Below, piece after piece: positions 1 to 64,000 of a stretch of 64,000 nucleotides of DNA. The notes under the pieces are model-generated. The model was not told the DNA's origin. It saw nothing but the letters and a program-made list of their open reading frames with translations, and did no database searches. The position numbers and the translations under genes are program-made. Position 1 is the first letter of the stretch. Each line of letters begins with the position of its first letter. The DNA is from an uncultured Opitutia bacterium (GTDB taxonomy: Bacteria; Verrucomicrobiota; Verrucomicrobiia; Opitutales; UBA953): the NCBI GenBank assembly GCA_903840355.1, contig CAIMFJ010000004.1:186001-250000 (forward strand), written 5' to 3'.

Positions 1-1296
1 GATTTGTTGGCCCGCCCCGCCCGCCAAGTTTGGGGCGATTTGGTCAAGCAGGTTCCCTTTTGGGCCGGTTTGGCGTTGTTTACTTATTTCACCCTCCAAG
101 CCCTCAACCCTTGGGGTACGGTGGTCGAGCGGGATTTATTTTGGAAAATTTTCTTAGAGAAGCCCGTTGCCTGGTTGCCCTCCGGTTTAGCGGCCCCGCT
201 TTTATCAGATGAAGATCCCGGCGGGATGAATGCTTGGCGGGTTATGCTCATACTCGGTGGACCGTGGTTACTACTCTGTGCTTTACGCGTTACCGTGACG
301 CGACGCCGGACTTACGTTTTCTTAGGTTGGGTCGCACTGGCTTCGGCGAGTTGTATCGCGGTCTTTTGCCTGCTGAATCAACCCGCGAGCGGCGAGGTGT
401 TGGGTTTCAAAATCCCGGTGGATATTCGGGTCTTCGGGGTGTTCATGAATCGCAACCACGGTGGCGTTTACCTTTATTTAAATGCCGCTATCGCCTTGAG
501 CTTAACGTTTTGGCATTTGCGCCGCGCTGGTGGGAGTTCGGTCAAGGGTGGACCGTATTTGTTGGCGGGCTTTATCTTCTTACTGCTTTCGGTTTTTGCG
601 CTTTTCTCCAATAGTGTTGGGTCTCTTTTAGTCGTAGGTTTACTTTTATTCCTGACGATTCCAGTCGCGGTGATTCGTGGTATGTTGTTTGCGAACGAGC
701 GTACGCGTCGCCATGTGTTCATGACGTTAGCGGCTTTATTAGTGGCGGCAGTGCTGATTGGCTTCATAGCCGATTTCCAAGGCGTAGAGAAAAAAGTCGC
801 CACCAAGGTGACGAATTTCAAAGCCTTAGGGCTCGATGATCGTGCTCCCTTACGTGCGGCTACTTGGGAAATGGCCACCGCGGGTGGCACCTCCGGTAAA
901 GTTTGGACCGGCTGGGGTGCGGGTTCTTATCGCTGGGTCTCCCCGGTCTTTCAAGCGCGTCAGCCTGCACTTCAAGATGCCCATGGCCATCTCCAGATTC
1001 GCGCGGTCTATGCCCATTGTGATTGGTTACAGATGCTTGCAGAATGGGGTGTGATCGGCGTCTTGCCGGTCTTAGTCGGGCTTGGATGGTTAGCGACCTT
1101 GTTGGTGCGAGCGTTCCGTCCGGGCACCCCCGAAACGATTCCACTAGCCTGCGTGCTAGTATTCTTCGGGCTGCATGCAGCGTTTGATCTACTCTGCTGG
1201 TTTACGCCCTTACTCTTTACGCTCGCGGTGATTATCGCGGCTTTAGGCTGCTTCATTGAGAAATCTTCGTCGGCCCAACGTGGTCGTACGGTTTGA
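1..1296 (+). CDS. O-antigen ligase/polymerase-like membrane protein, 5' end cut by the window
   Basis: The reading frame is open from the first base, so the real start probably lies upstream; the TTG at position 4 is only the first possible start codon. The visible 431 codons encode many hydrophobic segments and the central Asn-Arg-Asn-His-Gly pattern near residues 148-152. A periplasmic-loop-like region near residues 300-345 has HGH and CDWLQMLAEWGVIG, which is characteristic of the Wzy_C/O-antigen ligase family. Such proteins polymerise lipid-linked repeat units or ligate them to an acceptor in the inner membrane. It stands at the head of the visible polysaccharide cluster, 7 bases before the next gene. 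Polymerase and ligase cannot be told apart from sequence alone. Confidence 0.85.
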   Translation, partial: DLLARPARQVWGDLVKQVPFWAGLALFTYFTLQALNPWGTVVERDLFWKIFLEKPVAWLPSGLAAPLLSDEDPGGMNAWRVMLILGGPWLLLCALRVTVTRRRTYVFLGWVALASASCIAVFCLLNQPASGEVLGFKIPVDIRVFGVFMNRNHGGVYLYLNAAIALSLTFWHLRRAGGSSVKGGPYLLAGFIFLLLSVFALFSNSVGSLLVVGLLLFLTIPVAVIRGMLFANERTRRHVFMTLAALLVAAVLIGFIADFQGVEKKVATKVTNFKALGLDDRAPLRAATWEMATAGGTSGKVWTGWGAGSYRWVSPVFQARQPALQDAHGHLQIRAVYAHCDWLQMLAEWGVIGVLPVLVGLGWLATLLVRAFRPGTPETIPLACVLVFFGLHAAFDLLCWFTPLLFTLAVIIAALGCFIEKSSSAQRGRTV

Positions 1297-1303
1297 TGTT
1301 TCT

Positions 1304-2503
1304 ATGAGTGAATCCGCTACTCCTCTAAAACCCACGCAACCGCGTCTGCTATCGGTAGATGCTTATCGCGGTTTGGTGATGTTCCTGATGCTGGCCGAGG
1401 TCTTGTCGTTTGGGAAAATCTCCAAGGCTCTTCCGGACAGCGATTTTTGGGCCTTCCTCGCCCGTCAACAATCTCACGTGCCTTGGGCGGGGTGTTCGTT
1501 GCACGATTTAATTCAACCGTCCTTTTCTTTTCTCGTCGGGGTGGCGTTGGTTTTCTCGCTATCCGCCCGTCAAGCGGCGGGCGTACTTCCTAGTACTCTG
1601 CGGTGGCAAGCTTTACGGCGCGCTTTAATTTTGGTCTTACTCGGGATTTTTGTTCGTTCGATTAACCAACCGATGACCAATTTTTGGTTCACGGACACGT
1701 TGGCACAAATTGGTTTAGGCTACTTCTTTCTACACTTAGTGGCAGAACGTTCGGGGCGAGTCCAGTGGACGATTTTCGGCGGCTTACTCGTAGTTTATTG
1801 GTTGTTCTTTGCACTCTGGCCTTTGCCCGCCGCTGATTTTAATTATGCAGTCGTGGGGGTGTCGCCTAATTGGGAGTCAAACTTCACCGGCTTTGCTGCG
1901 CATTGGAATAAGAACACCAATCCTGCATATGCGTTTGATGTTTGGTTCTTAAACTTATTCCCCCGGGCAGAAGTTTTTGTTCGTGAGCCGGGTGGCTACA
2001 CTACGCTAAGTTTCATCCCTACGCTCGCGACCATGATTTTAGGCCTTCGCGCTGGGGTCTGGCTCCGTGATGCTTCGTCACCTCGGGCAGTTCTTAAGCC
2101 ACTCCTTTGGTTTGGCTTAGCCGGTTTAGTGCTTAGCTTGGGGCTGCACTTGGCGGGCATTTGTCCGATCGTGAAAAGGATTTGGACGCCTGCATGGGTG
2201 CTCTGGAGTGGTGGGTGTTGCTTCTGGCTCCTGGCGGCTTTTCAGGGTTTGACGGAAGTGCTGGGCTGGCGGCGCTGGGCATTCCCCTTGGTGGTCATTG
2301 GGGCAAATTCGATTGCGGCCTATTTCTTGGCCCATGCGACCAATCCTTTCTTCTATAGTACACTTAAAACGCACCTACGGCCTCAAGTGTTTACCTTCTT
2401 CGGGCCTGCTTATCAGCCACTGCTCATGGGCATAGGGGTTTTATCTCTTACTTGGTTAGTGCTTTATTGGATGTATCAGCGGAAACTCTTTTTGAAGGTA
2501 TAA
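1304..2503 (+). CDS. Membrane acyltransferase, DUF5009/heparan-alpha-glucosaminide N-acetyltransferase-like
   Basis: The 399-residue protein begins after a short polar leader with SVDAYRGLVMFLM, a signature of the NagX/HGSNAT-like acyltransferase family, followed by about ten hydrophobic segments. Family members move acyl groups across or at the membrane onto sugars. I chose the ATG at 1304, 7 bases after the preceding stop; an in-frame ATG at 1256 would force a 41-base overlap and add a leader unlike the family. Its place in a polysaccharide cluster suggests O- or N-acylation of the exported glycan. The substrate is inferred, not seen. Confidence 0.8.
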   Translation: MSESATPLKPTQPRLLSVDAYRGLVMFLMLAEVLSFGKISKALPDSDFWAFLARQQSHVPWAGCSLHDLIQPSFSFLVGVALVFSLSARQAAGVLPSTLRWQALRRALILVLLGIFVRSINQPMTNFWFTDTLAQIGLGYFFLHLVAERSGRVQWTIFGGLLVVYWLFFALWPLPAADFNYAVVGVSPNWESNFTGFAAHWNKNTNPAYAFDVWFLNLFPRAEVFVREPGGYTTLSFIPTLATMILGLRAGVWLRDASSPRAVLKPLLWFGLAGLVLSLGLHLAGICPIVKRIWTPAWVLWSGGCCFWLLAAFQGLTEVLGWRRWAFPLVVIGANSIAAYFLAHATNPFFYSTLKTHLRPQVFTFFGPAYQPLLMGIGVLSLTWLVLYWMYQRKLFLKV

Positions 2504-2509
2504 TTTTTT

Positions 2510-4558
2510 GTGCGACAGCTGGTTCAATATTTAGATTCAGGCGACACGGTTTTGCTACCGGTGCCCGCTCCTTGTCCTCAACCTGGCCGGTTGTTGGTTA
2601 AGGCCACGCATTCCCTTATTTCTTTAGGGACTGAACGGATGTTGGTTGAGTTCGGTCGCGCTTCTTGGTGGCGCAAAATGCAGTTACAACCCGAGCGGAC
2701 TCGTTTGCTTTGGCAAAAAGTTCAGGCCGAGGGCTGGTGGCATACCTGGCAAGCGGTGCGAAATAAATTAGCTGAGCCTTTACCGTTAGGGTATTGCCAC
2801 GTTGGCCAAGTCATCGAAGCCGGCGGAGTGGCGGGTTATCAAGCCGGCGATCGCGTGGTTTCTAACTCCCCGCATGCCGAAATGGTTTTGGCGCACCCCG
2901 CAACCACGGCGCTCATTCCTGCGGGGGTGAGCGATGAGTTGGCTACTTTCACGCCCCTCGCCGCTATCGCTTTACAAGGAATTCGTTTAATGGGGGTTCA
3001 GGCTGGTGATCACGTGGTAGTGATGGGCTTGGGCTTAATTGGCCAACTCGCGGTCCAAGTCTTGCGTGCTCTCGGTTGTGAAGTTTTGGGCATGGATCCT
3101 GAGCCTACTAAGGTGGCTTTAGCCGAAAAGTTTGGGGCCAAGGGGATGGTGAATCATTCCTCGAACGGGATGGAAAGCCAGGTGTTGGCTTGGACGAAGG
3201 GTGTCGGTGTTGCCGGAGTTTTAATCACGGCGAGCACTGCTTCGGATGAACCTGTGAATTTAGCCGCACGGTGTTGTCGCCGCCAAGGTCGCGTGGTGTT
3301 GGTTGGGGTGACGGGGTTGAAATTAAATCGGGCCGATTACTATGCCCGTGAAGTGAGCCTACAGGTTTCAAACTCTTATGGTAGCCGCGAGCTGGGGGCC
3401 GCTTTCTCTGCCCAAGAGAATTTCCAAAAGGTGCTGACTTGGATGTCCGAAGGTAAAATTACCCCGCAGGAGTTAATCAGTGAACGATTTGATTTTTCCC
3501 AGGCTCCCTTGGCGTATCAGCGTATGGCTTCGCCTTCAACTTACGGACTATTGCTGGGTTATGATACCGCTAAGCTCGACCGCTCGCCGAAACTGGCGAC
3601 GGCGGCGCATCACGCCTCCTCCGCAACGGGGGTCTCGCTCTTGGGAGCCGGACATTTTGCCTCCCGTACTTTATTGCCCGCCTTGGTGGCCCAAGCTGAA
3701 CCTTTCGAGTTGCGTCACGTGGTATCGGCTCAGGGCTTACACGCTAAGTTATTAGCCGATCGCTACGCGGCGTTCATGGCCTCGACGGATTACGAATCTG
3801 CCCTCCAAGATGATAAAACCGCTGCGGTGTTTTTAACTACGCGTCATGCGCAACACGCTTCCTTGGCCTTAGCCGCTTTGCAGGCTGGGAAATCAGTTTG
3901 GGTTGAGAAGCCGTTGGCTTTGACGGAAGCTGATTTAGCGGAAGTGATTAAGGTCGCGGCCCACGCTCCTGGGAAATTGCTAGTTGGTTTTAACCGACGC
4001 TTCGCTCCCTTGGCTCGTATCGCCCAACAGCAACTCGCTGCTCAACCCGGACCTAAACATTATATTTATGATATTAATGCGGGCACGTTGCCCGTCGATC
4101 ACTGGGCCTTAGACGTGCAGCAAGGGGGCGGGCGGATTGTAGGCGAAGGGTGTCATTTCATCGATTTGCTCCGTTTCTGGGTTGGTCATCCCTGTATTCA
4201 CGCCGAGGCCTTGGAGCGTGGCCAAGATGGCCAAGACGCGGGCCGCTTTTTGCTTCGTTATGCGGATGGTTCTACCGCCCAAATTAATTACCTGACTCAT
4301 CTGCCCGCATCGGTACCGAAAGAAAAAATTCAAATCGAGGCGGCGGGCTGGTCGTTGACGCTGGAGAATTGGCAGCGGCTGAGGACGTCTGACGGTTTTA
4401 CCGCCCGTTCGGGTTGGTTTAAAGGTCCCGAGAAAGGTCACCGCGAAGCCCTAGCGCATTTTCTACGATTAGTTCGAGGCGAAGACCCGCTCGCAATGTC
4501 CTTAGAAGAAATGGCCGAAACGTCACGTTGGGCCATTCAACTCCAAGCTACTCGTTGA
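2510..4558 (+). CDS. Bi-domain oxidoreductase (medium-chain dehydrogenase fused to Gfo/Idh/MocA)
   Basis: This 682-residue protein joins two NAD(P)-binding units. Residues 1-345 resemble a medium-chain alcohol dehydrogenase with the Rossmann motif GLGLIG near residue 175, but the usual cysteine-rich structural zinc lobe is not visible. Residues 370-682 form a Gfo/Idh/MocA domain with GAGHFA and the VEKPLA motif. Start is GTG after a T-rich spacer. The same fused protein is commonly found next to a heparinase II/III-like protein and WecB/WecC in exopolysaccharide clusters, as here. A role in redox modification of a nucleotide sugar is likely; the substrate is unknown. Confidence 0.85.
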   Translation: MRQLVQYLDSGDTVLLPVPAPCPQPGRLLVKATHSLISLGTERMLVEFGRASWWRKMQLQPERTRLLWQKVQAEGWWHTWQAVRNKLAEPLPLGYCHVGQVIEAGGVAGYQAGDRVVSNSPHAEMVLAHPATTALIPAGVSDELATFTPLAAIALQGIRLMGVQAGDHVVVMGLGLIGQLAVQVLRALGCEVLGMDPEPTKVALAEKFGAKGMVNHSSNGMESQVLAWTKGVGVAGVLITASTASDEPVNLAARCCRRQGRVVLVGVTGLKLNRADYYAREVSLQVSNSYGSRELGAAFSAQENFQKVLTWMSEGKITPQELISERFDFSQAPLAYQRMASPSTYGLLLGYDTAKLDRSPKLATAAHHASSATGVSLLGAGHFASRTLLPALVAQAEPFELRHVVSAQGLHAKLLADRYAAFMASTDYESALQDDKTAAVFLTTRHAQHASLALAALQAGKSVWVEKPLALTEADLAEVIKVAAHAPGKLLVGFNRRFAPLARIAQQQLAAQPGPKHYIYDINAGTLPVDHWALDVQQGGGRIVGEGCHFIDLLRFWVGHPCIHAEALERGQDGQDAGRFLLRYADGSTAQINYLTHLPASVPKEKIQIEAAGWSLTLENWQRLRTSDGFTARSGWFKGPEKGHREALAHFLRLVRGEDPLAMSLEEMAETSRWAIQLQATR

Positions 4559-4561
4559 TTT

Positions 4562-5785
4562 ATGTCTGATACCATCTGTGTTTTAGGCTTAGGTTATATT
4601 GGCCTTCCCACTGCTTCCATCTTTGCGACTAAGGGTCGACAAGTTTGGGGCGTGGACGTCAACCCTACCGTTGTAGAAACGATTAATCATGGGCGGATTC
4701 ATATTCATGAGCCTGACCTAGATGTGCTGGTCCGAGCAGCGGTGCAATCGGGCAATTTGAAAGCAACCCGTCAACCTGTACCCGCGGGGACTTACATTAT
4801 TGCGGTGCCGACTCCCTTTAAGGTGACCCCACAGGGCGAGCGTTTGGCAGATTTATCCTTCGTCGAAGCCGCCGCACGTTCTTTGGCGGCCGTAGTCGCT
4901 CCCGGAAATTTAATTATTTTAGAATCCACTTCGCCCGTAGGCACGACGGAGAAGGTTCAGGGCTGGGTCGCCGATGAACTCCAAAAGCAAGGGCGGCCGC
5001 CGCTTGCATTGCTTTATGCTCATTGTCCCGAACGCATCCTCCCCGGGCAGATGTTGAAAGAGTTAGTGGCTAATGATCGGATTGTGGGTGGACTGACGCC
5101 AGCAGCTTCCGAAGCTGCCAAAAAACTTTATGCGACGTTTTGCTCAGCCGCTATCTTCGTAACGGATGCCCGGACGGCAGAATTAGCTAAATTAACCGAG
5201 AATGCTTTTCGCGATGTGAACATCGCCTTCGCCAATGAGCTATCGATGATTTGTGATAAGTTGCAGGTTAATGTTTGGGATTTGATTCGCTTAGCCAATC
5301 GCCACCCGCGCGTGAAAATTTTACAGCCTGGACCTGGGGTGGGTGGGCATTGTATCGCTGTCGATCCTTGGTTTATCATCGAAGCAGCACCTGCAGAAGC
5401 TCGCCTCTTGCGCATGGCACGTGAAGTGAATGATGCCAAACCCCAGCATATCCTAGCGCAAATTCGCCAGCGCTTCCCAGTCGGGACGACTTTGGCATGT
5501 TTAGGTTTAACGTTTAAAGCGAACGTGGATGATTTGCGTGAATCTCCCGCTCTGGCCATTGCCCTGCAATTAGCGAGCGAAGGGTATCGGGTTTTAGCTG
5601 TCGAACCACACGTCCGCACCTTGCCGCCCGCTTCTCAGGGCCACTTGCAGCTAGTTTCGATGCCAGAGGCCCTCGCTCAAGCCGCCGGATTTTTATTATT
5701 AGTAGATCACCGCGTGTTCGGAGAGCTGCGCTTGGCTGATTTCCAGGGCAAGCCACTGCTGGATACGCGTGGGTTGGTGAAATAA
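4562..5785 (+). CDS. wecC: UDP-N-acetyl-D-mannosamine dehydrogenase
   Basis: The 407-residue protein has the N-terminal NAD motif GLGYIG (about residues 9-14), a central dimerisation helix containing ENAFRDVNIAFANE, and the active-site block GGHCIAVDPWF with the catalytic cysteine near residue 264. These are WecC hallmarks within the UDP-glucose/GDP-mannose dehydrogenase family. It oxidises UDP-ManNAc to UDP-ManNAcA in the cytoplasm with two NAD+. The partner epimerase wecB is two genes downstream, so the pair can make UDP-ManNAcA from UDP-GlcNAc. Length matches the family. The start lies 3 bases after the preceding stop with no Shine-Dalgarno sequence. Confidence 0.93.
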   Translation: MSDTICVLGLGYIGLPTASIFATKGRQVWGVDVNPTVVETINHGRIHIHEPDLDVLVRAAVQSGNLKATRQPVPAGTYIIAVPTPFKVTPQGERLADLSFVEAAARSLAAVVAPGNLIILESTSPVGTTEKVQGWVADELQKQGRPPLALLYAHCPERILPGQMLKELVANDRIVGGLTPAASEAAKKLYATFCSAAIFVTDARTAELAKLTENAFRDVNIAFANELSMICDKLQVNVWDLIRLANRHPRVKILQPGPGVGGHCIAVDPWFIIEAAPAEARLLRMAREVNDAKPQHILAQIRQRFPVGTTLACLGLTFKANVDDLRESPALAIALQLASEGYRVLAVEPHVRTLPPASQGHLQLVSMPEALAQAAGFLLLVDHRVFGELRLADFQGKPLLDTRGLVK

Positions 5786-5790
5786 TTTTA

Positions 5791-7755
5791 ATGCTCATTC
5801 CTTTGCTCAGGCACCTTGGTCCTCGTTGGCTAGCCCAACGAGCCCGCTTTGCTTTAGCAAAAAAGTCAGGCTGGCTGGCGTCGCAAAGTCCCTGTTTGCC
5901 GTGGAGTAGTTTTGGCCCGCAGGGTGACAGGGCGGCGTTTGTGAAGACGTGGCAAGCACAGTCGCCCGTCTTACCTCATTATCATTTAAATCGCGTAACG
6001 ATGCGGGCTTGGCTGGCACAGCATGCCTCCAAGCACGACTTCGCGGTGGTAGCCGAGGCTCAAGCTTTAGTTCGTGGTCAGTTAAAAATTTTCTCTGGTA
6101 AGGATGTAGCGGTAGGCAATCCGCCGCTTTGGTTTAAAAATGTTCTTACGGGAGAAGCTCATGAGGCTACCAGTCACTGGTCGAAAATTAATGATCGAGT
6201 TGGCGCCGATATTAAAGGTGTCTGGGAGCCGTCGCGCTTTAGTTGGGCTTTAACTTTGGCGCGGGCTTGGTTGCACACAGGCGAGGAAGTTTACGCCCAA
6301 ACCTTTTGGGATTGGACGGAAGATTGGATGGCCAAAAATCCACCCAACGTTGGACCCAATTGGATGTGTGGCCAAGAGGCCTCGTTGCGGCTCATCGCTT
6401 TTACTTGGGCTCTACAAGTTTTCCGCGATCACCCTCAGGCGCGTTTAACTTTAGCTGCGCAGTTGGCCGACGCGACCGCCCAACGGGTTGAGTCGCACCT
6501 AGATTATGCGCTATCGCAGTCTAATAACCATGGGATCTCCGAGGCCATTGGGCTTTTGACCGTTGGCACGTTCTGGCCGAACTTACCTCGTGCTTCGCAT
6601 TGGCGCCAACGAGGTTTGGAAACTTTGGCGCAACAGACGTCGACACTGATTGCTGAAGATGGGAGTTTTAGTCAGCATTCGTCGAACTACCACCGGCTCT
6701 TGGTGCAGTTATTGACCTGGGCTGAATTAACGCAGCAAGCTCGAGGCGAAACGTTGCCGCCAGAGATTAAAAAGTCGGCTCAAGCGGCGACCTTATTTTT
6801 AAATAATCTCGTGCTACAAGATGGTACCGTCCCCCGTTATGGCGGTGACGATGGTGCTAACTTGTTCCCCTTGGCGGACAGTCCCTATGCTGATTTTCGC
6901 CCCGCGCTCGCTCCCGCTCTTTACTTGTTTCACCAAACATGGCTTCCGGCGGGTGCGTGGTCGGAAGCTTGTTTCTTGCTTTTGGGTAAATCAGAAGAAG
7001 GCGTGCTTAAAGTGCCAGATGAATTTTCGGCAGGAGGGTGCACCCTTTATCGCTCAACCAATCAGGCTTTATTTTTCCGTCATCCCACCGAGTTCCGTCA
7101 TCGCCCCGCTCACGCCGATCACTTACACGTAGCACTTCGCTATCAGGGGGCTTGGTTAACGGAAGATCTCGGAACTTATTCTTACAATGCGAAGCTCTCG
7201 CCTGGTCAGGGTTGGTCCGCTGCTCGCTTTCATAATGTAGTTACCATTAATGAGCGTGATCCCATGCGCCGGGTGGGACGCTTCTTGTGGTTACCGTGGA
7301 CGGTTTGTCATCCCTACGCGGTGCCCGTAGCGACTGGTAAGACTGCCGCTTATTACGATGGTCTCGAAGGTGGACGGGTGGCCAGGGCCGTGATTAATTT
7401 GTCAGAGGGTTTTGTGATTGTGGATCGCGTCACGCACTCGACTCCAGTGTCCGCCACTTTGCGGTGGCACGGACGTGATCAAGCCCGCCTTCACACTTTG
7501 CAGGTTTTTTGTTCTACCGCCGCCCAAGAGAGTTGGCTCTCGGCTGATAAAAATTCAGATCTCGGTTGGTACTCGGAGTTTTATGGCACGCGTGAAGCGT
7601 CGTGGGTACATGCACTTAAAGCGGAAGGAAAAACCATTTTCTTTCTCACCATTGTGACGCCAGAGGCGGTCTCCGTTGATTGGCAGCGGGGGACTTTTAA
7701 AATTGGTTCAGCGGTCTATAACTTAAACGCCAACTCAGATTCTTCGCCCGTTTAA
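5791..7755 (+). CDS. Heparinase II/III family protein (polysaccharide lyase-like)
   Basis: The 654-residue protein has an alpha-toroid N-terminal half with SQSNNHGISEAIGL (near residue 245) and a beta-rich C-terminal half with HRPAHADHLH and EDLGTYSYN. These are characteristic of the heparinase II/III-like superfamily. Relatives cleave uronic-acid-containing glycans by beta-elimination. No clear signal peptide was seen, so cytoplasmic or atypically exported location is possible. Its position between wecC and wecB matches a conserved cassette in exopolysaccharide clusters, where it may trim or edit ManNAcA-containing polymer. The activity itself has not been shown by the sequence. Confidence 0.85.
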   Translation: MLIPLLRHLGPRWLAQRARFALAKKSGWLASQSPCLPWSSFGPQGDRAAFVKTWQAQSPVLPHYHLNRVTMRAWLAQHASKHDFAVVAEAQALVRGQLKIFSGKDVAVGNPPLWFKNVLTGEAHEATSHWSKINDRVGADIKGVWEPSRFSWALTLARAWLHTGEEVYAQTFWDWTEDWMAKNPPNVGPNWMCGQEASLRLIAFTWALQVFRDHPQARLTLAAQLADATAQRVESHLDYALSQSNNHGISEAIGLLTVGTFWPNLPRASHWRQRGLETLAQQTSTLIAEDGSFSQHSSNYHRLLVQLLTWAELTQQARGETLPPEIKKSAQAATLFLNNLVLQDGTVPRYGGDDGANLFPLADSPYADFRPALAPALYLFHQTWLPAGAWSEACFLLLGKSEEGVLKVPDEFSAGGCTLYRSTNQALFFRHPTEFRHRPAHADHLHVALRYQGAWLTEDLGTYSYNAKLSPGQGWSAARFHNVVTINERDPMRRVGRFLWLPWTVCHPYAVPVATGKTAAYYDGLEGGRVARAVINLSEGFVIVDRVTHSTPVSATLRWHGRDQARLHTLQVFCSTAAQESWLSADKNSDLGWYSEFYGTREASWVHALKAEGKTIFFLTIVTPEAVSVDWQRGTFKIGSAVYNLNANSDSSPV

Positions 7756-7760
7756 TTTCA

Positions 7761-8912
7761 ATGAAAACTTTAGCCCTTGTGGTTGGGACGCGACCGGAAG
7801 TCATCAAAATGGCTCCCGTCTATTTCGCATTAAAACAGTCGCCGCATTTCCAGCCTCTCCTTGTCGTCACGGGCCAGCATCGTGAAATGCTGGATCAAGC
7901 GTTGCAGGTGTTTGGTTTAAAACCCGATGTGGATCTAAACTTAATGCAGCCAGGCCAAACGTTAGAGTCTCTGACCAGTCGGGTGCTAGAGACCATGGGA
8001 CGATGGTTGCGTGAAGTACGCCCTGATGCGGTCATAGTACAAGGTGATACCACCACGGTTTTGGCGACCGCCCTCGCCGCCTTTTATCAAGGCATTCCTG
8101 TCGGTCATGTGGAAGCTGGGTTACGCTCTGGTAATCCACGTTCGCCATTTCCAGAGGAGATGAACCGGCGGTTAACTTCGCCTTTAGTACGCTGGCATTT
8201 TTGCCCCACCTCTTTGAGCCAGCAGAATTTACTGCAAGAGGGCATTGCGCCTGCACAGTGTCTGGTCACCGGTAACACCGTCATTGACGCTCTGCTGTGG
8301 ACGCAGGCCCAAAATCGGCAAAAGAATTATTCAGCCGAACAGCTAGCCGCCTCGCTTAAAATCCCCTTAACCTTTGCGACGACTTATTTCCAAAAGGATG
8401 CAGCACCTTGGATTTTAGTGACGGGACATCGCCGGGAATCTTTTGGCGAGGGTTTTGCACGGATTTGCGAGGCGATTCAACGCATCGTCGCCCAGCATCC
8501 GCACGTGGGAGTGCTTTATCCGGTGCACCTCAACCCCCAGGTGCAGGAACCGGTTTACCGTTTATTAGGAAAGCTTCCGCAAGTGGCCCTAATCCCGCCG
8601 GTAAATTACGAGGACTTTATCTGGCTCATGGAGCGCAGTCATTTGGTTTTAACGGATTCAGGAGGGGTACAAGAGGAGGCACCCTCACTGGGTAAACCTG
8701 TTTTAGTGATGCGCGATAACACGGAACGACCCGAAGGTGTCACGGCAGGAACCTCCGTGCTTGTCGGTACAGATCCACAACGCATCGTCACCGAGGTTAA
8801 TCTTTTATTGCAAAACCGTGCGGAGTACCAACGGCGTGCGACGTTGCGCAATCCTTATGGCGACGGTTTAGCAGCTGCTAAGATTCGGCAGTGCTTAGAG
8901 CAGTCTCTTTGA
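7761..8912 (+). CDS. wecB: UDP-N-acetylglucosamine 2-epimerase (non-hydrolysing)
   Basis: The 383-residue protein carries the WecB motifs GTRPEVIKMAP at the N-terminus, VQGDTTTVLA, HVEAGLRSGN and the C-terminal SGGVQEEAPSLGKP. It interconverts UDP-GlcNAc and UDP-ManNAc in the cytoplasm. With wecC in the same cluster it supplies UDP-ManNAcA for the surface glycan. Length fits the bacterial non-hydrolysing family. The start ATG follows the preceding stop by five bases with no visible ribosome-binding site. Confidence 0.95.
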   Translation: MKTLALVVGTRPEVIKMAPVYFALKQSPHFQPLLVVTGQHREMLDQALQVFGLKPDVDLNLMQPGQTLESLTSRVLETMGRWLREVRPDAVIVQGDTTTVLATALAAFYQGIPVGHVEAGLRSGNPRSPFPEEMNRRLTSPLVRWHFCPTSLSQQNLLQEGIAPAQCLVTGNTVIDALLWTQAQNRQKNYSAEQLAASLKIPLTFATTYFQKDAAPWILVTGHRRESFGEGFARICEAIQRIVAQHPHVGVLYPVHLNPQVQEPVYRLLGKLPQVALIPPVNYEDFIWLMERSHLVLTDSGGVQEEAPSLGKPVLVMRDNTERPEGVTAGTSVLVGTDPQRIVTEVNLLLQNRAEYQRRATLRNPYGDGLAAAKIRQCLEQSL

Positions 8913-8928
8913 GTTCATAGGTTTTTCC

Positions 8929-10146
8929 GTGAAGATTCTGTATTTCCATCAACACTTTACGACCCCTCAGGGGGCGGCGGGAACGCGTTCTTATGAGTTC
9001 GCCCAAGCCTTGAGTGCACGTGGTCATACGGTTACCGTGGTCTGTGGTGCCCATCGCCACAGCGGTCTTAAATTGCCTTTCGACCCTGTGGAAAATTGGT
9101 CGCGCGGTCGCGTGGGTGGTTTTGAAGTGATTTCTTTGCCACTCGATTATTCCAATCGGGATTCCTTACTGCAACGCGGTTGGACGTTTTTGAAATTTGC
9201 CGCCCGGTCTGTTAAGTTAGCTTTAACTGAAGAATACGACTTAGTGTTTGTCACTTCGACGCCGATTACTGCGGTCTTACCAGGTTTAGCTGGTAAATGG
9301 TTTCGCGGTAAGCCGATGGTTTTTGAAGTGCGTGATTTATGGCCTGAACTTCCTAAGGCCCTAGGTTTGAAAAACCCGTTTGTTCTGGGAGCTATGTCTA
9401 CTTTAGAATGGTTAGGGTATCATTCTGCTAACGCTTGTATCGGACTGTCGCCGGGAATTGTGGAGGGAATTCAGTGCCGTGCCCCCGCCGGACAAAAGGT
9501 TTACTCGATTCCCAATGGGGCCGATCTGGAATTATTCCACCCGCGTAAACGTGCCCCACTGACCTTGCCCGGAATTGGGCCTCAGGATTTTGTGGCTGGG
9601 TTTACGGGTGCTCATGGACCTGCGAACGGACTCGATGCACTCTTAAATGTCGCCCGAGAACTCCAGCGACGCGGTAGGACTAATATTAAACTAGTTTTTA
9701 TTGGTGATGGGAAAGACAAGGATCGCTTAGCTCAACAAGCCCAAGCGGAAGGTCTCCAGGCGTGTTTATTTTATGACGCTGTCCCTAAAGAGACCTTAGC
9801 GACCCTAACTGCGTCGTTCGATGTCGGTCTTATGGTGCTCAAGAACTTGCCCGCGTTTTATCAGGGCACTTCGCCTAATAAGTTTTTCGATTACGCTTCG
9901 GCGGGGATTCCTATTTTAAATAATTACCCGGGGTGGTTGGCCGAATGGTTGCAACGCTATGAAGCTGGTATCGTGGTGCCACCGGATGACCCCGTCGCTT
10001 TTACCGATACCTTAGAGTATTTAGCGGCCCATCCAGAGTGCGCGCGACGTCTGGGGGCCCAGGCCCGTCGCCTCGCTGAGGAGAATTTTAGTCGCCCGAG
10101 GCTCGCCGAGCAGTTCGCCCAGGTTTTAGAAAGTCAGCTCCCCTAA
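8929..10146 (+). CDS. Glycosyltransferase family 4 (WbuB-like)
   Basis: The 405-residue GT-B protein begins MKILYFHQHFTTP with GAAGTRSYEFA, which is typical of WbuB-like transferases. The C-terminal half has a donor-binding region with SPNKFFDYASAGIPIL and a GFTGAHGPANG strand-loop. WbuB-like enzymes transfer N-acetylfucosamine-type or related sugars to lipid-linked intermediates; the donor here is not known. The start is GTG, 16 bases after the wecB stop, with only a weak ATAGG upstream. It closes the wecB/wecC/heparinase cassette. Confidence 0.88.
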   Translation: MKILYFHQHFTTPQGAAGTRSYEFAQALSARGHTVTVVCGAHRHSGLKLPFDPVENWSRGRVGGFEVISLPLDYSNRDSLLQRGWTFLKFAARSVKLALTEEYDLVFVTSTPITAVLPGLAGKWFRGKPMVFEVRDLWPELPKALGLKNPFVLGAMSTLEWLGYHSANACIGLSPGIVEGIQCRAPAGQKVYSIPNGADLELFHPRKRAPLTLPGIGPQDFVAGFTGAHGPANGLDALLNVARELQRRGRTNIKLVFIGDGKDKDRLAQQAQAEGLQACLFYDAVPKETLATLTASFDVGLMVLKNLPAFYQGTSPNKFFDYASAGIPILNNYPGWLAEWLQRYEAGIVVPPDDPVAFTDTLEYLAAHPECARRLGAQARRLAEENFSRPRLAEQFAQVLESQLP

Positions 10147-10149
10147 TTT

Positions 10150-10452
10150 ATGCTTAACCGTACCCAAGTTGCTGCTTTGGTCTTTCGTCGGCTCGCTTTA
10201 ATCGGCCAGGAATTAGCCAAACCTGAACTCGTGCAGGCCGATGAGCAAACGCGTCTCTTTGGCCAAGCATCGCAGTTAGACAGTATTGGTTTGGTCACGT
10301 TGATTGCCGACCTGGAGCAGGATCTGCGTGAAGCCACAGGACAGTCTGTCCAACTTGTGAATGAGAAAGCGTTGAGCCGGTTGACCTCACCGTTTCGCCG
10401 TGTGGGGCTGCTAATTGATTACATCACCGAACTCTTAAATAAACCCGCCTAA
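10150..10452 (+). CDS. Acyl carrier protein (first of two)
   Basis: The 100-residue protein has the four-helix carrier pattern with LDSIGLVTLIADLE around residues 43-56. Ser45 is the predicted phosphopantetheine attachment site. It is longer than FabC-type AcpP (about 78 residues), with an N-terminal extension. It lies 3 bases after a glycosyltransferase and 3 bases before an SDR reductase, followed at once by an acyl-activating ligase, so it probably carries an acyl group for a polysaccharide-specific pathway rather than bulk fatty-acid synthesis. Assignment rests on the motif and context. Confidence 0.8.
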   Translation: MLNRTQVAALVFRRLALIGQELAKPELVQADEQTRLFGQASQLDSIGLVTLIADLEQDLREATGQSVQLVNEKALSRLTSPFRRVGLLIDYITELLNKPA

Positions 10453-10455
10453 GTT

Positions 10456-11151
10456 ATGCCTTGTGCTATTATCACTGGGGCCTCTCGAGGCTTAGGCTTT
10501 GCCCTCGCTTCCCGTCTCTTGGCGGAAGGTTGGAAGGTTTACGGTTTTTCGCGTCAAGCCACAGGCCCAGAACACCCTGCCTTTGAGGCGGTGTCGGTCG
10601 ATGTGGGTGACGCCGATGCCGTCCAACGGGCGGTGGATAGTTTAAGCCAGCGAGGCGAAAAAATTGATCTCCTCGTGAACAACGCCGGGGCCGCTTCGTT
10701 GAATGCTTGCTTACTAACTCCCAGTGCCGTGGTCGCCTCCATCATGCGCGTCAACTTTTTGGGTACTTTCCACATGTTACAAGCCGTGGGCAAAATGATG
10801 GTCCGCCAACGTCGTGGTGATATTATTAATATCTCGACGGTCGCCGTGCCGCTTTCCTTGCCTGGCGAGGCCGCCTATGTGGCGAGTAAAGCAGCGGTGG
10901 AAGGGCTAACCCAAGTCGCGGCGCAAGAATTGGCCTCTGCGGGCGTGCACGTGCAAGCGGTGGGTTTTGGCCCGATTGCGACGGACTTAACGCGGGCAGT
11001 GAGTGCTGAACAATTGCGGAGTCTGAACCAAAAAATTGGTCGCCCGCAGGGGACGACGTTAGCCGAGGCGGTGGAATTTATCTTAGAATGCTACGCCCAG
11101 CGTCGCCCTGGTCCTCATTACCTCGCCGCTCAATTACCGAAACCGTTTTAA
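10456..11151 (+). CDS. SDR-family NAD(P)-dependent reductase (FabG-like)
   Basis: The 231-residue classical short-chain dehydrogenase has the cofactor motif TGASRGLG at residues 7-14, NNAG near 75-78, and a catalytic Ser127-Tyr141-Lys145 set in the YVASK motif. FabG-like members reduce 3-oxoacyl-ACP to 3-hydroxyacyl-ACP with NADPH. Being coupled between an acyl carrier protein and an acyl-activating ligase, it most likely acts on a carrier-bound ketoacyl group. A sugar substrate is the alternative. Its stop codon overlaps the next start (TAATG). Confidence 0.85.
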   Translation: MPCAIITGASRGLGFALASRLLAEGWKVYGFSRQATGPEHPAFEAVSVDVGDADAVQRAVDSLSQRGEKIDLLVNNAGAASLNACLLTPSAVVASIMRVNFLGTFHMLQAVGKMMVRQRRGDIINISTVAVPLSLPGEAAYVASKAAVEGLTQVAAQELASAGVHVQAVGFGPIATDLTRAVSAEQLRSLNQKIGRPQGTTLAEAVEFILECYAQRRPGPHYLAAQLPKPF

Positions 11152-12482
11152 TGCCTGCTTGGTATTTACAGCGTTGGGAGAAGTTCGCGACCAAAGTCGC
11201 CTTTATCAGCGAGGAGGCCACGTGCACCTATGCTGACTTGGTCAATTTCTATCAGCAGGCGGCGGCGACCTTGGCGCAACTGCAACTCACCGAGCCGCAA
11301 GGTTTTGCTTTAATGGGCGACCACGGGCCCGTCTCCACGGCTTGGTTGTTCCTGCTTCAGGAGCAGGGGCATTGGGTGGTGCCGTTAAGTACGGCGGCTG
11401 GAGATCATGCCGAGAAACTTACTCAAGTGCCTGTCCATTGGGTCATCCAGACGACGGCGACTCAGGCTTCGGTGGTGCGTGCCGAGGTTGCGAAGCACGA
11501 TGTTATCGCTACGGAATTGACGGCCTTGCGCCACGGGCTCGTGCTTTTTTCCAGTGGTACCAGTGGGCGACCCAAAATCATGGTGCAGGATTTGCCTAAT
11601 TTATTGAGTCGCTACGAGAGTCGCCGCGAAAATCACCTGCGTATCTTAGTCTTATTGGGTTTTGACCACATCGGTGGGCTTAACACGTTATGGGGTGCTT
11701 TGGCGGCTGGGTCCACTTTGGTCGTCGTTGCACACCGTGCCCCCAGTACGGTCCTGACGGCTTTAGCCAAATATCAGGTGAATGTTTTGCCGGCTTCTCC
11801 GACTTTTTTAAACCTCCTGGTGGTTGCTGGCGAATGGTCGCAGTATGACTTATCTGCGCTGCGTTTAATCACTTATGGTACGGAGCCCATGCCTCCTAGT
11901 CTTTTGGAGCGTTTAAGAGCCTTGTTGCCGCACGTTCGCTTAGTACAGACTTTTGGCACGACCGAAACGGGGATTTTGCAAACCGAAAGTGTGAGTGCTG
12001 ATTCGACGTTTCTGCGCTTGGTCGATCCAGCCGTGGAGTGGAAAGTCATCGACGGGGAGCTTTGGTTGAAAAGCCAGACGCAGATTAAGGGGTATTTTCG
12101 GCAAACTAGTAACGCTTTTACGGCGGATGGTTGGTTTCGCACGGGTGATCGCGTCGAACAGGCCGCTGATGGTTCTTTACGGATTTTAGGTCGCGAAGGG
12201 GAATCGATTAATGTGGGGGGCGAAAAGTTAATGCCCGTGGAAGTAGAAACCGTGCTTTTGGAAAACTCGCAAGTGGTCGATTGCCGCGTTTACGGGGTGC
12301 CTAATTTATTAACCGGCCAAACCGTCGTGGCTGATATTGTCACGTCAGCCACCGCTGCCCCTGAGCTGTTACGTGCGCAATTACGGCAACTTTGTCGTCA
12401 GCGTTTGCCCCGTTATAAAGTGCCTACCCAAATCAATTTCGTGAGCACCGTTAGTGGTGCTCGGCTCAAGAAAACTCGCTAA
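11151..12482 (+). CDS. Class I adenylate-forming acyl ligase
   Basis: The 443-residue protein has the ATP-binding loop SSGTSGRPK (about residues 134-142), the GTTETG motif, WFRTGDR, GREGESINVGGEK, and a near-terminal Lys-Lys-Thr matching the A10 catalytic lysine. It should activate a carboxylic acid as acyl-AMP and load it onto a phosphopantetheine thiol. It is shorter than typical acyl-CoA synthetases (about 500-550). The ATG at 11151 shares a base with the SDR stop; an upstream ATG at 11088 would overlap the SDR by 64 bases and is unlikely. The adjacent carrier protein at 10150 is the obvious acceptor. Confidence 0.85.
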   Translation: MPAWYLQRWEKFATKVAFISEEATCTYADLVNFYQQAAATLAQLQLTEPQGFALMGDHGPVSTAWLFLLQEQGHWVVPLSTAAGDHAEKLTQVPVHWVIQTTATQASVVRAEVAKHDVIATELTALRHGLVLFSSGTSGRPKIMVQDLPNLLSRYESRRENHLRILVLLGFDHIGGLNTLWGALAAGSTLVVVAHRAPSTVLTALAKYQVNVLPASPTFLNLLVVAGEWSQYDLSALRLITYGTEPMPPSLLERLRALLPHVRLVQTFGTTETGILQTESVSADSTFLRLVDPAVEWKVIDGELWLKSQTQIKGYFRQTSNAFTADGWFRTGDRVEQAADGSLRILGREGESINVGGEKLMPVEVETVLLENSQVVDCRVYGVPNLLTGQTVVADIVTSATAAPELLRAQLRQLCRQRLPRYKVPTQINFVSTVSGARLKKTR

Positions 12483-12484
12483 TC

Positions 12485-13747
12485 ATGCAGCCTTTTCCCG
12501 AAAATCCTCACGCCCCGGAAGCGTTTCCCCGCCTTGGCACCTACACGCAAAGGATGCTATTAATCGCTTTCGCGATTTTGATGCTGCCCTCGCAATGGAT
12601 TCGCATGGTGCTGCCGTATTATGGCGACGCCGTGTTCGGGGCGTTCTTGCCCCTGATTGCGGTGCCGTATTTTTTCCGTCACTCCATCCTGCGTGGCCCC
12701 GGCAAATGGTTGATCGCCGCCATGGTCTACGGTTTGTTATTAACATACTTCACGCGGAATCTAGAGGGTGCGTGGGAAATGGGCTGGCGGGAATTAATCC
12801 TCGATGTGTTTGTCTTTATTGCTTTGGCCTTAGGTTTTAAGATGGGGGAAGTCAATCCGCAGGAGTTACGCCAATTCATCACCCGGCTTTCTTGGATGGC
12901 GGTGATAATCACGGTGATGAATGTCCTGTTGATTCGACTTAACTATATTCAAATCGATGCCGATGCGAGTAATCGAGTGGTGAGCGTGAGTTTATACTAC
13001 TCCGCTGGCTTATTAATCTTTTTAGTGCCCCTCCAAATCGCGCTGCAGACGGGCATCTTTTTAAACATCGCTTCGATATTTATCGTGGGCTTGGTGTCTT
13101 ACTTTACGGCCACGCGTTCGGTGGCAATCGCCTTCTTTTTATTACTTGGTCAGTTCCTGTTATTGCTGATGTTCCGGGCGACGAAGAATTTTACGAGCGC
13201 ACTGATTTTCTGGTTATTTGTGTCGCTGCCGTTGCTGGGTGGCGGGGGCTATTACATGTTGGATGTGATTACAGAGTCCCGCGGCATTGCGGGGATTGGC
13301 GATAGTACGGGTCGGGATGCCGAGTTTGAACGCTTCTTAGAGCAAATGACATCACGGGGCTGGTTGCTAGGTAATGGCTTAGGCACCGGCTTCCAGAATG
13401 AAGGGTTTGATCCTGATACCGGAGCTTCGGTGAGTGTGATCGCGTCGGGCTTGCACTTTACCACGTTGACCCCCGTGCTGAAATTCGGCGTGGCACTGAC
13501 GGTGATCTTTTGGTTGGGAATGGCGATTGCTTGTGTGCGGTTGCTGCGAAATCCCTTTCTCGATCCGCTCTATAAGGCGGCGGTGCTGCTGCCGATTAAC
13601 TATTTAATTATCTATTCGATTTCGGGAGCTTGGGGTTCGTCGTCACACTTAATTCTGGGATTAGGCTTCGGGTTGATCTTTGCCCTCAACGCTCGGCCTT
13701 TCGCTCCGCCGTTTCCGCCGCCTCCGATGGCGATGCCGCTCCGATGA
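12485..13747 (+). CDS. O-antigen polymerase/ligase-like membrane protein (second)
   Basis: The 420-residue protein is almost wholly hydrophobic, with roughly ten to twelve membrane segments and a large polar loop at about residues 265-325, containing a repeated acidic/glycine-rich pattern (GIGDSTGRDAEFERF). This layout matches Wzy-type polymerases and O-antigen ligases. No strict catalytic motif can be seen. The cluster thus has two candidates for the polymerase and ligase roles, the other being at 1-1296. The end overlaps the next start by four bases (ATGA), indicating translational coupling. Confidence 0.7.
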   Translation: MQPFPENPHAPEAFPRLGTYTQRMLLIAFAILMLPSQWIRMVLPYYGDAVFGAFLPLIAVPYFFRHSILRGPGKWLIAAMVYGLLLTYFTRNLEGAWEMGWRELILDVFVFIALALGFKMGEVNPQELRQFITRLSWMAVIITVMNVLLIRLNYIQIDADASNRVVSVSLYYSAGLLIFLVPLQIALQTGIFLNIASIFIVGLVSYFTATRSVAIAFFLLLGQFLLLLMFRATKNFTSALIFWLFVSLPLLGGGGYYMLDVITESRGIAGIGDSTGRDAEFERFLEQMTSRGWLLGNGLGTGFQNEGFDPDTGASVSVIASGLHFTTLTPVLKFGVALTVIFWLGMAIACVRLLRNPFLDPLYKAAVLLPINYLIIYSISGAWGSSSHLILGLGFGLIFALNARPFAPPFPPPPMAMPLR

Positions 13748-14580
13748 GCCAGCCGTTCTTTTCCATTGTTTTGGTCAACTATAACTACGGGCGTTTTCTG
13801 CCCGCGGCGCTGCAATCGATTTACGAACAATCGTTTCAAGATTTTGAAATCATCGTCGTGGATGGGGGGAGTACCGACGAGAGCGTGCCCTATTTACAGA
13901 CTCAAGCCTCGCGACTTGCTTGGTGGGTGAGTGAGCCCGACCGCGGTCAGAGCGATGCCTTTAACAAGGGTTTTGCCCAAGCCAAAGGGAAGTATGGTTT
14001 ATGGTTAAACACGGATGACCTCTTGCTTCCAGGTGCCTTGGCCGAAGCACATCAGGCTTTAACTCAGTCCCAAGCTCCCTGGGCTTCGAGTGACTATATC
14101 CGCGTGACCGAGGGGCTCCGCGTCATTTCTTGTCACCGGGGTTTCGTTACGCAACCGCCCGTGCTGCAACGCTGGGGCGCCCCCGTGAGCGTTTGTGGCC
14201 CCAGTAGTTTTTTTGCCTTAGACCTTTTGCGGTCTGTCGGAGGCTTTGATCCTCAATTGCGCTATGCCATGGATATCGACCTGTGGTTGAAGTTTATGCA
14301 GCGGGGTATTTATCCCTACCGCTATCACCACTACTCCTGGGCTTTCCGGATGCATGAAGCTTCGAAGACCGCGGACGAGTTTGCGGATCATTATGTTAAT
14401 CCTCGGGCGCAAGCGATTCGGGATGAAGTGGCCCAACTTTCTCAAAGGCTCGGTTACCAGCTGAGTTTTACCCTGCGGGCGTTAGCAGGGTTTTATAAAA
14501 TCCAAGACGGCAGTGCTTGGTCAGCTTGGAGGGATACCAAAAGCTTACGTGGGCAGCCCTGTACGTTTATCGGCCTATGA
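13744..14580 (+). CDS. Glycosyltransferase family 2
   Basis: The 278-residue protein starts FFSIVLVNYNYGRFLPAAL, with VDGGSTDES and the LNTDD acidic metal-binding motif, the standard GT-A fold signs of family 2. It is expected to transfer a sugar from a nucleotide donor to lipid-linked glycan at the cytoplasmic membrane face. The start at 13744 overlaps the polymerase stop (ATGA); the longer frame beginning at 13630 would run 118 bases into that gene. Donor and acceptor are not known. Confidence 0.88.
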   Translation: MSQPFFSIVLVNYNYGRFLPAALQSIYEQSFQDFEIIVVDGGSTDESVPYLQTQASRLAWWVSEPDRGQSDAFNKGFAQAKGKYGLWLNTDDLLLPGALAEAHQALTQSQAPWASSDYIRVTEGLRVISCHRGFVTQPPVLQRWGAPVSVCGPSSFFALDLLRSVGGFDPQLRYAMDIDLWLKFMQRGIYPYRYHHYSWAFRMHEASKTADEFADHYVNPRAQAIRDEVAQLSQRLGYQLSFTLRALAGFYKIQDGSAWSAWRDTKSLRGQPCTFIGL

Positions 14581-15596
14581 TCTTAATCGATGCCACTTAT
14601 ATTAATTCTGGAGGCGGGCTGGTCTTGCTTAAGGAGTTATTAGTCCATCTCCGCGGCCGTGGTGATTTCGCCCTCTTGCGTGATATCAGAGTCAGCGATT
14701 TGGACACCTGTGGGTGGACGGTATTTGACCTGCCGCCGCGGGAGTCGGCTCGCCGAAATTTTTATCGCCGTTACGAAGCTCGCCTGACGAAAGTTTTTTG
14801 CCTTGGGAATGTGCCACCTCCCGTCCGATTAGCCGTGCCCGTGGTCACTTACTTTCATAATTTATTATTATGTCAGCCCTACCCAGGGGAGACTTGGGGA
14901 TTACGTTTAGATTCTTGGATGAAGATGCGCTATATCCGCTACCGCCAAGGCCACACGGATGCCTTTTGGGTGCAGTCGACATTAGTCGCCCAAGCTTTGC
15001 GTGCCGCATTAGGTACAAGTATGCCTTTAGAAGTTAACCCCTTCTATCGTCCCACGAAGTTATTAACTTACTCCGACCCCAGCCGTTTTCAAAAATTTGG
15101 GTATGTGAGCGATGGCCACCCGCACAAAAATCACCTTCGTTTGTTAGCCGCTTGGCAGCAACTCGCCGAAAAGGGTTTATACCCCGAACTTCATTTGACG
15201 GTGGGATCGACCCATGCCTCGCTTCTCCAAGCGATTGCCCAAGCTCAAGCGAAGGGACTTAAAGTGATTAATCACGGCCACACCCGTGCAGAATTAATTT
15301 ACCAAGCCTGCGGGTATCAAATTTTCCCTTCGGTCTTAGAGAGTTTGGGTTTGGGTTTAATTGAAGCTGCCGAAGCGGGTAGTGCGATTTTAGCACCTAA
15401 CTTGCCCTATGTTAGTGCGGTCGTGCGTCCATGGCGGACTTTTGACCCCTACGAGGCAACTTCTATTGCAACCGTGGTGGCGGCTTGTGTGAATCAGCCT
15501 GCCCCTGCGTCTGAGGTTTTGATTTCCAATGAACGGAGTTTCATTTGCGATTGGTTGACAGGGGTCGCCTCGCCTCAACCCCAACCTTCTGTTTGA
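14577..15596 (+). CDS. Glycosyltransferase family 4
   Basis: The 339-residue protein has a GT-B layout: an N-terminal DATYINSGGG segment, GNVPPP followed by YFHN, and a C-terminal half with DGHPHKNHLRLLAAW and a donor-binding FPSVLESLGLGLIEAAEAG. The E-x7-E arrangement is typical of family 4. Its ATG overlaps the previous stop (ATGA), and the asparagine-synthase-like gene follows directly after the stop with one base between. It probably adds one residue of the repeat unit. Confidence 0.85.
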   Translation: MILIDATYINSGGGLVLLKELLVHLRGRGDFALLRDIRVSDLDTCGWTVFDLPPRESARRNFYRRYEARLTKVFCLGNVPPPVRLAVPVVTYFHNLLLCQPYPGETWGLRLDSWMKMRYIRYRQGHTDAFWVQSTLVAQALRAALGTSMPLEVNPFYRPTKLLTYSDPSRFQKFGYVSDGHPHKNHLRLLAAWQQLAEKGLYPELHLTVGSTHASLLQAIAQAQAKGLKVINHGHTRAELIYQACGYQIFPSVLESLGLGLIEAAEAGSAILAPNLPYVSAVVRPWRTFDPYEATSIATVVAACVNQPAPASEVLISNERSFICDWLTGVASPQPQPSV

Positions 15597-15597
15597 G

Positions 15598-17496
15598 ATG
15601 TGTGGCATTGCTGGATATTTAGGTGATTACAGTGCGGAGCTCTTGCCCTTACTCGGACAGGCGCAGGCCCACCGCGGCCCGGATTATCAAGCTGTTTGGT
15701 CGGCGTCTCGCATCGGCTTAGCCCATCAACGCTTATCAATTCTTGATTTATCTCCGGCGGGCAATCAGCCGATGTGGGATGATGCGCAAAAGGTTATCTT
15801 AGTTTTTAATGGGGAGATTTATAATTACCGCGAACTGCGTCAGCGCTTAGAAGACGTCGGGGTAAAGTTCCGGGGTGAGAGTGATACGGAAGTTTTAGTA
15901 AATTTATTAAGTGTATTCGGGGCACCGAGTTTAGCGTGGCTCAACGGGATCTTCGCCCTGGCCGCGTGGTTCCCGGCCGAGCGGAAACTGTGGCTCGCCC
16001 GTGATGCTGCCGGGGTGAAGCCGCTTTATTGGGCTCAAGGTACTCAAGGGGTTTGCTTCGCTTCCGAACTGAAGTCGCTCCGTTTAATGCCTGGCTTGGA
16101 TTGGTCGATTGATCCGACGGCGATTACGGCCTACCTTTCTTTATTATACGCTCCAGGAGATTTAACTCCCGCTCGGGGCATTCGGAAAGTTTTGCCAGGG
16201 ACTTTACTCGAATGGCAAGAGGGCCAGCCGCTACGGAGTCAGCGTTTTGCTACCGAACTTTTTCGCCAAGAGATTGAAGATTTAAGTCTGAAGGATGCCG
16301 AGGTGGCCTGCCGTCATTACTTACAACAAGCCGTGCGCCGGCAGTTGGTTTCTGATGTGCCATTAGGCGGATTTCTTTCTGGCGGAGTTGATTCTACCGC
16401 CATTGCCCACTATGCAGTGCAAGCCTTGGGTGACGGTCGGCGTTATCCCTGCTTTACGATAGGTCACTCCGACGGAGCATTTGGTAAAGAGGGGTTTGTT
16501 GAAGACTACCCTTATGCACAATTGGCTAGTCGACGCTTGGGGGTGACTTTGCACGAAGCTTCGCCTGCTAATATTAAAGTCGATCAGATTGATCAGATGG
16601 TGCTGCAGCTTGATGAGCCGATTGCGGACTTGGCAGCGTTAACGACTTGGACGCTTTGCCAAAAGGCGCGTGAAGCTGGAATTAAAGTTTTATTATCAGG
16701 AGCGGGCGGGGATGATATCTTTACCGGCTATCGTCGCCATCAAGCCCTCGAGGCGGAAAAGTATTGGCGTTGGTGGCCTCTCGCTTGGCGCCGTCGACTA
16801 CGTCAGTGGGCGACACAAACTGAACATCAGACGCCGCTGTCCCGGCGTTTCCGGAAACTTTTCCGCTATGCCGATGCTTCCGATACGGAGCGGTTGGCGG
16901 GTTATTTTATCTGGATGGAAGAAAATACTTTGGCGTCCGCTCTCAGTGCCGATTTCCGCCAAAGTGCTGGGCTACGTCAGCCCTTAGATTTAATGACGTC
17001 GTCGCTGCAGTCTTTGCCCGCCCAAGCGAGTCCGTTGCAACAAATGCTCTACCTCGACCGGAGCCATTTTTTGGCTGACCAGAATTTAGTTTATACCGAC
17101 AAGATGGCGATGGCTTGTGGGGTGGAAGTGCGGGTGCCCTTTTTAGATTTAGACCTAATGAATTTTACCGAACGGCTGCCCGATGTTTATAAACAATCGG
17201 GTTCGCACGGTAAGTTTATCCTTAAGCGTGCGCTCCAAGGAGTGCTGCCAGATGAGATACTGCATCGACCTAAGTCGGGCTTTGGCCTGCCCCTACGCCA
17301 ACTTTTACATACGGTTTATGCGCCTCGTTTACAGGAGTTAGCCCGGAGTGGACGTCTTGATGCCACGGGAGTCTTTTCGGGTGATGGCGTTTTACGTTTG
17401 TTAGCCGATGATGCTCAAGGTAAAGTTGACGCCGCTTACCCGTTATTAGGAGTCCTATGTGTGGAATCCTGGTTGCGCCAATTCACCCAACACTAA
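15598..17496 (+). CDS. Asparagine synthase-type glutamine amidotransferase (AsnB family)
   Basis: The 632-residue protein begins MCGIAGYLG, exposing Cys2 as the class II glutaminase nucleophile, and has the PP-loop SGGVDST near residues 260-266 of the synthetase domain. AsnB makes asparagine from aspartate, glutamine and ATP. In polysaccharide clusters, paralogues of this family such as WbpS are linked to conversion of uronic acids to uronamides. Here WecB/WecC provide a uronic acid (ManNAcA), so amidation of a sugar is a reasonable alternative to asparagine synthesis. The sequence alone cannot decide. Confidence 0.88.
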   Translation: MCGIAGYLGDYSAELLPLLGQAQAHRGPDYQAVWSASRIGLAHQRLSILDLSPAGNQPMWDDAQKVILVFNGEIYNYRELRQRLEDVGVKFRGESDTEVLVNLLSVFGAPSLAWLNGIFALAAWFPAERKLWLARDAAGVKPLYWAQGTQGVCFASELKSLRLMPGLDWSIDPTAITAYLSLLYAPGDLTPARGIRKVLPGTLLEWQEGQPLRSQRFATELFRQEIEDLSLKDAEVACRHYLQQAVRRQLVSDVPLGGFLSGGVDSTAIAHYAVQALGDGRRYPCFTIGHSDGAFGKEGFVEDYPYAQLASRRLGVTLHEASPANIKVDQIDQMVLQLDEPIADLAALTTWTLCQKAREAGIKVLLSGAGGDDIFTGYRRHQALEAEKYWRWWPLAWRRRLRQWATQTEHQTPLSRRFRKLFRYADASDTERLAGYFIWMEENTLASALSADFRQSAGLRQPLDLMTSSLQSLPAQASPLQQMLYLDRSHFLADQNLVYTDKMAMACGVEVRVPFLDLDLMNFTERLPDVYKQSGSHGKFILKRALQGVLPDEILHRPKSGFGLPLRQLLHTVYAPRLQELARSGRLDATGVFSGDGVLRLLADDAQGKVDAAYPLLGVLCVESWLRQFTQH

Positions 17497-17500
17497 CCCC

Positions 17501-18565
17501 ATGCACCATTCTTTGAATCACGTTCGCTTGGCGGGGTTAGCCGTAACGGTGGGGTCTACGACCAAAGATTTTATCGCTGAGGGTTTAAAACTGGGTCGAC
17601 CAGCGGCTCAACTTGAACGCGTGGCCCGCACGATTGGGTTGCAGCAACGTCAAGTGACAACTCCCGGTGTCACGGCTTTAGATTTATGTGAAAATGCCAC
17701 GAGGCGTTTGTTGGCAGCGATGGACTTAGATCCCGCCTCGTTGGATGCGATTATTTTTGTCACGCAAACCCCTGATCATAGTCAGCCCAGCAATGCCACG
17801 ATTTTGCATGGTCGTCTCGGGCTAAGTACCTCGGCTGCAGCCTTTGATATCTCCCTTGGCTGTTCGGGCTGGGTCTATGGCTTGCATCAAGCTGCACTCC
17901 TCTGTGCCCATGCAGGAAGGGTGTTGTTGTGTGCGGGTGATACCCTGAGTTGCTTAACGCATCCGGAAGATCACGCCGTCCACCCACTTTTTGGCGATGC
18001 AGGGTCAGCGACGATTTTAGAAAAGACCGGAACGCCTGCCCCGTGGCATTTCTGTTTAGGCACGGATGGCACGCGAGCCTCGGCGATTCAAGTTCCCGTG
18101 GGTGGAGCTCGGCAGCCCGCAGGGTCGGCTCCTTTGCCAGTTATTAAAGATGCGGATGGCAATAGTCGTCGTGCGGATCAGTTGTGCATGGATGGGGCAG
18201 AGGTTTTTAATTTCAGCCTCCGCGAAGTACCTCCTGCGGTGAAAGTGGTGATGCAAATGGCCCAGTGGACGCCACAAGACGCAGATGCCCTGATACTTCA
18301 CCAAGCAAATCGCTTTCTGGTCACGAGTCTGGGGCAGAAGTGCGGTTTCCCAGCGGATAAGGTGCCCGCAGATTTAGTAGCCAAGTATGGCAATCAAAGC
18401 TCGGCTTCGGTGCCTGCGGCCTTGATTCAGGCTTATGGTCCAGCCCTCGCCGAACGGCGTCTCAAAATTGTAGGCTGTGGTTTTGGCGTGGGCCTGTCTT
18501 GGGGAGCGTTTGCCGCAGAACTTGGTCCATGTGTTACTGTGCCTATCGAACCTTACTCGCCATGA
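17501..18565 (+). CDS. 3-oxoacyl-ACP synthase III-like ketosynthase (FabH family)
   Basis: The 354-residue protein keeps the full FabH triad: Cys121 in SLGCSGW, His267 in LILHQANR and Asn298 in KYGNQSS. Such enzymes condense acyl-CoA with malonyl-ACP. It lies 4 bases downstream of the amidotransferase; the ATG at 17501 is preferred over one at 17459 that would overlap by 38 bases. Its end overlaps the start of a second acyl carrier protein, which strongly suggests a dedicated partner. It is inferred to start or extend an acyl chain used for glycan decoration. Confidence 0.87.
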   Translation: MHHSLNHVRLAGLAVTVGSTTKDFIAEGLKLGRPAAQLERVARTIGLQQRQVTTPGVTALDLCENATRRLLAAMDLDPASLDAIIFVTQTPDHSQPSNATILHGRLGLSTSAAAFDISLGCSGWVYGLHQAALLCAHAGRVLLCAGDTLSCLTHPEDHAVHPLFGDAGSATILEKTGTPAPWHFCLGTDGTRASAIQVPVGGARQPAGSAPLPVIKDADGNSRRADQLCMDGAEVFNFSLREVPPAVKVVMQMAQWTPQDADALILHQANRFLVTSLGQKCGFPADKVPADLVAKYGNQSSASVPAALIQAYGPALAERRLKIVGCGFGVGLSWGAFAAELGPCVTVPIEPYSP

Positions 18566-18795
18566 CTCCTGAAGAAGAAAAAGCCTTCCTCTTATTGCGG
18601 TCCGATATTGATGTCCTCGCGTTCGTGGGGCTGAAGCCTGAAACGGTTTTGCAATCCTTACCGCAATGGGATTCCTTAACCATGCTCCTCGTGATGGAAC
18701 ATGCTGCGACGTATTATGGCCGGACGCTTTCCGGTGCTCAGTTAAGAAACTGTCGGACAGTCCGAGATCTCATCCAACTTCTTTTATCTCGATGA
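18562..18795 (+). CDS. Acyl carrier protein-like (second)
   Basis: This 77-residue protein has carrier-protein length and the motif PQWDSLTMLLVMEHA, with Ser38 as the likely phosphopantetheine site. It overlaps both neighbours by four bases (ATGA), the ketosynthase III before it and the PglD/NeuD-like acyltransferase after it. This places a carrier exactly between an enzyme that makes acyl thioesters and one that may consume them. The longer frame from 18499 would overlap the ketosynthase by 67 bases and was not used. Confidence 0.8.
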   Translation: MTPEEEKAFLLLRSDIDVLAFVGLKPETVLQSLPQWDSLTMLLVMEHAATYYGRTLSGAQLRNCRTVRDLIQLLLSR

Positions 18796-19418
18796 AAAAA
18801 CTCTTTATCATCGGAGCTGGCGGCTTTGGTCGCGAACTCTACGCCTGGGCGGCGCAACATCCTGACCACGGTCATGCTTGGCAACTGGCGGGGTTCTTAG
18901 ACGATAATGCCCAGGCCTTAACGGCCTTTGGAGCCTTTGCACCGATTTATCCTTTGGCCACTCACCGCGTCAGTGCCGACGAAGTTTTCCTCTGCGGTTT
19001 AGGTTTGCCCGCTGTAAAAGAAAAACTGCTCACACCTTTACTCCAACAAGGTGCCGCCTTTATTAATTTCATCCACCCTAAGGCAACTTTAGGCGCCCGC
19101 GTGAAATTAGGGCAGGGCGTCATCCTTTGTCCCGGAGCCGTGGTTTCGGTCGATGTCGATTTAGGCGACTTCGTGATGATTAATTTAAACTCTACCGTGG
19201 GCCATGATGCAAAGATTGGGGCATGGACGACGCTCAGTGCCCATTGTGACGTCACGGGCTTTGTTGAAGTGGGTCCGCGCGTTTTCATGGGGAGTCGCGT
19301 TTCGATTATTCCGACGAAGAAAATTGGCGAGGGGGCGACCTTAGGTGCAGGGTCGGTGATTATTCGCGATGTGCCTCCTCACGTGACGATGATCGGCAAC
19401 CCAGCAAGAGTGCTCTAA
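18792..19418 (+). CDS. Left-handed beta-helix acyltransferase (PglD/NeuD family)
   Basis: The 208-residue protein begins with a Rossmann-like IIGAGGFGREL segment and continues with hexapeptide repeats. The GHDAKIG stretch holds the histidine that corresponds to the catalytic base of PglD. The C-terminus NPARVL is typical. Family members acetylate nucleotide-linked 4-amino sugars or sialic acids using acetyl-CoA. Here it is translationally coupled to an acyl carrier protein and a ketosynthase, so use of an acyl-ACP donor is proposed. A PglE-type aminotransferase that could make the amine lies one gene downstream. Confidence 0.85.
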   Translation: MKKLFIIGAGGFGRELYAWAAQHPDHGHAWQLAGFLDDNAQALTAFGAFAPIYPLATHRVSADEVFLCGLGLPAVKEKLLTPLLQQGAAFINFIHPKATLGARVKLGQGVILCPGAVVSVDVDLGDFVMINLNSTVGHDAKIGAWTTLSAHCDVTGFVEVGPRVFMGSRVSIIPTKKIGEGATLGAGSVIIRDVPPHVTMIGNPARVL

Positions 19419-19419
19419 C

Positions 19420-20145
19420 GTGCGCGGCCTTATTCTCAAAATCGGGTTTGGTCTGGTATTCCTCCTGGTCGCCTTGGTGGTGAGTGTGGAGTTTTGGGCA
19501 CAACACCCGCGACGCTTCACGGGGAAAATTGCCGAGAATTTGCCCCGCCATTTAGCGGGATGGACGCAGCGAGATATCCCAGTAGGAGAAACGGGGGCGG
19601 CGGCTGCTAATGTCCAAGGGATTCTTAATTTTAGCCAAGTTGGCCAAGTGCTTTACACCCATGGCGATTTACAAGTCTTGGTGTATGCGGCGTATTGGGA
19701 GCCTGGCAAAGTTTCGGTGGTCGATGCTGGGTCGCACAATCCTGATTCCTGTTGGGTTAATAATGGGTGTGTACGGACGGAGCGAAAGTATGCCGTCCCT
19801 TCGACGGTGGAGGGCCGGAAGTTGGTGCCTTATGAATATGGGACGTATTTACCTCCGAGTGGCTCGCTGCAACACGTGGCGTTTTGGCACTTAGTCAATG
19901 GGCAGCCTAATCGCTACGAGGCTCAAGAAGCAGGTTGGCGTGATGGTCTGCTCGGCCGCTTAGAACGTTTACCTTTATTGCTTAAAGATTTTCGCGAGTA
20001 CGGGTTGAATCAAAAAAGTGAGCAAATCTTTTTACGCATCTCGTCGCCGCTGCCATTTGACGATTTATTATCGAAGCCAGAGTTCCGAGCCCTGCTCATT
20101 GAATTGCAAGGCTTAGGCATCTTCGCTGATCGCCCCTGGCGTTAA
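19420..20145 (+). CDS. Exosortase-associated EpsI-type protein
   Basis: The 241-residue protein has an N-terminal membrane anchor (about residues 4-26) and the block SHNPDSCWVNNGC near residues 106-118, followed by a beta-rich domain. This pattern fits the EpsI/DUF3485 family, known from exosortase-linked exopolysaccharide clusters, sometimes fused to exosortase. No exosortase (EpsH) is visible in the window. The start is GTG, one base after the acyltransferase stop. The family's molecular role is not established; export or anchoring of polysaccharide-linked material is supposed. Confidence 0.8.
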   Translation: MRGLILKIGFGLVFLLVALVVSVEFWAQHPRRFTGKIAENLPRHLAGWTQRDIPVGETGAAAANVQGILNFSQVGQVLYTHGDLQVLVYAAYWEPGKVSVVDAGSHNPDSCWVNNGCVRTERKYAVPSTVEGRKLVPYEYGTYLPPSGSLQHVAFWHLVNGQPNRYEAQEAGWRDGLLGRLERLPLLLKDFREYGLNQKSEQIFLRISSPLPFDDLLSKPEFRALLIELQGLGIFADRPWR

Positions 20146-20149
20146 CTTT

Positions 20150-21274
20150 ATGTCTCGGATTTATCTTTCACCTCCTGATGTCGGTGCCGCCGAAATCGAA
20201 TTTGTCTTGGAGGCCTTTGAGTCTAACTGGGTCGCCCCTGTTGGCCCCGCCCTCGATGCTTTTGAACAAGAGTTTGCTGAGATGGTCGGCTCGCCCCACG
20301 CCGTGGCACTGGCTTCTGGGACTGCGGCCTTACATTTGGCTTTACGTATCGCAGGGGTGGGGCCGGGAGATGAAGTGTTGTGTTCGAGTCTGACGTTTAT
20401 TGCTTCCGCAGCCCCAATTACCTATCTAGGTGCGAAGCCCGTCTTCATTGATTCGGAAGTCCAAAGTTGGAACATGGATCCCGATATCGCTTGTGAAGTG
20501 ATTAAACAGAAAGTCCGCCAAGGTCGGACGCCCAAAGCTTTAATCTTAGTCCACCTTTACGGTCAGTCGGCTAACATTGCTCCGATTAAAGCTTGTTGTG
20601 AACAATATGGGATTAAATTGATTGAAGACGCCGCCGAAGCTTTAGGGGCCACTTATGGTAAGGAGGTTCCCGGTTCGATGGGTTGGGCTGGGATTCACTC
20701 CTTCAATGGTAATAAAATTATTACTACTTCCGGGGGCGGCATGTTGGTCACCGCGGATGTAGAGTTGGCCAAGCAGGCGCGGTTTTTAGCCACGCAAGCC
20801 CGTGACCCCGCCCCGCACTACCAACATTCTCAAATCGGTTATAATTACCGTCTCAGCAATATTTCGGCGGCGATTGGGCGTGGGCAAATTTTACGTTTAG
20901 CCGCCAAGGTGACGCGTCGTCGCGGACATTACCGGGTCTATTCCCAAGCATTCCGTGATTTGCCTGGGGTGACGATGCAGCCTGAGGCAAGTTGGGGGCA
21001 ATCGACGCATTGGTTGAGTTGCTTAACCTTAGATCCAGTGGTGACGGGTCGCACGCCCGAGCAAGTTCGCTTGGCTTTAGAAGCCGCGGATATCGAATCA
21101 CGTCCCTTATGGAAGCCTTTGCACCAACAACCAGTTTTTGCTGGGGCCGAAGTATATCAACGCGGCGTCGCCGACCAACTTTTTGCGCAGGGTTTATGTT
21201 TGCCTTCAGGGTCGGGGTTGACGGAAGAAGATCGTCAGCGGGTCATCGAAATTTTAAAAACCGCGCTTAAGTAA
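20150..21274 (+). CDS. PLP-dependent sugar aminotransferase (PglE/EpsN-like DegT family)
   Basis: The 374-residue protein starts RIYLSPPDVG and has SNWVAPVGP, both typical of PglE/EpsN. The PLP lysine is Lys189 in HSFNGNKIITTSGGG. Such enzymes aminate UDP-4-keto-6-deoxy-GlcNAc to UDP-4-amino-4,6-dideoxy-GlcNAc. With the PglD-like acyltransferase upstream and the PglC-like phosphoglycosyl transferase at 29490, it could form a bacillosamine-like route. The 4,6-dehydratase (PglF) that should precede it is not present here. It contrasts with the lysine-less relative at 33001. Confidence 0.9.
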   Translation: MSRIYLSPPDVGAAEIEFVLEAFESNWVAPVGPALDAFEQEFAEMVGSPHAVALASGTAALHLALRIAGVGPGDEVLCSSLTFIASAAPITYLGAKPVFIDSEVQSWNMDPDIACEVIKQKVRQGRTPKALILVHLYGQSANIAPIKACCEQYGIKLIEDAAEALGATYGKEVPGSMGWAGIHSFNGNKIITTSGGGMLVTADVELAKQARFLATQARDPAPHYQHSQIGYNYRLSNISAAIGRGQILRLAAKVTRRRGHYRVYSQAFRDLPGVTMQPEASWGQSTHWLSCLTLDPVVTGRTPEQVRLALEAADIESRPLWKPLHQQPVFAGAEVYQRGVADQLFAQGLCLPSGSGLTEEDRQRVIEILKTALK

Positions 21275-21283
21275 GTCTCTGCT

Positions 21284-22720
21284 GTGGCCTTCGCCAAAAT
21301 ATTACGCTCCAGTGCTTTGATGGGCGGAGCCTCGGTCTTGGTTTTGGTCGCGGGGTTTTTCCGGACCAAAATCATCGCCGTCTTGGTGGGGCCTGCAGGA
21401 GTGGGATTGGCCGGCAGTTTAGTAAATTTTAATAATGTTTTGGCGATGTTAGTCGGCTGGGGGCTGTCGACGTCAGGCGTGCGAATGATTGCCAGCGCTC
21501 CGGTGGAGCAACGTCCGCAGAAAGTTTCAGCGGTATTACATTTTGGCTATCGGTTGATGGGCTATAGTTTATTGGTGGCATTATTATTAAGTGTCCCTGT
21601 GGCTTGGTACACGTTTGGAAGGATAGACGGACATACTTTGGAAATGATCTTAGCCAGTTTAGGGGTGCCGTGTTTGGTGGGTGCGGGAGTTTGGGGTGCG
21701 CTCTTGCAAGCAGAGGGTCATTTAAAGCCCTTGGCACGGACCCAGATTTTGTCGGCCTTTGCGGGGCTCTTGGTTGGGATTCCAGTTATTTATTTTTTCC
21801 AACAAGCGGGACTACCCTTAGTCGGGGTGGCTTTAGGCATCTTAATCGCAATGGGCGTGCCGGCTTGGTTAATGTACCGAGCTGCGCGCCCTTATTATCA
21901 AGGCACTCAAGACCTCCGCCCCGAAGCTGCCGACATCGAGGTGCTCGTGAAGCTCGGTGGCGCTTTGATGTTGGTTGGATTAATGTCGCAACTTTCGGCT
22001 TATATTTCACGCCTCGTGGTGATTCGTCAGTTAGGTCTCGAAGCCGCCGGTCATTATCAGGCTGCCTTAGCGATTGCGAGTAGCTTGCCGGGCTTTGTCT
22101 TTGCGGCAATGGCTACCGATTTTTTCCCGCGGGTCGCGGCGGCTCGCGATGAGAATGAGGCTCAACACTTAGTCGAAAAACAAATCCAAGCGGGGCTCCT
22201 ACTTGCTTTACCGGTTTTAACTGCTTTGCTCACGATGGGACGAGTTTGCATTCACTGGTTATATGCTACCCAACATTTTGAACCAGCGATTCCCATTTTA
22301 GGTTTTATGGTATGGGGCGTGTTCTTACGCCTCGTTTCGTGGCCGATTGGGTTTTGGCTCCAAGCGCGTGGCTCCTCGCACCAGGTGGTCATCGTGGAAT
22401 TAATTTCTAATATCATTATCGCGCTCTTACCCATTTTATTAGTGACTCCGTTTGGTCTCATGGGGGCGGCCTGGGCTTATGCGGGCGGATACTTAGCTTA
22501 CGCTGTTTTAATGTACTTTGTGTTGCGCTGGCGCACTGGCCGATGGTTGGGAGCTACGACCTGTGGTTTTGTCCTCGGTAGTGGTCTCGTCTTAGCTCTA
22601 GCCCAGAGTAGCCCTGCCATGATTTGGGGCGATTTCTGGGGTCTCATTCCCAGTGGACTTATCACGCTGGTCAGTGCCGTGATTTACTATCTAACCATGA
22701 AACGTGAGGCAACTTCCTGA
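21284..22720 (+). CDS. wzx: O-antigen/polysaccharide flippase (Wzx-like)
   Basis: The 478-residue protein has about twelve to fourteen hydrophobic segments and begins KILRSSALMGGASVLVLVAG, typical of the polysaccharide transporter branch of the MOP superfamily. It is expected to flip undecaprenyl-diphosphate-linked repeat units to the periplasm. The GTG start lies 9 bases after the aminotransferase stop. Together with the Wzy-like proteins it points to a Wzx/Wzy-dependent assembly route. No ABC transporter pair was seen. Confidence 0.88.
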   Translation: MAFAKILRSSALMGGASVLVLVAGFFRTKIIAVLVGPAGVGLAGSLVNFNNVLAMLVGWGLSTSGVRMIASAPVEQRPQKVSAVLHFGYRLMGYSLLVALLLSVPVAWYTFGRIDGHTLEMILASLGVPCLVGAGVWGALLQAEGHLKPLARTQILSAFAGLLVGIPVIYFFQQAGLPLVGVALGILIAMGVPAWLMYRAARPYYQGTQDLRPEAADIEVLVKLGGALMLVGLMSQLSAYISRLVVIRQLGLEAAGHYQAALAIASSLPGFVFAAMATDFFPRVAAARDENEAQHLVEKQIQAGLLLALPVLTALLTMGRVCIHWLYATQHFEPAIPILGFMVWGVFLRLVSWPIGFWLQARGSSHQVVIVELISNIIIALLPILLVTPFGLMGAAWAYAGGYLAYAVLMYFVLRWRTGRWLGATTCGFVLGSGLVLALAQSSPAMIWGDFWGLIPSGLITLVSAVIYYLTMKREATS

Positions 22721-22721
22721 C

Positions 22722-23768
22722 ATGGCGAACGCAACCCCCCTCATTGCCTTTTCTTGGCAGGGCTTACCACAGTACGCGGCCCGTCAACTCGCCGTCGCCA
22801 TTCAACGCTTAGGCCGTCGCTGTGTCGTTGTCGGTACCAAGCCTTATGTACCCATAGAGGGTATGGAGCAGTGTTTGGGGCAGCCCATTCATTGGTTGGA
22901 GCCTGCCGTCCCTCAGACTTGGCGGGATTTAGGTTCAGAGGTGCCGCAAATCTTTTTTCAGGCGGGTTGGTCGTGCCCTGCGATTAATGCTCTCGGCGAT
23001 GAGGTGCGTGCCTGCGGCGGAAAGGTGTGCTTGTTGATGGATAATCAGTGGCGCGGGGATGCCCGTCAAATTTTGGGTGGGCTTTGGTTTCGGACTTTTC
23101 GGCGGCAGGCTTATCAGGCGGTTCTAGTTCCGGGCAAGTCGGGTACTCGATTGGCCCAGTGGTACGGTTTTAAACCGGCCGAAATCTTTCAGGGACTATA
23201 CGGTGCCGATCCTCAATTATTTTATAACTCGCAACCCCTTAAGCAGCGTCCCCGCCGAATCCTTTTCGTGGGTCAATACATTGAGCGTAAAGGATGCCTG
23301 CCCCTCGCCCAAGCGTTTGCATCGGTTGCGGCTCAACTTCCTGATTGGGAACTGGTGATGTGCGGTAGCGGGCCCTTGCAGAACCAAATCCCCTCACATC
23401 CCCAGATTAAGGTCCAAGGGTTTGTTCAGCCTGAGTCCTTGGGGGCCCTTTATCGTGAGGCCCGCATCTTTGCTTTGCCCAGTTATCAGGAAGCCTGGGG
23501 CTTGGTGGTCCATGAAGCCGCCTTATCCGGGTGTCAGTTGTTGTTGTCGAATCAGATTGGTGCGGCCGATGATTTTGCCACGTCCGCTAACGCGGCCCGC
23601 TTTACGGCGGGTTCGATGTCTGAATTGGCTCAAGCAATTTTAAAGTTAGCCTTGGCCACAGAGGCTGAATTAGCGACCGCCCAAGCCACCTCGTTGCAAC
23701 TGGCCCAAACGCATGGCCCAAGCATTTTTGCGGAACGAGTCGTTAACATCGTCCATCAATTTAACTAA
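22722..23768 (+). CDS. Glycosyltransferase family 4
   Basis: The 348-residue GT-B protein has RRILFVGQYIERKG in the hinge region, VMCGSGPL, and the donor-site FALPSYQEAWGLVVHEAALSG, with the family E-x7-E motif. I chose the ATG at 22722, one base after the flippase stop; the ATG at 22704 would overlap that gene. The product probably adds a sugar to the repeat unit at the inner membrane. The donor is unknown. Confidence 0.87.
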   Translation: MANATPLIAFSWQGLPQYAARQLAVAIQRLGRRCVVVGTKPYVPIEGMEQCLGQPIHWLEPAVPQTWRDLGSEVPQIFFQAGWSCPAINALGDEVRACGGKVCLLMDNQWRGDARQILGGLWFRTFRRQAYQAVLVPGKSGTRLAQWYGFKPAEIFQGLYGADPQLFYNSQPLKQRPRRILFVGQYIERKGCLPLAQAFASVAAQLPDWELVMCGSGPLQNQIPSHPQIKVQGFVQPESLGALYREARIFALPSYQEAWGLVVHEAALSGCQLLLSNQIGAADDFATSANAARFTAGSMSELAQAILKLALATEAELATAQATSLQLAQTHGPSIFAERVVNIVHQFN

Positions 23769-23769
23769 C

Positions 23770-24702
23770 ATGCATTACCTCGTCACTGGCGCTGCCGGAT
23801 TTTTAGGCGCAAACCTCGCCGAGCGTTTACTTAACTTGGGTCACCAAGTTACGGGTTTAGATAATTTTCATTCTGGATCACGGGAGAATGTTACACAGCT
23901 TCAACGGCAGTCACGGTTTCGATTTATCGAACACGATGTCGTGCGACCCTATGATGTGCCTTGTGACGTAGTTTGCAATTTGGCCTGCCCCGCTTCTCCG
24001 CCACATTATCAACGAGACCCGATTTATACCGCCAAGATTGCGTTTTTAGGGACGCTTCATGCTCTAGAAAATGCTGAACGTGCCAGGGCGCGTTTACTTC
24101 AAGCATCGACCTCAGAAATCTATGGCAATCCACTCGTGCACCCCCAGCCCGAGACTTATTTAGGTCACGTCAATTTAGTAGGCCCTCGAGCGTGCTACGA
24201 TGAAGGCAAGCGTCTCGCCGAGACGTTGTGTGCAGACTACCAGCGTTTAGGTCGAGTCGATGCACGGATTGTCCGGATTTTTAACACTTATGGGTCTAAG
24301 ATGCGCGAGGATGATGGGCGCGTCGTCACTAATTTTATCAAGCAAGCACTGTTGGGGAAACCTTTGACGGTTTATGGTCAAGGTCAGCAGACCCGCTCCT
24401 TCTGTTATGTAGATGATTTAGTGGAAGGTTTTCTTCTAGTTTTAAATCACCCTGATAACTTAGGACCGATTAACTTGGGAAATCCGCAAGAGGTTTCCAT
24501 GTTAACCTTGGCTCAAGCAGTGCAAAAAATTATCGGCTCTAACTTGCCGTTACAACATCAGCCACTCCCTGTGGATGATCCGCAGCAACGTTGCCCGGAT
24601 ATTACGAAAGCCCGTACGCTTTTAAAATGGGAACCTCAAGTTCCACTGGAGCAGGGTTTAATGCAAACGGTTCAATACTTTAAAAAATCCGCCATCCGAT
24701 GA
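23770..24702 (+). CDS. UDP-glucuronate decarboxylase (UDP-xylose synthase)
   Basis: The 310-residue extended SDR has TGAAGFLG at residues 6-13 and the UXS signatures CPASPPHYQRDP, VGPRACYDEGKR (Tyr143, Lys147) and RIFNTYG. It decarboxylates UDP-glucuronate to UDP-xylose through a 4-keto intermediate. The next gene, overlapping by four bases, is a UDP-glucose 6-dehydrogenase, so the pair makes UDP-xylose from UDP-glucose. The ATG at 23770 lies one base after the previous stop; a longer frame from 23713 would overlap it. Confidence 0.92.
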   Translation: MHYLVTGAAGFLGANLAERLLNLGHQVTGLDNFHSGSRENVTQLQRQSRFRFIEHDVVRPYDVPCDVVCNLACPASPPHYQRDPIYTAKIAFLGTLHALENAERARARLLQASTSEIYGNPLVHPQPETYLGHVNLVGPRACYDEGKRLAETLCADYQRLGRVDARIVRIFNTYGSKMREDDGRVVTNFIKQALLGKPLTVYGQGQQTRSFCYVDDLVEGFLLVLNHPDNLGPINLGNPQEVSMLTLAQAVQKIIGSNLPLQHQPLPVDDPQQRCPDITKARTLLKWEPQVPLEQGLMQTVQYFKKSAIR

Positions 24703-26054
24703 GAAAATCTTCCCAAAAAATTGTCTGTATCGGGGCAGGGTATGTAGGCGGACCGACGATGGCTGTGATTGCCGACCGTTGCCCAGATTTACAAGTTACG
24801 GTTCTAGATGTTAATTTAGAACGGATTAAAGCATGGAATAGCGATGCTTTGCCGGTATTAGAACCTGGCTTAGATCAAGTGGTGGCTCGAGCAAGGCGTC
24901 GTAATTTACGGTTTATACCGCAAGCAGAAGGGGCTTCTTACCTAGCTGAGGCAGATTTGATTTTTATCTCGGTACAAACGCCGACGAAGACGACGGGCCG
25001 GGGTGCCGGTAAGGCATCGGATTTAAAGTATGTCGAGGCCGCCGCACGGTTAATTGCACAGTATGCCCAAGGAAATGTCGTGGTGGTCGAGAAGTCGACG
25101 ATGCCCGTTCGGGCCGCTGATCGAATTAAGGAGATTTTAAAACAAAGTAAGTCTCGGGCAAAGTTTGATGTTTTATCAAATCCGGAGTTTTTGGCCGAAG
25201 GCACGGCCATTCAAGATTTGGAGCACCCCGATCGCGTCCTGATTGGAGGAGAAAATGCACGAGCCATCGATAAACTCGTCCAGGTTTATCGACGTTGGGT
25301 CTCGAAAGAGAAAATCATCACAACTAGCCTGTGGTCGGCAGAATTAGCTAAACTTGCCGCGAATGCCTTTTTAGCCCAGCGCGTATCGTCAATTAACGCG
25401 ATGTCGGCGCTCTGCGAAAAAACCGAAGCGGATGTAGAAGAAGTTGCGCAAGTTATTGGTCTTGATTCGCGCATTGGCCCCAAATTTCTTAAAGCCTCAG
25501 TGGGTTTTGGCGGCTCCTGTTTCAAGAAGGATTTATTATCCTTAGTCTACTTGTGTGAGCACCACGGTTTACCCGAAGTTGCGGCTTACTGGGAGCAAGT
25601 TTACCATCTGAACGAATGGCAAAAGCAACGTTTCATGCAGGCAGTGGCACGCCATGCCCGGCGGGGTACTGTAGCGGTGCTAGGGTTGGCTTTTAAGAAA
25701 AATACCAATGATTTTCGTGAGTCGGCGGCACTCGATGTGTGTCGCGGACTTTTACAGTCAGGCTTTAAAGTTCAAGTCTATGACCCGGCGGTGGACTTTG
25801 AGCGTTTTGCCGATTTTTTGGGTCGGCCCGTTCGACTCGTTCATGCCTCCACGGTACCAGAGGCGTTGGTGGGAGCGAAGGCCGTAGCGGTGCTCACAGA
25901 GTGGGATGAATTTAAACAACTCCCCTGGGCAAAATGGCGTCGCCTCTTGGCTCGCACCGCCGTGATTTTTGATGGTCGCTCAATTCTAAATCAGCAGGCG
26001 TTAGCCAAGGTCGGACTAGAGGTGCGGACACTGGGACGCACGCGTCCACTTTAG
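24699..26054 (+). CDS. ugd: UDP-glucose 6-dehydrogenase, eukaryotic-like type
   Basis: The 451-residue protein begins IVCIGAGYVGGPTMAVIADRCP, a form typical of animal and plant UGDH and a subset of bacteria. It has the active-site GFGGSCFKKDLL with the catalytic cysteine near residue 274. It oxidises UDP-glucose to UDP-glucuronate in two NAD+-dependent steps. It overlaps the UDP-xylose synthase by four bases and is the last gene before a strong terminator, so it closes the long operon. It is distinct from wecC upstream. Confidence 0.93.
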   Translation: MRKSSQKIVCIGAGYVGGPTMAVIADRCPDLQVTVLDVNLERIKAWNSDALPVLEPGLDQVVARARRRNLRFIPQAEGASYLAEADLIFISVQTPTKTTGRGAGKASDLKYVEAAARLIAQYAQGNVVVVEKSTMPVRAADRIKEILKQSKSRAKFDVLSNPEFLAEGTAIQDLEHPDRVLIGGENARAIDKLVQVYRRWVSKEKIITTSLWSAELAKLAANAFLAQRVSSINAMSALCEKTEADVEEVAQVIGLDSRIGPKFLKASVGFGGSCFKKDLLSLVYLCEHHGLPEVAAYWEQVYHLNEWQKQRFMQAVARHARRGTVAVLGLAFKKNTNDFRESAALDVCRGLLQSGFKVQVYDPAVDFERFADFLGRPVRLVHASTVPEALVGAKAVAVLTEWDEFKQLPWAKWRRLLARTAVIFDGRSILNQQALAKVGLEVRTLGRTRPL

Positions 26055-26074
26055 GAGACGATGGAGAGTTGATT

Positions 26075-26101
26075 AAGGCCACCTAACGGTGGCCTTTTTT
26101 A
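26075..26101 (+). terminator. Intrinsic terminator ending the polysaccharide operon
   Basis: A nine-base-pair stem (AAGGCCACC with GGTGGCCTT) closes a TAAC loop and runs into seven T residues. It lies 20 bases after the ugd stop codon. It is one of only two convincing intrinsic terminators seen in the window and marks the end of the long forward transcription unit. Confidence 0.92.
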
Positions 26102-26135
26102 TTGGCGATGATTTGAGCACCAATAGGACTAACTT

Positions 26136-27143
26136 ATGCTTAAAAGTTTAAGTCTCTTAGTCGCTTGTTTTCTGATGGGCTGCGTCAGCAGTTCTGATGC
26201 GTTCCAACAACAAGCCAGTTTAGGACGCGGAATTAATTTAGGAAATTCTTTAGAGGCGCCAGTTGAAGGGGCTTGGGGTCCTAAGATTACCGATGAAGAT
26301 TTAGTACGACTTAAAAAGGCGGGCTTCAATTCGGTGCGGATTCCGACTCGTTGGTCAGCTCATGCCTTGAAGGTGGCGCCTTACACCATTGACCCTGCTT
26401 TTATGGCACGGGTGGATCACGTGGTGCAAGTGGCATTAGCCCAAGGTTTGGTGGTGGTTTTAAATGCCCATCATTATCAAGAAATCGATGAGGCTCCAGC
26501 TGAGCACCGGGAGCGTTTAGCCATGATGTGGCACCAAATTGCCACGCATTTCGCCGATTTCCCAGAGTCGCTTCAATTTGAAATCTATAATGAACCTAAC
26601 ACCCAGCATACCGCTGAGGCTTGGAATTTAACTTTGGCGGCAGCTTTGCAGGAGATTCGAAAAACAAATCCTACGCGTGCGGTGCATATCGGTGGGGTGG
26701 AGTGGAATAAAATTGGGACTCTAAAAGATTTAAAACTGCCGCCAGAAGATCGTCATATCATTGCCCAGATTCATTACTACGCACCGTTCCATTTTACGCA
26801 CCAAAATGCTTCGTGGGTCAAAGGTTCTACTGCTTGGAATGGCACTAAGTGGGATGGCACTGAGGCCGACAAAGAGGCGGTGCGCCGAGATTTTAAGGCG
26901 GCAGCGGATTGGTCGCAAAAAGAGCAACGGCCTGTTTTCATGGGTGAGTTTGGCACTTCTGCAGGCGTGGCCGACATGGACGCTGGCTTACTAAATCCTT
27001 GGACTGCCTTTATCGCAAGTGAAGCTCCACGCTATCATTTAACTTGGGCTTACTGGGAGTATCAGGCCAATTTTGGAATTTGGGATCCCAAAGCCCAACA
27101 ATGGCGTGAGCCTTTAAAGGCTACCTTGCTAGGTGATAATTGA
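26136..27143 (+). CDS. Glycoside hydrolase family 5 lipoprotein (cellulase-like)
   Basis: The 335-residue protein has a lipoprotein signal with lipobox LMGC (Cys16), then GRGINLGNSLEAP typical of GH5. The acid/base is Glu153 in FEIYNEPN and the nucleophile Glu271 in PVFMGEFGTS. GH5 enzymes hydrolyse beta-glucans, beta-mannans and related glycans. It would be anchored in the periplasm or outer membrane. It follows the operon terminator and precedes a DUF4838 gene by 55 bases, so it may trim the cell's own polymer or feed on another. The substrate is not known. Confidence 0.9.
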   Translation: MLKSLSLLVACFLMGCVSSSDAFQQQASLGRGINLGNSLEAPVEGAWGPKITDEDLVRLKKAGFNSVRIPTRWSAHALKVAPYTIDPAFMARVDHVVQVALAQGLVVVLNAHHYQEIDEAPAEHRERLAMMWHQIATHFADFPESLQFEIYNEPNTQHTAEAWNLTLAAALQEIRKTNPTRAVHIGGVEWNKIGTLKDLKLPPEDRHIIAQIHYYAPFHFTHQNASWVKGSTAWNGTKWDGTEADKEAVRRDFKAAADWSQKEQRPVFMGEFGTSAGVADMDAGLLNPWTAFIASEAPRYHLTWAYWEYQANFGIWDPKAQQWREPLKATLLGDN

Positions 27144-27198
27144 GTCTAGGAATGGTGAAAAGCCTTCCTCTTTTTGATTCGCTAACTAGGTTGGGGAT

Positions 27199-29490
27199 GT
27201 GAGGTGGCTTTGTTGTTTCTGCTTTTGGGGTGCAAGCGTGGCTTTGCACGCAGCGGCATTGTTTGAAAACGGCCAATGGCAGGTGAACCTGGTTCAGCCA
27301 GCGAACCCCGAACTCGATGAATGGTATGCCTCGCAGATGTTGGTGCAGTGGTGTGAAATTGTCACGGGCCAACGCCCCGTGGTTCTTTCAGAAGAAGAGG
27401 ACACTTCGTCTCGGCCGGCTATCTATATTGGACAAACTGCTGCTTTTAGAAAGAGCCAGCATCAATGGAGTGTCACCGAGGGTGACGAGGCGGTTTGTTT
27501 CACGCAAGGGTCCCAGATTTTTCTAGTAGGGAATAATCCTGTCGCGACCCGCCAAGCTGTGGGTCGCTTTTGTGAGCGGACGCTTAAAGTCTTTTTTGCT
27601 TTTCCTGGTGTCGTCGGTGCCGATTGGGAACCGCAGGTTCGCATCGATTGGCCACAGCCTGATGTTTTTAAACCAGCGTTTGCGTGGCGAGAAGTGTCGG
27701 GGCTAGGGAACGAGCTTTCGCAAGAGTGGGCGTATGCGATTGGTTATGGTCGAGCCCCGGCTTTTTCCCACGGGCTCTACGCCGCCTTTGGCAAATTACC
27801 CGCGGCTGAAGCTAAAGTGTTTAGTCCGATGGTACGGGGTAAGCGCGTGCCTCTGCAAGGTTCGGCCTATGAGCCTAACCCTAATTTATTAGCACCCCAG
27901 GCTGCCGAGGTGGGAGCCAAGTACGCCCGTGATTGGTTTCATCACCATCCACAAGATTTCAGTGTGCCTTTGGGTGTGAACGATACCTTGAGTTATGACG
28001 ACCGGGCGGAGAGCAGCGGTTGGTATCGTGACCGCCCCGTCCGGACGGATTACGTGATTAATTATTTAAATCAGGTCGCCAATTCCTTCTGGGAGCCCAC
28101 GGGTGACCTGCAGGGACAGCATCACGCCTTGGGTACCTTGGCTTATTTGCAAACCCTACAAGCGCCCCAAGTAAAAGTGCACCCCGCGATCTTTCCCTGG
28201 GTATGTGCGGATCGTCTTGGCTATGCAGATGGAGCCTTTGCTCAGATGGAAGCCGCTAATTTAGCGGCTTGGGTGAAGTCTGGGGCTCGTCGCGTGGGGG
28301 CTTATGATTACTGGTATGGCGTCGATTTTTGCACGCCACGTATTCATTTCACGGCTCAAGCCCAAGCGATTCAACAAGCTGCTCAAGCGGGCGTGGTGGG
28401 TTGGTATGCGGAAGTCTCGCCGCTCTGGGCCTTTGATGCTCCCAAACTTTGGCTAGGTGCTAAATTATTAGAGAACCCTCATCAGTCCGCGGAAGCTTTG
28501 CTGCAGCAATGGTTTCACGCGGCCTACGGGGTAGCAGCTCTTCCGATGCAAGAAATCTACCGAACTTGTGAGCAGGCGTGGACGCGCGATGCTCATTTAG
28601 GAGGGACACAGCAATGGCTCCGACATTTTCGAGCCGAGCACAGTAGTGCGGTCTTTAACGCTAACGAACTAGCTTCGGTGACGCATCACTTAGTCGAAGC
28701 TGAAACCTTATTAAAAAATAATGCTGCCGAGAGCGGTGCCAGAAAAGAACGACAGTTGGAACGTCTCCGTCAGTGGCAAGAGGCTTGGGATTTGATTTTG
28801 AAAATGCGTGACGTCTATGAGACTCGTCAGGCCAAGCCGTCAACGCGGACGCAGGTGCGTGCTGCCTTGGAAAGACTCAGTCGCGCGGAGCAAACCTTGG
28901 CGTTGGCGGAACAGCGTTTTAATATCGCATGGGGTGCTTATGGCCGGCCGGTTAAGTGGGCGGAGATGGTTGCTCGTGATCCACGTCCTGAATGGTTTGA
29001 ACGCGCGCAAACGACTCCTGGTGGTTTAACCTTTTTACGTGATTGGGCCAGTCGGGATGATGGTCTGGGTCTTTGGCTTTATAGGGCGAGTCAGGCTGAG
29101 TCGGTATCACAACCGTTAAAGTTTGAGGCACCAGTAGAGCTCAGCCCCTCGCGGTATAATCAAGTGACGGAGAGTCCGACGGTTCGACACTTGGTGGCAC
29201 CCGCGGGCGTCTTGAGCATGGCGGTACCGCTGACGGTCCAGCCTGGTTCGCTTTGGCGGGCTCGTGTGAAACTTAGTCCCGTTGCTGAAGCAGAGGCTCA
29301 AGCGAAACTCGAAGTTTATAGTATCGGTGCCGTTAAACCCTTTTATCGGGCAGTAAAGGTCGATCCCGAAAGCGGGACCTTGTTAGTACAAATCCCCTCC
29401 GGGGTAACGCAGGTTATTTTCAAACTTAGTTTTGAAAAGGAAATCGCTTTCGAGTCTGCGACCCTTACTGAATATCAACTCTCGCGATAA
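27199..29490 (+). CDS. DUF4838 domain-containing secreted protein
   Basis: The 763-residue protein opens with a short hydrophobic signal-like stretch (to about residue 20) and an N-terminal region resembling the alpha-glucuronidase-associated fold, with RPAIYIGQTAAF. The central part includes VGWYAEVSPLWAFDAPKLWLGAKL, as in DUF4838 proteins. These occur with polysaccharide-degrading genes, but their activity is not established. The GTG start is supported by the preceding stop and the following hydrophobic leader. The stop overlaps the next start (TAATG). Confidence 0.75.
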   Translation: MRWLCCFCFWGASVALHAAALFENGQWQVNLVQPANPELDEWYASQMLVQWCEIVTGQRPVVLSEEEDTSSRPAIYIGQTAAFRKSQHQWSVTEGDEAVCFTQGSQIFLVGNNPVATRQAVGRFCERTLKVFFAFPGVVGADWEPQVRIDWPQPDVFKPAFAWREVSGLGNELSQEWAYAIGYGRAPAFSHGLYAAFGKLPAAEAKVFSPMVRGKRVPLQGSAYEPNPNLLAPQAAEVGAKYARDWFHHHPQDFSVPLGVNDTLSYDDRAESSGWYRDRPVRTDYVINYLNQVANSFWEPTGDLQGQHHALGTLAYLQTLQAPQVKVHPAIFPWVCADRLGYADGAFAQMEAANLAAWVKSGARRVGAYDYWYGVDFCTPRIHFTAQAQAIQQAAQAGVVGWYAEVSPLWAFDAPKLWLGAKLLENPHQSAEALLQQWFHAAYGVAALPMQEIYRTCEQAWTRDAHLGGTQQWLRHFRAEHSSAVFNANELASVTHHLVEAETLLKNNAAESGARKERQLERLRQWQEAWDLILKMRDVYETRQAKPSTRTQVRAALERLSRAEQTLALAEQRFNIAWGAYGRPVKWAEMVARDPRPEWFERAQTTPGGLTFLRDWASRDDGLGLWLYRASQAESVSQPLKFEAPVELSPSRYNQVTESPTVRHLVAPAGVLSMAVPLTVQPGSLWRARVKLSPVAEAEAQAKLEVYSIGAVKPFYRAVKVDPESGTLLVQIPSGVTQVIFKLSFEKEIAFESATLTEYQLSR

Positions 29491-30086
29491 TGTTGAAGCG
29501 CACCTTTGATATTTTTTTCTCCTTAGGGTGGTTAATCTTTTTTTCCCCGTTGATGCTGGCAGTCTTTATTTTGGTGCGCTGGAAGTTGGGTCGTCCCGTT
29601 TTTTTCCGGCAGGAACGCCCCGGGTTAAAAGGGAAGCCCTTTTATATCTGGAAGTTTCGCTCGATGACGGATGAGCGAGATGCCGCCGGCCAATTATTGC
29701 CTGACGAAGTCCGCCTCACCCGCTTTGGAAAATTCCTTCGTGCAACTACCTTAGATGAATTTCCGCAGATGTGGAACGTCTTGATTGGCGACATGAGTGT
29801 CGTGGGGCCGCGCCCCTTGCTGATGCGCTACTTGCCACGGTATAATGCTTATCAGGCACGTCGTATGGAGGTGCGTCCTGGCGTCACTGGCTGGGCTCAA
29901 ATCAAAGGTCGCAACGCTTTAACCTGGCAAGAGAAGTTCGACTTAGACGTTTGGTATGTCGATCACCAGAGCTTCTGGTTAGACCTCCAAATCATCTTTT
30001 GGAGCTTCTTTAAAGTCCTCGCACGTACCGGCATCAATGCGCCAGACGCGGCCACGACCGAAGAATTTAAAGGGAACGCAGATTAA
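29490..30086 (+). CDS. Monotopic phosphoglycosyl transferase (PglC-like initiating sugar transferase)
   Basis: The 198-residue protein is of the short PglC type: one N-terminal re-entrant hydrophobic helix (about residues 8-30), the FRSMT motif and the catalytic Asp89-Glu90 dyad in TTLDEFPQ, then GPRPLL and RPGVTGWAQ. It moves a phosphosugar from UDP-sugar to undecaprenyl phosphate, starting repeat-unit synthesis. The short form is often specific for UDP-bacillosamine-type sugars, which fits the PglE and PglD homologues upstream. It overlaps the DUF4838 gene and ends by sharing four bases with the convergent gene. Confidence 0.92.
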   Translation: MLKRTFDIFFSLGWLIFFSPLMLAVFILVRWKLGRPVFFRQERPGLKGKPFYIWKFRSMTDERDAAGQLLPDEVRLTRFGKFLRATTLDEFPQMWNVLIGDMSVVGPRPLLMRYLPRYNAYQARRMEVRPGVTGWAQIKGRNALTWQEKFDLDVWYVDHQSFWLDLQIIFWSFFKVLARTGINAPDAATTEEFKGNAD

Positions 30087-31192
30087 GCGGGGAGGCTTTT
30101 CTTAACGCCCAACTTACGAAGTGCTGGGTCTTGGTGCAAAGGTAGCTCCACCGGTTTACCTTGATCTTGAGCTGAGGCGTAAAGCGCTAGGATGACCTCG
30201 ACGGCTTTGCGTCCTTCGAGTCCGTCAATGGCCGGACTACGCTGTTCACGGAAAGCTTGGAAGGCCTGCTCCAAGTTGGCTTTGTGCCAAGCATGACCAA
30301 TTGCTTTAGGGTCGTTAGCCCCCGCCCCGCCAAGGTCGTGGTTTGGGGCGACTTGTGCGGCATCGGACGGTTCAGCGTTTAAGAATTCAAAGACCTTTAA
30401 TTTATCATCGCTTAAGATAGCTGACCCAGTCGTGCCGTGGAGCCGAATCTCGGCAGGGAAGCCTGTTGCTGACCAGCAAGCCGTGGATCCTCCGAGAATA
30501 GCTCGAGCCCCGTTTTGGAATTCAATCCAACCGGCAGCAACGTCCTCAATTTCCACTCCCTCGTGGGCGACTAAACCCATCGTACCTGAGACGCGTTTGA
30601 CGGGTCCGAGGAACCACAACAATAGGTCGATCGTGTGGATGCCTTGATTCATGAGGGCACCACCGCCATCGAGTGGTAACGTTCCGCGCCAAGCGGCGGA
30701 GTCGTAATAGGCTTGGGTGCGCCACCAAGGGATGAGAGCGGTGGCGAGAGTTAGCTGTCCGAAGCGGCCGGCATCTAGGGCTTGTTTAAGGGCGAGGGCT
30801 CCAGTGCCAAAGCGTCGTGGCAAAATCCCTGCTACCAGTGTCTTCGATTTCCGACAGGCTTCAATCAGTTGATCGCAACGAGCCAGGGTGACTTCTAAAG
30901 GCTTTTCGACGATGATATATTTCCCGGCTTGGGCACAGGCGAGGGCAGGGGCGAGGTGATCTCCGCTGGGCGTGCATAAACAAACCGCATCGACGCCCGG
31001 AAAATTTAGAAGTTCGCTGGGAGTCGCGGCCCATGCGATGCCATGTTTTTGAGCAAAAGCCTGCCCTTTGGTCGCCGAGCGGTTATGGGCGACGAGTAGT
31101 TTCGCGCCCGGGATTTCCGCCAAGGCTTTGGCATGGAACTCAGCAATCATCCCTGTGCCCCAGAGTGCGATGCCCAAAGTGTTTTTTGCCAT
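30083..31192 (-). CDS. Gfo/Idh/MocA family oxidoreductase
   Basis: The 369-residue protein begins LGIALWGTGMIAEFHAKAL with a Rossmann nucleotide-binding motif and has the family EKPLE block, followed by a C-terminal beta-sheet domain with GGGALMNQGIHTIDLL. Relatives oxidise or reduce sugars and nucleotide sugars with NAD(P). It is transcribed against the flanking cluster and its stop codon shares four bases (TTAA) with the phosphoglycosyl transferase stop. The substrate cannot be named from sequence. Confidence 0.87.
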   Translation of the reverse strand: MAKNTLGIALWGTGMIAEFHAKALAEIPGAKLLVAHNRSATKGQAFAQKHGIAWAATPSELLNFPGVDAVCLCTPSGDHLAPALACAQAGKYIIVEKPLEVTLARCDQLIEACRKSKTLVAGILPRRFGTGALALKQALDAGRFGQLTLATALIPWWRTQAYYDSAAWRGTLPLDGGGALMNQGIHTIDLLLWFLGPVKRVSGTMGLVAHEGVEIEDVAAGWIEFQNGARAILGGSTACWSATGFPAEIRLHGTTGSAILSDDKLKVFEFLNAEPSDAAQVAPNHDLGGAGANDPKAIGHAWHKANLEQAFQAFREQRSPAIDGLEGRKAVEVILALYASAQDQGKPVELPLHQDPALRKLGVKKSLPA

Positions 31193-31367
31193 AAGTTAAG
31201 CCTTAAAGTCTCGGGTTAAGAAGGGAAGGAAGAACCTTGGGTAGTCTCTGAAAGGACTTTGGTGAATGCACCGTGACCGACATTAAAATAGAGTAAAGAC
31301 CCTGGTTGTGAGGTAGATTTGGGTGTTTCAGGTTGAAGGAAAATAAGACTCAATTAGTGCTATCCTA
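31193..31367. promoter_or_regulatory. Divergent intergenic region with likely promoters
   Basis: These 175 bases separate the divergent oxidoreductase (minus strand) and the reductase-like SDR (plus strand), so at least two promoters should lie here. A TAAAAT hexamer at 31284-31289 could be a -10 element for the plus-strand genes, but the only -35 candidate (TTGGTG at 31259) is poorly spaced. No operator-like palindrome was recognised. Confidence 0.3.
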
Positions 31368-32153
31368 ATGCTTTTCGGAATCACAGGAGGTCGTGGGACC
31401 TTGGGCAAAATTTTGCAAGCAAAGCTCCAAGCCCGTGGTGCCGAAATGAGCCTGTTTGGCGGTGATATCTGCGAAGTCAGGGAAGTTAAACAGTGGTTGA
31501 ATTCGGCGCAGCCGCAACGAGTGATTCATTTGGCCGCCTTAGTGCCGACGCAGGCGGTGCAACAGAATCCTGAAAAAGCCTTTCAAGTGAATGTCGGCGG
31601 CACGGAGAATTTAATGCAGGCTTCGGCTGAGGTCGGGCTTCGCCCTTGGTTGTTTTACGCCAGTAGTAGCCACGTTTATCAGCCCCAATCCGTCGCCCTC
31701 AAAGAAACCGATCCGTTGGCGCCTTTAACTGTTTATGGTCAGACAAAGCGCAGTGGCGAGCAGGTCGTCGAATTAAAGGCTCCGCCGGCCCAAGTTAAGT
31801 TCTGCATCGGACGTATTTTTAGTTTTTATCACCCAACGCAAAAGGGCTCGTTCTTATACCCAAGTTTGCAGCAACGCTTTGCGACCGAGGATTTGACGAA
31901 ACCCTTTAAGCTAATGGGAGCAGATGATATCCGCGACCTTTCCAATGCGGAGCACATCGTAGATCAAATCCTGCAATTAGCAGACTGCCAAGCCGAGGGG
32001 GTTTATAATTTAGGTTCGGGAAAAGGGACGAAAATTCGTGACTTCGTCCAAACGATGGCCCCCCGCCCACTTCAAATTGAGAACGCCAGTCCTGGGCCAG
32101 CTTCATCCTTGGTTGCAGACCTCACCCGTTTGCGACAACGCTTAGCCCAATGA
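31368..32153 (+). CDS. NAD-dependent epimerase/reductase-type extended SDR (4-ketosugar reductase-like)
   Basis: The 261-residue protein has TGGRGTLG as the nucleotide-binding glycine motif, an ASSSHVY serine segment and YGQTK as the catalytic tyrosine-lysine motif. It resembles 4-keto-6-deoxyhexose reductases or epimerase-reductases of the RmlD/Fcl type, but is shorter than most. Coupled by ATGA to a glycosyltransferase and followed by a ColD/RfbH-like dehydratase, it could reduce the dehydrated 4-keto intermediate to a 3,6-dideoxy sugar. That assignment is inferred from context. Confidence 0.75.
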   Translation: MLFGITGGRGTLGKILQAKLQARGAEMSLFGGDICEVREVKQWLNSAQPQRVIHLAALVPTQAVQQNPEKAFQVNVGGTENLMQASAEVGLRPWLFYASSSHVYQPQSVALKETDPLAPLTVYGQTKRSGEQVVELKAPPAQVKFCIGRIFSFYHPTQKGSFLYPSLQQRFATEDLTKPFKLMGADDIRDLSNAEHIVDQILQLADCQAEGVYNLGSGKGTKIRDFVQTMAPRPLQIENASPGPASSLVADLTRLRQRLAQ

Positions 32154-32998
32154 CCCCTCAGGTCTCCATCGTCATCCCCACCTTTAACCGCTCGGCGATG
32201 TTAAAGCGCTGCATCGATGCAGCCTTAGCCCAGACCTTGCCTTGTGAGGTGATTGTTTGTGACCATGGAAGCACCGATGACACTCCGCAGGTTGCCCGTG
32301 CCTATGGTGAGCGCATTCGTTATTTACGCCGCGAGCACGATTCCGGGGTTCACTTTGCATGGTTAGATGGCGTGATTTCTGCGAAGGGAGAATTCGTTCA
32401 TATTAACTTTGATGATGATTTTATTAGTCCAGAATTCGCTGCCCGTTGCTTAGCGTTGATGACTCTGGACGTGGGCTTCTGTTTTACCGTTACCGAAATT
32501 CGTGACGAAGTGACGCAACAGCCCATGTCTTACTTGTTTAAGGACTTTGGAGCTACGGGAGTTTATAAGTCGAGTCGCTTCATGCATTATCAAATCCGCG
32601 GCTTGGTCTCTCCAGGGGCGACGCTGATTCGTCGTCAGGACATTTTGAATCAACTCTTTGTCGGTAAAATTCCATTTACTAATTTTGAATATCGCGGCGT
32701 CGGACCAGATTGGCTTATGACCGCCATGACGACGTTAGATTATCCGAAATTTGCCTTTGTGGCCGAACCTTTGGCGGTCTTTTCCGCCCACGAAGGTTCC
32801 ATTACCATTGATGCGCATCGTGATGAAGCCCGCAAAAAAGCTTTATATCGGGCTTATCAACAAGCTCGCCTTTATTACACCACGGTCCGTCTGGTGAAAA
32901 CCTTCCGGCTGGATTTGCTAGCATGGGTTTGGCTTTTTCTCCTGCGCGTGAAAGCCCGGACGATTAACGCCCTGATGCGACCTTTTCGCCAAAAATAA
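32150..32998 (+). CDS. Glycosyltransferase family 2
   Basis: The 282-residue protein begins VSIVIPTFNRSAMLKRCIDAAL and has DHGSTDDT and the metal-binding NFDDDF, standard for a family 2 GT-A transferase. It ends in a basic C-terminal tail after a hydrophobic helix, which may associate with the membrane. Its start overlaps the SDR stop (ATGA). It probably acts on the same glycan as the neighbouring dehydratase; the sugar is unknown. Confidence 0.87.
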   Translation: MTPQVSIVIPTFNRSAMLKRCIDAALAQTLPCEVIVCDHGSTDDTPQVARAYGERIRYLRREHDSGVHFAWLDGVISAKGEFVHINFDDDFISPEFAARCLALMTLDVGFCFTVTEIRDEVTQQPMSYLFKDFGATGVYKSSRFMHYQIRGLVSPGATLIRRQDILNQLFVGKIPFTNFEYRGVGPDWLMTAMTTLDYPKFAFVAEPLAVFSAHEGSITIDAHRDEARKKALYRAYQQARLYYTTVRLVKTFRLDLLAWVWLFLLRVKARTINALMRPFRQK

Positions 32999-33000
32999 TT

Positions 33001-34164
33001 ATGTGTGCTCGCACCGTCAAATTAGCCGATAACACGATTTCCCAGGAGGAAATTGCTTCGTTGGCGACATGGTTACAGCAAAATCAGCAACTGACTAAAG
33101 GACCGTTAACGCGCCAGTTTGAGGCGGAATTTGCTGCCTATTCGGGCACCAAGTACAGTATTATGGTCAATAGTGGTTCATCGGCTAATTTGTTGATGGC
33201 TTATAGTTTGGGTGAAGCCGGATACCTCCGAAATAAAAAGGTGATTGTGCCTGCAGTCTCTTGGATCACCACGCTTTCACCCTTTATTCAATTAGGCTTT
33301 GAATGTTTTCTGTGCGACTCCGACCCGCAAGATTTAGGTGTCGACTTAAATCATCTTGAGGAGCTTTTGAAAAAAGAACGCCCCGCGTTATTGATTCTAG
33401 TGCATATCTTGGGGCATCCAAATCAAATGGAGGCCATTCACCGTCTGTGTGCCCAATATGATTGCCGAGTCATTGAAGATGCCTGCGAGGCCTTAGGTTC
33501 GGAGTATCAAGGCAAGAAGACGGGGGCCCTTTCTTTGGCTGGGTCTTTCTCGTTTTATTACGGTCACCATATTTCGACGATTGAGGGTGGGGCTATCACG
33601 ACGAGCGATGCTAAGCTCTATAGTGTGATGTTATCGATTCGCTCACACGGTTGGTCGCGCGACGTCCCTGACGCTGACCGGCAGGCTTGGCGTGAGGAAT
33701 ATAAAATCGATGAGTTTCGCGAATTTTACAGCTTCTACTACGCAGGTTATAATCTACGGTCTTCGGACTTGAATGCCTATTTAGGGAGTAATCAACTGAA
33801 ACGCTTGGATGCGATTGCGAAGATTCGGGGCCGCAACTTTGAACTTTATCGTCAGGCATTGCCCGAGTTCTGGAGCCAAAGTAGTCAGCACAGTTTTGTT
33901 TCGAGCTTTGCCTATGGGACTTTTGTCAAAAATCGACTCGAAGTGGCCCGGCATCTTTTAGCCCAAGGGATTGAATGCCGTCCTTTGGTGTGTGGTAGCA
34001 TGGGCCGCCAGCCTTTCTGGATTAAACGTTTTGGGGTCACCCGCCTTAAGGTCGCTGATCAAGTACATGATTTCGGGCTATATTTACCGAACCATGCGAA
34101 CATCACTCCCGAAGATATTGCGTATGTGGCGCAGCATTTCCGGTCAGTAGCGGTTCCGCTTTAA
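33001..34164 (+). CDS. ColD/RfbH-like PLP-dependent sugar 3-dehydratase
   Basis: The 387-residue DegT-family protein has SFYYGHHISTIEGG, where His189 stands at the position of the PLP-binding lysine. Lysine-less relatives with histidine there are ColD and RfbH, which remove the 3-hydroxyl of 4-keto-6-deoxyhexoses instead of aminating them. Length matches ColD (about 388). No 2Fe-2S partner (RfbI type) gene was seen, which favours the ColD-like, iron-sulfur-independent mode. The product would be a 4-keto-3,6-dideoxyhexose. GDP-mannose 4,6-dehydratase, needed upstream, is not in the window. Confidence 0.85.
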   Translation: MCARTVKLADNTISQEEIASLATWLQQNQQLTKGPLTRQFEAEFAAYSGTKYSIMVNSGSSANLLMAYSLGEAGYLRNKKVIVPAVSWITTLSPFIQLGFECFLCDSDPQDLGVDLNHLEELLKKERPALLILVHILGHPNQMEAIHRLCAQYDCRVIEDACEALGSEYQGKKTGALSLAGSFSFYYGHHISTIEGGAITTSDAKLYSVMLSIRSHGWSRDVPDADRQAWREEYKIDEFREFYSFYYAGYNLRSSDLNAYLGSNQLKRLDAIAKIRGRNFELYRQALPEFWSQSSQHSFVSSFAYGTFVKNRLEVARHLLAQGIECRPLVCGSMGRQPFWIKRFGVTRLKVADQVHDFGLYLPNHANITPEDIAYVAQHFRSVAVPL

Positions 34165-34165
34165 A

Positions 34166-34942
34166 TTAAAGGGGCCAGAACCTTTGTTTACAACGTTGGC
34201 GAGCTTTCCGACGCAGATGACGGGCCAACAGTTTGCTTAAGTAGTTCCGAGCCAGAGGATTTTCTCCTTGGCATTGATGGTGAATAATCCGGTGCCATTC
34301 AGCGAGACAGCGTGGCAATTTTTGATTAGAGAGTCCTCCTGGTTGGTAACAACAGATAACGCCAGGTTGATAAAGAATGCGCGCGCCTTGCTCCCGTAAT
34401 TTTTCTAGCCAGTTAAAGTCAGCGGCGATGTGGTATGTTAAATCGTAGGGGTGCTTTTTAATTATATCCGTGCGAATGAGGGTGGCTTGGTGGCAGGGAT
34501 GACGGGTGAGCCAAAAGCGGGCATTTCCTTTTAATAACTCTTCATGTAGGATGCGTACTTCCGTGGCTCGCCGAATTTTTTTATTAAAAATATGGTCGCC
34601 GTAGACTACGTCGGCGTGGCCTTTTTCTGCCGCTTGGATGAGCTGGGAGAAATGTTCGTGGATCAAGGTATCACCTGCATTTAGGAATAAAACATACTTA
34701 CCTTGGGCCCGGGTCGCGCCTTGATTCATGGCGTCATAGGGGCCTCCATCGGGCTGTGAAGTCCAGTCTGTGGGCTTAAAGTTAGTTTCGAGGTAAGGCA
34801 CCGTTTGATCGGTGGAAGCTCCATCGACGACGAGGTGTTCGTAAGTTATATTTTTTAGGGCTAAGACACTGGCACGAGTGGCTTGGAGACCCGCAAGATT
34901 ATTGCGAGTTACCGTGATGATGGTAACAACTGGTGCAGTCAT
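34166..34942 (-). CDS. Glycosyltransferase family 2, opposite strand
   Basis: The 258-residue protein begins PVVTIITVTRNNLAGLQAT and has VDGASTDQT, QPDGGPYDAMNQG and the FLNAGD metal site. This subtype is frequent in O-antigen and capsule clusters. A longer start at 34963 adds seven residues (MIEKYSI); I prefer the start at 34942 because family members begin just before the first beta strand. It lies between two forward genes, one base from the dehydratase stop, and looks somewhat more A/T-rich than its neighbours, which may indicate insertion. Confidence 0.85.
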   Translation of the reverse strand: MTAPVVTIITVTRNNLAGLQATRASVLALKNITYEHLVVDGASTDQTVPYLETNFKPTDWTSQPDGGPYDAMNQGATRAQGKYVLFLNAGDTLIHEHFSQLIQAAEKGHADVVYGDHIFNKKIRRATEVRILHEELLKGNARFWLTRHPCHQATLIRTDIIKKHPYDLTYHIAADFNWLEKLREQGARILYQPGVICCYQPGGLSNQKLPRCLAEWHRIIHHQCQGENPLARNYLSKLLARHLRRKARQRCKQRFWPL

Positions 34943-35034
34943 TATTGAATATTTTTCTATCATGAGGGCTTAAGATGGCAACTATCGTATCGCCTTTTTG
35001 GGAACGAGGCTTGTCAAGTTAGGGGAGCTCTTCA

Positions 35035-36333
35035 ATGTCGGCGTTCATGCGCATCTTGCATCTGAATAAGATGGATTCAGGAGGTGGAGCCGCCGATGGC
35101 TTCATGCGCATTCATCGAGCCTTGTTACAAGCTGGTCATGATTCGATGGCATATGTTTTAAAGCCGCAAAATTCTGAGGGGATTACGTTTAACGTTAAAA
35201 AAATATTAAAATCCAGTTCTCACCTGCAGTGGGCGGTCGCTCGTGCTTATGCGAAGTTGCAGCGCTGGGGGCAAAAAGCTTCGGGCGTTTATGATTTTGA
35301 TGTCGAAGCTAATTTTCCACCCGAGCCCCTGATTCAACACCTACAAAAACTTCCCCCGGTAGATTTTATTTTAGTTCATTGGGCCGCAGGATTTCTACGA
35401 GCTGAGTCTATTGAACAAATCAGCCGAGCGTTACAGGCTCCCGTGGGGCTTTGGCAAGTTGACATGGCCCATATGACGGGGGGTTGCCATTATGCTTTGG
35501 GGTGTGACCGTTATCAAAGCGGTTGTGGGGCCTGTCCCTTACTAAACTCGACCGATTCACAGGATATTTCGGCCCAACAGGCCAGTCAGCGGGCTGCCGT
35601 CTGGCAGCGTCTCCGGCCTTTACTGTTGTCGCCGAGTTCGTGGTCCGCGCAACAAGCTCAGGACAGTAAAATTCTTCGTGGGTTCCCCGAGGCAATTATT
35701 CCGATTCCACTCGACTTGAAGCGTTTTAATCCCGGTCGTGCCCAAGAAGCCCGCCAAGCGTTAAACCTTCCCCAAGATCGGCGGATCTTTTTGGTGCGAG
35801 GTACGCACCCGAGTATTACTTACAAAGGTTTTCAGGTTTTTCGCCAGGCCTTAGAACAGTTAGCTGAAGCGGCTGAAAGCCTGCCCTATAAGATTCATAT
35901 TATTGTAGCCGGGACGGCAGGGTTATTGCCCGCCCAACTAGGATCCATCACGGTCACGGATTTGGGACCTTTGGTGGGAGATCAGGCTTTGGCCCAAGCC
36001 TATCAAGCATGTGATGTTTTTGTGAGCCCTTCAATTAATGATGCGGGTCCTATGATGGTGGGCGAGGCGATGCTTTGTGCCCGGCCAGTGGTGGCCTTCC
36101 CCGTGGGGATTGCCATTGATTTAGTAAAAACGAATCAGACGGGTACGTTAGTGCGTCCCATTGGAGATGCGACGGCTCTAGCGTCAGTGATGGCCCATTA
36201 TGCGACATTGGAGCAGGCCGCTTTGGAGGCACAGCAACCCCAAGCGCGTCGCTTAGCCGAAACTCTTTTCTCCCCCGTCTATTTTGAACAGGCCTTTACG
36301 GCCGCGGTTCAGCAGTATTCTAAACAGCGATGA
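35035..36333 (+). CDS. Glycosyltransferase family 4 (WcaC-like with Cys-rich insert)
   Basis: The 432-residue protein begins RILHLNKMDSGGGAADGFMRIH and has the cysteine-rich insert GGCHYALGCDRYQSGCGACP near residues 148-170, a mark of a WcaC-like family 4 subgroup. The C-terminal half has FVSPSINDAGPMMVGEAMLC in the donor site. The start at 35035 is supported by an AGGGGAG sequence 7 bases upstream, one of the few true Shine-Dalgarno sites here; a second ATG lies at 35047. It overlaps the GT10 gene by four bases. Confidence 0.87.
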   Translation: MSAFMRILHLNKMDSGGGAADGFMRIHRALLQAGHDSMAYVLKPQNSEGITFNVKKILKSSSHLQWAVARAYAKLQRWGQKASGVYDFDVEANFPPEPLIQHLQKLPPVDFILVHWAAGFLRAESIEQISRALQAPVGLWQVDMAHMTGGCHYALGCDRYQSGCGACPLLNSTDSQDISAQQASQRAAVWQRLRPLLLSPSSWSAQQAQDSKILRGFPEAIIPIPLDLKRFNPGRAQEARQALNLPQDRRIFLVRGTHPSITYKGFQVFRQALEQLAEAAESLPYKIHIIVAGTAGLLPAQLGSITVTDLGPLVGDQALAQAYQACDVFVSPSINDAGPMMVGEAMLCARPVVAFPVGIAIDLVKTNQTGTLVRPIGDATALASVMAHYATLEQAALEAQQPQARRLAETLFSPVYFEQAFTAAVQQYSKQR

Positions 36334-37352
36334 TTTACGGTTCTCTACTTTACCGCGACTACGACAAGAATGCACTTTTCACCCCGGGTGCGGGCGAAAA
36401 CAACGGAGAGTTCTATTTGCCGTATCGCTTGCTTAAAGAGCGTATGGCCCAAGAGGGTATTGAACTGAATACGCCAGATGTGAATCAAGGTCGCTCAGTC
36501 GCATTTGAATTACATATTAATGCGCGTCGCCAAGCTCCACAGAGTCGGGCTTACACGTACCTGTTTGAAAATCCTTTAATCCGACCGTTGAATCGCGATC
36601 TCGAAGCTTTAGGTCGCTATGCGAAGTGGTTCACCTGGGACGCTGAATTATTAGGCCAACCTAAGGCGATTGAATTGCCTTACCCTAATGATTTACGCCC
36701 TCGACCCGCGGTCGGCTTTAACCAACGACCCTATTTTTGCTCGCTAGTCGCTTCGAACAAGGCGTTAGCGATTAATGACCCGCGAGATCAGTACCAAGAA
36801 CGTGTCAAAATTATCAATTGGTTCGAACGTCATGCCCCGGATGATTTCCATTTATTTGGTCGGGGCTGGGAGCGACCTGCCGCTCGTGCTGGTCGGTGGG
36901 GTCGGGTTTATAATCAGGTACAGAAGTTGTGGGGTCGGGTGCGACCGCTGAAGTCGCCCTACACTACTTGGCATGGGCCCGTGGATGATAAGTTGCAGGT
37001 AATGCAGCAGTCACGCTTCTGCTTGGCTCACGAGAATTGCCGCGATTTAGAAGGCTATATCACGGAGAAGATTTTTGATAGTTTTAGGGCTGGTTGTGTA
37101 CCTGTCTATGTCGGGCCAGCTGATATTACCCGCTGGATTCCAGCAAACTGCTTTATTGATGGCCGCCAGTTTCCCAAGCCCGAGTCGCTTTATGCGGCGT
37201 TAAAACAAGTCGATGCGGCCGCCTTTGCGACTTACCAAACTCATATCCAAAACTTTTTGGCCTCACCTGCCGCGGCTCGTTTTTCGCAAGAGAACTTTGT
37301 AGAAGTTCTCACGACTAAGATACGCGACGACCTTAAGGCGGCGGGAGTTTAG
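36330..37352 (+). CDS. GT10 family (alpha-1,3-fucosyltransferase-like) glycosyltransferase
   Basis: The 340-residue protein has the GT10 core YITEKIFDSFRAGCVPVYVGP (shown here only in part: ITEKIFDSF and VPVYVGP), with FCLAHENC just before it. Known members transfer fucose from GDP-fucose to glycan acceptors. Because a ColD-like dehydratase is nearby, GDP-colitose, a close analogue of GDP-fucose, is a possible donor. Its stop codon shares four bases (TTAG) with the convergent dnaE. It ends the polysaccharide part of the window. Confidence 0.9.
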   Translation: MIYGSLLYRDYDKNALFTPGAGENNGEFYLPYRLLKERMAQEGIELNTPDVNQGRSVAFELHINARRQAPQSRAYTYLFENPLIRPLNRDLEALGRYAKWFTWDAELLGQPKAIELPYPNDLRPRPAVGFNQRPYFCSLVASNKALAINDPRDQYQERVKIINWFERHAPDDFHLFGRGWERPAARAGRWGRVYNQVQKLWGRVRPLKSPYTTWHGPVDDKLQVMQQSRFCLAHENCRDLEGYITEKIFDSFRAGCVPVYVGPADITRWIPANCFIDGRQFPKPESLYAALKQVDAAAFATYQTHIQNFLASPAAARFSQENFVEVLTTKIRDDLKAAGV

Positions 37353-40300
37353 TTCTTCGGCCCAAATTTACGGGGGGCAGGTGAACTGGGTGCGGTCGCT
37401 TCAATTTGCACGCCGACACAGGCAGGGTGCTTGGCGAATTCGCCATAGGAGGCTGGATCAAAACGCGTGGTCATGCCTCGAGCGGCTTCGGCGACTAAGA
37501 CACGCCCGTCGGGTTGGATGAAACCAATTTGAACGGACGTATTGCCATCAACCCGTCGGGTGTGGGACACCAGTTTTTCCATAAAGGCACCAGCTTCTGG
37601 TCCAGGTTTCAGGGCGAATAAGATGCGTTTAATTAAACTAGGTGCCCGGGTTAGCGGCTGAATGGAATGGGCACTGATGGACCATTCATTCCGTTCCTCG
37701 CGCCAAGTGAGTCGGCAGTCGACCATTACGTGGGCACCGTCTCGCAACAGAGGGAGGTCGCCCTCTTTCAGGGTTAAGGCCGCTTCGTAGGCTTCAGAGA
37801 ACATGCTCACTGGAATCGTAACTGATCGCGAAGCGACGGTAAAGAGAGCCCAAGGCCGATTGTCTTTCTTTGTAATCTTTTTCTCTAGTCCTCCGATAAT
37901 ACCGCAAACTCGCACTGTGTGGCGTTCTTCTTTGCTCAATTCAATCCGATCGGGAGTGGAAGCAAAAGTTGCTACCGCTTCATCAAGACCGTGGTAGTCG
38001 GCTAAGGGGTGACCGCTTAAATAGAAGCCGAGCAGTTGCTTCTCACTGTTCAACATGTCGAGCTTAGCCATCGGCTGGCTCTTGCGGAGAATCAGGTCAT
38101 TAGGCCGGGCTGCCCCAGCATCATCGTTCCCCAACATATCAAACAGGCTCCCTTGTCCGCTGGCCCGTTCTTTACGTTCCGAGGAGAAATGGCGTCGCAC
38201 GGATTCAATGGAATCCACGAGGTGCTGACGGTCTTCGCCGCTAAAATCAAAAGCCCCGGCCCGAGCCAAGCAGTCCAAAGTCCGGGCGTTGATATCATGA
38301 TCGCTCAGGCGACCGACAAGATCGGCGAAGTCTTTGTAGGGGCCATTCTTTTCGCGCTCCGTGACAATGGCTTGGGCAGCTACTTCACCCACGCCTTTGA
38401 TGGCTCCGAGTCCGAAGCGAATGGCGTTGTCTTTAATCACCGGCGTAAAGTCCGTATCTGAATGGTTCACGTCTGGCCCCAAAGCCTTGAGCCCTAAGGC
38501 TTCGACCTCGGCCATAAATTCGGCTAACTTGTCCGCATTACCTTGTTCGGAGGTGAGCACCGCCGACATGAACTCGATCGGGTAATTGGCTTTAAGGTAA
38601 GCGGTGCGATAAGACAGGATCGCATAGGCCGCGGAGTGTGATTTATTAAAACCGTATTCGGCGAATTTTTCGAGAATCGCGAAAATTTCTTCGGCCTTCT
38701 TTTTCTCGATATTATTGGTTCGCTTGGCGCCTTCGACGAAGATGTCGCGCTGCTTCTCCATCTCTTCTTTAATTTTCTTACCCATTGCCCGGCGGAGCAA
38801 ATCGGCGCCGCCGAGGGTATAGCCACCAATCACACGCGCCGCTTCCATCACCTGTTCCTGGTAGACCAAGATGCCGTAGGTTTCGCTGGCCACTTTCTCC
38901 AAGAGCGGGTGGGCGTATTTAACGTAGTTGGGATCGTTTTTACCTTTAATATAATCGCCGATAAATTGCATCGGACCTGGGCGATAGAGGGCAATTAAGG
39001 CGACGATTTCGTCGATGACGGAAATATTAAATTGCCGGCACAGCGATTGCATCCCGCCCGATTCAAGTTGGAATACTCCGACCGTTTTAGCTTCGTTGAG
39101 GAGGGCAAAGGTAGCGGGATCTTCAAAGCCGACTTTTTCGATATTAAAATCGGGGAGCTTACGGTGTTTGCGGACTAACTTTTGGGCATCGTCGATGACT
39201 GTTAGGGTTTTTAGGCCTAAGAAGTCCATCTTGAGTAGGCCAAGTTTTTCCACTGGGTCTTTGGCGTACTGCGTCGTCAGGTCGCCTTCCTGCATCGTCA
39301 CCGGAATGATGTCGGTGAGCGGACGGTCGGCGATAATCATCCCGCAGGCGTGCTTACCACTATTACGCACCATGCCTTCAATCACTCGCCCCGTTTCAAT
39401 GATATCAGCCGCTTGGGGATTTACCTTAACCTCTTCTTGAAGCTCATTAGATTTTTTCAACGCTTCATCGAGTGAGATGTTGATGTCGTCGGGGACTAAC
39501 TTTGCTAAACGATTAGATTCAATGAAGGGCAGGTCGCGAATCCGGGCCAAGTCGCGCACCACCATTTTGGCACCGAAGGTGCCGAAGGTGATGATGTTGG
39601 CGACGCGATCTGACCCATATTTTTTACGAACGTAATTAACGACCTCGTCGCGGCGGCGCATACAGAAGTCGATATCGAAGTCAGGAGCCGAAACGCGTTC
39701 GGGGTTTAAGAAACGTTCGAAGAGCAGGCCGAAACGAATCGGATCAATGTCAGTGATTTGGAGGCAGTAGGCGACAATCGAGCCTGCACCCGAACCGCGC
39801 CCTGGGCCGACAGGGATATCTTGGCGGCGGGCCCAATCGATGAAGTCCCAAACAATGAGGAAGTAGTCAACGAACCCCGTGCCAGCGATGACGCCCATTT
39901 CGTAGTCTACGCGCCGGCATAATTCAGCTGGGCTGGTTCGACCCGGGCCAGGAATCTTTTCGTCCTTTTGTTGCTTCGGGTCATCGTAGTCGACGCCGTA
40001 CCGCTGGAGCAGGCCCTTCTTAACGATCTCTAAAAGGTAAGACCCATTGGCACGCATGGGTTGGCGTTTTTCTTCGTTGATGATGAAGTCGCCTTTTTTC
40101 CCCGCCGCGACGAGTAAGCCATTTTTTAATTTTTCATAACCATCGAGGATTTGGTCAATCTTGGGGTGGACTTTGGGCTTAACTCCTTCGCTGAAGACGT
40201 AGACCGGGTAATTATTTTGTCCGACGGGAAGTTGCACATCGCACATTTCGGCGATGGCTACCGTGTTTTTAATCGCATCGGGGACTTCGCCGAAAACCTG

Positions 40301-41092
40301 GAGCATTTCAGTTTGGCTCTTCAGGTAGAACTCTTGGGCTGCGTAGCGCATGCGCCGTTCATCCGCTAAGCGTGCCCCCGTTTGGATGCAAAGCATCGCG
40401 TCGTGAGCGGCGGCGTGGCCAGCATCAACGTAGTGCACGTCGTTGGTGGCTACGACGCGCAGGTTAAATTCTTGGGCGAGCTTTAATAAGTCGGCGATGA
40501 TGCGCTTTTGTTCTTCGAGCCCATGGTCCATGAGTTCGATGACGAAGTTTTCGCGCCCAAAAATTTCGACGAAGCGTCCGCAAGCCTGACGTGCCCCTTC
40601 GTAATCTCCTGCTAAAAGCCGTTGCGGGATGACGCCTTGGAGACAGCCACTAAAAGCGATGAGCCCTTCGGAGTGGGCGGTGAGTTGGGTTAAGTCGGTA
40701 CGCGGCTTGTAGTGTAAGCCTCGCACGTGCGCGTCGGAGACAAGTTTAGTGAGGTTCTGGTAACCTTTGAAATTTCGGGCCAGGACGCCCATATGGTAAT
40801 ACTTGTGCTCGCGACGATCGGGCTTGTCGGTCAGAGCGTGATCCCAGACCAAGTATAATTCGCAACCCAGGAGAGGTTTGAATTTAACATCTCCCTTGGA
40901 AAGTTGCTTAGCCTCGTTCCAGAAATCAAAGAGCCCGAATAAATTACCGTGGTCGGTGATGGCCACCGCGCGCATATTCATGTCGCATGCGCGCTTCATT
41001 AGGCGGTCGATGCGACTGCATCCATCGAGCATGCTGTAGTCGGTGTGCACATGGAGGTGCACGAAATCGCGACTGGATGAAGCTTCCGCCAT
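37349..41092 (-). CDS. dnaE: DNA polymerase III alpha subunit
   Basis: The roughly 1,247-residue protein has an N-terminal PHP domain ([14 protein letters not shown]), the C-family palm with [16 protein letters not shown] and [15 protein letters not shown], the GIRLVYQEQ-like segment [12 protein letters not shown], and a C-terminal OB-fold region. It is the replicative polymerase subunit DnaE1. The ATG at 41092 is preferred to a TTG at 41119 because the PHP domain begins right after it. The stop overlaps the convergent GT10 gene by four bases. tyrS lies upstream on the same strand, 91 bases away. Confidence 0.97.
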
Positions 41093-41183
41093 ACGGGTGG
41101 ACGATAATAAGAGTGGCAAACCGCGAAGGGGAAGGGAAAAGGATTGGCAATCGCGTCCTTTTCTTTCCGCAGCGGAAATTCGC

Positions 41184-42371
41184 TTAGAGAACCTTAATAA
41201 AAGTCCGCTTCCCGGCTTGAATCACTAAAGGTTCCGTAGGTTGTGGAACGCGCAGGCTGGGGTCGCTGACTTTATCGTCGTTCAACTTAACCGCCCCGCC
41301 TTCGATGAGTCGGCGAATTTCCTTTTTGGAGGGGAAGAGGTTGGTGGCGGCGAGCAAGTCGACCACGCCGAACTCACTGGCCCCTTGGGTCAGGGTTGCC
41401 CAGGTGAATGAGGGCATGTCGCTGCGGGTGCCTCCCTTGGAGAAGACCGTTTCAAACTCGGTACGCTCCTTCTGGCCTGCGCCATCACCGTGGAATTTGT
41501 CCGTCATGCGGGCGGCCAATTGTTTCTTGGCTTCCATGGGGTGTAGGGCGCGTAGGGCCGTGAGTTCTTCTCCAGAAACTTCTAAAAGTAAATCATAGTA
41601 AACCCACATGGTGTCATCGGGTACGGACATGATTTTACCGAACATGTCTTTGGGGTTTTCGTTAAAGGCGATGTAATTGCCCAAACTCTTGGACATCTTT
41701 TTCACGCCATCGAGGCCGACGAGCAGGGGCATGCCGAGAACGGCTTGCGGGGCTTGGCCGGCATTTTGTTGCAAGTCGCGCCCGACCATCATGTTGAACA
41801 ATTGGTCGCTGCCGCCGATTTCAAGGTCGGCTTGCAGCATTACCGAATCATAGCCTTGCAGCAGTGGGTACAGGAATTCGACAATCGAAATCGGCGTCCC
41901 TGCGGCGTGGCGTTTCGCGAAATCGTCGCGCACGAGCATCTGGGCTACCGTCATTTGCCGGCTCAGGTTGAGCGCATCGAGGAAAGACATTTTACCGAAC
42001 CACTCACTATTGCGACGCACTTCGGTTTTTTGAGGGTCGAGAATGCGATAAGCCTGCTCGAGGTAGGTTTTCGCATTCGTTTCAATTTCCGCTTCGGTTA
42101 AAACCGGGCGCGTGTCGGAGCGCCCAGTGGGATCGCCGATGCGGGTGGTATAATCGCCGATGATTAAGACCGCTTGGTGGCCGAGGTCTTGAAATTGACG
42201 TAACTTATTTAAGACCACCATGTGGCCGAAGGTTAAGTCTGGACGCGTGGGGTCGACGCCGAGTTTAACGCGCAATTTTTTGCCAGCTTGGAGGCGCTCC
42301 AAAATTTCTTGGCCACCGAGTAATTTCTCGGTGCGGGCTTTCATTGCCTTGAGTTGGTCGGCCGGGGACAT
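41184..42371 (-). CDS. tyrS: Tyrosyl-tRNA synthetase
   Basis: The 395-residue class I synthetase has the HIGH-like motif FGHMVVLNK, KMSKS in VKKMSKSLGN and a C-terminal S4 RNA-binding domain (KKEIRRLIEGGAVKLND). It charges tRNA-Tyr. The S4 domain and motif variant fit the TyrRS type common in many bacteria. I chose the ATG at 42371; the longer frame begins at a TTG and adds nine residues. It diverges from the M20 peptidase gene across 103 bases. Confidence 0.96.
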   Translation of the reverse strand: MSPADQLKAMKARTEKLLGGQEILERLQAGKKLRVKLGVDPTRPDLTFGHMVVLNKLRQFQDLGHQAVLIIGDYTTRIGDPTGRSDTRPVLTEAEIETNAKTYLEQAYRILDPQKTEVRRNSEWFGKMSFLDALNLSRQMTVAQMLVRDDFAKRHAAGTPISIVEFLYPLLQGYDSVMLQADLEIGGSDQLFNMMVGRDLQQNAGQAPQAVLGMPLLVGLDGVKKMSKSLGNYIAFNENPKDMFGKIMSVPDDTMWVYYDLLLEVSGEELTALRALHPMEAKKQLAARMTDKFHGDGAGQKERTEFETVFSKGGTRSDMPSFTWATLTQGASEFGVVDLLAATNLFPSKKEIRRLIEGGAVKLNDDKVSDPSLRVPQPTEPLVIQAGKRTFIKVL

Positions 42372-42474
42372 GGGGTTTAATGTCCCCGAAGGAGTCAAAG
42401 GGGTGAAGTAAAAAAACCGTAACTTCGGTGGGTGTGCCTTGCCCTAGGGACGGGAACCTGCCAAATATAGGCTT

Positions 42475-43860
42475 ATGGACCTTGTCCGTGAGTTAATTGA
42501 ATACGTTAAGCACCCCAGCGTCTCGACCGACCCTGCGTTTAAGGAGGGCATGGATGGGGCCCGGAACCATGTTTGTGGTTTACTAAAGGCTGCGGGGCTG
42601 GAGGTGGAAATCGTGCCCACCCCTTTACACCCGATTGTGTTAGCTCGCCGTCGCGGTCCAGAATCTTGGCCTCACGTGGTGCTTTATGGGCATTATGATG
42701 TGCAACCCGCTGACCCCTTAAATTTATGGACTACGCCGGCTTTTGCTCCGGAGATTCGCCAAGGGCGTGTCTGGGGTCGGGGTACGGCGGATAATAAGGG
42801 CCCACACCTCGTGGCCGTGGCCGCTTTGACGCGCCTGTTGCAACGTCGCCCTGACCTACCTTTGCGCATCACCTTCTTGATTGAGGGTGAAGAAGAAATC
42901 GGCTCCCCCAGTTTCCCAGAATTCTTACATAAGTATAAGAAAGAGCTCTCCGAAGCTGATTGCGTGATTTTATCGGACACCGCTTCTCCCTCGAGTGATC
43001 AAATCGTCATCACCACGGGTCTGCGCGGTATTATCGGGTTGGAAGTGAATCTCACCGGTCCGCGTTCGGATTTACACTCCGGGATACACGGCGGGGCGGT
43101 TTATAATCCGATTCAGGCCTTAACAGAAATCTGTGCTTCGCTTCATGATGCAGATAATGCCGTAACGATTGATGGTTTCTATGATGGCGTGCAGGCTCCC
43201 GAGCGTTGGGAGCGGGAACAGTTAGCAAAACTACCGCTCACTGAAGATGAGTACCGTCGATTCTTAGGCGTCGATGAATTGCATGCCGCCCCAGGGCTCA
43301 ACGGCTTAGAAGCCACGCGGTTTGCGCCTACTTTAGAATTTAACGGTATCGGCGGTGGCTATCAGGGGCATGGCTCCAAGACGGTGATTCCGTCCAAGGT
43401 CTTTGCTAAAATCACCTGTCGCCTCGTGCCTGGCCAGGACCCTGTGTTCATTCACCGTCAGGTTGCCGATACCATTCGGGCCCGCGCACCCAAGGGTGTG
43501 CGAGTGGAAATTAAAGAGATGCAGGGTAATGCGGCCTATTATGTTTGCCCGCCCAATCGGCCGAATACCCCCAAAGATCAAAACCCTGTTTTGGCCCGAG
43601 CTTTCCATGAAGCCGAAAAGGCGATTGCCGAGGCCTTTGGCCGTCCGCCGTTATTTTTACGGGAAGGTGGCAGTGTGCCTATTATTGGAGACATCCGTCG
43701 GGAGACTGGCTTGGATTCGGTGATGATTGGCTTGTTTACGCCTGAGTCCAATTTGCACGCCCCCGACGAAAACTTTGAAATCAAAATGGCGGAGAAAGCG
43801 GTAGTCGCCTACGAGCTGCTCTTGGAGCGTGTGGCCGGAACTCCGCGCCATGCGGTGTAA
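42475..43860 (+). CDS. M20-family metallopeptidase (dipeptidase)
   Basis: The 461-residue protein has the zinc-site motifs LYGHYDVQP, GRGTADNKGPH, EGEEEIGSP and ILSDT, and the late REGGSVPII block. These match the M20 dipeptidase branch that includes carnosinase-like enzymes. It probably hydrolyses dipeptides in the cytoplasm with two metal ions. No signal peptide is present. The start follows AGGCTT without a Shine-Dalgarno match. The substrate range is unknown. Confidence 0.9.
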   Translation: MDLVRELIEYVKHPSVSTDPAFKEGMDGARNHVCGLLKAAGLEVEIVPTPLHPIVLARRRGPESWPHVVLYGHYDVQPADPLNLWTTPAFAPEIRQGRVWGRGTADNKGPHLVAVAALTRLLQRRPDLPLRITFLIEGEEEIGSPSFPEFLHKYKKELSEADCVILSDTASPSSDQIVITTGLRGIIGLEVNLTGPRSDLHSGIHGGAVYNPIQALTEICASLHDADNAVTIDGFYDGVQAPERWEREQLAKLPLTEDEYRRFLGVDELHAAPGLNGLEATRFAPTLEFNGIGGGYQGHGSKTVIPSKVFAKITCRLVPGQDPVFIHRQVADTIRARAPKGVRVEIKEMQGNAAYYVCPPNRPNTPKDQNPVLARAFHEAEKAIAEAFGRPPLFLREGGSVPIIGDIRRETGLDSVMIGLFTPESNLHAPDENFEIKMAEKAVVAYELLLERVAGTPRHAV

Positions 43861-43912
43861 TATTTACCCTTAAAAACGAGTTTTTTAGGGGTTTAGGGGC
43901 TAATCGGGTGTG

Positions 43913-43936
43913 CTTTTCCCTTTCGCTAAGGGGAAG
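43913..43936 (+). promoter_or_regulatory. Hairpin in the accD leader
   Basis: The stretch CTTTTCCCTT pairs with AAGGGGAAG around a TCGCT loop, with one bulged T and one G-U pair. It lies 26 bases upstream of the accD start and is not followed by a T run, so it looks like a leader structure rather than a terminator. A regulatory role is unproven. Confidence 0.3.
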
Positions 43937-43962
43937 ATTTCTTCAACCTAAGAGGCTTCACC

Positions 43963-44832
43963 ATGGCTGTCTTCCGTAAACGCACTCACACGCCAACCCC
44001 GAACAAAAAGGATATCCCTGCGGGCTTATGGACGAAATGTCCCCAGTCGGGCGAGATGGTCTACACGAAAGACTTAGAGGCGAACTGGAACGTCTTCCCC
44101 TCGAGTGGTTGCCATGACCGTTTGCCAACGAAGCGTCGCATCGCTTTGCTGATTGATGAGGGCACGTGGAAGGAGACGGATACTAAGTTAAATTCCAAAG
44201 ACCCCTTGAATTTCACGGCGGGCGGTTCCTACCCTGAACGCCTTGGCCAACACCAAAAGAAGTCTGGCCTCCGCGACTCGGTCGTTTGCGGCCATGGCTT
44301 GATGGATGGCTTGCCGGTTTCTTTGGCGATCATGGACTTCTCGTTCATGGGCGCTTCGATGGGTTCCGTGGCGGGCGAAAAAGTCACGCGGACGATTGAG
44401 CGTGCTATCAAAATGAAGTGCCCTTGTGTGGTCGTTTGCGCTTCGGGTGGGGCCCGCATGCAGGAAGGGATTTTATCTTTAATGCAAATGGCCAAGACCA
44501 GTGCGGCTTTGGCGAAATTGCGTGCCGCCGGCTTGCCCTATATTGCGGTGTTAACGAATCCTACCATGGCCGGCGTGATGGCTAGTTACGCTACTTTAGG
44601 CGACGTCATCGTGGCTGAGCCTGGCGCCTTGATTGGTTTTGCCGGAGCCCGCGTGATCAAGGAAACCACGAACCAAGATTTGCCCGATGGTTTCCAAACT
44701 TCGGAGTTCCTGTTAAAGCGTGGTCTGATTGATATGATTGTGCACCGTAAGGAGATGAAGGGTAAGCTAGTCAGTCTCCTCCGCGCTTTGGCTCACCGTA
44801 AAATTAAGTCTCCTAAAAATCACGCGGCCTAA
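43963..44832 (+). CDS. accD: Acetyl-CoA carboxylase carboxyltransferase subunit beta, zinc ribbon degraded
   Basis: The 289-residue protein matches AccD through the carboxyltransferase domain, with [28 protein letters not shown] and GAGAR-like [11 protein letters not shown]. It transfers carboxyl from biotin to acetyl-CoA together with AccA, the first step of fatty-acid synthesis. The usual four-cysteine ribbon (CxxC-x15-CxxC) is reduced: positions read Cys26, Ser29, Phe45, Ser48, with an extra Cys50. Start has an AAGAGG Shine-Dalgarno site with seven-base spacing. accA is not in the window. Confidence 0.95.
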
Positions 44833-44847
44833 CGGTCGCTTGCGGCC

Positions 44848-46116
44848 ATGTCTTCTGCCGCCACCTTACGCTGGTTGACTGGGTTGCGAAACCTTGGCTC
44901 CCGCTTGGGGATTGAGCGCATGGCCACTTTGAGCCATCGGCTTAAACATCCTGCGCAGCAAATTCCCTGCTTTCACTTGGCAGGCACGAATGGCAAAGGT
45001 TCCACCTCGGCCATGATTGAGGCTATTCAACGTGCTCATGGGCGTAAGACAGGTCTCTACACGAGCCCTCACTTGATTTCATTAGGGGAGCGGATTCAGG
45101 TAAATCGTCAGCCCATTTCGGATGAACGCGTGGTGCAGCTCGCTGAAGCGCTGCGCCCCCACTACGAGGAAATCTGGCATCACGACCAAGGTCTCTCGCC
45201 GACCTTTTTTGAACTTATGACCGCCGCGGCGTTTTTAGAGTTCGAAGCCCAAGCGGTGGACGTGATGATTTTAGAAACGGGGTTGGGCGGGCGCCTCGAT
45301 GCGACGAATATTTGTCGTCCCGAAGTCGGGGTCATCACTTCCATTGGCTTTGATCATCAAGAGTATTTGGGCGAAACGTTGGCCAAGATTGCAGCGGAGA
45401 AGGCGGGGATTTTAAAGCCCGGGGTTCCCTGTGTGGTAGGCAACCTGTCTTCCGAAGCCGAAGCGGTCATCGTGGCTCGAGCCCAAGCCGTGGGGGCTCC
45501 CTTACACTTTGTACGTGACCGTTTTAGGGATGGCTTGCCGATGACGAATTTAATCGGTGAGCACCAGCGTGCGAATGCTGGGGCCGCTTGGCTAGCTTGT
45601 GAATTAGCTCATCGTTTGCCGATTCAGCCTGCAGTCGCTCAAGCAGCTTTGCTGCAGGTGACTTGGGCGGCTCGTTGGCAAACGTTACCGTTGGTGGATG
45701 GGCGCACCTTGATTATCGACGGCACGCATAATGAAGAAGGCGTGCGCGTGATTGTGCCGCTTCTGCAGAAGTTAGCCCAACCCACGGTGGTTGTCGGTGC
45801 GGTTGGTTTAACGCGTGCCAAGGCGTTGATGCAGGGCATTGCTCCCGTCGCTGGGAGTTTGATTTTGGTGCAACCGGATAATGAAAAAGCCTGCACCATT
45901 GCAGAGTTGAGAGCTCTGATTCCTCACGATTTTACTGGAAGTGTACGTCAGGCGACGGTCGCCGAAATTTTTAATGCGCCGCAAGCGTGCCAAGCCGATG
46001 GGTCGGTCGTGGTGGTACTAGGTTCACTTTATTTAGCGGGAGAGGTTTTAGCCCGTTATCACGGCCAGCCTTGGCATGGCTATCAGTGGCAGGATCGTCT
46101 GCCAGGAAGTCCATGA
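44848..46116 (+). CDS. folC: Folylpolyglutamate synthase / dihydrofolate synthase
   Basis: The 422-residue Mur-ligase-family protein has the ATP loop AGTNGKGSTSAM, YTSPHLISLGERI, TGLGGRLDATN and the late DGTHNEEG motif. It adds glutamate to dihydropteroate and folates with ATP. It lies 15 bases after accD, a pairing common in bacteria. The end overlaps the pseudouridine synthase start by four bases (ATGA). folP, from the same pathway, is at 55898. Confidence 0.94.
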   Translation: MSSAATLRWLTGLRNLGSRLGIERMATLSHRLKHPAQQIPCFHLAGTNGKGSTSAMIEAIQRAHGRKTGLYTSPHLISLGERIQVNRQPISDERVVQLAEALRPHYEEIWHHDQGLSPTFFELMTAAAFLEFEAQAVDVMILETGLGGRLDATNICRPEVGVITSIGFDHQEYLGETLAKIAAEKAGILKPGVPCVVGNLSSEAEAVIVARAQAVGAPLHFVRDRFRDGLPMTNLIGEHQRANAGAAWLACELAHRLPIQPAVAQAALLQVTWAARWQTLPLVDGRTLIIDGTHNEEGVRVIVPLLQKLAQPTVVVGAVGLTRAKALMQGIAPVAGSLILVQPDNEKACTIAELRALIPHDFTGSVRQATVAEIFNAPQACQADGSVVVVLGSLYLAGEVLARYHGQPWHGYQWQDRLPGSP

Positions 46117-46916
46117 GTGATTACCATTTTGTGCCACCCGGAAAAACGGCTCCCAAGGTAAACCCGGAGGAGTTGCCGCAGTGGTTGTTAGAAGAAGATG
46201 ACGACTTTTTAGTTTTCGATAAACCTGGCTGGTTAGTCTGTCACCCCTCGAAAGATGGACCTTGGTCCTCGCTGGTGGGGGCTGTCCGTGAATGGCGTCA
46301 GATGCCGGTGGCTTATTTAGTTAGCCGGCTAGACCGCGAGACTAGTGGCATTATTTTAATCGCGAAGAATTTTAACGCCGCTTCACTTTCGCAGACGGCG
46401 ATGGAACGCCGCTGGGTTACGAAGACCTATTATACTTTGTTAAAAGGTGAGTTGGTCGCACCGGTCTTAGTGGATCAATCCTTAGGGCCGGATGAAACCA
46501 GTAGTATTGTGGCGAAAACGGCGGTACGCCAAGGCCCCGGCACTTTACCAGCGGCCACGTTTTTCGAACCGCTGCTTGTGGCTCAAGGTTACACCCTGGC
46601 TCGAGTGCAGCCGCATACGGGACGTAAGCATCAGATTCGCGCACATGCCTTGTGGTTAGGCTATCCCGTGGTCGGCGACAAAATGTACGGCGGGGATGAT
46701 TCCCTTTTCTTGGAATTTATTGAACACGGTTGGACGGACCGTTTAGCGCGTCATTTAGCCATGGGTCGCCAAGCCTTGCATGCGTACCAACTGGATTTCC
46801 GTGCACCCAATTTCACCCGTATTTTTAAAGCACCCTTAGCGGCCGACATGACTGATTTTATTATTCATAAAATGGGCTGCAGTCCAGAGGCTTTGCAACA
46901 AGCCTGCACCCTTTAG
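46113..46916 (+). CDS. RluA-family RNA pseudouridine synthase
   Basis: The 267-residue protein has the catalytic HRLD-type motif as SRLDRETSGIILIAK and the late TGRKHQIRAH block. The first aspartate is the catalytic residue. It should convert uridine to pseudouridine in ribosomal or transfer RNA; no N-terminal S4 domain is visible. The ATG at 46113 is coupled to folC, whereas the longer frame from 45987 would overlap by 130 bases. The RNA target is not known. Confidence 0.9.
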   Translation: MSDYHFVPPGKTAPKVNPEELPQWLLEEDDDFLVFDKPGWLVCHPSKDGPWSSLVGAVREWRQMPVAYLVSRLDRETSGIILIAKNFNAASLSQTAMERRWVTKTYYTLLKGELVAPVLVDQSLGPDETSSIVAKTAVRQGPGTLPAATFFEPLLVAQGYTLARVQPHTGRKHQIRAHALWLGYPVVGDKMYGGDDSLFLEFIEHGWTDRLARHLAMGRQALHAYQLDFRAPNFTRIFKAPLAADMTDFIIHKMGCSPEALQQACTL

Positions 46917-47641
46917 CCGTGGGCTAGTGCCGCCGCATCCACTAAGGTCGCACCGCCTTGGCGGAGCACTTGGGCGCAAGCATGCAGGGTCGCTCCGGTG
47001 GTGAGTACATCGTCGATGACCACGTAGCGTTTGGTCGGGTGGATTTGAGCGGTGGGTTTTAAACTAAATGCTTTGAGTACATTACGACGGCGCGCTTGTC
47101 GACCTAAGCGGGTTTGCGAAACGGTCGGTTGAGATTTTTGGAGTAGCGGAGCCACCTCGGTGGCTGGCACGGCACGGTGCAGGGCGTGGGCTAGTCGCAG
47201 GGCTTGATTGTAACCCCGGTCGAGTTCACGACTCGGATGGAGGGGAACCGGGACTAAGGTGGCTCCGAGGAGGTGGCGGCGGAGGAGGGGGTCTTGGAGG
47301 GCGGCCGCTACGAGATCGTCGATGAGCCAAGGTTTTTGATAGTATTTTACTTGGTGGATGATGGCTCGGACCGCTCCGTGGGCTTGGAAAGGGCAGAGGG
47401 CACGGTGGAAGGCGGGGTGGAGTTCGAAGCAGTGCGGACAGGTGAGGTCGCCCTCGATGAGTCCTAGGAAAGGATGTCCGCAAGTATCACAACGGGGGTC
47501 GTGAATACGTTCTAGTCGCTCCGCCCCGTTAGGGGAAAGGTATCGCCCGACCCCGACTTCCATGGGTTCTTGGGTTACGACGCAGTCGCGGGGGTAGAAG
47601 CAGTCTTGGAGCCCGCGATCGATTTCAGTCCAAAACGGCAT
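46913..47641 (-). CDS. ComF-family phosphoribosyltransferase-like protein
   Basis: The 242-residue protein has a CxxC...CxxC zinc ribbon (RCDTCGHPF and CPHCF) and a C-terminal phosphoribosyltransferase domain with VVIDDVLTTGATL. ComF homologues take part in DNA uptake in naturally competent bacteria; many family members have unknown roles. I chose the start at 47641, which overlaps the ogt gene by 17 bases; a start at 47707 would add 22 residues inside ogt. The stop shares four bases (TTAG) with the convergent pseudouridine synthase. Confidence 0.88.
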   Translation of the reverse strand: MPFWTEIDRGLQDCFYPRDCVVTQEPMEVGVGRYLSPNGAERLERIHDPRCDTCGHPFLGLIEGDLTCPHCFELHPAFHRALCPFQAHGAVRAIIHQVKYYQKPWLIDDLVAAALQDPLLRRHLLGATLVPVPLHPSRELDRGYNQALRLAHALHRAVPATEVAPLLQKSQPTVSQTRLGRQARRRNVLKAFSLKPTAQIHPTKRYVVIDDVLTTGATLHACAQVLRQGGATLVDAAALAHG

Positions 47642-48089
47642 GCTCTTCAAGGAGCCAGCGACGTTTGCGGGCGAGTCCCCAAGCAAAGCCTCCGAGTCCC
47701 TGCGCATTGACCACCCGATGACAGGGGATGATTTGGGCTAAAGGGTTAGCGCCTAAGGCATGGCCGATGGCTTGAGCTGACCGGCAACCGAGGCGTTGGG
47801 CTAATTGTCCGTAAGTCACCGTTTGGCCGCGCCGAATTTTCCGACAGGCTTGCCAAACTTTAATTTGAAAAACTGTGCCATGCACTTTGGCACTTTTGAC
47901 TTCGGGCAGTTGTCCGTGAGTGGGGCAGTACCCCAACTGGGTTAATTTTTTCTCACCTAGGGTCTTAGTCAGTGGGGCAAGTAGGACTAGTTTACCTTCG
48001 GCGGTCACCGCCTTAAACCACCCATAGGCTAATTCGACGTAGGCGAGTTCACCTCGAGCCTTTCGGTCATGGGCCCAATGGATTTTCAT
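47625..48089 (-). CDS. ogt: Methylated-DNA-protein-cysteine methyltransferase (Ogt type)
   Basis: The 154-residue protein has the active site IPCHRVV with Cys123 and the recognition segment VTYGQLAQRLGCRSAQAIG. It removes O6-alkyl groups from guanine by suicidal transfer to the cysteine. Length fits the Ogt/MGMT family. It is the upstream gene of an operon with the ComF-like gene, overlapping it by 17 bases. It diverges from a PatB/MalY aminotransferase. Confidence 0.95.
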   Translation of the reverse strand: MKIHWAHDRKARGELAYVELAYGWFKAVTAEGKLVLLAPLTKTLGEKKLTQLGYCPTHGQLPEVKSAKVHGTVFQIKVWQACRKIRRGQTVTYGQLAQRLGCRSAQAIGHALGANPLAQIIPCHRVVNAQGLGGFAWGLARKRRWLLEEHAVLD

Positions 48090-48145
48090 TCTAGATTAGA
48101 ATGCGTTTGCCCGACGCCGAGTTCAATCCAAGGTTTTACTTAGCT

Positions 48146-49303
48146 ATGGCATTCAATTTCGACAGTTGCCCAGAGCGTCGCGGCTCGGACAGCACTAAGT
48201 GGCATAAGTATGCTTCACAGGATATTATTCCCTGCTGGATTGCGGATATGGATTTTATGTCGCCACCCGAAGTGGTTGCGGCTGTACAGCAACGCGCCGC
48301 GCATGGCGTTTATGGTTATCCTGCCCAACGTGAAGCGGTCTTAACCGCCGTGGTGAATCACGTGCGAGCCCGACATGGTTGGGAAATTAAGCCTGAGTGG
48401 ATCACGTTCATGTGTTCTTTGGTCCCTGGCATCCATGCAACGATTCGCTGTGCGAGTCAGCCTGGTGAGTCGGTGGTGACGACCACGCCCGTGTACCCGC
48501 CTTTTTTGACGGCCCCCGTGATTTCGGAACGCAACCCCATCAAGTTGTCGATGGTGTTTGTCGATGGACGCTGGACGTTTGATTGGGAAAAACTGGAAGC
48601 GGCTTGCGCTCAAGATCAGACGAAAGTGCTGTTGCTCTGCAGTCCGTATAATCCCTTGGCCCGCGTCTTTGATCGTGCCGAGTTGGAGCGTTTGGCGGCG
48701 TTAGTCTTAAAGTATAATCTCAAAGTTTGTTCGGACGAGATTCACTGCGATTTAATTTTAGACCCGAAGGTAAAACACACCGTCTTTGCTACGTTGAGTC
48801 CAGAGATTGCGTCGCAAACCGTGACGTTGATGGCCGCGAGCAAAACGTTTAACGTTGCGGGTTTAACCTGCGGGTTCGCGATCATTCCGGATGCCACTTT
48901 GCGCATGAAGTTCCGCCGGATTTTACAGGGGCTGTCCTTGGATCAAAATGTTTTTGGCTTAGTCGCGACGCAGGCCGCCCTAGAGCATGGCGAGCCTTGG
49001 CGTCAGGCTTGCATCGAATACTTACGGGGCAATTTAGACTTAATTGAAGCCGCCTTGAAGCGGATGCCTGGCGTGGTGTTAAGGCAGCGTCCCCAAGCTA
49101 GCTTCTTGGCTTGGCTGGATGTCTCCGCTTTAGGCTTTGAAAACCCGCATGCAGAATTCGAAAAAGGCGGGATTGGTTTTAGTAATGGCGATGACTTTGG
49201 CGGGACGGGCCATGTACGGCTGAATTTTGGTTGTCCGCGTGAGCGACTCCAAGAAATCCTTCGTCGCATGGAAGTCGTCGTTAATCGCGCGCCGCGACGT
49301 TAA
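48146..49303 (+). CDS. PatB/MalY-family PLP-dependent aminotransferase (C-S lyase)
   Basis: The 385-residue fold-type I PLP enzyme has the family opening FNFDSCPERRGSDSTKWHKY, the AGFA-like WIADMDFMSPPEV, and the PLP lysine in AASKTFNVAGL. PatB/MalY members split cystathionine and other C-S conjugates. I chose the ATG at 48146, which begins the conserved opening; one at 48101 is also in frame. A membrane protein gene of unknown role follows after 4 bases. Confidence 0.9.
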   Translation: MAFNFDSCPERRGSDSTKWHKYASQDIIPCWIADMDFMSPPEVVAAVQQRAAHGVYGYPAQREAVLTAVVNHVRARHGWEIKPEWITFMCSLVPGIHATIRCASQPGESVVTTTPVYPPFLTAPVISERNPIKLSMVFVDGRWTFDWEKLEAACAQDQTKVLLLCSPYNPLARVFDRAELERLAALVLKYNLKVCSDEIHCDLILDPKVKHTVFATLSPEIASQTVTLMAASKTFNVAGLTCGFAIIPDATLRMKFRRILQGLSLDQNVFGLVATQAALEHGEPWRQACIEYLRGNLDLIEAALKRMPGVVLRQRPQASFLAWLDVSALGFENPHAEFEKGGIGFSNGDDFGGTGHVRLNFGCPRERLQEILRRMEVVVNRAPRR

Positions 49304-49307
49304 TACG

Positions 49308-50108
49308 ATGCAAGCAGGGTCGCTTCCCTGGCGGTCGGCCCCTTGGTGGGCTTGGCTCTCGATGCTCTCTTTAGAGGGCGTCCTTTTTGTTTACCTTGCC
49401 TACATTTGTTTGCCGCGCGAGGTGCCCGTATCTCAAGGCTTACCCTTAGGTTGGGGCCTTTGGGGTTTGTGGTGTGGGTATGCGTTGGAGCGTTGGCTGG
49501 ATGTGAGTTTTACTTCCGAAGGGGTCGTCACTTGGCGCCATCGCTTTCACCGTGCCTCTATGGGCGGCTTGCTTTTAGGGGCGGTCGTGTGGATTTTATT
49601 TTTAATAAAGGTTTCGCCAGAGTTACCTTTAGCCACCTGGAATCACGGGGCGACTTGGGCGTGGATGGCGTTGGGCGGCGTGGTGATTTTATTGCCGCAG
49701 TTTTACCGGAGTTTCGCGGTGTGGGCTTTGCGGGCGGTCTTAATGTCTGGCTTATTCGCCTTCATGGTAAATGGGTTTAATTTCAAGGGGCCTTGGGAAG
49801 TCTCGGTGTCGGTGGGTTGCTTGGCCTTCGCCAATTTAGCTTCCGTACGTCGGTCCGAACTTACTCGTCCCGGAAACGTTTTCTCCTGGACGGCTCCGTT
49901 GGCGATGACCGTGGGGCTGCTGACTGCTTATGCCGGAGCAGCTTCTTATCGCTGGCTCGCCTTCGCTACTGTGTGGGGCGGTTTTGGCTTATGGGTATTG
50001 GAACGCCAGTCAGCGGAAGAAGATTTAGAGCGCTATCGAGCGCGCGTGGATGGTATTACGCTCCTCGCCTTGGGATTGAGTGCAATCGCCGTCCGACTGG
50101 CTATTTAA
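49308..50108 (+). CDS. Integral membrane protein of unknown function
   Basis: I do not recognise this 266-residue protein. It has about seven or eight hydrophobic segments separated by short polar loops, including YALERWLDVSF and HRFHRASMGG, and a charged loop SAEEDLERYRARVDG near the C-terminus. The architecture loosely recalls prenyltransferase-like proteins, but no aspartate-rich substrate motif was found. The ATG at 49308 is 4 bases after the upstream stop; a longer frame from 49227 would overlap by 77. Its stop overlaps rsmE by four bases. Confidence 0.7.
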   Translation: MQAGSLPWRSAPWWAWLSMLSLEGVLFVYLAYICLPREVPVSQGLPLGWGLWGLWCGYALERWLDVSFTSEGVVTWRHRFHRASMGGLLLGAVVWILFLIKVSPELPLATWNHGATWAWMALGGVVILLPQFYRSFAVWALRAVLMSGLFAFMVNGFNFKGPWEVSVSVGCLAFANLASVRRSELTRPGNVFSWTAPLAMTVGLLTAYAGAASYRWLAFATVWGGFGLWVLERQSAEEDLERYRARVDGITLLALGLSAIAVRLAI

Positions 50109-50866
50109 CGATGGAGCACGCGCTCCGTCAGGACATGCGTCGCCACGATACAAGCTAGGGCGGCGTTTTCGGCCCGGAGAACGGTCGGTCCTAAGGAGAC
50201 AGGTAGAAATTGAGCCTGACGTGCGGCGTCGAGTTCTTCGGCCGAAAAATCGCCCTCTGGTCCAATCAACCAAGTAACTTGTTGGATCTTTTGAAAATCT
50301 ATTTTCGCCACGGCGACGGCATCTTTTTCTAAGGAGCCGGTTAAACGTAATTCCGTTTCCGTCTTAGGCGGAAGTTGACGGAGCCAGTGCTTAAAGGTTT
50401 GTGGAGCGTGCACCTGAGTCCGCCAAGGATTGCCAGATTGTTTGCAGGCCTCGATGGTTTGTTGCTGCCAGCGTTTCAGCTTACTCTGGGCGCGTTCGGC
50501 ATCGAGTTTTACTTCACCGTGGGCGGTTTCTAAAGGAAGGATGGCGCTCGCTCCCGTTTCGCAGGCCGTACGAATCAGATCATCCATGGTGCCCGCTTTG
50601 GTCATGGCTTGCACTAAGATGATTTTAACGGCGGGCGGCAGCGTTTGTTGGCGTTGCTTAATGGTGACGACTGCACGACTGGGGTCGATTTGAGTTAGCG
50701 TCCCATCAAGCACTAAGCCTTCGCCATTGAGGAGGGTGACCGCGTCGCCGAGACGGGCGCGAAGGCTACGAACTAAGTGAGCACTCTCGTCGGCAGGCAG
50801 CGTGACTTCGGGCTTCGCAAGCTGGGCGGTCTGCTCCGGATCAATCCAGACGCGAAGTGGGCTCAT
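50105..50866 (-). CDS. rsmE: 16S rRNA (uracil-N3)-methyltransferase
   Basis: The 253-residue SPOUT methyltransferase has an N-terminal PUA-like region and the C-terminal LIGPEGDFSAEELDAA and LGPTVLRAENAALA motifs that form the trefoil knot. It methylates U1498 of 16S rRNA. The start at 50866 overlaps thiH by four bases (ATGA). An upstream start at 50905 would overlap further. The stop shares TTAA with the convergent membrane-protein gene. Confidence 0.95.
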   Translation of the reverse strand: MSPLRVWIDPEQTAQLAKPEVTLPADESAHLVRSLRARLGDAVTLLNGEGLVLDGTLTQIDPSRAVVTIKQRQQTLPPAVKIILVQAMTKAGTMDDLIRTACETGASAILPLETAHGEVKLDAERAQSKLKRWQQQTIEACKQSGNPWRTQVHAPQTFKHWLRQLPPKTETELRLTGSLEKDAVAVAKIDFQKIQQVTWLIGPEGDFSAEELDAARQAQFLPVSLGPTVLRAENAALACIVATHVLTERVLHR

Positions 50867-52005
50867 ACCTGGAGAGGTTCGGGTTGGTCGTAGGAAGCAT
50901 CCCAATCCTTCCAGACGGGTTCGTAATTCTTTTGACGCAACATCGCCGCAATGGCGTCCACCGGCCGATCATCTTCGATGGCAAATTGCTCGAGGGAGGC
51001 GTCTTTGCCTTCGGCGTAGCCACCCGGATTGGTGCGCGAACCAGCGCTCATCGAAGTGAAGCCGAGGGGGAAGGCGTGGTCGCGGAAGCGAGCGTTCTCG
51101 CGGGTGCTGAGAGTCAGTTCGATTTCGCCGTTTAGCAGGCGGAAGGCACTGGCCACTTGCACTAAATCGCGGTCGGTCATTTCGACCTTAGGCGCGAGGT
51201 CTCCTTCATGGGGACGAAGGCGAGGGAAAGAAATGCTGAAGCGACTCCGCCAGTGCTGGCGTTCTAGCCACTGCAGGTGCAGTGCCGTGAAGAAGCATTC
51301 CGTCCGCCAATCTTCGAGACCAAAGAGTGCTCCTAGGCCGATTTTGTGAACTCCCGCTTGGCCGATGCGATCGGGTGTATCTAGGCGATAAAGAAAATCC
51401 GACTTCCGGCCTTTCGGGTGATGCTGTTGATAGGTTTCGCGGTGGTAGGTTTCTTGATAAACTAAAACCGCATTCAAGCCATGTTGGCGCAGTTGCCGAT
51501 ACTCTTCCGTTTCCAACGGCTGGACCTCCATGGAAAGCGAAGAGAAGTGGGGTCGAAGTAATTTCAGGGCTTCGGTGAAGTAGTTGATTTCAATTTTATT
51601 AGACTCCCCGGTTAAGAGCAGTACATGGTCGAAACCTAATTTCTTTAGTGCCCCCGCTTCGCGTAAAATTTCACCAGGATTCAGGGTGCGGCGCGGGATT
51701 TTATTACCTGCGGAGAATCCGCAATAGTTGCAGACGTTTTGGCATTCGTTAGAAAGGTAGACGGGGGCAAATAATTGCATCGTCCGCCCGAAGCGTTGTA
51801 CCGTGCGTTCGTGGCTGAGTTGAGCGATGGGTTCGAGAAAACGCCCCGCGGCCGGGGAAAGTAAGGCCTTAAAATCTTCTAACGCGAGCGGCTGGCCACT
51901 GCGGCTTTTTTGGAGCGCGATTTCGACGTCCGTTTCGGTCTTAGCGGCAATTGAAGCCATGACGGCATCCCAAGGATACTGAGCATGGATGGCAGCGAAG
52001 GACAT
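50863..52005 (-). CDS. thiH: 2-iminoacetate synthase (thiazole synthesis, radical SAM)
   Basis: The 380-residue protein has the radical SAM CxxxCxxC motif as Cys88, Cys92, Cys95 and the ThiH-type VYLSNECQN, NKIPRRTLN and LQVE-like LSMEVQPLETEEY segments. It cleaves tyrosine to 2-iminoacetate for the thiamin thiazole ring. No thiG, thiS or thiF is adjacent, so the rest of the pathway must be elsewhere. It precedes rsmE with a four-base overlap. Confidence 0.92.
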   Translation of the reverse strand: MSFAAIHAQYPWDAVMASIAAKTETDVEIALQKSRSGQPLALEDFKALLSPAAGRFLEPIAQLSHERTVQRFGRTMQLFAPVYLSNECQNVCNYCGFSAGNKIPRRTLNPGEILREAGALKKLGFDHVLLLTGESNKIEINYFTEALKLLRPHFSSLSMEVQPLETEEYRQLRQHGLNAVLVYQETYHRETYQQHHPKGRKSDFLYRLDTPDRIGQAGVHKIGLGALFGLEDWRTECFFTALHLQWLERQHWRSRFSISFPRLRPHEGDLAPKVEMTDRDLVQVASAFRLLNGEIELTLSTRENARFRDHAFPLGFTSMSAGSRTNPGGYAEGKDASLEQFAIEDDRPVDAIAAMLRQKNYEPVWKDWDASYDQPEPLQV

Positions 52006-52026
52006 TGTAGTCTAAATTAACAAAGT

Positions 52027-52045
52027 CCCATCGGAGCGCGATGGG
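52027..52045 (-). terminator. Possible weak terminator or hairpin between gcvH and thiH
   Basis: On the minus strand CCCATCG pairs with CGATGGG around a five-base loop, followed by ACTTTGTTAATTT. There is no continuous T run, so termination would be weak. It could separate gcvT-gcvH transcripts from thiH-rsmE, or be a chance hairpin. Confidence 0.3.
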
Positions 52046-52060
52046 TAGTTAGTGGAGCGC

Positions 52061-52441
52061 TCAAAGCAACGCCGCATACCCTGCTGCGTTGAGTAAGGAA
52101 CTTACTTCGGCAGGGTTTTGCACGCGCACGCGAATCATCCAGGCACCTTGATAGGGCTCGCGGTTTACTAAGTCAGGCGTGTCATTCAAAGCGGCATTCG
52201 TTTCGATGACTTCACCGCTGATGGGGCTGTAGAGATCCGAAGCGGCCTTGACCGATTCAACGGTGCCGAACACATCGCCCGCGGCGAAAGTTTTACCCGT
52301 CTTAGGCAGGTCGACAAACGTCACATCTCCTAAGGCAGCTTGAGCGTGGTCGGTGATGCCAATCGTTGCCGTGCCATCGTTGGCGAGGCGGACCCATTCA
52401 TGGTCCTTGGTGTAATGAAGTTCGGCGGGGACTTGGCTCAT
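52061..52441 (-). CDS. gcvH: Glycine cleavage system H protein
   Basis: The 126-residue protein has the lipoylation site Lys65 in the ESVKAASDLYSP motif and the usual HEWVRL opening. It carries the aminomethyl group between GcvP and GcvT on a lipoyl arm. It lies 39 bases after gcvT on the same strand. gcvP is not in the window. Confidence 0.96.
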   Translation of the reverse strand: MSQVPAELHYTKDHEWVRLANDGTATIGITDHAQAALGDVTFVDLPKTGKTFAAGDVFGTVESVKAASDLYSPISGEVIETNAALNDTPDLVNREPYQGAWMIRVRVQNPAEVSSLLNAAGYAALL

Positions 52442-52480
52442 GCGATGTAGGAAGTTGGGCTTGGTAGATTTTTCAACCCT

Positions 52481-53572
52481 TCACTTCACGAAAGGTTCAA
52501 CGGCAATCTGCAAGGGCAGACGGATACCGCGGATATCGACCGTAAGTTCGCTTGAGCCAGTGTAGCCTGCGGCGATGAGGGCGGTGCCGATGGGTTTGCC
52601 GAGGACGGGAGATTGCGTGCCAGAGAGTACTTCACCTACTGGCGTATCGCCGGCAAACACCTGAGCCCCTTGGCGGGCAATGCGGCGATCGTCCAAGGAA
52701 AACAGCACGACCGAGGAGGCCGGACCACCTTCCGCTTGGCGGCGAAGGGCTTCGCGGCCGACGAATTCGGGCTTACTGAATTTCACCGTCCAACCCAGAC
52801 CAGCTTGGATGGGTGAAATCTTTTCCGAAATCTCGTGGCCGTAGAGCGGGTAGTTTGCTTCGAGGCGAAGAGAGTCGCGGGCACCGAGACCTGCGGGGAT
52901 GAGACCATGAGGTTGACCTGCGGTTAGAATCGCCCGGGCAACTTTTTCAGCTGAGGCCGCTGGAAGGTAAATTTCAAAACCTGCCGAACCCGTGTACCCC
53001 GTGCGCGAGACTAGACAACCCGAGGCCCCACCGACTTCGCCGGTCAAAAAACCGAAGCGTTTGATAGACGCGAGGGGAAGTGAGGTTACGAGGCTGAGGA
53101 TTTTCTCTGCAAGGGGACCCTGAATGGCGAGTTGGGCCCACGCGTTGCACTCGTCGATGACTTCGACTTTAAAGCGACCGACGAGCGACTTCATCCACGC
53201 CAAGTCTTTTTGGGCATTGGAGGCGTTGAGGCAGATGAGGAATTCGTTTTCGTTGAGACGGTAAACAATTAGGTCATCGACGCAGCCACCATCAGGTTGG
53301 CACATCACGGTGTAGCGAGCCATGCCAGGTTTGATGGACGACATCTCATTCGTCATGATGCGATCGAGGAAGGCGGCGGCGTCTTTGCCGCGTACGCGGG
53401 CTTCGCCCATGTGCGAGACGTCAAACAGGCCTGCAGTTTTGCGCACGGCCATGTGTTCTTCGATGATGCCACGGTATTGCACGGGCATTTCCCAGCCTGC
53501 GAACGGGACCATCCGGCCACCTAGTTCGACGTGGAGAGAATAAAGCGGTGTTCTGGAAAGCGTGTCCGACAT
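52481..53572 (-). CDS. gcvT: Aminomethyltransferase (glycine cleavage T protein)
   Basis: The 363-residue protein has TPLYSLHVELGGRMVPFAGWEMP at the start (seen as LGGRMVPFAGWEMPVQY), DVSHMGE, and the GARDSLRLEANYPLYG folate-binding segment. It transfers a methylene group from the H protein to tetrahydrofolate, releasing ammonia. It is followed on the same strand by gcvH. The upstream gap of 89 bases holds a terminator for the preceding gene, so its own promoter must be squeezed into about 40 bases. Confidence 0.96.
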   Translation of the reverse strand: MSDTLSRTPLYSLHVELGGRMVPFAGWEMPVQYRGIIEEHMAVRKTAGLFDVSHMGEARVRGKDAAAFLDRIMTNEMSSIKPGMARYTVMCQPDGGCVDDLIVYRLNENEFLICLNASNAQKDLAWMKSLVGRFKVEVIDECNAWAQLAIQGPLAEKILSLVTSLPLASIKRFGFLTGEVGGASGCLVSRTGYTGSAGFEIYLPAASAEKVARAILTAGQPHGLIPAGLGARDSLRLEANYPLYGHEISEKISPIQAGLGWTVKFSKPEFVGREALRRQAEGGPASSVVLFSLDDRRIARQGAQVFAGDTPVGEVLSGTQSPVLGKPIGTALIAAGYTGSSELTVDIRGIRLPLQIAVEPFVK

Positions 53573-53609
53573 GCCCCTTAGGGTGTTCGGCTTCTAGGTT
53601 ACTTCCAAT

Positions 53610-53640
53610 AAAAAAGCCCGACCATTTGGTCGGGCTTTTG
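53610..53640 (-). terminator. Intrinsic terminator after the PEGA coiled-coil gene
   Basis: A perfect twelve-base-pair stem, AAAAGCCCGACC with GGTCGGGCTTTT, closes an AAAT loop. On the minus strand it is followed by a T-rich run (CTTTTTTATT). It lies 22 bases past the stop of the coiled-coil lipoprotein gene. The A-rich other side also makes it a plausible bidirectional terminator. Confidence 0.9.
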
Positions 53641-53661
53641 CTTTAGATTTGAATCCGTCGA

Positions 53662-55668
53662 TTAGAGACCGAGTTCCTTGCGGAGATCAGCCAACTGCTG
53701 CTTGAATTGGTCTTCTGTTAATTGCTTAGCACGGAGACGGTTTTCGAGCAGGGCGTAGCGGGTATTGAACTCGGAGTAGGTCAACTTGGCCACTTGAGCC
53801 TTGGCGTCGGAAGCGGCTTTGACGGCGTCAGCCAATTTAGCTTCGGCTTCGATGCGAGCATCGGCCAAGGCTTTTTCGGCGGCCTTATTAGCTTCGGTCA
53901 ACTTGGTTTCGCTAGCTTCCTTGGCGTCAGCGAGCATCTTGGCGCTTTCTTCCTTAGCAGCAGCCAGGGTCTTGTCGGCTTGCTCTTTATTTTCAGCCAC
54001 AGCCTTTTCGGAAGCAGCTAACTTTTCAGAGAGTTCCTTGAGCTTGTCGTTGGCGTTATCCAAAGCCTTTTGGGTGGCTTCGGCGACGGCCTTCATGTTT
54101 TCAGCCTTAGCGTCTTCGAGTTGCTTGGAGAGCTCGGCAATCTTGGTATCGGCCTTCTTGGCAGCATCGGCCGCCGCATCAGCGGCTTCAGCCTTAGCAT
54201 TGGCGACAGCTTTCTCGTTCGCAGCTTTAGCGTCTTCGAGTTGCTTGGAGAGTTCGGCTAACTTGGCATCAGCTTTCTTGGCAGCGTCGGTGGCGGCATC
54301 GGCGGCTTCGGATTTAGCATTCGCCATGGCCTTGTCATTGGCAGCCTTAGTGTCTTCAATTTGTCTAGTCAGCTCGGCAATCTTAGCGTCAGCCTTCTTG
54401 GCAGCGTCGGTGGCGGCATCAGCGGCTTCGGATTTAGCATTCGCCACAGCCTTGTCATTAGCAGCCTTAGTGTCTTCAATTTGCTGGGTCAGCTCGGCAA
54501 TCTTAGCGTCAGCCTTCTTGGCGGCATCAGAGGCCGCATCAGCGGCTTCTGACTTGGCGGTAGCGAGAGCTTTGTCACCGGCAGCCTTGGCTTCGTCGAT
54601 TTGCTTCGTTAAGCTAACCTTCAAAGCTTCGCGTTCTTCGATGGCTTTGGTCGTTTGAGCCTTGGCTTCGTCGATGCCGTTATTGGCTAAGCGCTTCAGT
54701 TCTTCCGCCCGAGCTTCGAGCGACTTGACGAGGTTGTTAGCGTTTTCTTGTGCCGTTTCCAGAGACTTAACTTCAGTCTTATAAGCCTGTTCTAATTCTG
54801 CAACGCGCTCTGAAGGTGCCTTGCCACCGAAGAGAGCGGCGTGAGCCGCATGGGCTTTATCTAAAGCGGTCGTAGCGCTGGCAATCTTGGCATCGGCCAA
54901 GACGATGTTGCGGGCCACTTCATCACGAACTTTAGCAACTTGGTCGGCAACGTCTTGCGCGTTGGCCTTTTCGAGGCCTTTCTCAAGTGCGATGCGGCGA
55001 TCTTCCAAGGATTGCAAGGTAGCTAAGCCAGTCGTACGGGCGGCATTTGCATCTGCAACGGCTTGTTGGAGGGCTAACTCCGCTTCCGTGATTTTAGCTT
55101 CTGCGGCAGCGTCCGAGGCTTGGGCGGCGGTTACTTTGGCTTCGCCTAGAGCTTGACCGATATCAGCCAATTTCTTCTTGCTGGCAGCTTCGCGGACTTG
55201 GAGAGCTTGTTTTACCTTAGCAATGGAGGCATCGACGTCTTGAATGTCTTGCTTCAAGCCAGCAGCGCTGGATTCAGGGCGGCCGTTAACTTTTTTGACG
55301 AGGGATTTGAATTCTGCTTCGTCACCTTCAGGGATTACCACGTCCTTGGCGCCAGGGATACTAGCCAAGGTGTATTCTAACTTGGGAGGGAAACCGAATT
55401 CCAAACCATTAGCCGTTGTGCGGAGTTGGGGTTTGAGCAATTCGCTCTCCGCCTGGTAGCCGCCTTTGCCAATTTGGATCTCGTAGTTGCTGTTGTGGTT
55501 CAGCGTCAGCTGTGTGGGCGTACGACCTACGGCCACCCCGTTGAGGCGCACCGCAGCGCTGGGCGGTACAGAGGTAATCGTCACCGTGTCCACTAGGGCG
55601 GGGTCGACACTGGTTGTGCAAGCGGTGATGCCGGCACAAAGAATAAGTAGGGATACGGGAATGCGCAT
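53662..55668 (-). CDS. PEGA-domain coiled-coil lipoprotein with 40-residue repeats
   Basis: The 668-residue protein starts with a lipoprotein signal (ITAC, Cys17) and a PEGA-like domain (about residues 28-75). From roughly residue 140 to the end it is a near-continuous alanine-, lysine- and glutamate-rich coiled coil. Residues 355-514 hold four 40-residue repeats, with a partial fifth copy to about 534. PEGA domains are thought to bind surface structures or peptidoglycan-associated parts. It is probably anchored in the envelope as a long fibrous element. A specific function is not known. It is monocistronic, bounded by its terminator. Confidence 0.85.
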   Translation of the reverse strand: MRIPVSLLILCAGITACTTSVDPALVDTVTITSVPPSAAVRLNGVAVGRTPTQLTLNHNSNYEIQIGKGGYQAESELLKPQLRTTANGLEFGFPPKLEYTLASIPGAKDVVIPEGDEAEFKSLVKKVNGRPESSAAGLKQDIQDVDASIAKVKQALQVREAASKKKLADIGQALGEAKVTAAQASDAAAEAKITEAELALQQAVADANAARTTGLATLQSLEDRRIALEKGLEKANAQDVADQVAKVRDEVARNIVLADAKIASATTALDKAHAAHAALFGGKAPSERVAELEQAYKTEVKSLETAQENANNLVKSLEARAEELKRLANNGIDEAKAQTTKAIEEREALKVSLTKQIDEAKAAGDKALATAKSEAADAASDAAKKADAKIAELTQQIEDTKAANDKAVANAKSEAADAATDAAKKADAKIAELTRQIEDTKAANDKAMANAKSEAADAATDAAKKADAKLAELSKQLEDAKAANEKAVANAKAEAADAAADAAKKADTKIAELSKQLEDAKAENMKAVAEATQKALDNANDKLKELSEKLAASEKAVAENKEQADKTLAAAKEESAKMLADAKEASETKLTEANKAAEKALADARIEAEAKLADAVKAASDAKAQVAKLTYSEFNTRYALLENRLRAKQLTEDQFKQQLADLRKELGL
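54067..54606 (-). repeat. Four and a half tandem 120-bp repeats inside the coiled-coil gene
   Basis: Copies of 120 bases lie at 54487-54606, 54367-54486, 54247-54366 and 54127-54246, with a diverging partial copy to 54067. Each encodes a 40-residue unit with the consensus ending AADAATDAAKKADAKIAELT. Middle copies are closest at DNA level. This is consistent with copy-number change by slippage or recombination, within frame. Confidence 0.9.
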
Positions 55669-55768
55669 AGGAATACTTAAGGGGTTAGTAGGGCATATTC
55701 CTCAGACGCACCTAGTAATTCAACCCCTAAAAACAGCCCTAACTCATTTTCTGGGAAATTTCTCATAG

Positions 55769-55799
55769 TTGACAGTTAGCCAGCCTAAACAAGTGTGCT
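55769..55799 (+). promoter_or_regulatory. Candidate promoter of the tRNA-Thr gene
   Basis: A perfect TTGACA lies at 55769-55774. The best -10 candidate at suitable distance is TGTGCT (55794-55799), a weak match with nineteen-base spacing. It would place the transcript start near 55806, seven bases before the tRNA. Confidence 0.35.
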
Positions 55800-55812
55800 T
55801 AGCGACCAAGAT

Positions 55813-55888
55813 GCCAGCATAGCTCAGTTGGTAGAGCAGCCGCCTTGTAAGCGGCAGGTCGTCGGTTCAAGCCCGACTGCTGGCTCCA
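55813..55888 (+). tRNA. tRNA-Thr (anticodon UGU)
   Basis: The 76-base sequence folds into a full cloverleaf: acceptor GCCAGCA/TGCTGGC, D-arm GCTC...GAGC, anticodon stem GCCGC/GCGGC around CTTGTAA, and T-arm with GTTCAA. The anticodon is TGT at 55846-55848, reading ACA and probably other threonine codons. The 3' CCA is encoded (55886-55888). It is convergent with folP, nine bases away, with no terminator between them. Confidence 0.97.
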
Positions 55889-55897
55889 TCTTGGATC

Positions 55898-56752
55898 TTA
55901 AGCCTTCCAAAGTGGGCCGCGCCTTAGGGCGTCGGCTACTTTGAGGTATTTAACTAAGGGGGTTACGTCGTGGACGCGCACCATGGAACACCCTTGAGCA
56001 ACCCCCCAAATCGCCGTGGTAACATTCCCCTCATGGCGTGCTAAGGGGTCGTTTTGGTTTAACACTAATCCGAGGGTTGATTTACGGCTCGTGCCTAAAA
56101 GGACGGGATAGCCCAGGGCGGCGATTTTTTCCAAATTGCGTACGAGCATTAAGTTTTGAGCGGGGGTTTTACCGAAGCCAAAACCGGGGTCGGTCCAGAG
56201 CTGCGAAGGCGCCACTCCGGCTTCGAGTGCTTGGTTGATGGAACGGCGTAAATCAGCGAGGACTTCGGGCCAGAAGTTTTCGTAGTTAGGCTCGGGGCGA
56301 CGGTGCATTAAAATCAATGGACATCGCAGTTTGGCGCATACTTTAGCCATGTCCGCATGCTCGGGGTGGGGCGAAAAATTCCCACCTTCGATGTCGTTGA
56401 TGAGGTCGGCTCCAGCCTCAATTGCCGCCTCGGCGATGGCTGCCTTATAAGTGTCTACTGAAAGTGGTGTCTGCGGGAAATTTTTGCGGAGGGCCTTTAA
56501 GATGGGCAGTAAGCGAGATCGTTCCGTTGCTACATCAATCGGTTGGGCTTGCGGGCGCGTGGATTCGGCTCCGACGTCAATCACATCGGCTCCTTCTTGC
56601 AGGAGTTGGGCGACCTGTCGCACGGCTTGGTCGACGGTGTTGGCCTTGCCCCCGTCTGAGAATGAATCAGGGGTTACATTGAGAACGCCCATGATTAAAG
56701 TGCGCTCGCGCCAAGGGGGGAGGGGGGTTCCGTGGGGGCTAGACCAAGACAT
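55898..56752 (-). CDS. folP: Dihydropteroate synthase
   Basis: The 284-residue TIM-barrel protein has the signature IMGVLNVTPDSFSDGG, DVGAESTRP, LINDIEGG, and LGTSRKS. It joins dihydropterin pyrophosphate with p-aminobenzoate to form dihydropteroate, the target of sulfonamides. It starts opposite the cytochrome oxidase operon with 255 bases between. folC is in the same window but not adjacent. Confidence 0.95.
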   Translation of the reverse strand: MSWSSPHGTPLPPWRERTLIMGVLNVTPDSFSDGGKANTVDQAVRQVAQLLQEGADVIDVGAESTRPQAQPIDVATERSRLLPILKALRKNFPQTPLSVDTYKAAIAEAAIEAGADLINDIEGGNFSPHPEHADMAKVCAKLRCPLILMHRRPEPNYENFWPEVLADLRRSINQALEAGVAPSQLWTDPGFGFGKTPAQNLMLVRNLEKIAALGYPVLLGTSRKSTLGLVLNQNDPLARHEGNVTTAIWGVAQGCSMVRVHDVTPLVKYLKVADALRRGPLWKA

Positions 56753-57007
56753 AGGTGGAGGGCTCAGAGGGTCGATAGAGGGTGGTAACTTTTCAAGCCC
56801 GGAGGGGTAGAAGGAGGGAAGATGGGTATGTATTAGCGTATTTGATGGAAGATATTTTATTGTAAATGATTGATTATAAGTAAGATATATAAATATCTAG
56901 GCTATCAACTGTGGCGATAAATGAGCGAAAGGAGGCGTTCGCCTAGGCGGGGCTTGCAAATGACACTCTTTTTACAAAGTTTCGACCGACTGTAACTCAC
57001 ACTTTAT
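56753..57007. promoter_or_regulatory. Divergent promoter region of folP and the oxidase operon
   Basis: These 255 bases contain a strongly A/T-rich stretch at about 56835-56900, including TTGTAA (56860) and a GATAT-ATAA-ATATC inverted repeat (56884-56897). It is followed by a G/C-rich segment with AGGC-GTTC-GCCT near 56933-56944. Promoters for both genes should lie here. No single -35/-10 pair is convincing, and the coxB start has no Shine-Dalgarno site. Confidence 0.4.
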
Positions 57008-58291
57008 ATGTTATCTCGTCTTTTCACCCGAGCTGCATGGTTAGTCGTCGCCCTGGTTTCGGCCTTTATGGTCGGCTGCTCCAAGGCTGACTTGCAGGTT
57101 CGTCAATCCACCCTCGATCCTAAGGGGCCAGTCGCCAAGTTGCAGTACGATGTGTTCATGGACACCGTTTGGTTGGTACTCGTGCTGTTCGTTTTAGTAG
57201 GTGGTCTTTTGGTTTACGCCGTGGTTCGCTTCCGGGCTCGCCCAGGCGACGATGTGAAAGTCGTCACGCAAGAAGGTCATGGCAACCCGCTGGTGGAAAT
57301 TGGTTTAATTACCGCATCGATTGGTGCGCTAGTATTCATCGCGATTCCCACTTTAGGTGCAATTTGGATTGATGATGATGTTCCCGCTTCGGCCGTACCG
57401 ACCTCGAAGTTGTCGGCTTGGTATCCACGTACTATCAGTGGTGTGGAGCAATATGCGGCTACGCTTGAAAACCAAGTTTTGGAAATCGACGTGGTGGGTA
57501 AGCAGTGGTGGTTCCGTTTTGAATACCCACAATTGGGTTTAACGAACGACGCCAAGCACTCCGTGCCCAATGAAATGGTGATTCCTAAGGGCGTCGCGAT
57601 TCATATTAATTTGCGGGCCGAGGACGTGATTCACTCTTTCTGGATTCCCAAAATCGCTGGTAAGGTCGACTTAATCCCTGGTCGTAAGAATCACTTATGG
57701 ATTCAGGCCGATGAAGTGGGTCACTACTATGGTCAGTGCGCTGAATTCTGTGGTGATTCTCACGCTTACATGTTGTTCCGTTGTGAAGTGCTCGAGCCTG
57801 CGGATTTCGTGAAGTGGGTGGCCAGCCAGAAGAAGGAAGCGGCTCCAGTTGCTGAGAATACCAAAGCAGCGAAAGGCAAAGAACTTTTCGCGGCGAAAAC
57901 TTGCGTGATGTGTCACAACGTTTCGGGTCACTTCGGGGCCGGAAGCTTTGCTCCTGACTTAACGCACGTCGCTTCGCGCAAATCGCTCGCCGGTGCTTGG
58001 CTCGATAATCGTGATCCCAAGGCCCAAGTTGCGATTGAGCACACCAGCCCGCTTGGCACGGAAGCTTCGGTCGCCGTTGACCCCGCGGTTTTGAAAGCAA
58101 ATTTAATTCGCTGGATCGGTTCTTCCGGTGTCGCTACGGGCGCTGATGGTAAGCCTACCAAGGACGTTAAGCCCGGTAACCGCATGCACTTCTACAAGAT
58201 GTTCAACGTCGCGAGCTTGAACGAGACGCACCAAACCTTCACCGCTGAAGAATTGGACTGCCTCGCCGAGTACCTCATGACCCTCAAATAA
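57008..58291 (+). CDS. coxB: Cytochrome c oxidase subunit II with fused cytochrome c
   Basis: The 427-residue protein has a lipobox MVGC (Cys24), two transmembrane helices, a CuA domain with VIHSFWIP and QCAEFCGDSHAYM, and a C-terminal cytochrome c with CVMCH. The CuA site takes electrons from soluble or membrane cytochrome c; the fused haem domain may serve as the entry point. A late methionine in GNRMHFYKM is a candidate axial ligand. It opens the operon with coxA, coxC and a subunit IV. Confidence 0.96.
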   Translation: MLSRLFTRAAWLVVALVSAFMVGCSKADLQVRQSTLDPKGPVAKLQYDVFMDTVWLVLVLFVLVGGLLVYAVVRFRARPGDDVKVVTQEGHGNPLVEIGLITASIGALVFIAIPTLGAIWIDDDVPASAVPTSKLSAWYPRTISGVEQYAATLENQVLEIDVVGKQWWFRFEYPQLGLTNDAKHSVPNEMVIPKGVAIHINLRAEDVIHSFWIPKIAGKVDLIPGRKNHLWIQADEVGHYYGQCAEFCGDSHAYMLFRCEVLEPADFVKWVASQKKEAAPVAENTKAAKGKELFAAKTCVMCHNVSGHFGAGSFAPDLTHVASRKSLAGAWLDNRDPKAQVAIEHTSPLGTEASVAVDPAVLKANLIRWIGSSGVATGADGKPTKDVKPGNRMHFYKMFNVASLNETHQTFTAEELDCLAEYLMTLK

Positions 58292-58314
58292 TCTTAATTT
58301 AAAAACAAACGCCC

Positions 58315-60354
58315 ATGTCTCACGACTCTCATCACGCTCCGGTCGCTTCGAAGCTGGAATTAGCTCCCGAGCGTAGCGACCTTGGCCTCTACCGTCCTGA
58401 CCGTGCTACAGGTTGGGTGGATTGGCTGACCACAGTAGACCATAAGAAAATCGGCATCTTGTATGGCGCCTTCGCCATGTTTTACTTCTTGGTAGGCGGC
58501 GTAGAGGCCTTGGCCATCCGGACGCAGTTAGCTCGTCCCGACAACACGCTCATCACCGCGCGAATGTACAATCAGTTGTTCACGATGCACGGCACGACCA
58601 TGATTTTCTTGGGGGTGATGCCGCTCTCTGCTGGTTTCTTTAATTTCTTAGTGCCCTTGCAGATTGGTGCCCGTGACGTGGCTTTCCCTCGTCTGAACGC
58701 CTTCTCACTTTGGACCTTCGTTTTTGGGGCCTTTGTCTTGAACGCCAGTTGGCTCTTTGAGTTCGGTCACTTGGCGGGTTGGTTTAACCAATTCGAGTGG
58801 CATAAGAATTTAATCTATACGGACTTTGCCCCCGCCAACGGTTGGTTTAGTTACGCTCCTCTCTCGGGGACGATTGGCCAAGCTGACCAAGCTCTGCATT
58901 CCCCTCGCTTTACGGGGGTGGGAACCGATTTCTGGATTATCGGGATTCAAATCCTCGGCATTGCCTCCTTGGCCGCTTCCTTTAACTTCATCTGCACCAT
59001 CGTGAACATGCGCGCTAAGGGGATGACGATGATGCGTCTGCCTGTGTTCACCTGGATGACTTTAGTGACGGCAATTCTCATTATCTTGGCCTTCCCAGCG
59101 ATTACGGTCGCCTTGATTGAGCTGATGTTCGATCGCCAATTTGGGGCTAACTTCTTCAACCCCTCAGCCGGCGGTCAGCCCATCTTGTGGCAGCACCTCT
59201 TCTGGATTTTTGGTCACCCCGAAGTGTACATCCTCGTGTTGCCAGCGATGGGTATCGTTTCCGAAATCTTGCCTACCTTCACAGGTCGTCCGTTGTTTGG
59301 TTACCCTATTATTGTGTTCTCGGGTTGCGTGATTGGCTTCCTGGGCTTCGCCGTGTGGAGTCACCACATGTTTACGACTGGCTTGGGTCCAGTGCCCACT
59401 GCAGCGTTCTCGCTTTTAACGATGGCGATTGCCGTTCCGACGGGCGTGAAAATCTTCAACTGGATGGGGACGATTTGGGGAGGCCGCGTTCGTTTTACAC
59501 CTCCGATGGTGTTGAGCTTAGGCTTTATCTGGATGTTTATGTGCGGCGGGTTCTCCGGCGTGATGCACTCCTCGGCTCCTGCTGATGCCCAACAACAAGA
59601 CACTTACTTCGTCATCGCGCACTTCCACTACGTCTTGCTCGGTGGCGTGTTGCTCGGCCTGATGGCGGGTCTCTACTTCTGGTTCCCCAAGATCTTCGGT
59701 CGCATGCCGAATGAGAAGGTGGCTTACCTCGCTTCTGGTTTAGTCATCATTGGTTTCAATCTCGCGTTTGGTCCGATGCACTATCTCGGTCTTGCAGGTA
59801 TGCCTCGCCGGACGCACACCTACCATGCTGGCAACGGCTGGGAAACGTGGAACTTAGTCGCGACGGTTGGCGCCTACATTCTCGGTATTGGAGTCGCTAC
59901 GGCCTTCATCAACTTAGTCTGGACCGCTTTCAAGGGTCGCAAGGTCGAATCGGATCCTTGGGATGGGCGCACGCTCGAATGGTCATTACCCTCGCCAGTG
60001 CCTGAGTATAACTTCGCACAAAGCCCAGTGATTGGTGCCCGTGATGCTTTCTCAGAACACAAGTACGGCGACCTCCGTCTGATTTACGAAAAAGATGGTG
60101 GTCCCTCGGGCGTTCACATGCCGAGCCAATCTTGGATGCCACTCCTCGCTTCCGCCGGTTTCCTCTTCATTGGTTTCGGGATGCCGATGATGTCGATGGG
60201 CATTCCTTACGCTGGTTGGCTCGTGATCACGGGTCTCGTGGTGCTCATTGCGGGCATCTGGCTCTGGGCCTTGGAAGGTCCAGGTGGCTACATGCTGACG
60301 ACTCCGACGAATACGGCCCCGGCGAATCAACCCTCGGCTTCGCTCTCCCGCTAA
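58315..60354 (+). CDS. coxA: Cytochrome c oxidase subunit I
   Basis: The 679-residue protein has the haem-copper oxidase core: MHGTTMIF with a haem ligand, FGHPEVYILVLPAMG with the Cu-B His-Tyr pair, SHHMFTTG, and HFHYVLLGG with the last haem histidines. It reduces oxygen at the haem a3-CuB centre and pumps protons. The C-terminal extension after about residue 540 adds two more hydrophobic segments, making it longer than the minimal 530-550 subunit. It follows coxB by 23 bases. Confidence 0.97.
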   Translation: MSHDSHHAPVASKLELAPERSDLGLYRPDRATGWVDWLTTVDHKKIGILYGAFAMFYFLVGGVEALAIRTQLARPDNTLITARMYNQLFTMHGTTMIFLGVMPLSAGFFNFLVPLQIGARDVAFPRLNAFSLWTFVFGAFVLNASWLFEFGHLAGWFNQFEWHKNLIYTDFAPANGWFSYAPLSGTIGQADQALHSPRFTGVGTDFWIIGIQILGIASLAASFNFICTIVNMRAKGMTMMRLPVFTWMTLVTAILIILAFPAITVALIELMFDRQFGANFFNPSAGGQPILWQHLFWIFGHPEVYILVLPAMGIVSEILPTFTGRPLFGYPIIVFSGCVIGFLGFAVWSHHMFTTGLGPVPTAAFSLLTMAIAVPTGVKIFNWMGTIWGGRVRFTPPMVLSLGFIWMFMCGGFSGVMHSSAPADAQQQDTYFVIAHFHYVLLGGVLLGLMAGLYFWFPKIFGRMPNEKVAYLASGLVIIGFNLAFGPMHYLGLAGMPRRTHTYHAGNGWETWNLVATVGAYILGIGVATAFINLVWTAFKGRKVESDPWDGRTLEWSLPSPVPEYNFAQSPVIGARDAFSEHKYGDLRLIYEKDGGPSGVHMPSQSWMPLLASAGFLFIGFGMPMMSMGIPYAGWLVITGLVVLIAGIWLWALEGPGGYMLTTPTNTAPANQPSASLSR

Positions 60355-60384
60355 CCCTTCTTTTCATCTTTAACTCCTCCTTTT

Positions 60385-61050
60385 ATGTCAGAAGCCGCCG
60401 CGCACGACGCTCCCACTTCCACGGGCATCGAACACAAGAAGCTCATCATGTGGCTTTTCTTGGCGTCCGATTGCATGTTCTTCGGAACCCTAATTTCGAC
60501 TCACTTACTCTACCGTAAGCTCTACCCCACGGGCTTCACGGATGCTGAAGGTCACCAGCGTTTCATCCAAAACCTCTTCAACATCGAACTAACGTCGTTC
60601 TCGACGTTCATCCTCTTGATGTCGTCGTTCTTGATGGCCCTCGCCGTTTCAGCGATGCACAAGGGGCAAATCAAGTCCTTCCGCCGTAATGTGCTGGGCG
60701 TGATTTTTTTCGGCTTAATCTTCTTAGGCTGTCAGGTTTTTGAGTTCACGCACTTCTATCACCAAGGTTTGACGATTCAGAATAGCGTCTTGGGTTCGAC
60801 CTTTTACGTTCTCACGGGGACGCACGGGACGCACGTGGCTATCGGGGTGTTGTGGTTAATCTTATTATACTTCTACAGCTTTTCGGGTAAACTCCAAGGG
60901 CATGTGGCCGCCTTGGACGTCGAAGTGGCCGGTCTGTATTGGCACTTCGTTGATATCGTTTGGATTATCATCTTCACCGCGGTTTACCTCGTTGAATACC
61001 TGGGGCCGAACGGCTTTTGGGGTTCGGGTTTACCTCCTGTGATCAAATAA
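60385..61050 (+). CDS. coxC: Cytochrome c oxidase subunit III
   Basis: The 221-residue protein has several transmembrane helices, LASDCMFFGTLISTHLLYRK at the start of helix one and GTHGTHVAIGVLWL later, typical of subunit III. It stabilises the oxidase core and proton uptake. The leader just upstream contains CTCCTCC, the complement of a Shine-Dalgarno rather than a Shine-Dalgarno. It lies 30 bases after coxA. Confidence 0.94.
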   Translation: MSEAAAHDAPTSTGIEHKKLIMWLFLASDCMFFGTLISTHLLYRKLYPTGFTDAEGHQRFIQNLFNIELTSFSTFILLMSSFLMALAVSAMHKGQIKSFRRNVLGVIFFGLIFLGCQVFEFTHFYHQGLTIQNSVLGSTFYVLTGTHGTHVAIGVLWLILLYFYSFSGKLQGHVAALDVEVAGLYWHFVDIVWIIIFTAVYLVEYLGPNGFWGSGLPPVIK

Positions 61051-61059
61051 TTTCGCACC

Positions 61060-61392
61060 ATGTCTGACCTTACTCACGACCGCGCTTTCCTCGCTGAGGA
61101 AACTCGCCGCTATCACCACTTCATCACGCTGGCCCTCTGGCTAGCCGTCATCACGGGTGCCGAGATTGTTTTAATCTTCTTACCTGTGCCGATGGCCGTT
61201 GTCTTATCGGTGCTTATCTTGCTCTCCGTTGGCAAGTTCTTCGCCGTGACGCTGTGGTTCATGCATTTGATTTATGACAAGCGCCTGCTGTTTTGGATTT
61301 TCTTGTCGGCATTAGTCTTGGCCTTAGCCACCTTCACGGCGTTGATCGCACTCTTGAATCCCGCCGCCGTTGATACGAAGTGGTTTAGCTAA
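61060..61392 (+). CDS. Cytochrome c oxidase subunit IV family protein
   Basis: The 110-residue protein has three hydrophobic segments with LSVGKFFAVTLWFMHLIYDKRL, a mark of the prokaryotic cytochrome oxidase subunit IV family (CtaF/CoxD-like). It probably completes the oxidase complex in the inner membrane. It comes 9 bases after coxC and 10 bases before a DUF3142 lipoprotein gene, so the operon may extend into the latter. Confidence 0.88.
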   Translation: MSDLTHDRAFLAEETRRYHHFITLALWLAVITGAEIVLIFLPVPMAVVLSVLILLSVGKFFAVTLWFMHLIYDKRLLFWIFLSALVLALATFTALIALLNPAAVDTKWFS

Positions 61393-61402
61393 AGCCACGG
61401 CC

Positions 61403-62650
61403 ATGGGCCGTGCTTGGATCTACGCACTCGGTTTAGTTTTGTTTTTAGGAGGCTGTCAGCCAGCCCCTAAGAACCGTATGGCCCCTTTAATTCATAGTGC
61501 GTATATTTGGCGTCAGGGCTGGAATGCGGAGGTCGCATCTGGACTCAAGGCGTCGGCCTTGCCTGCGGAAATTACCGAACTGAATGTAGTCGTAGCGGAA
61601 TTAGGCTTAGGTTCAGTGGCTCGCAGGATTCATCCGCCTTGGACGGCCCTCCGCGAAAGTCAGCGTCAAATCAGCCTCTCGGTGCGTGTGGGGACGCAGG
61701 CGACTTTGGGTGGGCCCCAGGAGCCAGCTTTGGGAGAAGCATTTAAGTTGTTACGTGAGGGGTTGGGCGAAGCCCAGACGGCGGGCGTAACGGTGGTGGC
61801 GGTACAAATCGACTATGACTGTCCAGTGCGTTTGTTGGGGGCTTACGCCGAACGTATCGCAGAATTTAAAAAGCAGGGCGGTTTACCCAAGGTCTCGGTG
61901 ACCGCTTTGCCGAGTTGGCTTTCGGCCCCAGGATGCCAACAACTCCTCCAGACGGCTGATACATGGACGCTGCAAGTTCACGGAACTGCCCGCCCCAACT
62001 TAGCGAAGCAAAATGCTTTGTTTAATGCCAAGGATGCGATGCATTGGGTATCTCAAGCGAGTGCTTGGCAGCGACCCTTTCGCTTGGCCTTGCCCACGTA
62101 TAGCACTTTGGCCTGCTTTGCGAAATCAGGTGCCTATGTGGGCTTGAAGTCTGAAGGTTCTGAACTTCCGCGCGGTACCGCACAGTGTAAGCTGATGTCG
62201 GCGGACCCCGCTGAAATTGCAGTTTTCTTAAAATGGCTTAACACTCCAGACGGTGTCTATGTCACAGCGGTGGATTGGTTCCGTCTGCCCTTACCGGGAG
62301 ATCGCCAGAATTGGACGATGTTAGGTTTAACAAAAGTTTTAAGAGGGGAAGTTGGGCTAGCTGAGTGTACGGTCGCGGTGAAGTCACAGGGCTCGCTTTA
62401 TGATTTAGTGGTAACCAATCCCACCGAGTATCCCTTGCCCTTGCCATCTCTGGGGGTGCAGTGGGGCCAACCTGCGTTACAAGGGGCAGATGCGACCTTG
62501 GATTGGAAAACCGAACTCACGCCACAGGGGTTGAGTTTTTTACATGCCTCTCAGGCTGGCTTCTTGGCACCGCAAGAACAGCGCACCGTTGGGTGGTTGC
62601 GTCTCTCGGACGCGGCCGAGTTGAAAGTAAAATTTCTTCAGGAAGAATAA
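61403..62650 (+). CDS. DUF3142-family lipoprotein
   Basis: The 415-residue protein has a lipobox LGGC (Cys18) and a TIM-barrel-like body with VVAVQIDYDCPVRLL, FRLALPTYS and YVTAVDWFRLPL, features of DUF3142. The function of this family is not established; the fold resembles glycosyl hydrolases. I chose the ATG at 61403, because a start at 61370 would overlap the oxidase subunit IV gene. It is followed by another lipoprotein 55 bases later. Confidence 0.75.
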   Translation: MGRAWIYALGLVLFLGGCQPAPKNRMAPLIHSAYIWRQGWNAEVASGLKASALPAEITELNVVVAELGLGSVARRIHPPWTALRESQRQISLSVRVGTQATLGGPQEPALGEAFKLLREGLGEAQTAGVTVVAVQIDYDCPVRLLGAYAERIAEFKKQGGLPKVSVTALPSWLSAPGCQQLLQTADTWTLQVHGTARPNLAKQNALFNAKDAMHWVSQASAWQRPFRLALPTYSTLACFAKSGAYVGLKSEGSELPRGTAQCKLMSADPAEIAVFLKWLNTPDGVYVTAVDWFRLPLPGDRQNWTMLGLTKVLRGEVGLAECTVAVKSQGSLYDLVVTNPTEYPLPLPSLGVQWGQPALQGADATLDWKTELTPQGLSFLHASQAGFLAPQEQRTVGWLRLSDAAELKVKFLQEE

Positions 62651-62705
62651 CCACGCTTTTCGTTGCAGTCGCCGGAGTGTTATTTAAGTTAAGGAAACGA
62701 CGGTT

Positions 62706-64000
62706 ATGTTTAAATTGTCTCAGTATTTCTTGGCGACTTTGGTCGGTTTAGGACTGTTGCTGGCTTGTACGGGGCCGTGGCTAGAAATGAGCGTCTTAGA
62801 GGTGGGCGATAATGCTTTATCACGTCCGTTGGAGACTAATTTTAATGCTGATTTTGAAACCTCTTTTGGGTTGCCGCCCTCTGCCGTGGTTTATTTTGCA
62901 TCGGAAGTGGATGTGGCGGAAAAAGTGATGGAACGGCTGAATCAAACTTTAGCCGCTCGCCATCAGTCTAATCGCTCAGAATTACTCAAGGCGGCCGCCC
63001 ATCTCCTAGGTTCGAAGGTGGTGCCAGAAGGCGGTTTTATGCAACGGAGTGATGGCAGGTTTATTTTTCTAAATCCTGCGACGGATCTTCGCCGTGCCAC
63101 CTTAGTGAAGCCCTTAGACGAAAAAGCCACCACGGCCTTGATTCGCCAACTGCCGAATGAATTTAGGTTCTATTTTCGTTCCTTATATTCTGATTGGTCG
63201 GATGCCGCGCGGTTGTGCGAGGAGATTTTAGCCCTGCCACCCGAGGAACGTTCGAACCTCACCGTGTTAGCTGCTTATCGCTTAGCCCGCCTAAATTTAC
63301 TCCAGGTTAAATGGGGCAAGCTAAGCGATGCCGAAGCCAAAAAGCAATTGGCCGAAGTGCGCCATGGGTTTGAAGAGGTGAAGCGATTCGTGGAAGAGGG
63401 GAATCTGGACTTAGCACACTTCGACTTAGCCGCTGAGGGCTGGCTGGCTCACACTTACAGCGTAGTCTTTGATTCCGCACGGTTGCAGGCTCTCGGTGAA
63501 GCTGATTTCGCGCGTGCGGCGGACACCTATTTAAAATTTTATAAAGCGGGCGAGGGCACGGCGAAAGACTCTTTGCGTTTATTAGGACAGCGTTTGGGTC
63601 GGCCCGAGTTTTATCAAGCCACGGTGCACAATCCAACCTTGCGTCGTTTAACCACGATTAGTTTGTCGGCGGGGAATGACCCCCTATCTCTTGAAAATCA
63701 GGATTCCTCGAGTTTGGAAAATCCTGCAGCGCTACAAGCCAAGCAAGAGTTACTCAGGCCTTGGTTTTTGGCTTTGCGCCGGGAGCCGAGTGCAGAGGCC
63801 TTTGATTATATTCGGGTTGCAATGTTACAATACCGCCGGGGTTATTGGGATGATTGTGCGGCCACGTTAAAACTCTGCCCAGCTGATGATCTGATGGTTC
63901 GGCTACTCCAGTCACGTCTGTGTCTCCGTGAGGGGAAGCTCACTCAAGCACGTGAAATATTAAAGCCGGCGCTTGAACCTTCATCTCAGGTGGTAGTTAA
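62706..64000 (+). CDS. Lipoprotein of unknown function, partial (runs off the end)
   Basis: An open frame from the ATG at 62706 continues in phase to the window end, with at least 431 codons. It begins with a hydrophobic leader and lipobox LLAC (Cys21). The body is mostly helical, with repeated short helices such as ALRREPSAEAFDYIRVAMLQYRR (only part cited: AEAFDYIRVAML) and CAATLKLC that recall tetratricopeptide-like repeats. I do not recognise a named family. Its location after a DUF3142 lipoprotein suggests they act together in the envelope. Confidence 0.75.
   Translation, partial: MFKLSQYFLATLVGLGLLLACTGPWLEMSVLEVGDNALSRPLETNFNADFETSFGLPPSAVVYFASEVDVAEKVMERLNQTLAARHQSNRSELLKAAAHLLGSKVVPEGGFMQRSDGRFIFLNPATDLRRATLVKPLDEKATTALIRQLPNEFRFYFRSLYSDWSDAARLCEEILALPPEERSNLTVLAAYRLARLNLLQVKWGKLSDAEAKKQLAEVRHGFEEVKRFVEEGNLDLAHFDLAAEGWLAHTYSVVFDSARLQALGEADFARAADTYLKFYKAGEGTAKDSLRLLGQRLGRPEFYQATVHNPTLRRLTTISLSAGNDPLSLENQDSSSLENPAALQAKQELLRPWFLALRREPSAEAFDYIRVAMLQYRRGYWDDCAATLKLCPADDLMVRLLQSRLCLREGKLTQAREILKPALEPSSQVVV

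Follow-up and report, generated by a model that had tools for sequence, protein, structure and literature searches.

We are inclined to conclude, on a balance that tips modestly this way, that three adjacent genes for an SDR, a GT2 glycosyltransferase and a DegT-family dehydratase form a cassette that produces a 3,6-dideoxyhexose in GDP-activated form and transfers it; in this pathway, Gmd would provide the substrate for a ColD-type dehydratase, an RMD-like reductase would yield a D-series product, and the GT2 protein would transfer it. The genes lie in a 64-kb window, that is, the whole stretch of DNA analysed here (C4:186001-250000), of the 2.27-Mb genome of a freshwater Opitutae bacterium. 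As surface antigens, 3,6-dideoxyhexoses are strong, and what is known of them comes mainly from enteric bacteria, which make them via CDP-linked sugars or GDP-colitose. The features are collected in Table 1.

Table 1. Cassette genes and neighbouring glycosyltransferase in the window
Feature	Position	Strand	Evidence
SDR, 261 aa, predicted NAD(P)H-dependent 4-ketoreductase (RMD-like)	31368..32153	+	cassette gene 1
GT2 glycosyltransferase, 282 aa, probable dideoxyhexose transferase	32150..32998	+	PF00535, cassette position
ColD-like PMP-dependent nucleotide-sugar 3-dehydratase (predicted), 387 aa	33001..34164	+	PF01041, His189, tree
Catalytic His189 codon (PLP-lysine position)	33565..33567	+	alignment, His in 79/79 homologues
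GT10-type protein, outside cassette, probably GDP-fucose transferase	36330..37352	+	PF00852, distribution

The dehydratase is a full-length member of the DegT/DnrJ/EryC1 family (PF01041, E 4e-75) in which residues 188-190 are G-H-H, within SFYYGHHIST. The sequence-only reading of this DNA had placed His189 at the position of the PLP lysine, and the alignment confirms this: His189 is aligned to His188 of ColD (SFYSHHIAT) and to the Lys of lysine-type members, and it is kept in every one of the 79 scanned homologues, with the His-His pair present in 78 of them and the ColD residues W88, F245 and R253 conserved along with it across several phyla. Because other aligned DegT proteins (the one at 20150 in the window, L022 and L024) have Lys at this site, His189 is no genome-wide peculiarity. 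Among solved relatives ColD/WbdK is the best match (213 bits), followed by RfbH/E1 (131 bits) and then by lysine-type aminotransferases. The identity to ColD is 33%, and the two proteins have in common W88, D160, S184, H189, HGW 216-218, F245, N251, R253 and R327; at matching sites RfbH has Phe88, Tyr245 and Lys253. Four cysteines that are invariant in RfbH can be read in the alignment as its likely Fe-S ligands; the window protein keeps one of these four positions (C162, present in ColD too), has V222 and D224 at two further ones and lacks the RfbH insertion that contains the fourth. No 2Fe-2S partner gene was found among the annotated neighbours of the dehydratase, as had been remarked from the sequence. 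ColD chemistry employs PMP and glutamate and no Fe-S cluster (PMC8987622). Taken together, His189, the match to the ColD active site and the missing Fe-S cysteines make a ColD-type 3-dehydratase, dependent on PMP and without Fe-S, the best-supported reading of this protein, and the predicted enzyme very probably removes an oxygen from a GDP-sugar, beginning a rare 3,6-dideoxy sugar.

A tree was built from the O55 ColD (L181), plasmid ColD homologues that adjoin ColC-type genes, five RfbH proteins, three lysine-type proteins and the window family. The window protein falls on the His side of this tree, from which the lysine type splits off with support 100/99 and RfbH with 100/100, so that the clustering with true aminotransferases that would have spoken against dehydratase function is not seen. 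The true ColD proteins (E. coli O55, Chelatococcus, Phaeobacter G2 and Sulfitobacter) form a clade of their own (100/100), and the window family lies outside it as a separate clade of 39 rows (100/98). Thus, the early preference for the ColD type over the RfbH type agrees with the active-site residues, the cysteine pattern and the tree, with the proviso that the family stands on the ColD side and not within true ColD; judged by its sequence, the protein is ColD-like and not ColD proper. True ColD loci elsewhere have the order gmd-ColC-ColD.

In the window, the stop codon of the SDR gene, a real ORF as had been supposed, overlaps the start of the GT2 gene, and the GT2 and dehydratase genes are 2 bp apart. 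The same three genes are collinear in 51 of the 56 SDR-bearing loci of a cross-phylum set, often overlapping and with GT2 in the middle, and among the lineages with the cassette are Opitutae, Bacteroidota, Alphaproteobacteria and others. Of the 14 other genomes with the dehydratase in the genus of the window genome, 11 contain the trio as well; it is cut by contig ends in two of the remaining ones, and the third (G325) has the dehydratase without SDR and GT2. In a genome from another family of the same order (G012), the cassette stands alone, with unrelated genes on either side. The conserved functional unit, therefore, is SDR-GT2-dehydratase.

What would feed this unit? The gmd and fcl genes are located at C4:181908-183913, 3-4 kb upstream of the window, and the gmd product scores 558 bits against a curated cut-off of 415. 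With gmd in the genome, the objection that no 4,6-dehydratase could supply the substrate fails. Across phyla, 28 of the 56 SDR-bearing loci include gmd, with Flavobacterium and several lineages of alphaproteobacteria represented, and in 16 of them (18 when over-called ORF starts are tolerated) it follows immediately downstream; the order SDR-GT2-dehydratase-gmd-fcl occurs in Flavobacterium, Rhizobium, Acetobacter and roseobacters, and in Pelagibacter gmd directly adjoins SDR-dehydratase on the opposite strand. Of 50 carrier genomes, 44 have a Gmd that scores above the curated threshold, as against 6 of 14 control genomes. Within the genus, where gmd is common anyway, carriers of the dehydratase are not enriched for it (15/18 vs 14/20, p 0.45), so the link to gmd derives from gene adjacency and cross-phylum co-occurrence. 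The provenance of GDP-mannose is less straightforward. The search for manC suggested by the sequence-only reading came out negative: profile searches, on which all absences at the whole-genome level are based, found no ManC-type mannose-1-phosphate guanylyltransferase in the window genome or the genus. Directly upstream of gmd in the window genome, there is a gene for an RfaE2-like nucleotidyltransferase that within the genus accompanies gmd and is missing from all seven genomes without gmd, and this co-occurrence makes its product a candidate source of GDP-mannose. In G012, ManC-like and Gmd proteins were found and neither RmlA nor RfbF.

The second enzyme of the cassette bears on the stereochemistry of the sugar. 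ColC and Fcl epimerise C5 through a Cys/His pair, and ColC keeps Ser107, Cys109, Tyr136, Lys140 and His179 of GDP-fucose synthase, as do all 26 Fcl proteins encoded near cassettes. In the cassette SDR, S99, Y123 and K127 are invariant among 28 homologues, and the equivalents of Cys109 and His179 are replaced by Ser and Phe, with a family-wide His beside the Ser. A BLAST comparison of the SDR with ColC gave no significant similarity (E 0.28). When a profile of the 28 SDR sequences was compared with solved structures, the GDP-6-deoxy-D-mannose reductases (RMD) 2pk3 (110.1 bits) and 6x3b (109.7) came out on top, with others close behind (108.7 and 102), and there was no GDP-fucose synthase among the best 60 matches. 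These two RMD structures also have the highest TM-scores (0.88) to the AF2 model of the SDR (pLDDT 96) among the matches listed; by E-value, the first-ranked structure carries the annotation UDP-glucose 4-epimerase. Four Pelagibacter genomes (G416, G418, G419 and G421), all incomplete, have gmd and the dehydratase and no match at the level of Fcl or ColC; in three of the four (loci L144, L146 and L150) the dehydratase adjoins a clear SDR, and the fourth (L147) has a contig-edge fragment. From the RMD-like SDR without the Cys/His pair, the Pelagibacter genomes without Fcl or ColC, and the pairing of true ColD with ColC, we infer that the SDR reduces the intermediate without epimerising C5, so that the sugar stays in the D series (as GDP-tyvelose or the C4 epimer of this) and is not GDP-L-colitose. 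A GDP-linked 3,6-dideoxyhexose is the likely product of the pathway, in keeping with the original proposal, whereas its colitose part is doubtful, given the lack of a ColC-type synthase and the features of the SDR. Since the second enzyme of the cassette differs from that of the colitose route, the product is probably another GDP-sugar, perhaps an undescribed one.

In the pathway that emerges, Gmd, whose gene is present, would convert GDP-D-mannose to GDP-4-keto-6-deoxy-D-mannose, from which the dehydratase, using PMP and His189 without Fe-S, would remove the C3 hydroxyl to give GDP-4-keto-3,6-dideoxy-D-mannose, with glutamate restoring PMP if the mechanism follows that of ColD. The cassette SDR would reduce the C4 keto group to yield GDP-3,6-dideoxy-D-mannose (GDP-tyvelose) or its C4 epimer, and the GT2 protein, to judge from gene linkage, would move the sugar onto a surface polysaccharide. 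Counted against this explanation were the 33% identity to ColD, the small margin of the RMD match (110 vs 109 and 102 bits), the first place by E-value of the UDP-glucose 4-epimerase entry, an Fcl that could serve as ColC, present in 42 of 50 carriers as well as in the window genome, the lack of ManC in the genus and of within-genus gmd enrichment, and the incompleteness of the Pelagibacter genomes.

The most serious competitor is the canonical colitose route, in which the Fcl of the genome acting as ColC, or an SDR that does epimerise C5, would produce GDP-L-colitose in the manner of the ColD-ColC pair of E. coli O55. The substrate logic is the same and both routes share gmd, many alphaproteobacteria as well as Flavobacterium encode Fcl adjacent to the cassette, and true ColC itself is an enzyme of the Fcl family. 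However, the cassette-adjacent Fcl proteins show 49-67% identity to E. coli Fcl, the GDP-fucose synthase, and merely 32-41% to ColC (the sole Fcl-type match in the window genome, 51% and 39%, respectively); the SDR lacks the Cys/His pair and any significant similarity to ColC; the four Pelagibacter genomes combine gmd with the absence of Fcl and ColC; and true ColD is a clade of its own with ColC as its partner. Hence we regard a colitose product as unlikely, albeit worthy of serious attention.

The remaining alternatives concern the dehydratase itself or its substrate. That the enzyme acts on some other nucleotide 4-keto sugar, either dTDP-4-keto-6-deoxyglucose or a GDP-heptose, might be suggested by the RmlA and RmlB genes of the window genome, located on another contig (C3), and by a distant ColD-like protein encoded next to HddA- and HddC-like genes in G262; but matches at the level of RmlA are absent from 13 of 18 carriers, G012 included, for which reason the dTDP route was rejected as the general one, the recurrent neighbour is gmd, and searches of the window genome yielded no HddC-like gene, so this possibility appears improbable. 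An enzyme of the RfbH/E1 type, which would act on CDP-4-keto-6-deoxyglucose together with a separate Fe-S reductase, also has His for Lys, and the window protein does reach 203 bits against the RfbH model. This score is far under the cut-off of 423, though, and the CDP route is rejected by the cysteines, the separate RfbH clade and a gene search that found no glucose-1-phosphate cytidylyltransferase (RfbF) in the window genome, leaving it with very little probability. Equally hard to credit is a degenerate aminotransferase devoid of dehydratase function: loss of the lysine can yield lysine-less DegT proteins, but it would hardly be accompanied by the invariance of His189 and near-invariance of the His-His pair, the retention of W88, F245 and R253 in several phyla, and a conserved cassette.

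Compared with one of the closest known systems, the GDP-4-keto-6-deoxy-D-mannose 3-dehydratase ColD/WbdK of E. coli O55/O111 (PDB 2GMS), the window protein is similar in the His for Lys, the lack of a full Fe-S set, the active-site residues and the link to gmd; it differs in the low identity, the separate clade, the short RMD-like SDR in place of ColC and the GT2 gene built into the cassette. With ColC/WbdJ, the GDP-L-colitose synthase, the cassette SDR shares the extended SDR type and would be expected to use the same 4-keto intermediate; it lacks Cys109 and His179 and has no significant BLAST similarity to ColC. It resembles RMD (2PK3, 6X3B) in the profile and structural matches, the former with a small margin, and departs from it in an identity of only ~23-25%, a length shorter by ~50 residues, the family-wide His beside the catalytic Ser and the constant adjacency, in the loci examined, of a 3-dehydratase. 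RfbH/E1 shares the DegT fold and the His for Lys with the window protein, unlike which it has the Fe-S cysteines and F/Y/K at 88/245/253 and belongs to a separate clade.

Which protein attaches the sugar? The sequence-only reading had assigned this role to the GT10 protein, which is a real ORF, although its PF00852 match is partial, being confined to residues 213-298 (E 7e-14), and its match to solved fucosyltransferases is weak (best E 7e-8). The assignment does not hold up: the gene is outside the conserved cassette, and its orthologues do not follow the dehydratase, occurring in 6/18 carriers and 5/20 non-carriers (p 0.72; none in G012). They are found only in gmd-bearing genomes (11/11, vs 0/9 without gmd; p 0.04, the p-values of all these comparisons between genomes being indicative only, as they drew on related genomes). 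This is the pattern expected of a GDP-fucose transferase, and the GT10 protein probably is one, with GDP-L-fucose from Gmd and Fcl as the donor. The GT2 protein of the cassette matches PF00535 and has an invariant DDD at residues 88-90; by virtue of gene linkage, it is the probable transferase of the dideoxyhexose.

The characterised route to tyvelose is CDP-linked, and we found no mention of GDP-tyvelose in the literature searched; a search for 3,6-dideoxyhexoses in the cassette-bearing lineages yielded nothing usable. Tentatively, and with slightly less than even confidence, it can be proposed that the cassette defines a new route in which a D-3,6-dideoxyhexose is made in GDP-linked form, as GDP-tyvelose or the C4 epimer of this, and transferred by a dedicated GT2. 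If true, this would extend the 3,6-dideoxyhexoses to abundant freshwater and marine bacteria, Pelagibacter included, and add one more nucleotide sugar, and the trio of SDR, GT2 and ColD-like genes could be used as a genomic marker for a GDP-linked D-3,6-dideoxyhexose. Furthermore, the automatic equation of ColD with colitose in annotation can mislead wherever the reductase partner differs. Beyond cellular genomes, the plasmid collection contained only canonical ColD-like relatives (<40% identity), which served as a contrast, and the phage collection included ColD-like proteins of cyanophages (35%) that form a separate branch of the tree.

Profile searches detected no ManC, the mannose-1-phosphate guanylyltransferase that would supply GDP-mannose to Gmd, in the genus of the window genome. 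A gene for an RfaE2-like nucleotidyltransferase (PF01467) adjoins gmd and occurs in the same 28 genomes of the genus as gmd (a gmd count that takes in the partial genes of G174 and G269) but in none of the 7 that lack gmd. The RfaE2-like protein is a possible candidate for a non-orthologous replacement of ManC. The RmlB, RmlA and lysine-type DegT aminotransferase genes on another contig, C3, suggest a distinct dTDP-amino-sugar pathway; within the polysaccharide locus of the window itself, the AMP-binding enzyme and the KAS III-like protein perhaps have a role in acyl modification.

Location of the genes discussed (C3 and C4, contigs of the window genome G000; L numbers, DNA stretches examined)
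Feature	Position	Setting
RfaE2-like nucleotidyltransferase	L023:11363-11902 = G000:C4:181362-181898	immediately upstream of gmd, outside the window
RmlB, RmlA, lysine-type DegT aminotransferase	L024:6663-10171	G000:C3
GH5 cellulase, DUF4838 protein, heparinase II/III-like protein	window 26136-29490 and 5791-7755	polysaccharide locus
AMP-binding enzyme, KAS III-like protein	window 11088-12482 and 17459-18565	polysaccharide locus
Distant ColD-like protein	L060:6107-11027	genome G262; flanked by HddA-like and HddC-like genes, fcl nearby
ColD-like "aminotransferase", two adjoining SDR genes	L191:3053-6170	Synechococcus phage ACG-2014f
gmd-reductase-ColD-like run	L192:3037-6167	archaeal; Haladaptatus pallidirubidus plasmid

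ColD-like proteins are also found in other settings. The distant one of G262 (31% identity) keeps the histidine, and its neighbourhood suggests a heptose-based or GDP-linked variant. One member of the cyanophage SDR pair is Fcl-like and retains the epimerase Cys/His, the residues used for C5 epimerisation; the Haladaptatus reductase, like the cassette SDR, is devoid of this pair; the archaeal run is possibly another D-series variant.

Contamination or binning error probably accounts for two records (L114, L097): a Nocardioides marinus assembly bearing the alphaproteobacterial SDR-GT2-dehydratase cassette, and a MAG labelled 'Gemmatimonadetes' whose dehydratase is 81% identical.
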